Assembly (NCBI GenBank): GCA_003290165.1
Contig: QNQO01000835.1
Location: forward strand, 62,001-126,000
Length of the DNA stretch: 64,000 nt
Direction: 5' to 3'
From: Berberis thunbergii
Taxonomy: Eukaryota > Streptophyta > Magnoliopsida > Ranunculales > Berberidaceae
Shown here: positions 1 to 64,000 of the stretch, in pieces
Layout of the letters: every line of letters begins with the position of its first letter
Numbering within the stretch: position 1 is the first letter of the stretch
Made by a program: the position numbers and the translations under genes
The notes under the pieces: model-generated
What the model was told of the DNA's origin: nothing
The model's input: only the letters and a program-made list of their open reading frames with translations
Databases searched by the model: none

Positions 1-437
1 TAGCACACATGTTTGCGAATCGTGATTAGCTCTCTTGAACCAAGTTACTATCACCATTAAGATTTCTGCTGGTCGCCGTATATGTACATCAAAGATCCTA
101 TCAAAATGACTCCACACCTGCATCGCCAATGCTCCGTCTAGAAAGAGATGCTTCAAGGATTCTTGCTTTGGCAAACTACAACAACGACATCTAGAGGCCA
201 GGCTAAAACCACATCTGTATAATTTCCCATCCACTGGCACTCCTCTACGGAGTAATTTCCAAACAAATACTGATATTCTAGAAGGAAGGAGGTCTTGCCA
301 AAGCAGTTGACTTAGTGCATTGACCCTCCCATTTTTTCGTAATAGTTCATAGGCCGACTGAAGGGAAAAAAGCCCATTCATATTTGGAACCCACACACAC
401 GTGTCCTTCTCATGGGCCTCACCACCTAATCTATCTG
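1..437 (-). mobile_element. LINE-type non-LTR retrotransposon remnant (zf-RVT region)
   Basis: Read on the minus strand, this stretch gives a continuous peptide of the zinc-binding region that follows reverse transcriptase in plant LINE-like polyproteins. Visible landmarks, in order, are FSLQSAYELLR, LPSRISVFVWKLLRRGVP and a cysteine cluster CRCCSLPKQES followed by a histidine and LFLDG. The reading frame is cut at the window edge on its C-terminal side and stops at the satellite junction on the other. It is a fragment with no promoter, poly-A tail or target duplication in view. The family is clear from the zf-RVT pattern; the exact clade is not. Confidence 0.75.
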
Positions 438-466
438 CAAAAAGACCACGCGCAAAAAAAAAGAGA

Positions 467-3400
467 CTTATTTAGACCTCTAACCTATTTTATATATTTA
501 TTTTGACAATGGAGTAAATTTGATCAAACAACAACCTCTAGTTTCATTGAAATACAAAATTAAGCCAAACTTCACTTTGCCATCTAAATTCTACGTTTTT
601 TAGGGCACTATCTGAACAGAGAATGATTTGAATAAACAAATGGACTTATTTTGACCTCTAATTTTTTTTTATGCATTTATTATGACAAAATGGAGTAAAT
701 GATATCAAACAACAATCTCTAGTTTCATTTAAATAAATAAGAAATAAGCAAAGCTTCACTTTGTTATATAAATTTAATGTTTTTTAAGTAATTATGACAA
801 AAGGGGTAAATTAGATGAAACAATAATCTCTGGTTATATTTAAATGAAAAATGAAGCCAAAATTCACTTCGTTATCTAAATTAAACGCTTTTAGGGTACT
901 ATCTGAACGGATAAGGATTTGACTAAACAAATATATTTATTTTGACCACTTTCCACTTTTATGTATTTATTTTGAGAAATGGACTAAATTTGATCAAACA
1001 ACAACCTCTAGTTTCATTTAAATGAAAAATTAAGCCAGTTTTCATTTTCCTATCTAAATTCAACGTTTTTTAGAGTACTATTTGAACGGGGAAGAATTTG
1101 ACCGAACAGATGGACTTATTTTGACCTATAACCTTTTATGTATTTATTATGACAAACAAAGTAAATTAGCTCAAACAATGACCTCTAGTTTCATTAAAAT
1201 GAAAAATTAAGCCAAACTTCACTTTGGCATGTAAATTCGACATTTTCTACGGCACTATCTGAACGGAGAATGATTTGACCGAACAAATGCACTTATTTTG
1301 ACCTCTAACCTCTTTTATGCATTTATTATGACAAATGGAGTAAATTAGATCAAACAACAATCTCTAGTTTCATTTAAATAAATAAAAAATCCAAACTTCA
1401 CTTTGCTATCTACATTCAACATTTTTTAGGGCAAAATCTCAGCAGAAAAGGATTTGAGTGAACAAATGGACTTATTTTGACCATTATTCTCTTTCATGTA
1501 TTTATTTTTAGAAATGGAGTAATTTTTTATCAAACAACAACTCTAGTTTAATTCAAATGATAAATTAAGCCAAACTTCACTTTGCCATCTAAATTCGACG
1601 TTTTTATGGGTCTATCTGAACGAAGATGGATTTGACTGAACAAATTGACTTATTTTGATCTCTAATCTGTTTGATGTATTTATGGTGACAAATGAAGTAA
1701 ATTAGATAAAACAACAACCTCTAGTTTCATTCAAATAAAAAATTAAGCCAAACTTCACTTTGCCATGTAAATTCAACGTTTTTCAGGCCACAATCTTAGC
1801 GAAAATAGATTTGAGCGAACAAATGGACTTATTTTGACATCTAAACTCTTTTAAGTATTTATTATGACCAAATGAGTAAATTAGATCAAACAATTATCTC
1901 TGGTTACATTTAAACAAAAAATGAAGCCAAACTTCACTTCGTTATCTAAATTAAACGTTTTTTAGGTTACTATCTGAACAGAGAAGAATTTGACCGAACA
2001 AATGTACTTATTTTGACCACTATCCTCTTTTATGAACTTATTTTGAAAATTTTAGTAAATTTGATCAAACAACAACCTTTAATTTCATTTAAATAAAAAA
2101 TTAAGCCAAACTTCACTTTGCTAGCTAAATTCAATAGTTTTTAAGGCACTATCTGGACGGTGATGGATTTGACTGAACATATGGACTTATTTTGACCTCT
2201 AACCTGTTTTATGTATTTATGGTAACAAATGAATTAAATTAGATCAAACAACAACCTCTAATTTCATTCAAATAAAAAATTAATCCAAACTTCACTTTGC
2301 AATCTAAATTCGACGTTTTTTAGGGCACTATCTAAATGGAGAAAGATTTGACCAAACAAATGGAATTATTTTGACCTTTAACCTCTTCTATGTACTTATT
2401 ATGACAAATTGAGTAAATTATATCAAACAAAAACATCTAGTTTCAATTAAAAAAAAAAAATAAGCCAAGCTTCAATTTGCTATCAAAATTCAATGTTTTT
2501 TCAGACACAATCTCAGTGAAAAAGGATTTGAGCAAACAAATGGATTGACCCCTAATCTCTTTTAAGTATTTATTACGAAAAACGGAGTAAATTAGATCGA
2601 ACAATAATCTCTGGTTTCATTTAAATGAACAATGAAACCAAACTTCACTTAGTTATCTAAATTAAACATTTTTAGGCTACTATCTGGACGAAGCAGGATT
2701 TGACAAAATAAATGTACTTATTTTGACCACTATCCTCTTTTATGTATTTATTTTGAGAAATAGAATAAATTTGATCAAACAACAGCCTCTAGTTTATGTA
2801 AAATGAAAAATTAAGCCAAACTTCACTTTGCTATCTTATCAACGGTTTATAAGGCACTATCTGAACGGAGATGGATTTGACTGAAAAAATGGTTCTAATT
2901 TTGACCTCTAACCTATTTTATGTATTTATTGTGACAAAAATATTAAATTAGATCAAACAACAATCACTAGTTTCATTCAAATGAAAAATTAAGCCAAGCT
3001 TCACTTTACCATGTAAATTCGACGTTTTTAGGGCAATATCTAAACGAAGAAGAATTTGACCAAACAAATTGACTTCTTTTGTCCTCTAACCTCTTTTATG
3101 TATTTATTATGACAAATAGAGTAAATTAGATAAAACAACAATCTCTAGTTTCATTTTAAGGAAAAATGAAGGCATAAATCACTTGATTATCTAAATTCAA
3201 TGTTTTTTACGGCACAATCTGAGTGGAGAAGGATATGAGCGAACAAATGGACTTATTTTGACCTCTAACCTCTTTTATTTAATCATTATAACAAATGGAG
3301 TAAATTAGATAATACAATAACCTCTAGTTTTATTTAAATGAAAATTGAAGCCTAACTTTACTTTGCTATCTAAATTCAACGTTTTTAAGGGCATGACCGG

Positions 3401-6400
3401 AGAAGGATTTGTGCGAATAAATGAACTTATTTTGACCTCTAACCGGTTTTATGTAATTAATATGACAAATGGAGTAAATTAGATCCAACAACAACATCTA
3501 CTTTCATTAAAATGAAAAATGAAGTCAAACTTTACTTCGCTATCTAAATTTAACGTTTGTTAGGGCACTATCTGAACGGGGAAATATTTGACTGAACAAA
3601 TGGACTTATTTTGACCTCTAAGTTTTTTTATATTTATTATGAATTATTAAATAAATTAGATGAAAGAACAATGTTTAGTTTCATTTAAATGAAAATTTAA
3701 GCCAACCTTCATTTTTCCATCTTAATTCAACGTTTTTTACAACATAATCTAAACGGATAAGGATTTGAGCTAACAAAAGGACTTATTTTGGCAACTAACC
3801 AATTTTATGTACTTATTTTGACAAATGGATTAAATTTGATTAAACAAAAACCATTAGTTTCATTTAAATGAAAAATTAAGCCATACTTCACTCTCCCATT
3901 TAAATACGATCTTTTTTAGGGCACTATTTGAACTGAGAAGGATTTGACTGAACAAATGGACTTATTTTGACCTATAACCACTTTTATCTATTTATTATGA
4001 CAAATGGAGTAAATTAAATCAAACAATAATCCCTAGTTTCATTTAAATGAAAAATAAAGTCAAACTTCACTTTCTTACTTAAACCTTTTTTAGGGCACGT
4101 TTTGAACGGAGAAGGATTTGAGCAAACAAAATGACTTATTTTGACCTCTAACCTTTTTTATGGATTTATTTGGAAAAATGGAGTAAATTTGATCAAACAA
4201 CATCCTCTAGTTTCATTTAAATTAAAATTTAAAACAAACATCACTTTGGTATCAAATTCAACGTTTTTAGTGCACTATCTGAACGGAGAAGGATTTGAGC
4301 GAACAAAATGACTTATTTCGACCTCTTACCTATTTAATGTTTTTATTTTCATAAATGGAGTAAATTTTATCAAAAAAAAACCTCTAGTTTCATTCTAATG
4401 AAAAATTAATCCGAACTTTACTTTGCCATATAAATTCGACTTTTTTTGGGCACTATCTGAACGGAGAAGGATTTAACCGAACAAATGGACTTATTTTGAC
4501 CTCTAAACTATTTTATCTATTTATTATGACAAATGGAGTAAATTAGATCAAACAAAAATCTCTAGTTTCATTTAAATAAATAAAAAAGGCAACTTCACTT
4601 TGTTATCTAAATTCAACATTTTTTAGGGCACAATCTCAACGAAAAAGGATTTGATCAAACAAGTGGATTTAATTTGACCTCTAACCTCTTTTAAGTATAT
4701 ATTATGACAAAAGGACTAAAACAGATCAAACAATAATCTCTAGTTTCATTTAGATGAAAAATGAAGCCAAACTTAACTTCGCTATCTAAATTAAACGTTT
4801 TTAGCGTACTATCTAAACAGAGAAGGGTTTGACTGAACAAATGTACTTATTTTGACCACTATCCTCTTTTATGTTTTTATTTTGAGAAATGAATTAAATT
4901 TTATCAAACAACATCCTCTAGTTTCATTTAAATGAAAAATTAAGCCAAACTTCATTTTGCTATCTAAATTCGACTTTTTTTAAAGCACTATCTGAACGGA
5001 GTAGGATTTGACCGAACAAATAAACTTATTTTGACCTATAACCTATTTTATGTATTTATTATGACAAATGGATTAAATTAGATCAAACAACAATCTTTAG
5101 TTCATTTAAATGAAAACTTTAGCCAAACTTCACTTTGTTATGTAAGTTCAACCTTTTGTAGGGCATATTCTGAACGAAGAACGATTAGAGCGAACAAATA
5201 GAATTATTTTGACCTCTAACTTTTTTTATACATTTATTTTGATAAATGGAGTAAATTTGATCAAACAAAAGCCTCTAGTTTCATTTAAATGAAAAATTAA
5301 GCCAAACTTCACTTTGTTATCAAATTTAATGTTTTTAGGACATTATTTCAACGGAAAAGGATTTGAGCGAACAAATGGACTTATTTTGGCCTCTAACCTC
5401 TTATAAGTATTTATTATGATAAAAGGAGTAAATTAGATCAAACAATAATCTCTGATTTCATTTAAATGAAAAAATGAAGCCAAACTTCACTTTGTTATCT
5501 AAATTAAACGTTTTTTTGGTACTATGAGAACGGAGAAGGATTTGACTGAAAAAATAGACTTATTTTGACCTCTAACCCGTTTTATGTATTTATTGTGACA
5601 AACGGAGTAAATTAGATCAAACAACAACCTCTAGTTTCATTCAAATGAAAAATTAAGCCAAACTTCACTTTGCCATGTAAATTCGACCTTTTTAGGGCAC
5701 TATCTAAACGGAGAAGGATTTGACCGAACAAATGGACTTATTTTGACCTCTAACCTATTTTATTTTTTATTATGAAAAATAGAGTAAATTAGATAAAAAC
5801 AACAATCTCTTGTTTCTTTAAATGAAAAATGAAGCCAAACATCACTTTGCAATCTAAATTCAACATTTTTTAGGGCACGGTCAAATAGGATAAGGATATG
5901 AGCTAACAAATGGACTTATTTTGACCTCAAAACTCTTTTATTTATTTATTATAACAAATGGAGTAAATTAGATGTAACAACAAACTCAAGTTTAATTTAA
6001 ATGAAAAATGAAGCCAAACTTCACTTTGCAATCTAAATTCAACGTTTTTAACGGCACAATCAGAACGGAGAAGGCTTTGTACGAACAAAAGGGGAACTCT
6101 AACCTATTTAATGTATTTATTATGAAAAATGGATTAAATTATATCAAACAACAACCTCTAGTTTAATTAAAATGAAAAATGAAGTCAAATTTCACTTTGC
6201 TATCTAATTGAACGTTTTTTAAGGCACTATCTGAATATAGATGGATTTGACTTAACAAATGGACTTATTTTGACCTCTAACATGTTTTGTCAAACTTCAC
6301 TTTGCCATATAAATTCAACATTTTTAGGGCATTATCTGAACAAAGAAAGATTTGACCGAACAAATGGAATTATTTTGACCTCTAACCTCTTTTATGTATT

Positions 6401-9400
6401 TATTATGACAAATAGAGTAAATCAGATCAAACAACAATCTCTAGTTTCATTTAAATGAAAACTGAAGCCAAACATTAATTTGCTATCTAAATTCAACGTT
6501 TTTTAAGGCACAATCTGAGCGGAGAAAGATACAAGCGAACAAATAGACTTATCTAGACCTTTAACCTCTTTTATTTACTCATTATAACAAATGGAGTAAA
6601 TTAAATCAGACAACAACCTCTAGTTTCATTTAAATGAAAAATGAAGCCAAGCTTCACTTTGCTATCTAAATTCAACGTTTTTAAGGGCACAATCAAAACG
6701 GATAAGGATTTTAGCGAACAAATAGGCGTATTTTGACCTCTAACCTCATTTACATATTTATTATGACAAACAGAGTAAGTTAGATCAAACAACAATCTCT
6801 AGTTTCATTTAAATGAAAAATTAAGCCAAACTTCACATTGCTATCCAAATTCAATGATTTTTAGGGCACTATCTGAACGAGGAAGGATTTGACCGAACAA
6901 ATGGACTTATTTTTATATCTAAACTCTTTTATGCATTTATTATTTAAACAGGCATAAATTAAATCAAAAGAACAACCTCCAGTTTTATTTAAAAAATAAT
7001 TAAGCCAAACTTCACGTTGCTATCTAACATCATCGTTTTTAGGGCACAATCTAAACGAGGTAGGATTTGGATGAAAACAATGAGCTTATTTTGATATAAA
7101 ACCTCTTTGATGTATTTATTATGACAAATGGAATAAATTAGATCAAACAAAAACCTCTTGTTTCAATTAAATGAAAAATTAAGCCAAACTTCACTTTGTT
7201 ATCTAAACTCGACGTTTTTAGGGCATTATCTGAACGAAGAAGGATATGACCGAACAATGGACTTATTTTGACCTCTAACATCTTTTATGTATTTATTACG
7301 ACAAATAGAGTAAATTATATCAAACAACAAGCTCTAGTTTCATTTAAATGAAAAATTAAGCCAAACTTCACTTTGCCATCCAAATTCAACGTTTTTAGGA
7401 CACAATCTTATAATGATTTGTGCGAGCAAATGGACTTATTTTGACCTCTAACCTTTTTGATGCATTTATCATGACAAATGGAGTAAATTAGATCAAACAA
7501 CAAACTCCAGCTTCATTTAAAAGAAAAAATGAAGCCAAACTTCACATCGCTATCTAAATTCAACGTTTTTTAGTGCAGTATCTGAACGGAGAAGGATTTG
7601 ACCGAACAAATGGACTTATTTTGACCTCTAACCTCTTTTATGTATTTATTATGACAAATAGAGTAAATTAGATCAAACAAAAAACTTTGGTTCAATTTAA
7701 ATGAAAAAATAAGCCAAACTTCACTTTGCTATCTAAATTCATCATTTTTTAGGCACTATTTGAACGGAGTAGGATTTGAATGAAAAAATGAACTTATTTT
7801 TATCTTTGACCTCTTTGATGTATTTTTTATGAAAAATGCATTTAATTATATAAACAAAATGACATCTAGTTTCATTTAAATGAAAATTTAAGCCAAACTT
7901 CACTTTGCTATCTAAAGTCTCCCTTATTTTGGGCATTATTTGAACGTATAAGGATTTGACCAAACAGATAGACATATTTTGACCTCTAACCTATTTTATG
8001 TATTTATTATGACAAATGGAGTTAATTAGATGAAACAACAATCTCTAGTTTCATTTAAAGGAAAATTTAAGCCAAACTTCATTTTATTATTTAAGTTAAA
8101 CATATTTTAGGGCACAATCTCAACGAAAAAGTATTTGAGAAAACAAATGAACTTATTTTGACCTCTATCCATTTTTTAAGTATTTATTATGAAAAATGGA
8201 GTAAATCAGATAAAAAAAAATAACCTCTAGTTTCATTTAAATGAAAAATGAAGCCAAACTTCACTACGCTATCTAAATTAAATGTTTTTTAGGGCACTAT
8301 CTGAACGGAGAATGATTTGACTAAATATATTGACTTATTTTGACCTCTATCCTCTTTTATGTCTTTTTTTTTAGAAATGGAGTAAATTTGATCAAACAAA
8401 AACCTCTAGTTACATTTAAATGAAAAATTAAGCCAACCTTCACTTTGCTATCATATTCAACGTTTTTAAGGGCACAATCAGAACGGAAAAGAATTTGAGC
8501 CAACAAATGGACTTATTTTGACCTTTAACCTCTTTTATGAATTTATTATGACAAATAGAGTAAATTAGATCAAACAACAATCTCTAGTTTCACTCTAAAT
8601 AAAAAATTAAGCCAAACTTCACTTTGTTATCTAAATTCATCGTTTTTTAGGGCACAATCTGAATGAAAAAATTATTTTAGTAAACAAAAGTACTTATTTT
8701 GACCTATAAACTCTTTTATGTATTTATTTATACAAATGGAATAAATTTGATCAAACAACAACCTCTAGTTTCCTTTAAACGGAAAATTAAGCTAAACTTC
8801 ACTTTGATATCAAATTCAACTTTTTTTACGACATTATCTGAATGAAGAAGGGTTTGAGGTAACGAATGGACTTATTTTGGCCTCTAACATCTTGTACATA
8901 TTTATTATGACAAATGGAGTAAATTAGATCAATGAATAATCTCTAGTTTCATTTAAATTAAAAATTAAGCCAAACTTCACACTGTCATCCTAATTCAATG
9001 ATTTTTACGGCACAATCTGAACTAAGAATGATTTGATAGAACAAATAGACTTCTTTTGACCTCTAACCACTTTTATGTATTTATTATGAAAACAGGCGTA
9101 AATTAAATCAAACAACAACCTCTAGTTTCATTTAAATGAAAAATTAAGCCAAACTTCACGTTGCTATCTAACATCATCGTTTTTTTGGCACACTCTGAAA
9201 GAAGTAGGATTTGGATGAAAAGATGGGCTTATTGTTATCTCTAGCATCTTTGATGTATTTATGATAACAAATGGAGTAAATTAGATCAAACAACAACCTC
9301 TAGTTTCATTTAAACAAAAAATTAAGCAAAACTTCACTTTGTTATCTAAATTCAACCTTTTTTTGGGCACTATCTGAATGGAGAAGCACTTGACAAAACA

Positions 9401-10558
9401 ATTTGACTTATTTGACCTCTAACCTTTTTTATTATAACAAATAGAGTAAATTATATCAAACAACAATCTCTAGTTTCATTTAAATGAAAAATTAAGAAAA
9501 ACTTTACTTTGTCATCTAAATTCAACGTTTTTACAATCTGAGCGGAGAAGGACTTGTGCGAATAAATGGACTTATTTTGACCTCTAACCTCTTTGATGTA
9601 TTTATCATGACAAATGGAGTAAATTAGATCAAACAACAACCCATAGCTTCATTTAAATGAAAAATGAAGCCAAACTTCACATCGCTATCTAAATTTAACA
9701 TTTTTAAAGGCACCATCTGAACAGAGAAGGACTTGACCGAACAAATGGACTTATTTTGACCTCTAACCTTTTTATGTATTTATTATGACAAATATAGTAA
9801 ATTAGATCAAACAACAAACTCTGGTTCCATTTAAATGATAAATTAAGTCACACTTCACTTTGTTATTTAAATTCAACATTTTTTAGATACTATCTGAATG
9901 GGGACGTATTTGAATGAAAAAATGAACTTATTTTGATCTCTGACCTCTTTGATGTATTTATTGTGACATCAAAATAAATTAGATCAAACAACACTATCTA
10001 GTTTCATTTACATGAAAAATTAAGCCAAACTACAGTTTGTTATCTAAATTCAACTTTTTTTACAGCATAATTTGAACGGAGAAGTATTTGAGCGAACAAA
10101 AGGACTTATTTTGTCCTCTAACCTATTTAATGTATTTAATTTTACAAATGGAGTAATTTGATCATACGACAACTTCTAGTTTCATTCAAATGATAAATTA
10201 AGCCAAACTTCACTTTGCCATCTAAATTCGACGTTTTTTAGGGCATTATCTGAACGAAGAAGGATTTGACTAGACTTATTTTGACCTCTAACCTTCTTTA
10301 TGTGACAAATGAAGTAAATTAGATCAAACAACAATCTCTAGTTTCATTTAAATGAAAAATTATGTCAAACTTCACTTTGTTATCTAAATTCAACGTTTTT
10401 TAGGGCACAATCTGAACGGGGAATGATTTGAGTACACAAATGGATTTATTTTGACTTCTAACATCTTTTATATATTTATTATGACAAATGGAATAAATTA
10501 AATCAAACAACAACTCTAGTTTCATTTAAATGAAAAATGAAGCCAAATTTCACTTTGC
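467..10558. repeat. ~178-bp AT-rich tandem satellite array, ~10 kb
   Basis: A head-to-tail array of diverged monomers, roughly 55-57 copies. A landmark such as the sequence following 'gacaaatggagtaaat' recurs near 506, 684, 973, 1150, 1329 and onward at about 177-180 bp. One unit near 684-796 is shortened to about 112 bp. Each monomer carries the same blocks: TTATTTTGACCTCTAAC, TATGTATTTATTATGACAAA, GGAGTAAATTAGATCAAACA, CTCTAGTTTCATTTAAATG, AAGCCAAACTTCACTTTG and TTTTTAGGGCAC. Two variants of one block alternate irregularly (ATTATGACAAAT..TTAGATC versus ATTTTGAGAAAT..TTTGATC). All short ORFs here are chance frames of the repeat. The monomer length lies in the range of plant centromeric or heterochromatic satellites, but no centromere function can be read from the sequence. 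Confidence 0.93.
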
Positions 10559-10890
10559 TAAGGCACAAATTAGCCATTACATCAACCACAATATCTAAAT
10601 TGTCTATTTTATGAAAAACTAGCCCTTAAAAGTCATTTTTGGTTCTTTTTATTTCGTCTAACCCCTATTTTGAGTGTTGACCGTTAAGTCAACAACTTTG
10701 ACTACCAGAAAACATTTCAATTTTTTAAATGTCTGAAATACCCTCACGTGCCTCACGCGTATTTACACATGCAAAAAGGTGGTGGATCACGTCATACACA
10801 TGTATAGATCAACGACTATGATTGACCAATTATAACTCACAAAATTCCTAAAATCCATAATTGCCCCCACCCTTATTATTTTTTCCCTCT
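10559..10890. other. Unassigned AT-rich flank, possible left terminal repeat of a decayed DNA transposon
   Basis: The satellite stops abruptly at 'actttgcta' and is followed by sequence containing TTTTATTTCGTCTAACCCC, TGTTGACCGTTAAGTCAAC and TTTGACTACCAGAAAAC. A loosely matching inverted version lies at 14850-14985 (for example GTGTTGACCATTCAG and TTTGACTATCGAAAAC on the minus strand). This could be the left end of an old element that landed in the satellite. No gene is visible. Confidence 0.35.
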
Positions 10891-10898
10891 CTTTCAAC

Positions 10899-11934
10899 TA
10901 GGGGTGGGCACGGGACGGGATGAGACGAGATATACCCATCCCTATCCCATCCCGCTCATACGGGATCGGGACATGATGGGATGGGAAAAACTCCATCCCG
11001 ACCTCGTCCCATCTCAAACGGGTTCGGGACGGGACAGGATCAGCATGCTGCCTGTGACTGCTGTGAAAATTATCATCATATAAGAGCGTGAAAAATAATT
11101 TTCTTATAATTAGATATAGATCGTGAAAAATAATTTTCTTAAACCTACAAGCAAATTGCAGGAATCTGGAAATAGTTATGGATAACACCTAAGCAGTGAA
11201 ATACCCACCAATATAGAGGCGACCCCATGGAAAACCCAATTAAGGTCTCGTAAATCAGACCAGCTCTTGAATATACGTTCTCTGACACTACAAGATAACT
11301 CCTATTGTCCGAGGGTGAGTAGCATATTACCTAGCAGGCTTTAGTCTTAAACCAAATTATTAATGGATAAAAAAGACATGTCTGAATATGTCTCTCAATA
11401 TGCTTATAACATTGTATACGTAACGAGCACGTGATTGATTGCAAACCTCCCTCAAATGCTAATCTAGTCAGGATGTTTTGGAGAGTTCAATTTGCTTTTG
11501 TTTTCATCTGTTTTCTCCTTGAAACTTTAGATAAATCCAGAAATGATAGCCTCAAGAGACACTCATATATAGTCTAAATCGATATTACATAATATATAAA
11601 ACTCAAAATAAAATAAATGAAATTCAAATGCAATCTTGAGCATCAAACGATGAAGATCCCAGAAAGGATTCAAATGCAAACACTATGAGTTTCTGTCAGT
11701 CATCTTTAAGTTTATATGAATAAAAATAAATAAATAAATAAAATATTAATAATAATTATTAAAAAATTAGCTTGGGACGGGACGAGATTGGCGTGATTGA
11801 AAATCTTCATCCCATCCCAGCCCATCCCATTCTAGATCGAGAAGAGACGGGATCGGGATGACATTATTCAATCACATTAAAACCCAAAAAAATCGAGACG
11901 AAATCGAGATCGCGGGATGAGATGCCCACCCCTA
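10899..11934. mobile_element. Non-autonomous hAT-type element, 1036 bp
   Basis: The ends are inverted copies of TAGGGGTGGGCA. The flanking 8-bp target duplications are CTTTCAAC (10891-10898) and CTTCCAAC (11935-11942), seven of eight identical, as expected for hAT. Subterminal regions at both ends are packed with GGGACGGGAT/ATCCCATCCC motifs. The centre is AT-rich and codes for nothing recognisable. A shorter relative lies at 36601-37190. Confidence 0.85.
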
Positions 11935-11942
11935 CTTCCAAC

Positions 11943-12808
11943 TATTCTTTTCCCTTCCAAAAAATTCCACCGCCCTTCCTGATCGATCTCACCGCCACCA
12001 TAATCAAGTTCTCTGCCACCATTCCACCACCCCTTTTTCTCTAATCAACCCCACACTCCCTTCTAGAGAACTCTACCGCCCCTCCCGCAACTCTTCTTCT
12101 CCCTTCTTGAGAACTCTACTTCCCCTCCTAATCGACCAGTCACCACCAACAATCAACCTCACCATCACTATAATCAAGCTCGTCGCACCACTCCACCGCC
12201 CCTCCTGCAACTCTTCTTCGCCCTTCTTGAATTCACAACCCCTACCACCAACAAATTGCTACCAGACTACCCCAACCACCTCCAAAGCCACATCGTCCCC
12301 ACCCCTCATTCTCGAGTTGATCGGTAAAGAAGAAGATGAGGGAAAAAAGATAAAAACTCCCAGGGTTTGATTATTGATGAAAAAAAAAAGGAAATAAGCA
12401 AAGTGGACCTAGCAACATAAAGTCCATAGGTTACAAGTTGTTCCTTGGTTGCCTGATCCTCAACATAGATATCCTCAACACCTCTAGCGACGCTAATAGA
12501 AACCCCATTCGTTCTGATCTCCTTGTTAGAGGAAACACAAGTTTTAGTCTCCATGTCGATGCTAGTGAGCTCCTTTATAATTATAGTTCCAATTCCAACT
12601 CCTCCTCCACGACCGTTACTATTATTGTTGCTGCGTTTGGCAAACACCACAACTAATGAACAAGTTCCATTATGGTGGTGACGAAGGCGGAAAACAGAGG
12701 GGGTGATGGGGGCATAGCAATATCAGATTTCTTGAAAACCCCCATTCTCGATTTGATTCTCTGCAACTTCTCCAGTGATAATTAAAATCTCTTGGAAAAG
12801 TAGGATTC
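11943..12808. other. No recognisable gene; CT/CCACC-rich repeats
   Basis: Pyrimidine-rich sequence with an imperfect local duplication ('gccaccataatcaag..ccgcccctcctgcaactcttcttc' near 11995-12095 and again near 12165-12230). ORFs on both strands are low-complexity and mutually overlapping, so I do not call a gene. Confidence 0.5.
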
Positions 12809-13180
12809 TGTTAGAGAATAGAAGTCAATATTTCCTATTGTTAGGAAAATATCTTCCAGTATTAGGAAATACATTCTATTGTTAGGAAAATATATTTTAG
12901 CATATTGTGTTGCAAGTTTTATGGGGTTAGAAGTTTTATGGGGTTAGGAAACTTTTCGATGGCTAGTGATTTGTTTCCTTGGTTTGGGAGGTTTCCTAAT
13001 GTATGGTTGTTTCCTATTGTATTTTAACTACAGTATTTATATTGCTGATGAATAAAAGAAAGAAGACAATTTGGCCTTTAAACTTTACATGGTATCAGAG
13101 CTACTTTCTTTGGTGACCTAAGACTCTGGGGATTCAAGCTCTTCCCCGCCTCTGACGACTATGCAAGAGGCGGGGGAGGG

Positions 13181-13660
13181 ATGACAACAGGAGAAACACC
13201 CTCGACAGCAACTTCATGCATATCAGCAACACGCTGCCAACCTGCAATTCAATCAAGGAAGGGGGGCCAACAATACCAAAACCTGTCTTGTCTCGAATTG
13301 AGCTATACCACTCAAATTGAGCAATACCAAAATCTATGTTGTCTCGAATTGAGCTATACCACTCAAATTGAGCAATACCAAAATCTATGTTGTCTCGAAT
13401 TGAGCAATACCACTCGAATTGAGCAATACCAAAATCTATGTTGTCTCGACTTGAGCAATACCACTCGAATTGAACAATACCAAAATCCGTGTTGTCTCGA
13501 CTTGAGCAATACCACTCGACTTGAGCAATACCAGGACTCGTCCAGACTTGACGATAATGATTTCATCACCAAATTGGTCTTCAAAGTTTCCTCCAAGCTG
13601 CACATTTCGTCTGCATCTACATGTCCAACTTGCGGGGGGGGGGGGGGTGTTAGAGAATAG
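13181..13660 (+). CDS. Hypothetical 159-aa repeat ORF inside the mini LTR element
   Basis: This open frame fills most of the interior of the element and runs slightly into the polypurine tract and 3' LTR. Its core is a 51-bp unit repeated about five times, giving a 17-residue peptide repeat of the form QYQNLCCLELSYTTQIE. The segment after the repeats contains CPTCGGGGG, partly encoded by the G run. I recognise no family. The frame may be kept open only because a 51-bp unit is a multiple of three. Expression as a protein is unproven. Confidence 0.3.
   Translation: MTTGETPSTATSCISATRCQPAIQSRKGGQQYQNLSCLELSYTTQIEQYQNLCCLELSYTTQIEQYQNLCCLELSNTTRIEQYQNLCCLDLSNTTRIEQYQNPCCLDLSNTTRLEQYQDSSRLDDNDFITKLVFKVSSKLHISSASTCPTCGGGGGVRE
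13269..13541 (+). repeat. 51-bp tandem repeat, ~5 copies
   Basis: The unit begins CAATACCAAAATCTATGTTG and includes TCTCGAATTGAGC and ACCACTCAAATTGAG. Copies vary mainly by AATT/ACTT exchanges at the TCGA sites. It lies wholly inside the mini LTR element. Confidence 0.9.
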
Positions 13661-13916
13661 AAGTCAATATTTCCTATTGTTAGGAAAATATCTTCCAGTA
13701 TTAGAAAATACATTCTATTGTTAGGAAAATATATTTTAGCATATTGTGTTGCAAGTTTTATGGGGTTAGGAAACTTTTCGATGGCTAGTGATTTGTTTCC
13801 TTGGTTTGGGAGGTTTCCTAATGTATGGTGGTTTCCTATTGTATTTTAACTACAGTATTTATATTGCTGATGAATAAAAGAAAGAAGACAATTTGGCCTT
13901 TTAACTTTACAGATTC

Positions 13917-14845
13917 TTTTACATTGCTCTTCTTCTTCATTGCAATTTTGTTTGTGAAATTATAAGGATGGGGTTGTTGGGGGGGGGGGAGAAGTGAATT
14001 CGATTCAAGAAACTGTATCAACAGACAGAACAGAAGAAAGACCAGATGAATGTGTGAAAAAGATCGACGACATTTTCAGGCAAGGAAACAAGGATATGGA
14101 ACCGGGGGGCAGTGAAACAGAGAGGGGTTGGGCAGTGATCGCCGGTGGTGGCAGTGAGGTGAGGTTGCAGAAGGGGTGGATGAAGGGGCTTGGGGGCGGT
14201 GAAACAGAAGGAGTGACCACCGCCTAACCCCCAGTCTTCTGCTTCATCGACCACCACCTCCCTGCCCCACACCTCCCTCTTTGAAATTATCTATGTGATT
14301 TATCTTTGCTTTCTTATTAAGTTTTGGTGATCGTTTGATAGGATAATGTAGGTAGGCATGACTGTGTGTCAAATGTGTTGTGTGTTTGTGCATTGGAAGA
14401 GGTTGTCGTTCTCTGTTTTATAGAATTTAAGAACAAAGGCTGTTCTTTTTCTTGATTTTTTGCAATGGGTTACTAATTTCTCTCTTTAATGCTTTGTATT
14501 AGTGATTTTTTGCTTGAACTATATGCACTATGAGGTTATGAATGAGTTCAAATGGGTTTTTGGATGCCCTCAAAACGACTAAATTTTGGATCCTCATGGG
14601 GTGGTAGTGTGATTTACAAGCATTTTGTTGTGGAGAAATTGGAATCTCAGTGTTTGAGACAAAATTGGTGAAGCAGAGCACTAGTTTTGAGCGATGAGTC
14701 ATGGTGTAGAGACCAAACACAAAATTGTGGGGTAAAATGATGAAGGTGAGAGATGCACTTTTTTCATTGAGAAAGAGGGATGAAGGTGTGGGATGGGGAA
14801 GTTGAAGAAAGGAAGGAAGAAGAAAAGGCCAACTTAAAGCCTCAT
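13917..14845. other. No recognisable gene; G-rich then AT-rich sequence
   Basis: Contains a G10 run at 13980-13989 and purine-rich sequence to about 14230 with overlapping low-complexity ORFs on both strands, followed by ordinary intergenic sequence. No family is recognised. Confidence 0.4.
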
Positions 14846-14985
14846 GTTGGGCATTTCAAAAATATCTAATGGTTTTCGATAGTCAAAACTGAATGGTCAA
14901 CACGCTAAAATAAAAATAACGAATTGCATCTAAGTAGGGTTTCACCTAAATTGATAGTGGCTATGAGGCAAGTAACCCTTGTTAT
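14846..14985. repeat. Possible right terminal repeat of a decayed transposon
   Basis: On the minus strand this shares a loose order of blocks with 10565-10720, including TTTTTATTTTAGCGTGTTGACC and TTTGACTATCGAAAACCATT. If the two are ends of one element, the hAT element at 10899 and the mini LTR element at 12809 are later insertions into it. Similarity by eye is only moderate. Confidence 0.3.
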
Positions 14986-15429
14986 AAATAACACAACAGG
15001 TAAAAATGCTTTCTATTGGGGTGAGAGCACTGATAGAAACCCTCCTTGCCAATAGCACCTCTTGTTAAAAAAAAAAAAAACAGGGAACAAGAGATAATGA
15101 GGCATGTCAAAGAAAACAGAAAAACAAAGAAAGTGTGTTGAGAGATAAATGCATTCTCAAGATCCATTATAAGCCTAAATCATTACATCTCTTCACCATT
15201 GTTGAGTGATTGGTTTGTCATTGAATTTCAAAGGAGAAGATCAAGAGGGAGATCAAAAGAGAGGGTACTTTAAAAAAATATTGTTGTTAGTAAAAAAAAG
15301 GAAATAAAAAGAGTTGGTAGAGCGTTATCATCTTAGCGCAGCCACAGTAAGAGAAGGCTCATTAAGGCAACCTTTCCTAGGTTTGCTTAATATTAATTTT
15401 TTTTTTGATTTCTAATTGTATTTGTCCTA

Positions 15430-16190
15430 TCGGACAGATCCTTTGTTTTTTTTTTTTCTACGGACAGTAAATAATTTATCTAATCCACGAATTTAACAGA
15501 GATCAATTAAAAATTTGATTACTTATTATACCATTCTTGATTTGTATTTATTCTTAGCTTCTTTTATTTCCAATAATGGAATGGACTTAGTTTTGGAGAT
15601 TCTTTATTTAAAAATAGAAATATTTTTAGAATCTTTTGTGTTTTTTCTTTTACAACTAAGAGTTTGTATTTATTTTTTTATTTCTTTCAAAATAGGTTTA
15701 AAAAAGAAGGTCGTTTTCTGGGAGAACCAAAAGGACTTTCAACTTCCAATCCCAAATTGTTAAAAAAAAAAAAAAATTTGTTTTTTCTCTTATTTTTCAT
15801 TGCATTTCTATAAGCAACTCTACTTTAGCTCCATGGCAAGGTTCCGAGCATAAAAGAAATAAATTTTTTATCTGAATATTACCTATTAACCAATATTTCT
15901 GAAATTCATTTTCTGATAATTGAACACCATTATAAGTGCATTTAACATGTATTTTGTCATTCCATGTTTTCCAATCCTTGCGTCATTTGAGAATTTCAAA
16001 TAATAACATACGGCAAGCATTTTTATCTATTATTAATGAGGGTAATACAATATGTTTTCTAAGAATCGATTGGGTTAGTAACAAACAACTCTGTAATGCT
16101 TGAGCATAATCAATATTATCCCACATTTTCGCTATTCTTACCTGCTTGTCCTCTGCTTTTTTTTTTCAACTTGTTTTCTTCTTCTTTTTT
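15430..16190 (-). pseudogene. ycf1: Nuclear copy of chloroplast ycf1 (Tic214) segment, decayed
   Basis: On the minus strand, conceptual translation gives recognisable chloroplast ycf1 sequence interrupted by stops and frameshifts. Read from 16160 downward it contains KQVRIAKMWDNIDYAQAL, LLTQSILRKHIVLPSLII and [15 protein letters not shown]. These are followed by [16 protein letters not shown] and, after a poly-A interruption, VESPFGSPRKRPSF. In plastids Tic214 is a component of the inner-envelope protein import machinery. Here the frame is broken many times, so this is a nuclear plastid-DNA insertion (NUPT) with no function. Its low-complexity A/T content may otherwise be mistaken for AT-rich intergenic DNA. 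Confidence 0.85.
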
Positions 16191-16256
16191 TGTTTCTTGT
16201 GTTTTAAAATTTTCAATTTTAGATTTCCTGACATTTTTTTGTTTTATACTTGAGAG

Positions 16257-16447
16257 ATTCTAAATGTCGAGGGAAAGGGCGAGGAATTCAGCGAGGGAAA
16301 TGAGCTGGCGAGGTGAGAGCCGTTCATTTCCCTCGAGATCCGTGCGTTGACTTTTTTCACACGGATCTCGAGGGAAATGAACGGCTCTCACCTCGCCAGC
16401 TCATTTCCCTCGCTGAATTCCTCGCCCTTTCCCTCGACATTTAGAAT
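16257..16447. repeat. Perfect 88-bp inverted repeat (fold-back element)
   Basis: Arms 16257-16344 and 16360-16447 are exact reverse complements over 88 bp, separated by a 15-bp loop (CGTTGACTTTTTTCA). The arms contain internally repeated blocks such as GAGGGAAATGA and TCATTTCCCTCG. No protein is encoded. It lies about 670 bp upstream of the WDR46-like start codon, on the promoter side. Confidence 0.97.
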
Positions 16448-16819
16448 TTCCCTATATACTTTAATGACACCAAAGTAAGTTTCCTAGCATTTCTCAAAGA
16501 TAAATAACCCGTACAACAAATAATGGTTGATATTATTTCCTCTTTCAATAGAGCTTGTCTAACTGTCGAAGGAATGGGGACCGTCCATCCCCTTGGGATG
16601 CGTGCCTTCATCTTGCTTCTCTGTATTTGATAAAAATCTGGTCTTGCACTATCTCACTCTCCGTTACTATCCCTCATCTCTGTTTTTGCTTCTCTGTATC
16701 TGTCCAGAACCAGAGAAAACCAACTCAAAGTAGAAATTTATCTTCAACCTAGAAAAAGAGGAACCCATTAAACTCGGTGGGTTTTGTTTCACGAGCTCGA
16801 AGTTCAATAAACTTCAAGC

Positions 16820-17112
16820 AAGGTACTATTTTTTACTCTTTCACGCTGTTCACACTTTCTTAGATTTCTGGTTACATTTTGCTTAGTTAATAGAATAAAT
16901 TTAGGGATTTCGGCTTCTGATTATTAATGCGGCGAAAGGGTTTTATTGGTTTAGTGATTTAGGGTTTCAGTCACCAAAACAAGGCAAAAAGAACTCCTTT
17001 TATTTGTATTTAGGTTGCCATTGTTCACCAATTCACTCTTCTCTGAAGAATCATATTTAAGCGGTTTCTCTGTATGTTACAAACGCAGCGATTGAGCTTA
17101 TAACTTCTGGTA
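16820..17112 (+). promoter_or_regulatory. Probable 5'-UTR intron of the WDR46-like gene
   Basis: A donor-like CAAGCAAG|GTACTA near 16820 and an acceptor-like TTCTGGTAG just before GCCTGATGGG near 17112 would splice the leader a few bases upstream of the start codon. Support is by splice-site form only. Confidence 0.4.
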
Positions 17113-18454
17113 GGCCTGATGGGAGAGCAACAGGAAGTTGAGGATCCTGAAAAACTTGCACCTTCAGCAGCTGATCCTGAACATCAGGTAATATCTACTG
17201 TTTTCTGTTGGTCACTACGGAAATGGGTATTAGCTAATGGGTCTAGCAGAAAGCCTCATCGAGTTTGAAATTGTGTTTAATGTGATTATGCTCTTTCTGT
17301 GATATTCAACTAATTTGGCTTGATGAAAACGTTTGCTTATAGAAATGAATTGATATTTGCAGGATGTTCCTGAAGATTTGGAGTTAAAAATGAAAAAGTA
17401 TCTTCGAGGTGATGGTGCTAATTTGGAGGTAAGACCATTGTTTCACTTCATCTCTGCTTGGGATAGAGGGTTTTCTTTTGAAACTCACATGGCATGTTTG
17501 ATTTGGCACGTTGATAGTTTGTATGGTATGGTTGATCATTGATGTGCCATTTGTTCTCCAATTACAGGTTCTAAAAGACAAAAAGCTCAAGGGCCAACTT
17601 GCAGTTAGAGAAAAATTATATGGGAAATCTGCTAAAGCTGCCGCCCAGGCTGAAAAGGTCAACTTTTTGAAGACTTAAATCGTATTGGGCATTTTGATTA
17701 TTGCCAACCACTTTTACAGATGTTCTTTGGAGCTATATCTGTTTGCTTGGAAGAAACTATTGTTTCTCATCATTATATTAGTTTTGATTAGTAGAAAACT
17801 GTGTAGTTTCATTCATGTTTATCATTCAATGTTCGTATTGAAACAAGTAGTGAAAATTATGATACCACAAAGGTTTTGTATCATCATACACGCAGTGGCA
17901 TAAATAAGTGATTTATCGGGTGAGCTTTAATATGGTGTCTGATACATATAATGCAAGATTTTATGCATGAATATGACGTGGAAAATTGTATCTGCTTTAT
18001 CGGATTACTGTCTTGTGCTAGTTTACTCGTCTGATAGAAGTAAATTTCTCCAATGAGGCATGGGGGATTCTTATTTAAGAATACTGATCTTTCCAAACTA
18101 TAGTCTACATTTCTTTCTATTTCATACTTGTAACTTATCAAGAAAAACACTTAGTATCTTCAGAAGCGAAGTTTCTCGGGTTTATATTTCAAAATTTTCA
18201 AAGGATTTGATACTTTGTTGCACTGTGCACTGAATTATTGAAAAAGGATGATAATCTTTACATGTTATTCAATATCTTTACTATTTTCTTTCACTGAAAC
18301 ATTAGTGACTTTCCAAATTCAGAATTTGGAAAGCCAAACTCTCTGCATTGGTTTTCTAAATATAGAATTTGATTAAAAAAAACTCAAGTCGTCTTTACCA
18401 AAGTTGGAATCCACCAAATATTTTGGAAAAGTAATGGGCCATGCAGTTAAATGT

Positions 18455-21400
18455 TAAGGATGCACGGATACGACACGGCGACTCAGCAATTTTCAAAAAA
18501 ATAGGATTCGGCGACACGGTCAAACTTAATTTTTTAATATATTTTTTTTGTAACTCATAAGAACATAAAATCATAAATAAATTAATAATACTATTAAACA
18601 ATCCAAATATATCAATAAAACATTCAAATTTACAAATGCATCATAAAGTCAAGCTCAACTGCTCAAGTCATACTCATAAAGCATAAGCAATATAATTTCA
18701 TTAACTTGATAATGTAAATAAAATGTAAATTGATAATTTCAAAAACTCACTAGCGAGGCGGCTACATCTCTTCTTCTTCAATAACTAGCGGATCAATTGT
18801 CGCATTTTCTTCATTCAACAGCCCACCTTCTAGCTCAGGTTCATCAAGTGAAAGACTGACAATCTCAAGCATTCCAGTAGTATCCAAATCCAACGAATCA
18901 ATAGTATCTTCTGCGATATCCCACATCATTGTCTCACCCTCTTTGTACTCTTGTTTTCTTCTTGACAAAAGACGAAGGTTGGAATGCACATACACTAAAT
19001 CTTCAGCTCGTTGTGGGGTCAATTTGTTCATTTTTAATGAGTGGATGTTGTTATACGTGCTCCAATTCCTCTCACAACATAAGGAAGAACAAGGTTATCT
19101 AAGTAACTTCAAAGCAATATTCAGGAGTAATGGTGCACAGGTACCATGAGAAACCCACCACACATCAGGTTCTAGGTATGCTCTATTCTGTAGAGCATCA
19201 CCTTCTGCAAACTGTCTAGTACCCGTTGAAAACCTAGCATACTCTGTAATAACCAATCTTCTTTCTTGAATATTAGGAAAGTATCTCTTGAAACACTTAT
19301 CTCTCTCTTTTGTAATCTCAGGATCTCTGTATGGCGAAATACGATTAGGATCCTCTTCAAGCCATTCTCTGCTATAATACCTATATATAAGCAATGTCAA
19401 TCACAAATTAATATATAAACATTAAGTGCATAACTCATGAATTCTAGTCTTCTAGTCAAGACTCAAGAATAAGTAGAATAAAAAGTTAAAAACAATGTAA
19501 CTATTTACCTTGGATTCAAGGAATGTGCTAACCAATGCAGTGGTGTGTTGTTTTTCTCCCATCGATCTACCAATATCTGATACACCACTGAAAAAAACTC
19601 CGACTCACTATTTTCCTTTCCTTCATGGCAGTAAATAACTTGTTTCACTTTATCAATCATAACATCCCACATCTCATACACCAAGTGAAGACAAGACTTA
19701 TCTGTGTCAGCCCTCCGCAACATTGAATAAATACCCTTCGCAACATTGAATAAATAGGCTCTGTGAAACGAAGTACATAGTCCACTTTGTCCCACCGCAA
19801 GTCATCCAATAGTTTTCCTTTCACAATCCGTGCTTTCTCAACATCATCTTCCTATATGAATCCCACTGATCTCCAATCACCATAATCTGGATGCTACTTT
19901 TAATGTCTTTCAACCTCTTGAGCATAATTATGCTTGAAGCAAAGCGTGTCTCTGCTATGGAAAGTAACTTCAATCTCGAATGCTCATTAAACATATGCAA
20001 CCTCATAGAATGGTTCATGATAAAATTCTTGATCAGCACCCCATCCCCAACAATATCAATAATCCAACTACACAAATTGTAGGCCTTTTCATTTGCAGGC
20101 GTGTTTTTTGGAGTGCATATGTTCTTCAAGGCAAGGTTGAGAGTGTGGACTACACAAGGTGTCCAAAAAACCTCAGGATACTGGCTCTCAACAAGTAAAC
20201 TTGCAGCCTTACAAACTAGAGCATTGTCGGTTATAACTTGAACCACATTACGTGGCCCAACGTCACGTACGACTTTCTTGATCAAATCAACAATGAAGAA
20301 CTTGTCTTTGTATTCCCCTTCACAGTTCACTGCCTTTAAGAACATTGGACCACGAGAGGCCTCCTTTGAGAATCAGTCCACCCATCACAAACAATGGTCG
20401 CCCCTTTAGTAACTCATGTGAACTTTGTTGCCTCCAACAACCTCTGAATGATGCCCCTTTCATTTTGAAGCAATGCCGTCCTCAATGCATTATACTCAGG
20501 GATCTTGTAACCATTAATGAACTTTGCTTTATTCGTTGCATAGGTGAAAGGCTCCTGAAAATACGGATTCCTTGCAAGGTTGAATGGCAATGCAGCTGAG
20601 TAGAACACCCTTGCAATCAAAGCATCCAACTCTTGTCGTTCACTCGTATTGAAAGCATTTGCAATAAGATTATTAGTTACTCTCCTCTTCCTTTGTTCAT
20701 TGTATGGAACTGAAGGACCAACCCCACTACTTGAACCCGGGTGCGGGTGACTACTTGAGCCCACTGAAGGAGGTAAAGGAACACTTTGCGCCCTTGAATT
20801 TTCTGCTCATAATGCAGCTTCATCAACAAATTGTTGCACCTCTCTAAGTTGTATGGGAAAATTTTTGGCACAAATAGCTATCCCACTGCCTGTTATCTTC
20901 AACAAATGGTCATTCAATCTAGTAAGAGTTCCCGTATATTTTTTCTGACAAAAGTTACACCGCCATCTAAGGTTTCCCTCACTTTCACTTGGTCTTCTTA
21001 TTATTGTCACATGCTTCCAAAGATCATCTCCAGTTACTTGGCCTAAAATCAGTTTTAGTTTTTCTTTAGTTTTCAGCCAATAGGTGCAAGCTCAAATATG
21101 GGGTATTTGAAGTATTTCTGTGGTTCGATCAATCGATCGATCGATTCTCTGTTTTCTCCCCTCGATTCTCTTTTCTCTCTGTTCTCTGTGTTGTCTCTGT
21201 TAGGGTTTGTGGGAGGAAGGATCGAAGGGAAAAAGGATCGATCTGATTTATTTGCAACATTTACAAATACCGTGTTCGGACCTTGTTTGGCCGAGTCTAG
21301 ACCGTGTCCGGACCGTATCCAAGCCGTGTCCAAATCAGTCAACAAATTTTGACCGTTGACCCCGTGTCCAATATGTGTTCAGCGCGTGTCGGGCGCGAAT

Positions 21401-21462
21401 CCGTGTCCGACACGCATTTGACGCGTGATACAGAGGTTTTCCGGAGAGTCGGTGCATCCCTG
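18455..21462 (-). mobile_element. hAT transposon (~3.0 kb) in intron 3 of the WDR46-like gene
   Basis: The right end, read inward, is CAGGGATGCACCGACTC and the left end is TAAGGATGCACGGATAC, an imperfect hAT-type terminal repeat. Subterminal regions at both ends are rich in CGTGTCC/GGACACGG motifs. The 8-bp flanks (TTAAATGT and CTAACATT) agree only partly, so the target duplication is unclear. The transposase gene inside runs on the minus strand, opposite to the host gene. Confidence 0.8.
18762..21010 (-). pseudogene. hAT transposase (BED finger, DUF659, dimerisation region), inactivated
   Basis: In N-to-C order on the minus strand: a BED-type zinc finger (WRCNFCQKKYTGTLTRLNDH, 20880-21000); a linker with Ser/Gly-rich sequence (20414-20764); a DUF659 core with TIVCDGWTDSQRR and FLKAVNCEGEYKDKFF (19821-20400); middle segments at 19505-19795 and 19095-19400; and the dimerisation region CCERNWSTYNNIHS..LTPQRAEDLVYVHSNLRLLSRR ending at 18762. 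There is an in-frame stop near 20415 and a deletion with frameshift near 20353, where the end of the RRP motif is lost. Other breaks fall between the later segments. No intact transposase can be made from this copy. Confidence 0.85.
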
Positions 21463-23428
21463 CTAACATTATATTGTGACCCATACCAAGTTGCAAACAT
21501 GGTATGGTAAATTTGAACATAGAATCTTTGGGCTGGATGAAGTTAGAAATTTTGTCTTCTTATTAGACGAAGTTGGAAACTCCGTTGGCAATCTGTTTTG
21601 GAAAGTAATGAGTGTGGATGCTCTTAGTGAGGCATTTGGATACACAGAAAGAGAAATGGATACGTAATACTAACTTTGCACAATTCTTAGTAAAATTTGT
21701 GAACCTAGTTTGAAGATTGGATTATAACTATCCAATTTGATGAAGATTCTGCATGAGCTACTCACTTTTGTATTCCTCTGTTTCTTCGCAATTCCAACAA
21801 AATCTTTTTTTTTTTTTGGACAAAAACTTCCACATGAGCTTCCCACCAGTAGCATATTTCCTGTTAGTTAGTGCATTTCAGATACTTGAAAGAAAGAACA
21901 ATGCACAATTATGCGATCAGGTACATTTGATTGATGCAATCTGTAGAGAATGGGCTCTAAACACATGAATTAAAAGTTGTAATACAGAGGATGATATTTC
22001 AAATCAGTATACAAGTGTCATTTCTGTGATTTTCCCCCGGAAGTGAGAATTTGTATATGTTTTTTTCAGTGGCTTATGCCCAGTGAAGAAGGTTATTTGG
22101 AGGCAGAAGGCTTAGAGAAGACATGGAGGATAAAACAGGAGTCAGTTGTTTGCGAATTAGATATTTTAAGCTCAAGGAAGCCATTTGATTTAGTCTTACC
22201 AGGTGAATGTTGCATGTCATTATATTTCTGTTGTATTGTTGCTTGTGGCTTCCTTATCAAGAGCATTACTATTCCATAACTATCTGATTTTTATGACTTT
22301 TCTCACATCATTCTTAATTTGCATATGATATGGCTTATTAATATTTGAAGCTAATTGAAGGCTTTGCTATATGGAAAAAGCATTCACTGTTCTGGGATTA
22401 GTTCAGTGGTGGAGATTTCTTTAAGATTGATTATCTGCTGTAGTTGTCAAATAATTATTTTTTCACTGCTTCCTGTTTGGTGCCATATGTGTACTTTATG
22501 AAATCTTAGTGTTATCTGTTTGCAAATTGTTAACTCCATACTAGACAGCCATATCCTTTAATAAATTTTGAAAACTAGGTACATTCTTTGTGAGTTAAAG
22601 CATAAAACAACATTTAGGCAACCTAGTCTGGCATCTCTGATGTGAGTTCTTTGAGTATCAATACCAACTCTTCAACTACATGTGCAGAGCTAGGTCCGTA
22701 CACACTGGACTATACCTCAAGTGGTCGTTATATGACAATTGGTAGCAATCATTGACACGAGAAATATGGGCTTAATTAAAGAGTTTCAGGTGTGCTCTTA
22801 TTCTATGGATTTCATATCCTTTATCAATGCTTAGTCAGTCGTGGTTCCAGAACTCTTTTCCTAAAGTTGGATACAATATATTGATGAACCATTCTTCTAT
22901 TGCAGCGACTGTTTAATGTGATTTGTTCATTTGTTTTTCATTTCTGTTGCTAATTGTAATGTACGAATTCAACGAGTTGTCCTACATGATCACATTTTGA
23001 TTCTTTCAGGTCAGAGAAACTGTGCGTGATGTGGTTTTCTTGCATAATGAATTATTTTTCGCTGCAGCTCAGAAGAAGTAAGACCTCTCTCTCTCTCTAG
23101 AATGTAAGCGCCATCTTTAATGAGACTAGTAAGGGGTAAGTCTACTTGGGCTGTTGGGTTCAAGGGAGATTTTTTCAAGAAAATTTGCCAACAATGAGAA
23201 GGAAGATGAGGGGAAGAGGTAGAAAGAGGAGAGAATGAAGAACATAAATTTTGTGATGTCTATTCTCTTGGTTATGTACAAAATTGTGGAAAATGTTTTT
23301 CTTGCTCCGGTGGGGGGACTAAGAAAACATATGCCCAAATACAACATGGTCATCTTCAACCTCAAGTTGGAAAACCATTGCCCACTTTTTCTCCCCATCT
23401 CGTTTCATTTTTTTGTAGTTTTCCAACG

Positions 23429-23586
23429 CTATGTTGTCGGATCTGCCAAGGCTGTCTTTTTTACTTTAAAGTGCCTCACCCTAGCCTTAGAGCGCCGCAG
23501 AGGTTACTACACTAGCGCTTCCCCTTGCCATGGCTCTAGAGGCTGACTTTGGCGCCTCATGCCCTGCCTCACCCCTGACAACATAG
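23429..23586. mobile_element. Small MITE in intron 6 of the WDR46-like gene
   Basis: Ends CTATGTTGTCGGATC and its near-reverse complement CCCCTGACAACATAG enclose 158 bp rich in GCGCC/GCCTCA motifs. It is non-coding. Confidence 0.55.
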
Positions 23587-25018
23587 TTCCCACGTCAAAT
23601 TTTCCTTTGAATCAAACACAGCCTTAGTATTGAATTTACTTCTCATCTTGATTGATTTACAGTTCAGTTTTATTTTTCCCTTTATATCACCTCATTAGCT
23701 AGTAATTTAATTTTAATTTATTTTTTATTTTCTCCAATACCTCAATGACGCTCTGGCCACTCTTTAACTGCAACAGGTTTCCATATATATAGTAGGGATG
23801 GTACAGAACTCCATTGCCTTAAGGTTAGCATTTTTCCATTAAGAAGTGCTCTTTGTAGCTTGACATGAAGAACAAAAATAAATCAATTGGGCTATGATTC
23901 TATATTCAAATGTAGAATCAATCCGAGTCTTGGACATCATATCCAAGTTGAGTTGTTCCCTTGTGCCTAGAAAACATATTTGTTGTTCTCCTTCCTGTTT
24001 AGATATGATGTTCTAATTACATAATAAACTGGATTGTGTCTCTCAGGAGCATGGGGCAGCACTGAAGCTTCAGTTTTTGAGAAACCACTTTCTCTTGGCA
24101 TCCGTAAACAAATTTGGGCAACTTCATTACCAAGACATCACCATGGGTGAGATGGTGGGTAATTACAGGACGGGTCTTGGACGTTGTGATGTAATGCAGG
24201 TGAACAATTTCAATGGTGTTGTAGGTTTAGGTCACTCTTGTGGCAAAGTCACCATGTGGAAGCCTGCCAGTTCTGCTGCTCTGGTCAAGATGCTTTGCCA
24301 TAACGGGCCGGTCACAGCAATGGCTTTCCATCCAGGAGGTTATCTCATGGCCACGGCAGGAATGGAGAGGAAGATCAAGCTTTGGGATTTGAGAAAATTT
24401 CAAGTCCTTCACACATACCCAGAACATGCTAAGACCTTGCAATTCAGTCAGAAGGGTTTGCTTGCAGTCGGCAATGGGTCACGTGTACAAATATGGACAG
24501 ATTCTTCCCATAATCAGAACTATAGCCGTTATATGAGTCATGCAATGGTGAAAGGTTATCAGGTAGGGAAAGTAGTGTTCCAACCATACGAAGATGTTCT
24601 AGGACTTGGACACTCTGCCGGTTTGTCATGCATTCTTGCCCCAGGCTCCGGAGAGCCCAACTTTGATTCATGGGTGGCAAACCCATTTGAAACCTCTAAA
24701 CAGAGGAGAGAGAAGGAGATTCACTCTCTCCTTGACAAGCTCCCACCAGAGACTATCATGCTGGATCCCTCAAAGATAGGCACAGTGAGACCGGAGAGAA
24801 AGAAAGACAACCCAACAAAGTTGGAAAGAGAAGCAGAGATGGAAGCTGCCATCGCAGGTGTCAAAAGCGCTCCTCAAAAGAAGAAAACAAAAGGAAGGAA
24901 CAAACCAAGCGTAAGGGAAAAGAAGAAGCAAGAAGGCATTGTGAAAGCAAAGAGACCTTTCTTGGACAACCAAATGAAGGAGGAAGAACATATTAAGAAG
25001 AAATCAAGAGTAAGCTGA

Positions 25019-25699
25019 GGAAATTCAGTTACCAAAATCACTCGAAAGATTTGCCCACAAGAATGCAGCATGATTTGTTGTTTTTCATCCTATTCAAAAA
25101 GTTTGATCCTTGACAAATATTCTCTTACTGTCACTTCCTGTATTCTTTTTTTTTTGGGAAAGTTACTTCCTGTATTCTAATGTTACAGACTTACAGTTAT
25201 TTACTGTTTAAGAATGGAAGCTTTAAATCGGCTTTTTGTTGTAGTTTTGAAAGGTAACTTTCATTTTACCAATCATAAAAAACATTGTCCTCCTGCATTA
25301 TGTTTTAGACTTCTAGCATTAAAGTGTTACATGTACTGCCTGAATCACTGGTACCACGATATTTTTCACCTTAGACTTCACAAACGATATCTCCACTAGA
25401 GATGTTTTTCACATAATCTTTTGCTTTATTCTGACTATACAAGTAACCACAGTTTGTGTCAACAAATTTTTTTTTTTTTTTTTAAAAAGGTACAATTATT
25501 TGTTAATTAATTGGTGAGTTTATTGGTTGAGAGCATTAAGTGGTAGGTTTATTGGGTGAGAGCTGGATAGAAAAGGCCAAGAAAGAGAGTAGAGACCTGA
25601 GGTTTGTTTTTGTGGTGGTGGAGGTGCATGTTAGAGCATCCAAGGATTAATTTAGCATCACATACTGTTCTAAAACAAGGAAAGGGAACTTGGCTTTCT
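25019..25699. other. Intergenic: 3' region of WDR46-like gene and upstream region of kinase gene
   Basis: Contains T-rich runs (25146-25157 and about 25468-25483) and no further gene. The two genes lie in the same orientation, and the second start codon is about 680 bp from the first stop. Confidence 0.5.
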
Positions 25700-28600
25700 A
25701 TGATGAGCCAAGTAGCTTCATCACTCTTATCCCTCACACCACCACCACCTCTTCTTCTTCTTCTTCCAAGGTGTCCTTCAAATCTCACCACCAAATTTCC
25801 TCCTTTTATAATCTTTCCATCTGGGAATAATAAAACATACCTGAAGACCTCTTCCTCAACCGCCAAGGCTCTATGTGCAATCAACTTCTCCCAAGATGCA
25901 CTTCTGCAAGATGTAGGCGCCGCAGCGGCCGTCAGCGTCGGTGCCTACAGTCTCATTCGCCTCTTCGATTATCTCACTATGCGCAACGTAATCAAACAGG
26001 TTCAGATTATTGTTTCTTGAAATTTTTCTTAATAATTTTCATTTGCTCCTCCTTGAGCTTGCTAACATGCGCACTTATCACTCTGCACCGGCATACACTT
26101 TCATGTCCATGTCCCTGTCGTGTTAGTCAGGCGAAGTAAAGTAATCTTAAGCATGGAAAACATGTGTTGTTTACGGATCCCAATGCATTCTGAGTCAGTG
26201 AGAGAGATGTTCTTGAGATGGCACACTAAGTTCTTGAGATGTTGCCTTACCACTGTGGGTAATAAAAATTTACATTCTCATCGGGTACATTATGGGCGGC
26301 CTACATTATTAGTACTAGACTACTTTAGGTACCTTTACCAGACTATTGATTGTATTGTGGGTCATGGCATTGTGGTACATTTTACACCCACTCTTGCGAT
26401 GGTAACCAGTCACTCTCTACCTTGGATGATAGCATACTTTAGGCCCCACATCACAGATTCACACCTTTAATTTTGTCAAGTGGACCACCGCAGACCACCA
26501 CCTTAATTCCATCATGAATTATTGAATGATGCACCAAGGTTGTGTAATAGTAAGCCTTTAGGGCATCTCCAAGATGTTGGGTGTAGAGTGACCAAGCTAT
26601 GCATTTACCCCCCAACAACAATTCCATCTTTTGAACTGACCATCTGAACAACAATCATAGCGCAAAGATTGTTAGATAATTTTTTGACAAGTTATGCTCT
26701 TAAAATGAACAAAGTTATACATCTTCTCGGTTGGATATGTTGCTAGACTGTATGATCCCACAAAACATACTTACGAACTAGGTTTTTTGCAACCACGTGA
26801 CATGATATAAAGATGACGGAATCCTCGGGATATGTATATACATTCATATATCTTGCCACATTACCCTGGTTGCAAAAACATGGTTCCCTAGCAATGTTGA
26901 TGATTTCTGTAGCACTACTCATCTAGTTTTATTTATTGGATGTGTTGATTCAATAAACTGACTCGTGGTCTGTTTGCACATTTAGTTACTTGATATTTTT
27001 CTAAATAGTATTTGTAACCCTTGTGAATCACTCGCATAATTTGTGGACTACAATTGATAAGGACCACATTTAATGGGCATGTTGGAGTTGAGAAATACAT
27101 TCAATACCTGTGGATGTAGATTATCCCAAGAAAAAATCATCCAGCAAAATCAAGTGATTTATGAGACTTTTATGTTGGATAGGTAGAGTTTGAAGCTGAC
27201 TATCGGTAAAGATCCTTCCTTGTTTATTTGTAGGACTTGAGTTGCTTGAAACCCCAAAGACATGGAAAACCCAATCGGTTGCATTTGGCCAACCTGTTGA
27301 TGATGTTGGGAACTTACAGATCTATGTTCGATAAGCTGAATGCAACTAGCTAACTGTAGCTTATCCCATCTCGTAAATAGAATTGGACAAGAATTTAAGA
27401 TGGAAGAGTAAGGGGAGAAAGTTAGATGGATATTTATAGATAGAGATAAGGTGTGTCTAAAGATACCTCCGTGACGATATCAGAGGCTTTGTCATATAAA
27501 TATGATAGAGAGATTTTTATTATTTTTTAATTCTATGGGCGTATTCATTTTTTGTGTTGATGAGATTTAACTACTGCAAACCAAATGCTAGAGGTTGATG
27601 AGTTGTAATCCTTGTTGAGCGAGGAATTTGACATGAAGGATCTATCATGTGCTGCAAAGAAGATGTTTGGGATGAAAATTTGACATCACGAGAAAGCTGG
27701 CAAGTTGGTTTTTTCCACAAAAGGATGTACATGGAAAAGGTGATATAGAGATTCATGGAATTAATGAAGAAACTGTTTTAGAAGCCTCTGGCCAATAGTT
27801 TCAGGTTGAATGCAATGCAAGTGTCTACTACTGGATTTGAGGTGGGGGAATCCAAAAGTTCCTTTGCTAGTGTTACTGGATGACTAGCGTATGGCATAAA
27901 CATACTAGATCTAGTACTCCTCAGGTGATCATGGTGAGTAAAGATATATGGCTGGGTGATCATGGTGAGTAAAGATATATGGCTGGTTGATGAAAGAATT
28001 AAAATGAAAAGTTATAATCTGTAAGCCCAATTTATTTGGGTAATCAATTTGGAAGATAGTAAAGCCCTGGGTTATGTTGTTGTTCTGTGTCATTCGAATT
28101 CTTCAGGGGATCTTAAGAACAATTTGTCCAAAACGGTTATGTAGTAAAAAACTCGTACTAGCTTTGGTCATATTCTTAGGAGGATGGGTTTAATCTCTCT
28201 GGCGCCTTAAGAGGCACCAGTTAAGGAGATGGGTCTTGAACTTGGAGTTAGGCTCTCCAATTGTGGCCTACATAGAGAGTTGAACTTACGTGATGTTATG
28301 ACTTATGAGACAGCGAATCCTTCTCCTGTGTCTATTATTTGAAGAATTAAACCTCATTGGAAGTGACTTCTTAATGTTGTGTATCAGCTGTCTTGCCTGG
28401 AGGCATCTAAGACCTATATATTGTGTCTATTATTTGAAGAATTGAACCTCATTGGAAGTGACTTCTTAATGTTGTGTATCAGCTGTCTTTCCTGGAGGCA
28501 TCTAAGAACTATATATTACTACGTATCCATTCCAGTGTCAAGCAAAACCAGTTTAAAAATAAATGACTGGTTGATACCAAGGGATTCACCTCAAGTATTT

Positions 28601-29839
28601 CTTTGAACTGCCATATTTTACCTCATATAGTAAAGTTCCTAAGAGGTACTTAATGTCTAAACTCACTAAGTACCTTCAGTGTTAAATGTTTTAGGATTTG
28701 CTCTGTTTGTGAGAGGGTCAAATACAATGAATAAATATCATTCGTCAAAAACTACCACCTTGCATGGCACCTTAAATACATTGAATGTTGGATTTCCGAA
28801 TTTCACTTATCTTCTAAATCAGCTCATTTAGATGTAATTATTGCTCGCAACAATTCATTTTCTTCGTATTTCCTGTTTAAAGCAGAGTTTGAGCAGAAAA
28901 CTGGTGCATATATTATCAGGCTTGCTTTTTCTATGTTCGTGGCCAATTTTCAGGTATCCCTTTCTCTTTTCCATTGAAACATTTCTGTAGTTGCTGATGG
29001 TTTCTTCTTGTCTAATTCAGTTTGTTATTTGGTCCTAGAATAGTACCTCGACAGAAGCTCGTTATTTTGCTGCTTTTGTTCCTCTTTTGAATTGTTTGAG
29101 GCTTGTTATCTATGGACTATCACTTGCTACTGATGAAAGTCTTGTGAAATCAGTCACACGTGAAGGAAATCCAAAGTAATGTCTCCAAATTGCAATATGA
29201 AGTTCTCTGTTTCTTGCTTCAATCCAACAAATGTAACCTTATAGCTTGAATTTGTTTAAAATGGCAGGGAATTGCTTAGAGGCCCTCTCTATTACGTTCT
29301 AATCTTGATTACGAGTGCAGTTCTCTTCTGGCGCGAATCTCCCATTGGAGTGATTTCATTGGCAATGATGTGTGGTGGGGATGGTAATCTCTCGCTCTTG
29401 TTCAATTGAAGCCTTGTTATGTCTCTCCTATTTTGCCATTTCTGACCTGTTGTTTTATAGGATTTGCCGATATTATGGGAAGAAGATTTGGGACAGTAAA
29501 GATTCCTTATAACCAACAAAAGAGTTGGGCAGGAAGTATCTCCATGTTTTTGTCTGGGTTCTTGACTTCAATTGGGTAGGTTTGAACCTTTCACCCCACT
29601 AAACCAAAGTACCTTTATAGAAGATTTTCTAATATTGTTTTTCCTTGCGTTATAGGATGCTCTACTATTTTTCAGCTGTGGGGTACTTCCAGTTGGATTG
29701 GTCATGGACATTGGAAAGGGTAGCGCTAGTGGCCTTATTGGCGACAATGGTGGAATCCCTTCCCATTACAGAGGTAGTGGACGACAATATATCTGTTCCT
29801 TTATCAAGCATGCTGATGGCATACATGTTTTTCAGTTAG
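25700..29839 (+). CDS. FOLK: Farnesol/phytol kinase-like polyprenol kinase, chloroplast-targeted (six exons, 304 aa)
   Basis: The family (FOLK/VTE5/VTE6) phosphorylates prenyl alcohols with nucleotide triphosphates in plastid membranes, salvaging farnesol or phytol. Exons 25700-25999, 28886-28953, 29044-29175, 29268-29383, 29461-29575 and 29656-29839 join in frame to 304 residues with GT-AG borders throughout. Residues 1-60 are rich in Ser, Pro and Leu, like a transit peptide. The core follows: SRKLVHILSGLLF, ARYFAAFVPLLNCLRL, LLRGPLYYVLIL, the catalytic-type MCGGDGFADIMGRRFG, YNQQKSWAGSISM and VESLPITEVVDDNISVPL. Several hydrophobic membrane segments are visible. I chose the ATG at 25700 because MMSQVASSLL begins a typical transit peptide; the open frame extends to an upstream ATG at 25604. 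FOLK is preferred over VTE5 from the C-terminal half by memory of the families. Length fits and no lesion is seen. Confidence 0.88.
26000..28885 (+). other. Long intron 1 of the kinase gene; no gene inside, local tandem duplications
   Basis: This 2.9-kb intron contains a ~95-bp tandem duplication (about 28335-28430 and 28430-28520, sharing CTATTATTTGAAGAATT and GAAGTGACTTCTTAATG). It also has a ~31-bp duplication at 27925-27985 (GGTGATCATGGTGAGTAAAG) and a short inverted pair TTTTTGCAACCA/TGGTTGCAAAAA at about 26783 and 26866. No coding family is recognised. Confidence 0.6.
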
Positions 29840-30042
29840 CAGCCTCCTCATGTTAAGCTCATGCAACCACGATCTTCATTTCTTTTTGAGTTGGGAAGAA
29901 AATGTGCTTCCCCTGGTCACTCAAGTTTCAACCTACCTGAAAACGACATTTCTTCGGCTGACCTCAAAGATCTGAGCTAACAGTTTGTTCAATGTTGATT
30001 TTTCCTTGGAATCTACTTTCAAGTATTTCATAGTGAGGACTG

Positions 30043-32088
30043 AGGGCTGATGCGAGTTTTATTAACATAAATTAATAGGTTAATTTAACCCACTTGTAAT
30101 AACCGCAAGTGCACGGTGTCTAACTGGTAGACAACGGCAAATACAGGTCGATCCCACGAGGAAAGTGGATGCAATTGAATTTAATATTTTAATTAAACTA
30201 ATTTGGAGGAAATGGGATTACAATATTTTTAAAACTAAACTAAAAATATATTAAAATAAGAAAACAAATAAAATGAAAAGATGAATTTTGTGGGTTTAGA
30301 CTCACCAATGAGTTAGCAAAATTATTTAAATCTAAATTACTTAAATTAAAAACAAGAAGCTTTAGGGATGAGAATCTCTTGCTTACACCGAATATGTGAT
30401 CGTTAAAATTCAATTAAATTATATTATGTTTCTATCAAACATTAACAAATTATTTCAAGCCAAAGCAATTTATCAAAAAAATTCAGAAAAAAATTGTAAT
30501 TAACAATTAAGCACACAATTCAGTAAAATCAATCAAAATAACTTATACAACCCATTTAGTTTGTCGCAAACTCGATGTGGTGGTACTCAGCAGTTGGTCC
30601 GAACACGAATCTCGAGAAAATGAACTACACAAGCTCTGTGGTGGTACAAAGAGAAATCGGGGTGTAAATAACATAACTGTTTGAAAAACAATTATTTCCC
30701 TCCCGAAATCGCTCTGCGCCTCTGTGTCTCCGTTCCCAGTGCCTGTTCCGCCGCTGTTCTCCGCTCCTCGCGAGCTCCTTTGTCCTCCAACTGGTTCTGA
30801 ACCTGCAAAAGAGAGAGAGAAAGTGAGGAAACAATGAGATAAAGGAAACAGACAAAAAAATCAAAATAGAGACTTGCGGAGCCCTGTTTCTCCTGTTGCG
30901 GTGTTTTGTGCCGCCTGCTGAAGCGCTGCTTGCGACGGTGGTCGTGAGATAGGGAGGCAGAAAGGAGGTCGAGACGAAGAGGGGTCGAGAGAGGGGAGGA
31001 AGGTCTGTGGCGAGGCGGAACAGAGTCGCGGTGAGGCTCTGTTTCGCGGAGACGGCGGCTGATGACATGGTTGCGTGGTCGTTGTGATACAGGAACAGAG
31101 AGAGAGAGAGGTGGTGGAGGGAGAGATCGTGGAGAAAAGAGGAAATCAGGAAGGAGGGCCGAGAGAAGGGAGCAGGGTCTGTGGCGAGGCGGAGGTCTAA
31201 CGCGAAACAGGGTTGTCACTCCCATGTTTCGTGGTGGTGGCGGTGCTCGTGCGGTGGTGGTGGCAGTTGTGTGGACTGGGGAGAGGAGCAGGGACAGGGA
31301 GATGCTCAGGTGATGGTGGCGGAGCTCGGTGGTGGATGATGGTGGATGGAGGTGGTGACGATGGATGAATGAGAAAAAACCTAGATTTGCTTGGTTGGGA
31401 TGGTGATGAGAATCCCTCTATGAAGGAAAGAGGATTTGATTTTCTACTGATTTGATTTTCTATTGATTTGTTTTCTTCCCTTCTCTTCCTTCCCTTTCTC
31501 ATCCATTGAATTTTTGTATTTATAGATAATTAGGAGAAAATGAATATGGACAAGTTAATTGGAGGATTCAATGAGTGATTTAAGGAAAAAAATCAAAACT
31601 AAATATGGGATAATTGGGAGAATATTTTTTTGGGTTTGCTTGGGCTTGGCATTGGGTTTGGGTTTATGGGTTAGGTTTTTGGTTTAAGTGTGTGACCTTC
31701 TACTTTGTACCACCGCTAGAATCGATCAATTGTCGTTCCTTAAATTGTCGCCTTAATACGATTTTATCATTCACGCTCAAATTCCTACAAAGGCATAAAA
31801 ACGAAATAATTACAATAAAATATAATAACCGAAACACTAATATATATAAATTAAAGGATATATTATGTAATAATTATGTGAATATCAAGGGCTAATGGTG
31901 TTATGGCCCTTTCAAAAAAAAATGGTGTTATGGCTTAGTGGTTAGGGTTGTGTGGGTTTGTCCCCCACGTCCTAGCTTCGAATTCCACCTGTGGCATGGT
32001 TACTTTCTAATGGTGTTGACCTATAGGTCGCCCAATTGATAGGTTATGGGATCCTTAAAAACCCAGCTCGCCTTCCAAAAAAAAAAAA
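30043..32088 (+). mobile_element. tRNA-derived SINE, split by a solo LTR
   Basis: The two parts are 30043-30047 (AGGGC) and 31888-32088. The 12-bp target duplication TAGTGAGGACTG lies at 30031-30042 and 32089-32100 exactly. The right part has a box-A-like TGGCTTAGTGGTT, a degenerate box-B GCTTCGAATTCC and a tail CGCCTTCC followed by A12. The same family recurs at 44098-44270. Confidence 0.88.
30048..31887 (+). mobile_element. Solo LTR, 1840 bp, TSD AGGGC, inside a SINE
   Basis: Starts TGATGCGAGTTTTATT and ends GTGAATATCA, with 5-bp duplications AGGGC at 30043-30047 and 31888-31892. It contains the motif GTGCACGGTGTC and GGTCGATCCCACGAGG near the left end, which I associate with LTRs of plant retroelements. 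A GC-rich middle (30690-31330) opens long antisense frames rich in Arg, Pro and Ser; they look compositional rather than real genes. Orientation is tentative, and no internal gag-pol is present. Confidence 0.82.
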
Positions 32089-32100
32089 TAGTGAGGACTG

Positions 32101-32948
32101 TGGAAAAAGTGGGGAATTAGAATTATATGCTTATCGACTAAGCATGTCCAAGATTTACTGTTATTGCCATTTGAGTATAGATGGGGGCAGTTGTAACTAT
32201 TCTGGCTTACAGAACCCACAATTAGCTGGTGTCATAGTGTTGTTATCGATGTTGTTAAACCTGGAGATGTAATAAGAAGTTAACTTACCTTACCAAGCTC
32301 TATAAGTACTTTAGCGCTTTTTCTAGTTAAAATAGACTAATTTGATTGTACTGATAGACTGATAGTCTGGAAACACATGGTGAAAGACTTGTGAGTTGGT
32401 TTATGCCATGGTGCCTCACCACATTGTTGTTGTTAAATGATAGTATAATTTGATTTGACCTTCAAGTATCTGGTAGTGGCGCAATCAGTATTAACAGGTT
32501 GGTCTTAGCCGAAAAATTGGTGTTTGAGAGTAGTTATTCAAGCGACCTATGCACTACAGCGAGCTTTTATCTCAATAGCAGAAGAGGCATGTTTTTTACT
32601 GTCAAATCCATCCAACCACCCCTCAACTAATTTAGTTTGAACCTTGACTGATAGATTGGAAGTCAGGGATCAGACTAACCTAAATGGATAGAATGGTTAT
32701 GAGCTGTGTACTACACTTATCCCTTTCAAATTGGCAGATAAGATGTCCTCATCATCCAGATTATCTGCCAACACATTTATCCAATCCTTTTGTATTTGTG
32801 TTCTTCATTTCCCCAGTCAAAGCATTTCATGGCCTTTGAAGATAGAGTTGGAGGGAATTAATGCAAAAAATAATTCTAGAGATGATTGTCAAAAAGAAGG
32901 ATGAGGAAAAGAGCACCCACGGTCGTACACATAACTTGGATATGAGTC
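32101..32948. other. Intergenic, nothing recognised
   Basis: Ordinary AT-rich sequence without coding or repeat signatures that I can identify. Confidence 0.5.
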
Positions 32949-33103
32949 ATTCTAGGGAGCCTGGGTAGCCGGCCTGAATTTCACGCCTGGCTGGCATTTT
33001 TATATTTTTTCCCCTGCCTCTTTAAATACTCTTTAATATAACCACAACAAATGAGGGGCAAAAGGGTAATTTCACCCGGCCTGGCTACCCAGGCTCCCTA
33101 GAA
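32949..33103. mobile_element. Small MITE, ~155 bp
   Basis: Inverted ends ATTCTAGGGAGCCTGGGTAG and its reverse complement (33080-33103) enclose AT-rich non-coding DNA. An internal second pair (TAGCCGGCC/GGCCTGGCTA) extends the terminal repeat to about 25-30 bp with small mismatches. Confidence 0.75.
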
Positions 33104-33800
33104 TTTCTCCTTGGATATTGTGCAAAAGTTCAAAAAAAATTTAACATGAAGCTCTTGCATAATAAGGCACCCGCTCAATAAACACAAATATTGGTGATCA
33201 TGCTCTAGCAAAATTGTTGCATGAAGCTGCCTCTGAGAGCGCTTTCTCAGAGTGAAGTGCCCGACGCTTCTCTCTGACATGACTATCAACACAACCTTGA
33301 TAGTGCTTGTGTATATTTAAAGATTTTTTATTTATTTATTTATTACGCAAGTATATAGTATTAGTATACCTTCACACGAAAAGTGTAGAAATATCGTGTA
33401 AAGCCCAATTTACACAAAAGCTAGAAAAGGGGTAAAACTTGGCATCCCACCTCACCTAGACATCCCACATGTAATCGCGCAATGTATAGCTTGAGAGAGA
33501 TGCCATATCAATGCACCCCCAAGAGAGCAAAAGTTTTCTCAATGTGCAAATGGTGTTCAATATCATGATTAAGATAGATACCTGAACTCCGGTAAATGGG
33601 GATTTTTTTTCATTAAACCTATAATTAAAGATTGACCAATCAACCTTAATCATCTGTTTGAGATTCAACAATTATGGACTCCAATAATTGGTAGAATCAA
33701 TTAGAAAGTTGAAACTTAATGTGGAAAATTGAAAACCACGTATTATTTGGGGTTAAGCTACCCCCACTCCCAGACATTAGTGTCTTTAAGATAACATCAA
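33104..33800. other. Intergenic, nothing recognised
   Basis: Contains an ATTT-rich run near 33325-33345. No gene or clear element end is found. Confidence 0.45.
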
Positions 33801-33810
33801 TGAATGTAGC

Positions 33811-33910
33811 CAAGGGTGTGATGATTCAGTGGTTGAGCAGTGACGGATGGTATCACTAAGTCATTGGATCGAACCCAGCCGGCGACATCTAGGGTGGGAG
33901 GCTTGTATTG
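33811..33910 (+). mobile_element. tRNA-derived SINE fragment
   Basis: Box-A-like TGATTCAGTGGTTGAGC and box-B GGATCGAACCC are spaced about 35 bp apart and followed by CCGGCGACATCTAGG. There is no clear poly-A tail, so the 3' part is probably lost. Confidence 0.55.
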
Positions 33911-34189
33911 CAAAGTCAAGCTCAATCAGAAGGGAAGTGAGGTTCGAGTAGTGTGGGTGTTGGACATGAAGATGAGGAGTTAGAGGATAAAGCATGGGAT
34001 GAAGAGGAAGCAAGGGAGAAGGGTAAAGAAAAAAAAATGCTAGACGAGGTTCTTATCCCGATGGTCCTATGGATTGTTCCACATTAATAGATTACCATGG
34101 CAATATTTCACCCTGGACGATGTCTACTGTATAACTCATTTGCCGATTCTTGGTAAGTCGATCAGAATGACGATGAAAATGACAATAGA

Positions 34190-35641
34190 TATAAATGTGT
34201 TACATTATTGGTAGATGGTTTAGGGATTGAAAGTAAAGAAGCAAGGGCCCATGTCAAGAAGCATGGAAAATTTGTGAAAATGAAGTTTATTCTGGACCAC
34301 TGTTGTAGATAGGGTACGAACGTTGTTTCTTTTGAAAGGAAACAAGTGTGCAGAGGTTACTTGTTGTTTTTTCTGGGTATGACTCTATTTGCCAATAAAA
34401 GTGGAACAAAGGTTTATATTGAATATTTGAAGATGCTAATGGAGATGGATAATGGTAACAAGTATTCATGGGGCGTAGCAGGTTTGGCAGTCTTGCTTCG
34501 TCAGTTGGGCGGCGCTAGTAGAGAGGGAACGTAGCAAATTGTTGGATATTTGCCTCTTTTGGAGGTATGTTTCGTAAACTTTTTTTTAATTACCCTCATA
34601 ATATATAAGAATTTTATAATATTTGTTTATGTTGTTTTAGTTTATAGGCATGGATATATGATCACTTTAGACTCTGGGGTAATGCAAAATTGACATGGGA
34701 TGCTAGACTCCCCACCATAGATAAGTGGAAACCCCCACAAATTATAGGAGTTTTGGACAAAAAAATCATAACTCTTAGGAAACATCTCGATGACATGTCT
34801 CTTGAAAAGGTAACAATGCATCTTTAGGTTCAATAAAAAAAATTTGTATGTGTCATATATTAATAAGTTTAAATTATTATAATTCGCAGGTACTTTGGAA
34901 CTTTTACGTGGAGTCCAAGAGAAACACTCCCCTTCATGGCATCGCATGGTTCACAGGATGTTTGTTAGGCCTCAAAATAGATAAAACTCTATCACCCTGA
35001 TAGAGTTATGAGACAAATGGAAAAGGTACAAGTCATCCCAATCTAACCAATCCAAGCCAAAATGAATAATAGAGCTCGATCTGGCAAGCACTTACGTCCA
35101 GTATGAAGTAATGGCTTCGTTCGCTCGAATGTGGCATTATAATGTTGTGCCAGCTAACCAACAAGGTTCCCCCGTGAAGCTTCCATGGGACTGTGCGCGG
35201 ATTACTTGGACTGGTTTCACCGCATTAGCCATCCCTTGGTACAACCACCGAACAATGAGAAAAGTTATCCCCTAAGAAGATATTTTTTTTTCAAATAAGA
35301 GGGTAAGTACAAACATTTTACACTTATGTAATTTTAAAAATTTTACTTGGTTTGCACTAACATCTAATGTTTTCTTGCTGAAGATTGACATTGCTCATGT
35401 TCGCGACTTGATCAATGCCTCTATTGAAGAAGGGTGGAACGTCGACAATGTTATTTTGCTCGCCCGACAAAATAAAATACGGGATTTGCTAAATAAAATG
35501 TCTATACCAGTTACCTTGGAAAAAGAGGAAGAAGAGCATGACATTGGCCCCACTGTTGACAGTGGTGGAGGAAGTGAGCATCGAAGCATGAGCAAAGATT
35601 CTATGTTCGGAAGCAACAAACATAGTGTCTTAATTTTGTAA
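34190..35641 (+). pseudogene. Plant-mobile-domain (PMD/MAIL1-like) protein, decayed, probably transposon-borne
   Basis: Scattered exon-like blocks match the plant mobile domain, found both in MAIN/MAIL proteins and in plant transposable elements. In order: RGYLLFFLGMTLFANKSG and KYSWGVAGLAVLLRQL (34340-34530), AWIYDHFRLWGNAKLTW (34650-34700) and VLWNFYVESKR (about 34890-34920). Then come LYHPDRVMRQMEKVQVIP (34990-35040) and DYLDWFHRISHPLVQPP (35200-35250). An acidic, Ser/Gly-rich tail follows (35375-35641). Stops interrupt several blocks (for example after SREGT and after VQVIPI). The gene sits in Mutator-like DNA and opposite a transposase remnant, so it is more likely element cargo than a host gene. 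Confidence 0.75.
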
Positions 35642-35989
35642 ACTTGGGAAAAATATTTCTTTTGTTTTGTTCATAGTGTCTTCATAGTGGAGGAATTTTG
35701 TAAACATGATTTTATATTTTTATTCAAAGTTTGTTACTTGTGCTCTATTCAAAGCTTGTTATTATGTATTTGAATTCATGAGTAGGGTGAGTTTTAACTT
35801 TCTTGTAGTGCAATTCCCAAAAATCAAATTGAACATACTATTTTGTCTTCAATAAGCTCATAAACCATTACTTTTTTCCTTCTTTTTTTTAATAGACTGC
35901 ATAATTGTGGCAAATCACATTATCAAGTTGAGAAAGAAAACACATGCAAATTGCATTGGCTGTGGGGCTTATTCAAAAAAAATAAAAAA

Positions 35990-37515
35990 TAAAAAAGGAT
36001 TTGTTCATGTATGATGCGAGATCAAAAAAATGATTAGTTTTATGCGACTATGCGAAATCAAAAAATAATCTCAAAACAAATTTCAGATAAAATTTTGAAA
36101 AATCTAGTTTAATGCGACAATGCGACTTGTATGGAATTCGCATAAAGGTTTATGAGCGGAATACTTGTATGGTTCGAATTTAGGTTTGATGCGACAATGC
36201 GCTAAAACATCAGAAAACTAAGTTTAAAAAAAAAATTCACAAACTAAAATTTTTCTTGTTTCTGAAATTTTTTTAAAAAAAATGGCAGGTTTTAGTTATG
36301 TCCGAAGTGCACAATGCGGGTTATATCAAGATTCCCGCATTGGTTATGGCGAACAGAAAAAAAATCCAAAAAATTTCCTATTCGTAGCTTGGAATGTAGG
36401 TAATTCTAGACAACCCGCATTTCACCCTACGAATAGGAAAAAAAATTTATGTTTGCAGTTGGCAATGCGGGGTATCTTGAATTCCTCACATTGTGCACTG
36501 CGAACAAGAATTTTCTTTCCTGTTCGCAGTGTGCAATGCAGGGTATCTGGAATACCCCGCTTTACAAGTTGCGAACTGGAATTTTTCTGTTCGTGGTGAG
36601 TAGGGGTGGGATTGATCCCTTCTCGATTTTTTTGGGTCCTTTTGGGATTGATCAAACTCATCCTGATCCCGTCCCGTCCTGATCTAGAGTGGGATGGGAT
36701 CAAGATGGAGATTTTCAATCCCGCCTATCCCATCCCAAATTTATTTATTTAATATTTATTATTATTATTAATTTTAATCAAAATACTCTTCTAAATTAAA
36801 GCTTAGGATGTGTTGAAATTAAATCAATGTAAGATGAAATTCTATATGAAATCTAAATGAATTGAATCATTAATTCTAAATGAAATTTAATATTTATTTG
36901 CATTCAAAAAAAATTTAATATTTATTTTTTAATATCTATTATTATTTATGATGTAAGTTATATGTATATAAATTTGACATTATTGGTGTCTGAGTAATGT
37001 GAGATAAAACTTTTTATTTTATTTTTATTGGAGGACTATTTAGTACGTGTTCATCCCGTATCGATCCTGTTTGAGATAGGACAAGGTGGGGATGAGGTCT
37101 ATCCCGTCCCGTCCCATCCCTATCCCGAATGAACGAGATGGGATAGGCAATGTGTCCATCTCGTCCCATCCCGTCCTGTGCCCACCCCTAGCAGTGACCA
37201 ATGCAGGAATCTTGAGATAACCCGCATTGTGCACTGCGGACAAAACTAAAACCTACCATTTTTTTCTAAAATTGGAAAAGATTTCAGTTTGTGAAATTTT
37301 TTTTAACATGGTTTTCTGATATTTAGTGCATTATCGCATCAAACCTAAACTCGAACCATACAAGTATTCTGCTCATAAACCTCTATGTGATTTCATACAA
37401 GTCGCATCAAACTAGATTTTTCAAAATTTTATCTGAGATTATTTTCTGATTTCCCATAGTCGCATAAAACTAATCTTTATTTTGATTTTGCGTTCTCGCA
37501 TCATATATAAACAAA
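35990..37515. repeat. Long inverted repeat with small palindromic units, split by a hAT MITE
   Basis: The left arm (about 35990-36356) and right arm (37191 to about 37515) are inverted copies over about 320-360 bp. Shared blocks include GGTTTGATGCGACAATGCG, AATGCGGGTTATATCAAGAT and ATTTTGAAAAATCTAGTTT. Between the arms, 36357-36600 holds further small palindromes built from TTCGCAGTGTGCAATGCAGG. It lies between the PMD pseudogene and the transposase remnant and shares sequence with the element at 39168-40975. Confidence 0.8.
36601..37190. mobile_element. Non-autonomous hAT-type element, 590 bp
   Basis: Inverted ends TAGGGGTGGG, with subterminal GGGATGGGAT/ATCCCATCCC motifs, match the family at 10899-11934. 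It begins exactly where the right arm of the surrounding inverted repeat stops. The 8-bp flanks GTGGTGAG and GCAGTGAC agree at five positions, so the duplication is decayed. Confidence 0.75.
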
Positions 37516-38167
37516 AACTCAAACTAATATGAGTGAAATTTCATATAATATATTAACAAAATCTCGAAACATACAAGTCTTCCATTAAAAAACAAACAAT
37601 CACTTTTCTATCAAATAAATGGTTTGACTTCTTCACATTTTTTGCCATCTACATTTGCCGTTTACATTTTTTCATCACATTAATGGTTAGCAAAATATAA
37701 TATTTGCATCAGTCTAATATGGTCACCACTTTGTTCGACTTCTTCACATTCTTTTTATTCTTCTCATTGAAGTTCCTCAACATTGTCGCACCAATACCAA
37801 GCTGGATATCAAAACTACTCTTCAACGAGATTGCCTCAGTAAACATGCGACACGACTAGGTTGGTAATATAGGAGGAAATGTTGGGTTTAGTTGCATATG
37901 AAGGACGATAAAATTACTGGTCTGAACCAAGTGTGCCATTAAATAAACGCATCTTGAGTCAAAATGTGGTTCCGGGTAAACATAGGGAAAACATGTTGTG
38001 TTTTCGTTCCCATAACATACAAATACGCATTGGTAACGGTTCGCTGCCAGCTCTACATATCAGGATCCATAAACCAACATTTTTTGTCTATCCGCACATG
38101 GCTTTCTGGAATTACCAAAGCGTCTTTCACAACCTTTTCATAAAGGCGTCGACCACTGGGTCTATAA

Positions 38168-38482
38168 TCACATCGCCACTTTCATGAATAGGTATTGTGC
38201 AAGTTGAACCCAATACTTGTCTACGGTGAGTACTAGAATTTGTCCTGTGAGAATTAGATAACCTGTAAGTTCATGAGCGCAAAGTAATCCATGAGTCGTT
38301 CGAAGCACACAACCACACTTGACAGAGTCAACCCCCACACTTTCACACCTCCAAATTTCTGAATTTATCAAATCAATAGCCCTGTACGCCACCGACCCAT
38401 GAAGTAAGACAAATAAAGTGAAGTTATGTTCAATCTTTACCTTGGTTAAACTATGCTGAAATGACGACTTTATCTCGACCAA
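38168..38482 (-). pseudogene. Mutator-like transposase C-terminal remnant (SWIM-type finger)
   Basis: The open frame reads IKSSFQHSLTKVKIEHNF early and CGCVLRTTHGLLCAHEL later. The latter is a CxC..CxH SWIM-type zinc finger in the context usual for MULE/FAR1-class transposases. The DDE catalytic region is not found upstream, where 37920-38170 is broken frame. It faces the PMD pseudogene. Confidence 0.7.
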
Positions 38483-38763
38483 TTGGTCATCATGTTATTT
38501 CAAAAGCGGCGTACAGGGAAGAGAAGGACGACGACGAGGATGACAAACCTTGCGAGGAATTGAAGTTTGGTTGCCGATTTTGGGACGACACACAGTAAGG
38601 AGTGCGAAAGATTAAGGGAGAGAGGAGTCGTTTTTCATTTTTTGAAAGGTTTTTTTTTGTTTGGTTTTTTGTTGTATTTCAGATTTTATCATATTTAATG
38701 GTGGTGTGAGAAACTAAAAATAAAAAAAATAAAAAAAAAACAAAAAAAAAACGCTTTGGTGGT

Positions 38764-38802
38764 ATGAGAGAGAGGATATGGTTGTGTGGAGTAGTCACTA
38801 CC
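38764..38802. mobile_element. Right end of a larger Mutator-like element
   Basis: The sequence GTGTGGAGTAGTCACTACC at 38784-38802 is the terminal motif of the 39168-40975 element in inverted form (GGCAGTGACTACTCCACACC). The element would extend leftward and include the transposase remnant and possibly the PMD gene. I could not find its left end. Confidence 0.6.
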
Positions 38803-39158
38803 AATCAAATATCAATGCTTACATTGTTAGATTATATGTAGCCACATGTATTTGGCTTGTTCTAGTCTGGTGGCATACGAGCTTTGCAGTGTCCAATTGA
38901 GGTTTCTCACAACCCATTGTCGGAAAAGAGTACACTCACTCGTTCCTAATTGGGTCAAGCTTCCCGCTTTAAATAGTATTGCATATAGTTCTCAGCAGTC
39001 AAATACGCAAAAAATAATTGTTGTGGTAACTATTGTTATAGGAGTTCTCCTGGACACTCCGATTATTGTTAGAGGATGAGACTACCATTGGAGATGTTGT
39101 TGGTATCCGATAACTTGTCAGCGCATCTGGGTAGGAATCAGAATTCATAAAATCATGT
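38803..39158. other. Spacer between two Mutator-like elements
   Basis: About 360 bp without a recognisable gene or element end. Confidence 0.5.
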
Positions 39159-39167
39159 TTGATTTAA

Positions 39168-40975
39168 GGCAGTGACTACTCCACACCACCATTTCTTCTT
39201 TCTAACACCATTCTACTCCCTCACACCACCTACTTTCTTTCTCACACCACCATTCTTTCTCACAACACCTATATAAACCAAAACTCAACTTTTTTTCCCT
39301 CTCCATTCAAATTGACAAGAGATTCCTCCTTCTTCTACATTCAAATCTCTTCCAAAGCTCTACCCACACTCAACCTTGCAAATCTCCTCCCCCTCCCTCG
39401 AAAAACTCCTCAAAATCGAAACCGTTACATATCGAAACCTTCAACGTTAACTCTCCAAAATCCCCTAAAATATCTAGCCGAATCTCCCCTCCCCATTATC
39501 GACTCCAACTCTTTTGTAAGTGAGCCATCTATTCTATCTCTTGCTTTTCCACTCTCTCCCCTCATTCGATTGTTTCACCATCTGTTGATAAAAACTGTAA
39601 TATAAAAAAGGGGTAACTTTCAACTAATTTAAACCCTCGTTTGAGACCAATTATCAACCTCATCAACATGAAAATTGTAGTATTTTGAGTAATCTAATAA
39701 ACACGACTTGAATCACTTAAAAATGTTTTAAAATAAGCAAGTTATGGTCATTTTACTGAAGTCGCGCAAATCTATCTTACAATGAAAATGGGATAGTGTC
39801 CCTGACTTTCGGCCAACTTATATGATTGACCTAGACTGATTTTCAACCTCATCAAACACATGAAAATTATAGTACTTTAAGTTACCTAATATACACAATT
39901 TGAATCACTTGAAAATATTTTGAAATGAGCAAGTTATGGTCATTTTACTAAAGTCGCGCAAAATGGGGGTTTGGAGTAGTCACATAAATGATTAGTTCGG
40001 AAGACTTGTATGGTTCGAGTTTAGGTTTGATGCGACAATGTGCAAATACATCAGAAAACTAAGTTTATAAAAAAATGCACAATGCGGATTATCTCAAGAT
40101 TCCCGCATTGTCCACATCGAACAAAAAAAGAATTTCCAAAAAAATTCTTGTCCGTAGCTTGTAATGCAGGGAATTTTAGATAACCAGCATTGCACACTGT
40201 GAATAGGAAAAAAAAATCGGTAGTGTGCAATGTGGGTTATCTGGAATTCCCGGCAATGCAAGCTGCAGACATAAATTTTTCGGACAGATTTGCGAGACTT
40301 TAGTAAAATGACCATAACTTGCTCATTTCGAAACATTTTTAAGCGATTCAAGTTGTATTTATTAGATAACTCAGAGTAATACAACTTTTGTGTTTTTATC
40401 AACTTGAGAATCGATCTCAACCGAGTACATAAGTTGGCCGAAAGTCAGGAATACTATCCCGTTTTTATTGCGAGATAGATTTGCGCGACTTTGGTAAAAT
40501 GACCATAACTTGCTCATTTCAAGACACTTTTAAGTGATTCAAGTTGTGTTTGTTAGATAACTCAGAGTAATACAACTTTTGTGTTTTGATTAACTTGAGA
40601 ATCGGTCTCAATCGAGCATATAAGTTGGCCAAAAGTCAGGAACATTATCTCATTTTCATTGAGAGACAAATTTGTGCGACTTCAGTAAAATGAGCATTAC
40701 TTGCTCATTTCAGAGAAATTTTAAGTGATTCAAGTTTTGTTTATTAGATAACTCATAATACTACAACTTTCGTGTTTTGATGTGCTTGAGAATCTGTCTC
40801 AATTGAGGGTTTAAATTGGTCGAAAGATACTCTGTTTTGCATTTTTTTTCATTTTGAGTTTGAATTTCTTTGTTATGCATATTTATTGATGATGTGAAAA
40901 GTAAAAAAAAAAAATACAAAAATACTCAATGATGGTATGAAAAAAAGAAAATAATAGTGTGAAATACTCACTGCC
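39168..40975. mobile_element. Non-autonomous Mutator-like element, 1808 bp, 9-bp TSD
   Basis: Starts GGCAGTGACTACTCCACACC and ends GTGTGAAATACTCACTGCC. The 9-bp flanks TTGATTTAA (39159-39167) and TTGCTTTAA (40976-40984) match at eight positions. Inside, a ~190-bp unit is repeated twice in one direction (39640-39970) and three times in the other (40290-40830), with TGACCATAACTTGCTCATTT recurring at 40308, 40499 and 40690. The centre shares the GCACAATGCGG palindromes with 35990-37515. It encodes no protein. Confidence 0.85.
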
Positions 40976-40984
40976 TTGCTTTAA

Positions 40985-41918
40985 AGGCTTCTAGCCTTCT
41001 ACTTTTATTAGGGGGATCAATGAGTATACTTTTATTAGGGGCTAGCTGAACCCGTGTCAGGCCAGAGCAACACAATCCATCATCCTCCAGATATACATTT
41101 CCAAGATAATGGATGGGGTGAGGCCAGGCCCAGCTCTTTAGAAAAGTTGACGAGTATAACATAATGTAAATGGAGACAATTGATTGAGACACGGAACACA
41201 CTCGTTGGATGACACTATTGCACACATGAAGCCACTAAAACAAACCCCATGCTTGTCATTTGCTATCTTGCTTATTTAAATTAATTTTCTTCGTGAATTA
41301 ATGATTAAGTCCTCCTTTTGGTTTTCCTTTCACCTTTCATTCAAAGAATGTTTGTTGGATCTAAGATCTCTAGGAAGATAACATATATAAAGTCCCAATA
41401 GATGGCTAGCACTTTGTAGGGGCCATGTGAATGTAAAGTATATACTTTTGGCGTGTATAAACTGCAGACTTTATAATATTTCTTGCATAAAGGTTTTCCA
41501 AAACATACAACAGAAAACTTGAATATAAGTAGTTCTTTTCATTGCATGAGTCCATGAGGAAGTCAAATTTGTGTTCTGTTTATTCATATTCAATGGCAAC
41601 TTGAAAGTTCGACTGCTTTTTGGTTTGGACAGCATTCCTTGAAGGTTCTTTTAACTGTCTGATTGTTTAGAAAATCATTTATGGATCTCCATTTTCTAAT
41701 GAAAAACTTTTTTATGAATGTGTTCATAGTCTTCCATTGGTCTATTGAGTGCCTCATTTTCTCACACATTGGCACTAGTCTTCAATTTAATAAAAAGGTA
41801 GGCGTATTACGCACCTGCGATACTCCATCTGATTCGCTACTTTGCGTCTCTAGACAATGTGTCATCTGCATCTCCACCTCGCCGAGTTCCAATCAAACCG
41901 TCGACTCTGATACCAATT
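40985..41918. other. Intergenic, nothing firm recognised
   Basis: 41780-41918 may be interior sequence of the TRIM-type LTR that follows. The rest holds no recognisable feature. Confidence 0.4.
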
Positions 41919-42020
41919 GTGGAATTTTCTCTAAAAGGTCTGATTACTATTAGGAAGTGGATCATCTCGTTATAAACCTTAGTGACGACTTTTACTTGAT
42001 GTGAGACTATTCAAGCCAAC
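41919..42020 (-). mobile_element. Putative short TRIM-type LTR with adjacent primer-binding site
   Basis: On the minus strand this reads TGTTGGCTTGAATAG...GAAAATTCCACA. It is followed at once by ATTGGTATCAGAGTCGAC, an initiator-Met-type primer-binding site. A partner LTR was not found, so it is a fragment. Confidence 0.45.
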
Positions 42021-42720
42021 ACTATTTCAAATATAGAAAGTTTTAATCCATAATTGATATCAGTGTGTATGTAGGGTATGATCTTTATAAGAAATTTATT
42101 TCGAGCTCAACCAAGTGTTTTGGGAAAGCAACAATTAACCACAAAAGTTGATGTTCAAACTCAAACTTCTAAAAACTACAAGGTGCAAAATTTATATATG
42201 ATTTAGGAAAATATTTATTTAATTTTCATTCTTTATTAAATTCTCACATGATTAATTTTCATTGAAATCAAACACACCGTAAGATGTAATCAGTTGACAT
42301 ATAAATTTCAGAAAACAAGTTCCTATTTCCAAATTTTGAAATGAAATATCTATCAAATGACACCATCTGGAAAATTACCAAAACAAACCACATTTACTTG
42401 TTTCCATTTTTCCAACCAAGCATTGATTGTATAACAAATGAATTAGCAACATAATTAGGTTTTAAGCACAGCTTATATGGTAAAAATCTAAAATATCTTC
42501 CTAAAATTAAATTTTGAGTTTCTAACACTGATTTGGTGTTCAGAGTTGAAGCTTAGAATGGTGGTGGGTGGCGGGTGGTGGATTCACTGCCATAGCAGTT
42601 TCTGCCCACGTGTCGAATTTATATTATATTATATTTTTTTATTTTCCCACTTTTTGCCAGAATGGAAACGCATTATTCTTTGCATCTTTGTTTCCCTCCT
42701 CACTCCCCATATGCCCGTTT
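42021..42720. other. Upstream region of the TauE/SafE gene
   Basis: AT-rich sequence without ORFs or repeats that I can assign. Confidence 0.45.
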
Positions 42721-42721
42721 G

Positions 42722-42751
42722 TATAAATTCCTTATCTCTCTCTTTCTTTCA
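42722..42751 (+). promoter_or_regulatory. TATA box and pyrimidine patch of the TauE/SafE gene
   Basis: TATAAA at 42722-42727 is followed by a CT-rich patch (CTTATCTCTCTCTTTC), ending about 40 bp before the start codon. This is the usual plant core-promoter layout with a very short leader. Confidence 0.65.
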
Positions 42752-42792
42752 AGGATTGTAGATGAACACAAACCCCAAACCAATAGAGAGCA

Positions 42793-45700
42793 ATGGGAAC
42801 AAAAGGGTTTGTCTTGTATTTGATTTCAGGCTTTTCTGTGGCTGTTCTTGGTTCAATCTATCTCACTATCCCAAATAATGACCATTTTTATACATCAAAC
42901 CTTTCTTTTCTAAAACCATCACCATTGAATCAATCTTGGGTTGCCCATGTTGCTGCATTACAAATTGATTCTAGTACTTGGCCTGTAAGTGTGTTTTTCA
43001 GCCTTTTTTTTTCTTGATGGGTTTTTGTTTATTTGCATTGCATATGACTGACTTTTTTTAATGCATTTACAGGAACTGAAGTTTAGTTGGAGACTAGTAT
43101 TGGTGACTGTGATTGGGTTTCTGGGTTCTGCTTTTGGTACTGTTGGAGGTGTTGGTGGTGGTGGAATCTTTGTCCCCATGATCAATCTCATTCTGGGGTT
43201 TGATACCAAATCTGCTGCTGCTCTTTCAAAATGTACCCTTCTCTATCTTTCTACTCTTTATCTCACTATTTTATTTCTGGGGTGTTGTGTCCAATGATTT
43301 GTTGATAGGATAAGAAGCAAAGAATGTTGAACGGAGCAGTCTAAAACATATCCATTTCTTCAAACACCTTGAAAAATGGAAAACCCCATGCTCATTAATG
43401 AAGAAAAGGGAAATGGGTTTTTTTTTTGGGGCATGTACAAATAGAATATACACTATAAGGAGTTTGGGATTGGTTCTTTTAAATGTCTCCAATACCAATG
43501 CATAGTGCATGTGATTGCTGAATGACTAAGAGCAATTAAAAGCGCGTTTTGAACAAGTTCTTGGGGGTCTGACAAGTATATAATACAAACGTCTCTTTCT
43601 TCCAAGGTCATTACCCTACAAAATTCTCACTTGAACCAAACACAAATTTAGGATTAATAATGGTATACAGTACTATTGAAACCATTGTAATGGATTTGCA
43701 GCATTGCAAGGTTTCTATAAGGTCACATTTATTGAATCATTTTACTATTAATCAGCAAAACCCCTACGAGGCACGAGGTTTGATAATTGCAATTCATTTG
43801 ATTTTTTAGCTTAAAACGGCTCTTGAATGCTCCATTTAGTGCCTTTGTAGTTATGGACATTGCAGAAATCACTTTAGCACGCTACCAAAGATGTTTTTTT
43901 TTTTGAAAGCGAGCTAGGTTATTTATAGGATCCCGCTACCAAAGATTTGTTTTTTTTTTTGGAAAGAAAGCTCTTGAATGCTCCATTTAATGCCTTTGTA
44001 GTTATGGACATTGCATAAATCACTTTAGCACGCTACCAAAGATGTTTTTTTTTTGGAAAGCGAGCTGAGTTTTTATAGGATCCCGCTACCAAAGATGTTT
44101 TTTTTTTGGAAAGCGAGCTGGGTTTTTATAGGATCCCATAACCTATCAACAAGGTGCGACCTACAGGTCAACACCATAAGAAAGTAACCATGCCGCCAGC
44201 GGGTCTCGAACCTAGGACGTGGGGGATAAACCCACATAGCCCTAACTACTCAGACCATAACACCATTGGCCGCTACCAAAGATGTTGATTGAAGCAGTCC
44301 TCTAACTAGTTTAGCGTTACTTCTTTTTCTTTATTTCTTTTACGCAATATTAACTTTGGTTAGTTTTAAGTTAAATAAATTCTAACTTAGCTTTGCTTTC
44401 TGTCTTTTTTGGTTATTGTTTGTGAAGGTATGATCATGGGGGCATCAATATCATCTGTTTGGTACAATTTGAGATTGCCTCATCCATGTAAAGAGGTGCC
44501 CATCTTTGACTATGACCTTGCTCTGCTCTTCCAGCCCATGCTCATGCTTGGTATCACAATGGGTGTTGCTCTGAGCGTCATCTTTCCTTTCTGGCTCATA
44601 ACCATACTCATAATCATCCTCTTCATGGGTCAGTTTCAGTTCAACTCCTCCCTACTGACAGATAAATTCCTATTAGTACCCAGTGACTGATAAATCTCAA
44701 TCAACCAGGTACTTCATCCAGGTCATTTGTCAAAGGAATGGAAATGTGGAAGCAGGAGACCATTTTCAACGTATGTATGATAATGCCAATTGGAATATTG
44801 AAAAATATGAATGAATCACCATGTTTTTTCCAGGAATTAATTTCATTGATGTTGAAACAGAGTGAAATAGAGAAGCAGCAACAGGATTTGTGCAATTCTA
44901 ATGGCGATTGTAAGAGTCGGACAGAAATATTGAGTTACAGAAGTAAATAACCATGCATATATGTTTTATTTTTCATGAAATATGTTGTTTGTATTTGTTT
45001 TGCAGTTCGTGTTGATGCAGACTATGAACTGCTAAACCCACTTGAGGAGAAGTCTGGATTGGTAAGTGAAATGCATGTTTGGTTTCTGCCATATGTGGTA
45101 CTTAGTCTTCTTAGTTGTGTTGTTGAGACTAGGAATATTTCCCTTTAGTTGTTCAATTCTTGGCTGGGCTTGCAAATATAAATAAGTAAATATGTCGTAG
45201 AGTGATAGTAGGAAAAAGCAATGTCATAAGGACAGAGGTGGATTGAAACTGTGGATGTTCAATTGCAGATTATCAGTTTTTTTAATCAGCTTCAATATAT
45301 TGTAATCCTATTTTTGTTTGTCTGTCCATGTAAAGGAAATATTTAAAACGAAATATAGAAGATAATAGATCAGCAATCCAATTATACCAAACAAAAAGTT
45401 CTTAGCTTTCCCTTACTGGCCTACTTTCCTGTCAATGCCCATCATTCAAACCTACCTTAATGTTTTATCTGCCAATGTGGAACCACCTGAGAGGCATTAG
45501 AAAAGAAGCTCTGCATCAATTTACTGAATGACTTTATATAATTATTTATTTATATTCTCTCTTAACCATTGGAATTAACCATAATGACATGTTTACTTCA
45601 GGAAATATTACGGTTTAACCTGTGTTGGAAGAGAATTCTGGTGCTACTGACCTTATGGGTTTTGTTTCTGCTTCTCCAAATCATCAAGGTACCATCCAAT

Positions 45701-46718
45701 ATCCTCTTTCATTCTTTCACTCTCTGATTTTCCAAAGACTTATCTGACTCTTGTTTTTGTTTTTGTTTTGTTCTATAGAATCATACTATGCTGTGTGGTA
45801 CAATGTACTGGACGCTCATCATCTTACAGGTTAGCTGACGTTCTTGATAAACACTCCTTATTATCGGATTAAATACATTGGGCACTATCTCAGTATTTAT
45901 TTTCGGTTTTTTTACAGTTTCCAGTGTCATTTGCTGTGTTCGGATATGAAGCAGTGAAACTGTACAAGGAAAGCAAGAAGAGGAGGTCAGTTGGGAACGA
46001 TGAATCAGTGTGTGGAGCTACCATCCAGTGGAACGCACCCCAGATAGTTTTCTGCGCTTTCGGTGGTATCTTAGGTGGTACAGTGGGTGGTCTCTTGGGC
46101 TCTGGTGGTGGATTCATATTGGGTCCGCTCTTACTGGAACTTGGAGTTATTCCCCAGGTAAATATATCATCTTAACAGTCATGAAATACAAGAATTACAA
46201 ATTTTCTGATATTAAAATATTCATTTCAGGTTGCTAGCGCAACAGCAACATTCGTGATGATGTTCTCTTCGTCGTTATCAGTGGTAGAATTCTATTTCCT
46301 TGGGAGATTTCCCATTCCTTATGGTATGTTTCTAACAACAAGTCATTCGATTAAACTGTTTGTAATAAACTATGAATTTATAACAACACTGTTTTGAACT
46401 TTGCAGCCTTGTATCTAATAGCAGTTTCAATGGTAGCTGGATTCTGGGGTCAATTCTTTGTCAGAAAGTTGGTGAAAATATTGAAGAGAGCTTCCATTAT
46501 CGTTTTCATCCTCTCTGCGGTCATCTTTGCCAGTGCTCTAACAATGGGTAATTATTTCTCTATATTAGTAACAAGAATATCATCACAATTTGTGGATTTT
46601 AATGTTTCATTTACTGGACTTTGCTTTCATAGGTATTGTGGGAACCGAGAAGAGCATATACATGATACACAAACATGAATATATGGGATTCCTAAGCTTT
46701 TGTCATAGCAATGGATAA
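42793..46718 (+). CDS. Sulfite exporter TauE/SafE family membrane protein (12 exons, 481 aa)
   Basis: TauE/SafE proteins are multi-pass membrane transporters; plant members are poorly characterised. Exons are 42793-42984, 43073-43232, 44428-44628, 44709-44770, 44834-44909 and 45006-45061, then 45602-45688, 45779-45829, 45918-46157, 46230-46323, 46407-46547 and 46633-46718. They join in frame to 481 residues. Exon 1 is a hydrophobic signal-anchor. The family's internal duplication shows as [20 protein letters not shown] in the N-half and [19 protein letters not shown] in the C-half. Other landmarks are [31 protein letters not shown] and [15 protein letters not shown] hydrophilic, Gln/Glu-rich loop (exons 5-6) separates the halves. 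Intron 2 carries a SINE cluster; all splice sites are GT-AG. The gene looks intact. Confidence 0.93.
43816..44097 (-). repeat. Truncated SINE tails between repeated target sequences
   Basis: The 14-bp sequence CGCTACCAAAGATG occurs at 43880, 44031, 44084 and 44271, with a variant at 43934. It is separated by short SINE 3' ends (T-run, GGAAAGCGAGCT, TATAGGATCC). A ~75-bp host segment (GCTCTTGAATGCTCCATTTA onward) is also duplicated (43823 and 43970). Confidence 0.75.
44098..44270 (-). mobile_element. tRNA-derived SINE in intron 2 of the TauE/SafE gene
   Basis: On the minus strand it has box A-like CTGAGTAGTTAGG, box B GGTTCGAGACC and a tail CTCGCTTTCC followed by an A-run. CGCTACCAAAGATG flanks both sides (44084-44097, 44271-44284). 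It is the same family as the SINE at 31888-32088, sharing GGTTATGGGATCCT and ATGGTTACTTTCT. Confidence 0.9.
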
Positions 46719-47625
46719 TCAGACATGAATGTAATGGGACCTAACGGAGGAGAATATATAAGCAAAGAGGCAAGAAGAGTTGTTATCAATACGTAGTTGA
46801 TCATCTCAAACTTGCTCTGCGATTGTCTTTCAGTTTATAAAGAAAGGTTGTCGTTGTTTGTGGTTGTGTGTTACCTCCTGGTTAACTTCACAAATTACAA
46901 AACCTGTAGAACGAATATACTTCCATCTTTTTTCTTTCAATAGAATTCTCTTTTGTGGTAGGAGTTCAATTATACTGATTTTCTTGCAACATTTTCAGTT
47001 TAATCAAGTTCTGACAAAAAATAGACATTGCAAGGATTGATAAAAATACATTTTAATTCAGACCCAAGCTGTATAGAACTCCACTGTCCTAAACAATGAT
47101 TGATGGTGGAATTGGATCGGATTTTGAAAATGTGCAAGCATGTTCAGTCACGATCGATGTTGGAATTGGAACGAACTTTGAAGATGTGCAAGCATGTTAG
47201 AGTCACAATCTTACAAGAAAAGGAATTGGCTTAAAGTATATCTTGGAAGAGAGGTTGTTCTTAAGAAAACAAGTTTTATTTCCAACTGAGATGACAAGTT
47301 CTACCCTTGAATGCTTGAAAAAGTCCATAGAAATTTCTCAATACCCCAACAAAGTGCTTTCTCAAAATTTTCCTTTTTTTAAGTGATTGCAAAATAGAAC
47401 TAATCATTCCAACTATTAAGTATCATGTTAAGGATCATAAAATTCTTGATGCATTTGAATCTTTCATTCTGACTTATGGAGGCGATTTGAAAACAAGAGA
47501 AAGTGTTTCGATTAGTACTCGACATTTGATATAAGAAAACCGGAATTCTATGTTGAGCACCGGAGAACCTAATGGCTTTGGTGAACTCCAAGTAGTCTTC
47601 TTATTTGTTACCTTCTTCTTCTTCT
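46719..47625. other. 3' flank of the TauE/SafE gene; short tandem duplication
   Basis: A ~64-bp imperfect tandem pair lies at about 47100-47205 (GATTTTGAAAATGTGCAAGC and GAACTTTGAAGATGTGCAAGC). No gene is seen. Confidence 0.5.
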
Positions 47626-47930
47626 TTTTTTTTTTTGGAAAGGCAAGCATGCCTTTTTCTAAGTGCACCGGACTTATGCCTGGTGTTGTGCCTGGTGCAA
47701 ACCAAGCACCGTAGATCTGCATTGAGATAGGAGTTGTCTCTTATCTTGATGCAGATCTACGGTGCCTGGTAGCACCATGCACAACACCAGGCACCATAGC
47801 AATACTCAACCATTAAAGACTAGAATTGGTCAACACACCATACCCTGATAAAGATGAACCAGTGACCTAGTGATACCATTCACCAAGCTCTAACCATTGA
47901 GTTGTCACACCATTGGCCACATTGATTGAT
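47626..47930 (-). mobile_element. Probable SINE carrying a fold-back insertion
   Basis: On the minus strand a box-A-like TGACAACTCAATGGTTAGAGC and a box-B-like GGTCACTGGTTC lie at 47850-47930, and a tail GCTTGCCTTTCC plus A-run at 47626-47650. Between them sits a long hairpin (47676-47795). Confidence 0.45.
47676..47795. repeat. 120-nt near-complete hairpin
   Basis: Arms 47676-47722 and 47749-47795 pair at roughly 41 of 47 positions (GCCTGGTGTTGTGC versus GCACAACACCAGGC, and CACCGTAGATCTGCAT versus ATGCAGATCTACGGTG). The central GAGATAGGAG/TCTCTTATCTT extends the stem nearly to the apex. Confidence 0.8.
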
Positions 47931-48212
47931 GGAGACGATTAATTCAACTGAAGCTTCATTTTTTTTTTTGTTAATCATGTTTTCCCTAAGTTCATCTTCT
48001 ACAACAAATACCAATAAGATCCATTATGCACATGATCTTTATCTTCAAGGTTGTAGCTTAAGGTTCTAGTTTGTTGAAGAAGCCACAATCTTCCAAAAAA
48101 AGAGTCACAATCTTAAGGTGTGATGGCAGGTTAAAAACTATTTTATATATAGGACAGACTGAGGTGGCAACAGGCAGCAGGATAAGAAACTACACTACAC
48201 CAAAAATACCCA

Positions 48213-48585
48213 TTAGCAACGGTTTTAAACCGTGGAGGTAATCCATTGTCACGATTTAGAGCCGTGGGCTGTAGAGGCATCGCTAAATCCCAAGTAACTG
48301 CTAAAAACCGTGGCAAAAATATTAGCAACGGTTTTATCTCGAGGACGGTTGATGATTTAGCCACGGTTATAAACCGTTGCAACAATCTTAGCCACGGTTC
48401 TAAGTCTTGGCTAGGAGTAGCAACGGCTTAAAACCGTTGCAAGTTATGGCCACGGTTCTAAGCCGTGGCAATAGTTTAGCAACGGTTTTAAGCCGTGGCC
48501 AATACCAGCTACGGTTATAAGCCGTGGCAAGGTAGCCACGGTTTTTAGCCGTTGCAATAATTAGCCACGGTTTTAAGCCGTGGCA
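48213..48585. repeat. Left subterminal repeat array of the CACTA element
   Basis: About ten palindromic units of the form AGCAACGGTTTTAAGCCGTGG, with GCCACGG/CCGTTGC variants, are spaced 30-45 bp apart. Confidence 0.92.
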
Positions 48586-48878
48586 ATTTTTTTTAAAATT
48601 TATTTATTTATTATTATTATTATTTTGGTCACCAAGATATATCAAATGTATTAAGATGATTTACAAGCTTTGTTGCTGAAGAGGGACCTGAACTCTGAAG
48701 TTGAAATTTTCACAAGGATCATTTCATCACCACAATGATTGTCTCAGAAAAATATCAAACTATTATTACCTAACAATTTCAGCCAATTCTGTGGCTCTAT
48801 CAATTTCTGAAATGTCATCTACAGAACACATGTACAACTGCCAAGGGTCAACTGTCAGAACAGAATTCACTAACCCCA
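48586..48878. other. CACTA interior between subterminal repeats and PESCADILLO fragment
   Basis: AT-rich with a TTATTATTATTA run near 48608. No gene is recognised. Confidence 0.5.
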
Positions 48879-50399
48879 TTACAAGCATTTCAAACAGAAT
48901 TCAAAACCATGTGGTGTATAAGCGGTATAAGGAATCCCCTGAAGCTCCATTTTGAGTTCGTCATGATACTGCTTCTCAAACTCAGCCATCTGCAAAAGTT
49001 GAATCCAGTTTACGAACTTGACTAAATGGTAACCAAATTACGACTTTAATTTACCAAGAAGAAAGTGATCAGTCTAATAAAGGTAAGAAACAAAGTCAGA
49101 ACTCACTTTTGAAATATATTTTCCTTATTTTAAATATATCAACGCCATTTTGAATGAAATATCTTTGTTTTAGCCAAAAATCAAAATCAAAACTTTTTAG
49201 CAATAAAAAACAAAGTCTAGTGATTGCTCATTGCCCAATATTTTAATGATTGGACATTATCTTAAAACAGCAAGTACCTTCCGTTTCTTCTCAGCAACTT
49301 CAATCACTTCTGCTCGACTGACAGCACCTTGAGCCAACAAATTTTGAGGATCTTCTAAATCATGTTGGTCTACACCTGGCATTGGCATAATTTCATTTCT
49401 AGCAGCAGCTGGCAAACGTTTGATCGTCTCATCGTACTCGGGAACATAGCCTTCTGCTTCGTTATCAACAAAAGGTGACAAATGAGGTGGAGGAACCCTA
49501 TTGCATCACCAATGTAACACCACTACTTTTTTCAATGACAATAAAAATTTATGCAACTAAAATTCAATTAAAAATTTTATTTTAAAATCTTCTTTCGTTT
49601 GACAAGTTGCATTTTTTGAAATTCGCTTAACTTTCTTTCCTCTACCGAATCTCGGGACGAGATTCTTTTGAGTTGTATATATTGTAGCACCCCGTAATTT
49701 TTCTACTTACTGAAAATATTTATATTTTTGTGTGATTGTCTTCATTAAGTTATGGGCATACGTATGAGCTATTTGTTTGTCCATGTGATGTGTAGTTTGT
49801 TTATTTAAGAATTAATTTCCTACTTACCTTCCTCTACCGAATCTCGGGACGAGATTCTTTTGAGTTGTATATATTGTAATACCCGCCTAATTAAATAAAT
49901 ATAAAAATTTCTTTTGTAAACCCTAATGTTGATGGGTTGTTACTCAATTGTATTTGGGCTTGGTTGTGGGCTTTTAATAAACTAATAAGTAGGGTTTTTA
50001 TTTTGTGAAAGAGGATGGGTACACTCGAAAGTTCGGTGGGGGAGAATAGCCTCCCACCATATAAAAAAAACAAAACCTTTTTCCTCAAGTTTTCGTTTCT
50101 CTTTCCCGTTTCCTTCTTAATGGCGGCTGATATTGGTGAGGGGATGAAGATGGGAAGAAGATGGAAGTCAATAGAGAAAGAGAGCAGAGAGAATTGAGAA
50201 AGCAAAGCAAGAATAGCCCTCTTCTTCTATTTCTATTTTCCTTGTTATAACTCTGCTACAGGCCGATGTTATTGTTAGTGGCTGAGATCTGATGCATCGG
50301 AGAGAAGAAGAAGAGCTTCTTTTGGTGGCATTGCCGAGCAGGCAAGAGAAGTTTCCGTGTTTTTGGTGTTGTTCGGTTCCGATAGATCTTTATGGATCT

Positions 50400-50565
50400 T
50401 GTTCGATGTTACTGAATCGGAGATGTCTCGCCATTGTATTTGATCTTGATGAGACACTCATTGTGGCAAACACAATGAAGTCATTTGAAGATAGAATTGA
50501 AGTTCTTCAAAAGAGGATTTCGATTGAAAATGATCCAGTTCGAATTTCGAGAATGACTGACTTTG
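50400..50565 (+). pseudogene. Fragment of a CPL1/CPL2-type RNA polymerase II CTD phosphatase inside the LTR-type insertion
   Basis: The plus frame reads [20 protein letters not shown], then [19 protein letters not shown] and NDPVRISRM. This is the start of the FCP1-like catalytic domain of plant C-terminal-domain phosphatase-like 1/2, with the DxDxT motif (DLDET) intact. Homology fades on both sides: after RISRM the frame continues only about 15-20 residues without family resemblance. Without the rest of the phosphatase, BRCT or dsRNA-binding domains it cannot be active. The likely origin is capture by the retroelement. Confidence 0.8.
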
Positions 50566-51929
50566 TTTTGTTGATTCTAAGAGAAATTGGTTGTATGAAA
50601 TTGAAGAGATGAAATAGGAAAGAAAGTAGGAGTTTTGATTTGGGAAGGAATTAGGAAAGATTGGTTGTTCCTGCAGAATTGGTCGTGAGCTGGCTGCTAG
50701 GGAGAGATGAAGAAGAAAATCAGTGCTAGTTCTTTGTGAAGGGAGGGTTCTGTTTGGTTGTGGCTGCGCAATCCTTTAAGGTTTGCGATCTCTTCGGTGA
50801 GTTCTCTTTTAGCCCTTTCAGTATGTTTTTTTTTATTTAGTCTCTCACAATTTGATCTTTGTGAAGAAATGTTCACAAACATTTGTTTGTTTAATTGGTA
50901 ATTGGTTATGTGTTTTTTGTGTTTGTTTACGATGTTTAAGCAATGTATTATTTCTGTCTTTAGCACTTATTGTTTGGATGTGTAACAACTCTAGGACATA
51001 ATTTGCATTTGTGCTTGTAGCTTTACTTACTTTTTCAGTATTTGGAATATGAGCATTGAGTCTGTGGGATGTCACATTAGGATGGTGTGGTTGAGAGTGT
51101 TGATGAAATAATTTTGGGTTTTGAGAGTTATGAAATTGGTTGTGAATATATAAGTTTGATTGTTTATTTAGTAGCCTATATGTACAATCAAAAGGGACAA
51201 ACAGATAGTCATTTTTGGGTTTAGTTACATTTGTTAAGTTATACATGATTAACCCCCTCATCATTTAGATAGGATCAGGGATTGAGCTTAAGTTTATTGG
51301 TTTAAACCACTAGTTGGTTTGCAATTCAACTCAAGACAAGTTTAGAAGAACCATTTTTTTGAAGTAAGCTTTTGTGGACTGGTGATCATATATGTTGAAT
51401 TTTGCTGCTCATTACATGGTTCTGTGTTATACTATAATCTAACATATTATATATGCATGAATAACTAGTGAACATAATTTGATATAAGAAGATCCTTTCA
51501 CTACATGATTCTATGGGTTGCACTCGCATTCCAGCCAATTTATATTTTATTAAATAAATATTAGATATTGGTTGGAATTTAACTGAGCACTTGTTTTAGC
51601 TTTAGTATTTGTATTGTTATGCGAATTGGTGTGCATATTGTTTTTTGTATGATGCAAAGAGATGAGATGTATGAATTGACAATGTGTCAAATATTACTTT
51701 TCCCCAAAAGAATGGTGGATACTGTGGTTGATTTATTTATGGTTGACAAAGCGTCACCATACAAGAGTTTTGAGGATTTATTTATTTTTATGCTCTTTTC
51801 CACAACTTCAAAAAAACAAAAAAAAAACAAAAAAATGTGAAAAGAAAAGTATTTTTTTTGTATACAGACTTGCTTGTATACTTGTGATATTATTGGGTAT
51901 GCAGACTTGCTTGCATATCAGTGTACTTG

Positions 51930-52197
51930 CCAGTGATCGACCTTCGGGTGAGATGACATGTTCCTCGAGGTGGCACCCCACTTGGAACATATACGCTTCG
52001 AATGGTTTCGATGGCAAGGGCGGCACACTTGGGTGAGGTGTGTTCGGTTGTACGTGTAGATTTAGGAAGAATGCTTGCCATGGATCGAACTTTGGGTGAG
52101 ATGACATGTTCCTCGAGGTGGCACCTCACTTGGAACATGTACGCTCCGAGTGGTTTCGAAGGCAAGGGAGGCACACTTGGGTGAGGTGTGTTCGGCA
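51930..52197 (+). repeat. 147-bp tandem duplication inside the LTR-type insertion
   Basis: TGAGATGACATGTTCCTCGA begins units at about 51949 and 52096, followed in both by GGTGGCAC..CACTTGGAACAT and GGCACACTTGGGTGAGGTG. Confidence 0.85.
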
Positions 52198-53150
52198 CAG
52201 GAGGAGAGTGTGATTGTGGAAAAGAAGCAAGATTTCTTTTTTGTGTATGTGCATGATTACCTTAAAGGAAGAAACGAAATGCTCATTCAACCATTAAATG
52301 AGAACTACATGTCTTTCCAAAGGTAGAAAAATGTGTTTTGTTAATATTTCAATAATAGTCTAATATGATTATGAATTGTATAATTGTTGCATTTATGAGG
52401 ATTGATAACTCATAAACTTTATTTATTAGTAATAAATAATGCATATTTATTTATTAGGATGATGACACCTTTGCCTCATGGAGGAACTACCTGGTGTGGT
52501 TGTTTATTGTTTGGTTTATTTTAATGTTGTTATGTGCGGATTTATTGATTTTGGGATGAAGATTTCTCACACCAGCTTTATTGCTGACCCGAGTGAGCTT
52601 TTGCTTCTTGGGTACATTCCTTTTGGAATGTAGCCGATTAGCTTTTCAGGTTTAGAGATTTTGAGCTGCGTACTGGAGTTTCGCTAGTGAGCTAGCAACG
52701 TCAGAGTCTCACCGGGTTAGATTTTTATTTGTTACAGATGTTTAGTTCATGCTGCTAATTGTTTCTGTTGTTATTGAATTCTCACGTCCCGAGTTTTGGG
52801 GGAAACGGATAATCCTACGTGGATTTTTAGGATTTTCATTTCCTTAGAAAAATCGGGGCGTGACAACCAAATTCATGTTATATGTAATGTTTATTGATAG
52901 GATGCAACACATTGTTTCCCTTGTATATTTTCCCAGAACTGACAGACATCATCCTATGGCCAACTATTCACATGCAATTATCAATAAACAAAAAATAAGG
53001 CAAAACTATATATGTTGGTATTTTATACCTTCCCACCAAGTAAGCATTTGTTGGTAAAATAATCCTTGCATTTATACAATCATAAATCCACTGCGGCTGA
53101 ACATATTCTCTGGAGAGGAATTTATGACCCTGAGTTGGCCTATCCACTAT

Positions 53151-54241
53151 CTGCAAAATGGCAGTTTGATCGTTTAATCAGTTTACAAAAGAAATATATG
53201 CAGGGTGCATCCTCCACCAGTTTCCTATGTGTAACCACCTAAAGTAAGTCCCTTGAATATAACACTTATTTTCTTCCTAACCCCCACATGAAGTAAATCT
53301 TCTAAGAATGAAAATACAATTTCACTATGCTAATGGCACTTTGGGCTTATCTGCCAAATAATGTGAAAAAAAAGAATTCTTTGGCCAAACTGAAATAGTC
53401 CACACGGAATTTAAAACTGAAAGAGTTGAAAAGTGGAGACCATTAAGAGTATGACACAACCCTTGGTGATCCGTAAGAATGGGGTCATAACATGAGTTGT
53501 TTGGGCTAGTCTGTTAAATGGAAACGATCCACATAAGGTCACAGGTACATAGTGTGAGGACGATAAATCGAGTTACGATCAATCGAGTTACCGATACGTA
53601 AGTATTGGTAGCGGTCATTCCAACTGATAGTTCCATCGGTGCAGCATGTAAAGGCAGAAACATAAACATTATATAGTGTAAGCAGCTAATACACACTCAC
53701 GAATACCCAAAGTGGTGCATATATAAGAGGAAACTATTGTGTGCATACATATACACACTCACGAATAATGTGAAACATAAACATTATATAGTGTAAACAG
53801 CTAATTAAAATAAGACTAGAAAATAAAAATAAATACATAATAACTGAGAGAGATGATAAATTATTTGTTTTGCTAAATCATTATGCATAATGGTCCTAGA
53901 TTAGACCATCTAAAGATTCCGATAGTAAGCATTAACAGTATACTCTTATGATTTAGCAGCTGGCAGTGAAACTGGTTGAAACAAATAATATTATCACATG
54001 TATGGATGTTAAAATATCTGTAAGATGTCATCAGGACAGAAAAGAAATGAGAACCATGATGCACATGCAAACCATACCATGACACTCCACTTTCAATTGG
54101 ATAAATGGCCTTGTATAGAAATGAAAATCGTAGAAAGAATACATTTTCAAGCAAAAACAGTTAACTAAGAAATATCCAACCAATGATTAGTTTTGATACA
54201 CATGTATCAAGCATAAATACCCAAATCCTCTTCTAAACATA

Positions 54242-54273
<32 letters not shown>

Positions 54274-54434
54274 TTGCACATATTAGCATGAGTTTGCAAA
54301 CTTATCATATTGAAAAATTTGCATGTCCGTATTTAGACTAAAAATGAGTACACAAGGTTAGGTCCTCTTGACAAGCAGCACATCCAAAGACACACCAAAC
54401 AACTCCCTAAATACAAGGAGAAGAATGAACTCAC
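53151..54434. other. CACTA interior between the two captured genes
   Basis: Expected exons (upstream PESCADILLO; the last ZDP exon with its YVGDAAGR-type motif) are not found here. A (TTA)n run lies at 54245-54283. A short repeat 'acacactcacgaata' occurs at 53692 and 53755. Confidence 0.6.
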
Positions 54435-56439
54435 TGATCCATATCAATGGTGATGTCAGAGTTGAAATGCCGCTCCATGATTCTCCACATTCCAGGTTTG
54501 GGTTTTCTGAAGAGATCTTGCTGACCATATCCACAAGCTATGAAAACCTGCATCCAAATGCAGGCAACTCTATTATAGAGTTATTCATAACTCATATGAT
54601 CAACCTACTGTCATCCCATCAATTATAATTGAGAAATCTATCATATAGCAAATAGACACAATATTCCCCCTTAGCAATGTGTTGGCCAATAATCGAATGC
54701 ATGCCATCTCAAGAAAAATGCTTTGATAATTGTCGTCTCTAAAAGCTTAAACTGATAAAGAAGATAGAGAAGACAGATCTTATTCAAGAGTCTAGGCCCA
54801 TGGGAAATGGGAGTGAGCTTTATTGTACATCTATATGTATATTTATATTTTATGATGAACAACTTTTAATCCAAAAGCATTCAGTTAAATGCCTTCTCCT
54901 AGCTATTTGAGGCATCTCATTTTGCAATTCAATATCAGATCCTATGAAACCATGTCTTAAAGTTTCATGTCATTGAGCATCTTGGTTTTGAAAGTGTGGA
55001 TGAATGACTGCGGTAATGCGCAAGCACGACTACGAGTCCATATATCCAAAAAGATAGCATGCACCATAAAAGAATTGTTCACGCACCTGAATAGGGACAT
55101 TGACACATTTAATGACATTGTTAAGCCTTCCAATCTTAGAGTTAACAGCTACTTGTCTCTTATTCTTCCAACGATCGATGTTGGATTCATTGGTAAAAAT
55201 TACCTAAGAATGAAGGGGAAAAAATAGAAAGCTCCCACACTTCGTTAAAAAATAATAATAAAAATTTAATGCACTGACAAAACAAAACTAATCACGGCTT
55301 AATGAAACCATAACATTCATGGAGGCAACTATGACCAACATTTGCAAAAATTAAATTTTGGTGAAGAAACAAACCAGTTTGTAGCCATCATCATATAAAC
55401 TCTTCAACTTCTCCGGTATGGAAGAATACATAAGGGACCATGCATCTGGACCAGTTCTGCAGTAGTTTAAATTTGTCAAGCTTTTTAGTTGTCAAAATTC
55501 TGTCAAAATTCAATCATTCAGGTGATATGTTACTTCGTAGTTGATTACATAATATACGAGCCAGCACGAGGAGAAGATTTTTTTATAAAATAGCACCATT
55601 ATCAGCAGATTATACTAACACTGTGTTTGGGCTGCATTAGGATATTACATCAGAAAATCCTTAATATTCACTTAATTGGCACTACACATGTAAGTCCCCC
55701 TCATTCAAAAAAATTGATTCACAGGAAATAAGTTTCTCTCAGGGATGAGATGCTCACAGGTAGTCATTACAAATTTTATTTCCTTCCATATGGATGGATT
55801 TGCACGTGCAATCAAGTAACATTTAAGTATTCTCCCATGAAAGCTTTCCAACACAACCAAGCATATCTAATCTATTTGTGACTCCTATTAATTATAAAAT
55901 TATAACGATATTGTGAACACATTTCCTCGTGTTTCATACTTTACAATCACACTTACCTTGCAAATAAGCCAAGGGAAAAACTAATAACCAAGGACAATTA
56001 CAACAGCGAAGAATTGCTCCAGTGCTTCACTAGAAGGATGTATTGAAAGTATTGGTCACCTTTGATCAACTATCCTTGTAAATCATCAGTGTGTTGATGC
56101 AATAGACAAATATGGTGATACAACAAAATTTTCAGCCGATAAGGCTAACGTGTTTAACCAGTCAAAACCATTACCTTTTTAGAGATGTTTTTGCAAGACA
56201 CCCATCAAAATCAAATGCTGCAATTTTGCTTGAATCGTGGAGGCCTTCATCCTAAGCCAACAAAACAGAGATCATGAATCAATCACAAAGATAATACAAA
56301 TATGTGACATATAGACATCTGTACACAGTATCAAATGATTAACAAAGTTCTCACCTGCTCAAGAAAAATGATTGTTTGGAACGCCTTCCTTTTGGGAAAT
56401 AGTGTGGAATCCTGTGACAAATGGTCAAACAACAACTTG

Positions 56440-59290
56440 GCTACCAATAACAACAGCGAGGACGAATAAAAACAACAAGAACGAGAACAACACAACAATA
56501 AAGAAAAATCTAACAAGATTGTATGCCTAACTAAGTGCCCCCACAACGACTAAGAGACAAAATGACTATGTAAACAGAGGTTGATACTGAAGATGTAATG
56601 TGCTTATTTGGTGTTGGATGGCCACGAAGTTTGTGTTTAGAAGTTCCTTTGTGATTTTTATTCGGCTTGCCTCTGGGCAAACGTTGTATTTCAGTTATCT
56701 ATTAAATGCATAAGCCAGCCACCCCCCCAGTAGCATCGATACCTAATCTATATCGCACTTGAATGGCTTTTTTAGATCCAATTCCATCCATTTTGGTTGA
56801 GGCAATTCTTACTTGTTCATTGGAAACTGATCTTTCTTCAATGGCTGAGAACTGGGACAGGGACTTCAACAGACGGACAAGAGCTGCGAGGAGTTTGACT
56901 ACGGTCCCTGACTTGCTTCCAAAAAAGAAGGGACGCTTTCACTGGGCCTGCCCGATTTGACAGACCAATGGCCAAGTGCTGCTTTATTGTATTGTTGGCC
57001 TAGGTGCGCTATTGCTACCTTCCCCGCCCACCCCCCTTTTTGAAGCCATTACTTTGTTTTGTCCTTATTGTCTTCTAAATAGAGATAGTAGCAGATAGAA
57101 ACTACATAAATGCAACACTAAGACAGGGCAAAACATACCTTGTACTCATCCTTTACTTCGGAGCTGGAGAAATGTATTTCTATCCCAGTTTCCTCAACAA
57201 GTGACAATTGGTTTGTTTCCAATAAAAGGATCAGTTTTTCTCTTTGGGTTAGTAGAGCAGTATTATACAAAATAAATTGAAGAAAATGACATACAATCTT
57301 TTCTAAATAATATGCCATACCAGATACAAATAAAATTGCTCATACCTTTGAATGAAAATGGATCACCTTAATGGAAGAAAAATCATTTCTTTGTTTATTT
57401 AAAAAAAAAATAGTTTCTCTACCTTTACTTTCTTCGAACTGTTTTCCTTGCCTTTACCATGCTCAATTTCTTCTTCTTCCAAAACCTGAAACAAATAAAA
57501 TAGTTTAATACTAAAATAAGAACGCATATAAAAAATGATACTTAGAAAGACTCTTTGTCTCATGTTAACCGCAACCTCCTCCTTCACATTCCCATGCAAT
57601 TTTCAGGACCCACATTACACTAAACTCAATCGTGCATTGCTAATTTAAAAAAAACAATAACAAAGGAAATCTTCAAAACTCCTTCTCCTCCGAACCATCA
57701 CTTGGAGCCACGAGCTTATTCAATGCTTCCTGATCATCACTCTGAAACAACAACAAAACCAGAATCAGTTCCAAATTACACACACCAACTAAAAGAACGA
57801 TTGAAATCAAGAAAACAAACAAACCTGCAAGAGAGAAAACCCATTGACACTCTCCAGAGACTTGGCAGGAATGGCTTTAGAGCATTTCTTGCAAGAAGAG
57901 CAATTCGACTTGGCGTACTCTGCTACGATCTTCGCCAACAACGACAATAATAACAATCAAGAGAAATCTAACAAGATTGCATGCCTAATTCAAGTGTCTC
58001 CACAATAATGACTATGAAATAGAATGAACATGTAAACAAAGGTTGTAACTGAACTACTGAAGACATAATGTGCTTATTTGGTGTTCGATGGCCTTAGTCA
58101 CAGATTTTGTTTATAAGTTAGCTTTGCCTTAAGAGTTTCTTTGAGCTTTTACTTTGGCTTGCCTCTAGGCTATCGTTGTATTGCCACCCCCCCAACCCCC
58201 ACCTCTTAATACTCTGGTTACTTTCTAAATAGAGATAGTAGCAGATAGAAACAAAATAGATACAACACTAAGACTGGAGGAAAACGTACCTTGTACTCAT
58301 CCTTTTTTTTCGGAGCTGGAGAAACATAATTTTGCCTCAGTTTTCTCAACAGATGACAACTGGTTTGATTTCAATGGAAGGATCAGATTTTTTTCATAGG
58401 ATCACTAGGGCAATACTATACAAAATTAAATTACAGAAAATGACCTACAAGCTTCTCTAAAAAGTATTTCACAAACTCACAATGACAAAACACAAAACAA
58501 GTTGCAGACAGAGCACATTAATAGATAGCCTTTGTTTTGACGTGGTGCCTAACAAAATTGTTTGATTATCGTCACACCTAAACTTTGAACATGCTCTAAA
58601 GAAACAAATTCAGACAAGGACAGCATTTCTTGCGATATATTGATAAAAAAACTTGGTTACCTTTAATTTCTTGGAACTCCTATCCTCAGCTTCACCATCC
58701 CTAATTTTTTCAACTTTCAGAACCTGAAACAAACCAAATCGTTTAATACTAAAAGAAGAGCGCATACAAAAAAGTGATTTAGAAACTACATTTCTGTTAT
58801 CTTATTTCCCTTCCTACCCTTTTTCTAATTCTTAACCTCAACCTTCTCCTCCTCATTTCTTTGTAATTTTCCAGTGCCACATTACAGGATACATTATGCT
58901 AAACTGAATTACAGAATCTCTAATTCAACAACAATAACAAAAGGAAAGCTTCAAACCTCTTTCTCTTCCGAACCATCACCTGAAGTAGCCACAAGATTCT
59001 TCAGCGAGTCTTGATCATCACTTTGAACCAACAACAACAAAACCAGAATCAACTCCAAATTACATTCACAAACTCAAACAACAGTCAAAACCAAAAAAAC
59101 ATACAAACCTGCAAGAGAGAAAACCCATTGATACTCTCCAAGGACCAAATCGATTGCGAAAAGCAGTTCAAGTGGTGCCACTTTGTCGCATCGAACCCTC
59201 GCGGATCTCTGGTCACTAAACCTAGCCTCAAAGACTTGGCGGGAATGGTTTCCGAACATTTCTTGCAAGACGAGATCAACAAAGAGATCT
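56440..59290 (-). repeat. Partial tandem duplication of zinc-finger/linker exons and introns in the ZDP fragment
   Basis: Segments 56440-57950 and 57950-59290 match in exons and introns, for example ATGTGCTTATTTGGTGTT at 56597 and 58068, and AATAGAGATAGTAGCAGATA at about 57078 and 58226. The offset shifts from about 1.45 to 1.15 kb because 56763-57050 is present only in the left copy. Confidence 0.75.
56763..57050 (+). other. Extra ~290-bp segment in one ZDP duplicate, origin unknown
   Basis: This segment is absent from the corresponding place in the right copy (near 58165-58205). It opens a 65-aa frame containing SSMAENWDRDFNRRTRAARS with no family that I recognise. Confidence 0.4.
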
Positions 59291-59335
59291 AAAGAATAAG
59301 GAGATCTAAAGAAGAAAAAGGAGATCTTACCTTCT

Positions 59336-59500
59336 CAAACTTTCTTATTTTTCTTCTTATTCTTATTATTCTTCTTCTTCTTCTTCTTCTATCGTCCTCT
59401 CCTTCTTTCGTCCTTCTTCTTGCCTGCTTCGAGAATCTGTTTCGTCCCTGCTTCTTCTTCAATCGTCCTCTCCTTCTTTCGTCCTTCTTCTTCCCTTGTG
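59336..59500. repeat. TTC/CTT-rich low-complexity tract
   Basis: Runs of CTTCTTCTTCTT and a duplicated block TCGTCCTCTCCTTCTTTCG (about 59392 and 59463). It lies between the ZDP fragment and the right subterminal repeats. Confidence 0.8.
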
Positions 59501-59554
59501 AGAATTGTTTTTCATCAATTTTTTTCGCCAAAGTGCGAAAGTGAAATTTTTTTT

Positions 59555-59912
59555 AACTACGGTTTTAAACCGTTGGTAGTTTTAGCCATGGTTATAAACC
59601 GTTGCAACCTTTTGGTGTATTGTTTTTAGCCACGGTTTTAAACTGTTGGCTGTTATAGCCACGGTTTTTAGCCGTGGCAATTAAACCAACGGTTTAGAGC
59701 CGTGACCACTTCTCCACACTTCTACGTGCAACACACGTGCAGTTTAGCAAAGGTTTTAGGCCGTTGGGCACTACGTGGCAAACACACCAACGGTTTAGAA
59801 CCGTGGCCAAACATTTTTTAGCCACGGTTTTATGCCGTTGGCCACTATAGCCACAGTTTTTGGCCGTGGCAAATAAATTAACGGTTTAAGACCGTGGCCA
59901 CCTTCGTGTAGC
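59555..59912. repeat. Right subterminal repeat array of the CACTA element
   Basis: About eight to ten units of ACGGTTTTAAACCGTTG / GGTTTAGAGCCGTGGC, in the same palindromic pattern as the left end. Confidence 0.92.
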
Positions 59913-59938
59913 TAAATAGGCCTTTTGGTGTAGTGCTA

Positions 59939-60736
59939 CCAGATGATATGATGGCATATTTAGGGTGCATTTAAGATTTCCCAAAGTGATTGCTTTATCA
60001 GTCAAGATCATAATTAAGTCGATGACTTCATGATGAGGGGAACTCTCCCTGAGATATAATTAACATCTAACCAAAACCAAGTTCTTACGGTCAGACTGGA
60101 ACGACAATCATCAATCCACCTATAAAATCTTACCAAGCACAGGAAATTAATATTTTCAATTCGTGACTAGCCGAACAAGGAACCTTACGATTGAAGAAGC
60201 AATATTAGGTGAAAATGAAATAGTCAACGGATCCGAGAGATGATGAGGTTTGCCACTACACAATAACAAGCAAATAAAAAGTGAATTCCATACATGGCAT
60301 CTGTTTTTGCAGAGTGCATAGACTTTGTGAATTCCTAGAAAACAAACACGAAGATAGGTGTACATCAAACTGAAACTAGGGCATATATCAAGAAAGTTGA
60401 ACATGAATCTAACTATAGTGCACTAGAGAAAGAAGGAACTTGCATACATGATATGAACATTGAACTTGTTTAACATTGCTTCAACTCACCTCGCTTGAAA
60501 AAAATCACCATGTATGTCCTTACTCATCCAAGTCACAATTTGGATCTGGAAAAATTGTTCATTTCTTGTTAGCTAATATCCCTCAAGCTCGAATGCAAGC
60601 TGCAGTACTCATCCATGTCACAATTTGGTTCTGGGAAAGTTGATCATTTCTTGCTAGCTCACATCCCTCAAGCTCGAATGCAAGCCGCAAAGATGAATAA
60701 GATTTAGTTGCAGAAAGAAACCTTGGTTCAATAAAT
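59939..60736. other. Sequence between CACTA element and SRPK stop codon
   Basis: Contains a local duplication of about 85 bp (TCATCCAAGTCACAATTTGG near 60525 and TCATCCATGTCACAATTTGG near 60610, both followed by CCCTCAAGCTCGAATGCAAGC). It probably includes the 3' UTR of the kinase fragment. Confidence 0.5.
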
Positions 60737-61600
60737 CTAACTGCGAACAACTTTCTTGGTGGTTTTACTACTAGGCTGAGACCCATTAATGGTGATATTC
60801 CCTACGCCACCTCCATAGCCTCCCTCTCAACTTTATCTCTTTTCTGTTTCTCCGACTCAACACCATTAACAGAATGAACAATAGGCAAGGAAGGCTCAAG
60901 AAGGTGAGGGCCACTACTGACACTACACCAAATTGGCATTTGTGTAACAACCCTCAAAACAGTATCACTTTTGAAGTGTAACAATTCACCTAACAATTTT
61001 ACACATTTTCACAAACAAAATGATACAATAATTGTATCACCATGAAGAATATGGTTATAAAAGTGATACTATTCATGGTGATCCAACTTATTGTATCATT
61101 TTTTTGTGTTACTGTTTTTCATTTTTTTTGACTAAATTTAGTTTTTGACTTGAAATTGTTTGGTGAATTGTAACATCTCAAAAGTGATACTGTTTTGAGA
61201 GTTGTTACAAAAGTGCTAATTTGGTGTAGTGTGATCCATGGGTGGAGAAGGCATAAGGATGCTGTTGGTCGCTTCTCAGGAGAAAAATTCAATATTCCTA
61301 CCAAGAAGTTAGCCATGTCATTTGCATCTTGCTCACTGAATTTATACTTCTCCAGAAGCACCTTAGTTAGGGGCAAGAACTGCAGCCGACGGATGTGCCT
61401 TAACTCTCCATTACGACCGAAGAAGTCTTGGGAGTACCGACCACCTAATGCAATCTGAAAAGAAGTGTAATCATTTTACTAATTAATTGAAATAACAAGC
61501 ATCCAACAGAAGAGACCATCAGCTTACCTTTTGTGGCATCACTCCAAGAAGCTCCATCATCAGTGCCAAGTGATCCTTCATGATCTTCATTCCACTATAG
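60737..61600 (-). pseudogene. SRPK-type SR-protein kinase, 3' fragment disrupted by a MITE
   Basis: SRPK kinases phosphorylate Arg/Ser-rich splicing factors. Two minus-strand exons remain: about 61600-61528 (DHLALMMELLGVMPQK) and 61454 onward (IALGGRYSQDFFGRNGELRH, then VLLEKYKFSEQDANDMANFL and EKRPTASLCLLHPWI). After the MITE the frame resumes at 60917 with SGPHLLEPSLP and KQKRDKVEREAMEV and ends at TAG (60739-60737). Removing the 311-bp MITE and one TGA copy restores the continuous order PWI-SSGPHLLEP, so the MITE is the lesion in the last exon. With it, the frame reads about 35 foreign residues and stops near 61119. N-lobe and activation-loop exons are not found up to 64000, so the copy is also 5'-truncated. 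Confidence 0.85.
60921..61231. mobile_element. CACTA-type MITE, 311 bp, inside the last SRPK exon
   Basis: Ends CACTACACCAAATTGGCA and, inverted, CACTACACCAAATTAGCA, with a terminal repeat of about 75 bp (both continue into AAAACAGTATCACTTTTGA). The 3-bp duplication TGA is at 60918-60920 and 61232-61234. The interior is AT-rich and partly palindromic, and encodes nothing. Confidence 0.93.
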
Positions 61601-61743
61601 GTTCAATGTCAACATGGACGCAGACTTAGAATTATCAGACATAAAATAAGAGAATGATATGTCGGATTCCACAAGTAACAACAATTCCCAAAATGCCAAT
61701 TAGAGCAAAAATGAGTAACTGCATCCATAGTAGATAAAACAAG

Positions 61744-61845
61744 TTGCCAATGGTAGCCTGGTTGCATGGTTAAGGCTGTGGTGGTTTAACCCACGTCTTG
61801 GGTTCTATACCCACCGGCGACACGCTTGCCTTTAAAAAAAAAGGT
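61744..61845 (+). mobile_element. tRNA-derived SINE, short
   Basis: Contains GCCTGGTTGCATGGTTAAGG (box A region), box-B-like GGTTCTATACC and a tail CGCTTGCCTTT followed by A9. The tail resembles that of the SINE at 47626-47930. Confidence 0.6.
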
Positions 61846-63397
61846 CCCAAAAATTTAGGAACTTTCCTAATCCCACTTGCCTAAAACCTATTTGAGCCAC
61901 ATAAAAATTTGACCAATTATTTCAGGCCAATGGTGGTTTTATGCACTCACCAGTCACACAAACAAATATCACTCTCACTGAAATGGCTAATAAATTGAGA
62001 AGAATGGGTGTGGGGAGAAATGAAATAAAATGGGAGTGTGCAGAACAAAAAAATGGACATAAACAAACAACAATTTTGTTTTTTTATCAATGTCAAGACT
62101 TTCAAAATAAATGCACACGGAAAGAAAATAGAGTAAATTTGATGTCGATCCCTTCTACTCAAGGATTGTAATTTCATTTTCAAGGTAATTTCAATAAGTT
62201 GATTTTAAGAAATATTTCGTTATGTATAGAAAAAATGTAAAAAGTTCGGTTGAATTTTTGAAGTTATCAATATCATTTAAGCATTTTAAACTCTTATATA
62301 TTAAATAAAGAGCACCACAAGATTCATAATGTCATACTAATGACATATTGCATAAGAATAACTTGTATAACAAAATTTTAATACTAAACTATAATTATAA
62401 TGGGTTAAAAATGTCCGGAATTGAGATTGGGCTAGCAAAAAAAATAAATATTTCGAAATATAGGTATCTCAAAAAAAGAATATATTTCGTGAAATTTTGA
62501 CATTTTTCGAGAAATCATATTCCTTGCTTCAACTAATGCGATAAATGTTTTTTTATCTTGTTTACTAATCGTATTTAAGTATGGTCTCTTGACTGACTAT
62601 CCGGTCAACGGTTAAGTTGGCATGTTGCATGTGACCATTTTTTTTTTACTCAAATACCTCTTGTCTCTATCTTCATCCCCAACTTCATCTTCTTCTCCTC
62701 CCCCTCCTCTCTCATCGTCATCAAAGGCATTTTCCAAGATTCTTTGGTTGCACAGATCAAGGAAATCAAGGAATAAACAACGGCCTGGATTAGCTCTAAA
62801 ATAAAGTGAAAAACCAAACCCAAATCACTTCTTCCCCGATATCACTTTCCCTCCCCAATTTGAACCACAACTAGGCACTGCCACCCCTCCCTTCTACCCT
62901 ACCCTCACTGAAACCCCCTTCCCTAAACACCCAATCACCACCACCTTCTTTTCTTCTTCTTCTTGCATACCTACTCTCGACACCATCTCTCTCGCTTGGA
63001 AACACGCCCAACCTTTGTTTATCTCGTGTGGTTTCCTCTTCTCAGACATGGATATGGCTCCTGTTCTCCAAAAAGAGGAGGAAGTTAGGTGATTGTTCTC
63101 ATTATTCCTCTGATGACCATGTGTTCATTGTTTTCTTATGTTCTCCTTGACTGCTTATGTTTTGTTGTTGATTACCGAATGGATGGAGCGCTTGGAGTCG
63201 CGATTGTCCTTTGTTGCCACCCTGCTTCCTAATCTCCTTTCATTCGATCTATTGTTGGTAGTGAGATTGGATATGAAGCAGCGGACGTCGAAGAAGGAGG
63301 AGGTGAAGGCAGGCACAGAAAGCCCCCTTCATTTATGAACAATTCATAGTCGGTGGCAGCAATGGTAGCATTAAACAAATGGCGTGCGATGTTGATT

Positions 63398-63435
<38 letters not shown>

Positions 63436-63840
63436 GACGCTTATGTGCACTTGCTCCTTTTTAAAACCATCAAATTCATATTCATAAGCTATGCAGTTAA
63501 AATGGATAACGGACATGTAACGCTCTATTTTTTAATGGGATTTAACGGACTATAATGAGATTTAATGAGATTTAACGGACTATTTTTTAAATATATTTTG
63601 TATACCCCCAATAAGTATCTACCATAGATAAAATAAACAATAAATAGAGTGAAAAAAAAGGGATAAAAATCAAATCTTTACAGTAAAGTTAGTTGAATTA
63701 AATTGAAGGCCGACTTTTCCACATGTTTTTGGTTGAGGCAGTCATCAATTATGGGAATCAATAAATGAATTGAAAGGAGAAAATGAGAACTTACAAACAA
63801 CAATTGTGTGTTCAATTGCCAGTATTACAAGAATGTACAA
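61846..63840. other. Unassigned 2 kb
   Basis: 62580-62680 contains CCGGTCAACGGTTAAGTTGG, loosely like the possible transposon end at 10690. 62680-63340 is CT-rich with short open frames of low complexity; I recognise no protein in them. Confidence 0.4.
63399..63436 (+). repeat. (GTT)n microsatellite, ~12-13 units
   Basis: An uninterrupted GTT trinucleotide run, a likely length-variable marker. Confidence 0.95.
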
Positions 63841-64000
63841 ATTACGTAAGGAGGACTGAAAGAGAACTTACACAGTCAGCATAGACTTCAGTGTAATAGT
63901 TAGTGAGTTCTCCCTTCTTCTCTTCTATCTTCTTATTTCTTTTTCAATGATTTTCAACAAACCACATGCAGTCGACGAAAACACAACATTCACAGTCGAT

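Follow-up and report, generated by a model that had tools for sequence, protein, structure and literature searches.

The segment 48193-59935 of a 64-kb stretch of Berberis thunbergii DNA (hereafter the window, the whole stretch that was analysed) is occupied by a single CACTA-type element of 11,743 bp (~11.7 kb). It is very probably a non-autonomous CACTA transposon of the Pack-CACTA type that has captured pieces of two host genes, a ZDP-type gene and PES. Assignment to the Pack-TYPE class is based on host-gene coding DNA (ZDP, PES) lying between terminal inverted repeats, and on the absence of transposase domains described below.

The element is delimited by perfect 13-bp terminal inverted repeats that start with CACTA, and by a CTA trinucleotide on each side (Table 1). 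A 3-bp target site duplication (TSD) is given as the CACTA rule in an extract of PMC8978399; the CACTAs of rice and maize are described with 5-nt TSDs in an extract of PMC8903248, which the Berberis element does not match. A window-wide scan pairing 74 CACTA with 52 TAGTG sites at spacings of 0.2-25 kb returned 26 pairs with equal 3-bp flanks. Inverted ends of at least 13 bp are found in only two of these, the element itself and a 311-bp MITE at 60921-61231, and the next-best equal-flank pair has inverted ends of 8 bp.

Several hundred base pairs of subterminal repeats, direct and inverted, are found at both ends of the element, as in the CACTA superfamily. The motif (C/A)(C/A)ACGGTT or its complement has 23 matches in the 64 kb, 12 in the left 408 bp of the element, 8 in the right 396 bp and 3 elsewhere in the window; one palindromic motif thereby accounts for both arrays with 20 of its 23 matches. 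By BLAST, the right array matches itself and the left array in both orientations. TRF reports periods of 29 and 115 at 48356-48587 in the left array and does not report the right array. Within the left array, 48356-48500 folds far better than its shuffles (z -9.1), and the corresponding value for 59700-59840 in the right array is z -3.9.

The element has 53 stop-to-stop ORFs of 60 aa or more, and Pfam searches at E<=1 detected a transposase domain in none of them, although a badly decayed transposase in shorter pieces could escape. Rfam gave no match at gathering scores in the window, and self-BLAST of the 64 kb found no further copy of the element's ends or genes outside 48193-59935.

Table 1. 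Features of the CACTA element and its captured and inserted sequences (positions in the window)
Feature	Position	Strand	Description
Left TSD	48190..48192	.	CTA, 3 bp
Left terminal inverted repeat	48193..48205	+	CACTACACCAAAA, 13 bp, perfect
Left subterminal array	48220..48587	.	palindromic units of AGCCACGGTTTTAAACCGTGGC type; start placed by eye
PES exon piece 3	48921..48989	-	MAEFEKQYHDELKMELQGIPYTA; acceptor AG intact, 3' truncated
PES exon 2 of captured piece	49278..49497	-	RVPPPHLSPF...EKKRK; canonical AG and GT
Left TSD of nested insertion	49508..49512	.	ACCAA
Nested insertion	49513..52865	+	LTR-retrotransposon-like, TGTAACACC...GGGCGTGACA; internally rearranged, in PES intron
Possible third host-gene fragment	50427..50555	+	HAD/FCP phosphatase-like, in nested insertion; weak
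Right TSD of nested insertion	52866..52870	.	ACCAA
PES exon 1 of captured piece	53029..53150	-	end of BRCT region; canonical AG and GT
ZDP exon 13	54435..54547	-	last PNK3P exon captured, VFIACGYGQQ...IDMD; donor GTGAGT intact, later exons absent
ZDP exon 12	55087..55203	-	PNK3P; canonical splice sites
ZDP exon 11	55375..55456	-	PNK3P; canonical splice sites
ZDP exon 10	56175..56251	-	PNK3P, with DFDGCL; canonical splice sites
ZDP exon 9	56355..56411	-	canonical splice sites
Copy B of ZDP 5' part	56420..57956	-	tandemly duplicated; includes exons 7 and 8
Copy A of ZDP 5' part	57936..59290	-	tandemly duplicated
Right subterminal array	59545..59900	.	palindromic motif as in left array
Right terminal inverted repeat	59923..59935	-	13 bp, inverted copy of CACTACACCAAAA
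Right TSD	59936..59938	.	CTA

Both captured pieces are on the minus strand and both retain introns; exon boundaries were set at GT/AG positions that fit the homologs. These are canonical at ZDP exons 9-13 and PES exons 1-2, and at the acceptor only for PES exon 3. The joined ZDP exon translations match zf-PARP (E=1.4e-12) and PNK3P (E=4.4e-30), and 5 of their 7 solved-structure matches are to polynucleotide phosphatase/kinase (best E=2.4e-18). For the joined PES exons all five solved-structure matches are Pescadillo (best E=1.7e-14), and one exon is 77% identical to Nelumbo PES. The PES introns are kept in the element, and the first PES exons are missing. The first-pass annotation had described matching CACTA ends with exact CTA duplications, paired subterminal arrays, no transposase of the element's own, and capture at the DNA level, marked by retained introns, of parts of two minus-strand host genes unrelated to each other, and each of these claims is borne out. 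Absent from that account were a tandem duplication in the ZDP piece, the disabling lesions of that piece, and a nested insertion in the PES piece.

The duplicated segment is the zinc-finger part of ZDP. In copy B, the zinc-finger exon (ending at 57825) has lost ~30 codons in frame and lacks an in-frame ATG ahead of AKIVAEYA, and the exon 6 donor reads TT in place of GT. In copy A, the zf-PARP exon (59267-59109) is 5' truncated, the exon 2 acceptor is CAA versus CAG in copy B, and exon 4 carries a +1 frameshift. Overall, the ZDP piece is missing both ends, has lost one acceptor and one donor, and bears a frameshift and a zinc-finger deletion. Between the two copies, exons 2-4 are 80, 73 and 82% identical and the first three introns 83, 77 and 66%; the zinc-finger deletion distorts the value for the first exon pair (54%), and the fourth-intron value (50%) was dropped as an artefact, an extra insertion having disturbed the alignment. 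Use of the divergence between the copies as a clock was also dropped, exons and introns being about equally diverged. A stretch resembling mitochondrial rps13 in a ZDP intron, with a family score below the cut-off and no PDB match, is a candidate and a lead only.

The nested insertion accounts for 3,353 bp, leaving ~8.4 kb of the 11,743 bp for the CACTA itself. The insertion has the TG...CA ends and 5-bp TSD (ACCAA) of an LTR retrotransposon, and self-BLAST shows a 70-bp stretch repeated within it (49630-49699/49822-49892). Self-BLAST revealed no full LTR pair, and none of its 18 ORFs of 60 aa or more has a gag/pol match in Pfam, for which reasons it is termed only "retrotransposon-like". The weak phosphatase-like stretch inside it, which we take to resemble plant CPL1/2, falls short of the cut-offs for NIF (E=0.096) and FCP1_euk (E=0.061); a PDB search returned 49 matches at E<=1, mostly coiled-coil designs, with no phosphatase among them. 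A CPL1/2-like third captured gene would, on these family scores, be a lead.

The captured pieces are pseudogene fragments: they encode neither a complete ZDP nor a complete PES, and no in-frame ZDP-PES fusion. Canonical splicing of ZDP exon 13 to PES exon 1 would read ...IDMDQ and then an immediate stop. A domesticated ZDP-PES fusion gene was rejected because of this stop and the several disabling lesions of ZDP. Several exons nevertheless keep good splice sites and, if the element is transcribed, could contribute to chimeric transcripts.

The pieces likely derive from the host's own genes, a putative origin that is no stronger than likely because the PES tree sides with Nelumbo and the ZDP tree gives no placement. 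The PES tree, built from the captured piece and 14 homologs hand-picked out of 120 listed, sets the fragment beside Nelumbo (83/84) and apart from Macleaya and Papaver; no placement of the ZDP fragment was obtained with 13 homologs hand-picked out of 120 listed.

By analogy with the superfamily, a CACTA transposase supplied by another element would cut out and insert the Berberis element via its two ends, and insertion would generate the 3-bp CTA duplication. Genomic DNA of the ZDP-type gene and of PES, introns included, would have been taken up at an earlier site. The mechanism that we favour, with about an even chance of being correct, is joint mobilisation of host DNA by two related CACTA ends that flanked it; the main alternative, not separable from it on the present sequence, is faulty repair after excision. 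Compatible neighbouring CACTA ends do occur, as shown by another element ~1 kb away whose ends match over 12 bp. The ZDP block was probably duplicated in tandem before capture, and the retrotransposon-like insertion, ~15 bp upstream of a PES exon, probably came after it, which would give the sequence duplication, capture and nested insertion.

Other readings of the interval merit consideration. The common orientation of the two gene pieces, and the mere ~1.3 kb from ZDP exon 13 to PES exon 1, would be expected from segmental duplication of a region where ZDP and PES are neighbours, unrelated CACTA ends having happened to insert on both sides. This is extremely unlikely, however, as the ZDP last exons and PES first exons are missing exactly between the two pieces, and truncation of both pieces at both sides speaks against mere copying of two neighbouring genes in their entirety. 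Moreover, ZDP and PES are listed on different contigs in all 13 other species compared by hand (taken from 15 named in both homolog lists), and 13-bp matching ends, a TSD and a common subterminal motif mark both edges. It is also very unlikely that the two CACTA ends come from different elements inserted close together, in which case the interval would not be a mobile unit. CACTA-type ends do cluster, the MITE with its 12-bp end match being ~1 kb to the right, but CTA flanks exactly the 48193/59935 pair on both sides, pairing 48193 with 61231 instead gives flanks that differ (CTA/TGA), and the subterminal motif common to both ends is otherwise rare in the window.

Compatible with identity as a CACTA transposon, rather than exclusive of it, is a domesticated or selected chimeric gene, whose open PNK3P and PES exons would be retained to supply a protein product or regulatory RNA. 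ZDP exons 8-13 together with PES exons 1-3 make up 309 codons free of stops and frameshifts, where ~2.3 stops are expected at 7% neutral change (probability of zero = 0.10), and splice sites are intact at ZDP exons 9-13 and in PES. Recent capture accounts equally well for the open frames, however, and the immediate stop at the ZDP-PES splice, together with zinc fingers and last PNK3P exons that are broken or gone, leaves selection of this kind a slender probability. The terminal branches of both fragments are ~2.4x the median (0.21 vs 0.084; 0.26 vs 0.11), a weak argument because some ordinary genes have longer ones (Aquilegia ZDP, 0.37; Papaver PES, 0.31).

The Pack-CACTA reading has clear precedents, which are compared here on extracts of the papers cited. 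The first-pass annotation had suggested that a multi-gene CACTA element without transposase may be undescribed, a suggestion that does not survive: Tgm-Express1 of the soybean wp allele is a CACTA with five unrelated gene fragments (Zabala and Vodkin 2007, PMC1947982), and the Pack-CACTAs of maize, defined by Gisby and Catoni (2022, PMC8903248) as lacking any transposase match, contain DNA of several loci and exceed the other Pack-TYPEs in the number of distinct loci. Tgm-Express1 and the Berberis element belong to one superfamily and both carry intron as well as exon sequence from several unrelated genes of the host, and Tgm-Express1 exons can be spliced into chimeric RNAs (PMC1947982). Tgm-Express1 measures 5.7 kb with fragments of five genes, versus 8.4 kb (11.7 with the insertion) and fragments of two; it lies inside an F3H intron and is transcribed from F3H, whereas the Berberis element is known here from its sequence. 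The Pack-CACTAs and other Pack-TYPEs of Arabidopsis, maize and rice (PMC8903248) are likewise non-autonomous, with TIRs, TSDs and captured coding DNA. Those surveyed are multi-copy clusters (singletons were removed from that survey), and their CACTAs are described with 5-nt rather than 3-bp TSDs; the Berberis element is further distinguished by its tandem duplication and nested insertion. CACTAs of grapevine and Chenopodium (PMC2528002, PMC8978399) carry host-gene fragments as well, but they also have transposase regions, and one captured gene each (PPR, Neprosin, AP2) or ULP domains.

This type of gene-capturing element is thus already known from soybean, maize and Arabidopsis, and the Berberis example leaves existing knowledge of gene capture unchanged. 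No title on such an element in Ranunculales appeared among the literature matches listed. What it provides is a well-delimited multi-gene Pack-CACTA in an early-diverging eudicot lineage (Ranunculales), in which DNA-level capture, internal duplication and nested insertion can be read in a probable order within one element. It is also an annotation trap, as automated gene calling could produce a spurious ZDP or PES paralog at 48193-59935. There is a small chance that the element is transcribed and that its intact PNK3P and PES exons give rise to chimeric RNAs or small RNAs acting on the parental genes; were this the case, one transposon would link the regulation of a parental DNA-repair gene with that of a parental ribosome-biogenesis gene.

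The left end of the large CACTA transposon starts CACTACACCAAAA at 48193, an inverted copy finishes at 59935, and CTA is present on both flanks. A screen of the window for CACTA/TAGTG site pairs spaced 0.2-25 kb apart returned 26 with equal 3-bp flanks; inverted ends reach 13 or 14 bp in just two of them, the large element and a nearby MITE, and the next best pair reaches 8. A palindromic ~29-bp unit forms an array at the left end (TRF), and self-BLAST of the right array against itself and the left array showed that the right end shares the left-array motif; 20 of the 23 matches to this motif in the 64 kb lie within the outermost ~400 bp at either end of the element, 12 of them on the left and 8 on the right. 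Folded as single strands, array pieces of 145 nt (left, z -9.1) and 141 nt (right, z -3.9) beat 200/200 shuffles. The shared features make these the ends of one element type, and the target duplication makes them one insertion. The first-pass annotation's matching ends, CTA duplications and paired subterminal arrays therefore stand, and its alternative of ends from different elements is made unlikely by the shared motif and the duplication. The MITE has inverted-repeat structure along its entire length, and its right end has a 12-bp match to the left end of the large element. Immediately inside the right subterminal array is a pyrimidine-rich stretch with TTC repeats (59342-59530).

Features located in the window
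Feature	Position	Strand	Remarks
Copy A of ZDP 5' part	57936-59290		in tandem with copy B
Copy B of ZDP 5' part	56420-57956		in tandem with copy A
ZDP pieces	59267 down to 54435	minus	tblastn
PES pieces	53150-53029, 49497-49278, 48989-48921	minus	tblastn
Retrotransposon-like nested insertion	49513-52865		TSD ACCAA
CACTA-type MITE, 311 bp	60921-61231		14-bp inverted ends CACTACACCAAATT, TSD TGA
ORF related to U3 snoRNA-associated protein 7	24077-25018		

Searches by tblastn with ZDP of Macleaya, Aquilegia, Nelumbo and Papaver and PES of Macleaya, Nelumbo and Papaver bear out the proposal of two gene fragments sharing one orientation. The piece of the DNA-repair gene ZDP carries zf-PARP (E=1.4e-12) and PNK3P (E=4.4e-30) in Pfam, and its seven matches to solved structures comprise five to polynucleotide phosphatase/kinase, with a best E=2.4e-18, and two to HAD-type phosphatases. 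Both gene pieces joined in one query matched 1,174 proteins at E<=1e-3, and the 120 listed are zf-PARP/PNK3P proteins. The piece of PES (PESCADILLO, ribosome biogenesis) is unnamed by Pfam alone, with BRCT_2 and AbiTii matches each below cut-off; it matches five Pescadillo sequences among solved structures (best E=1.7e-14) and 2,506 proteins, 120 of them listed. Thirteen ZDP exon pieces are counted, nine (1, 5, 6, 8-13) supported by tblastn at E<0.05 and exons 2, 3, 4 and 7 recognised by resemblance to their counterparts in the other copy, with matches that are weak or absent. ZDP exons 9-13 and PES exons 1-2 have canonical splice sites, as does PES exon 3 at its acceptor, while the 5' boundaries of ZDP exons 4 and 8 are approximate. 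The introns in both pieces show capture from DNA, as was originally read from their retention.

The ZDP piece ends after ...IDMD, ahead of the conserved last exons, and the PES piece begins at the end of the PES BRCT region, so what the intervening DNA lacks, by tblastn, is exactly the 3' end of ZDP and the 5' end of PES. A hand comparison of "longest contig" entries, drawing on species named among the listed homologs of both genes, put ZDP and PES on different contigs in 13/13 species (Macleaya cordata, Nelumbo nucifera, Malania oleifera, Hevea brasiliensis, Rhamnella rubrinervis, Cephalotus follicularis, Ricinus communis, Lonicera macranthoides, Jatropha curcas, Rhododendron simsii, R. molle, R. 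vialii and Papaver bracteatum); Xanthoceras and Camellia were left out because their entries come from different assemblies. As one contig is named per cluster, some are small scaffolds and assemblies may be mixed in others, this is soft evidence that the two genes are ordinarily unlinked.

Lesions mark both tandem copies of the 5' part of ZDP. In copy A the first zinc-finger exon is truncated, the acceptor CAG that copy B keeps before exon 2 reads CAA, and exon 4 contains a +1 frameshift. In copy B, ~30 codons of the zinc finger are deleted, no ATG lies in frame between AKIVAEYA and the stop that precedes it, and the donor GT that copy A retains after exon 6 reads TT. The copies have diverged to about the same degree in exons 2-4 as in their first three introns. 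In the simplest order of events, duplication inside a region of the parental ZDP gene under weak constraint would have been followed by a fairly recent capture. The nested insertion lies ~15 bp upstream of PES exon 2 and likely arrived after capture, because insertion there would probably harm a working PES; without it the element measures 8,385 bp. Inside it, a plus-strand open stretch (50427-50555) resembles an FCP/CPL-type phosphatase with an FDLDETL motif, at scores below cut-off; it has some likeness to plant CPL1/2 and may be a third fragment captured from a host gene. In copy B, one ZDP intron holds a ~350-bp extra insertion (~56690-57060), not found in copy A, whose minus strand weakly matches ribosomal protein S13 at a sub-threshold E=0.0021 and has no match in NCBIfam and PDB searches. 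It resembles plant mitochondrial rps13, and may be mitochondrial DNA transferred to the nucleus.

By contrast with exons 2-4 of the tandem copies, ZDP exons 8-13 and PES exons 1-3 stay wholly open over 309 codons; with neutral change of 7%, ~2.3 stops are expected over them, and the probability of zero is 0.10. A canonical splice from ZDP exon 13 to PES exon 1 gives IDMDQ, then a stop. Terminal branches are 0.21 for the ZDP fragment (median 0.084) and 0.26 for the PES fragment (median 0.11), lengths that fit either relaxed constraint or a host missing from the sampling, though ordinary genes exceed them (Aquilegia ZDP 0.37, Papaver PES 0.31). A Pfam scan found no transposase in any of the 53 stop-to-stop ORFs of at least 60 aa in the large element, as first claimed, and only zf-PARP passed the cut-off among them.

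The window is plant DNA. Among the best 120 of 664 proteins (E<=1e-3) matching the ORF related to U3 snoRNA-associated protein 7, the nearest is from Macleaya cordata (83%), followed by Thalictrum/Aquilegia (78%) and Macadamia, Stephania and Nelumbo (77%), and none is from Papaver. This ranking points to a host in Ranunculales. A long satellite array occupies 456-10560 (period ~178 bp, copies ~80% alike by self-BLAST), and a minus-strand ORF at 19821-20345 has a DUF659 domain (E=4.7e-24), which is common in hAT-like transposases.

The pairing of pescadillo with CACTA was not found in print in the literature searched, as judged from titles and abstract beginnings. Soybean Tgm-Express1, also of the CACTA superfamily, holds fragments of five unrelated genes (PMC1947982). 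Maize Pack-CACTAs (non-autonomous transposons carrying captured host coding DNA) hold the most distinct captured loci of all Pack-TYPEs, element width in maize correlates with the count of captured loci (PMC8903248), and acquisition is proposed to occur when neighbouring elements are mobilised jointly (PMC8903248; review PMC13317346). The suggestion that a multi-gene example may be undescribed gives way to Tgm-Express1 and to these maize Pack-CACTAs with several captured loci (PMC8903248). The large Berberis element is best classed as another example of this already known Pack-CACTA kind.
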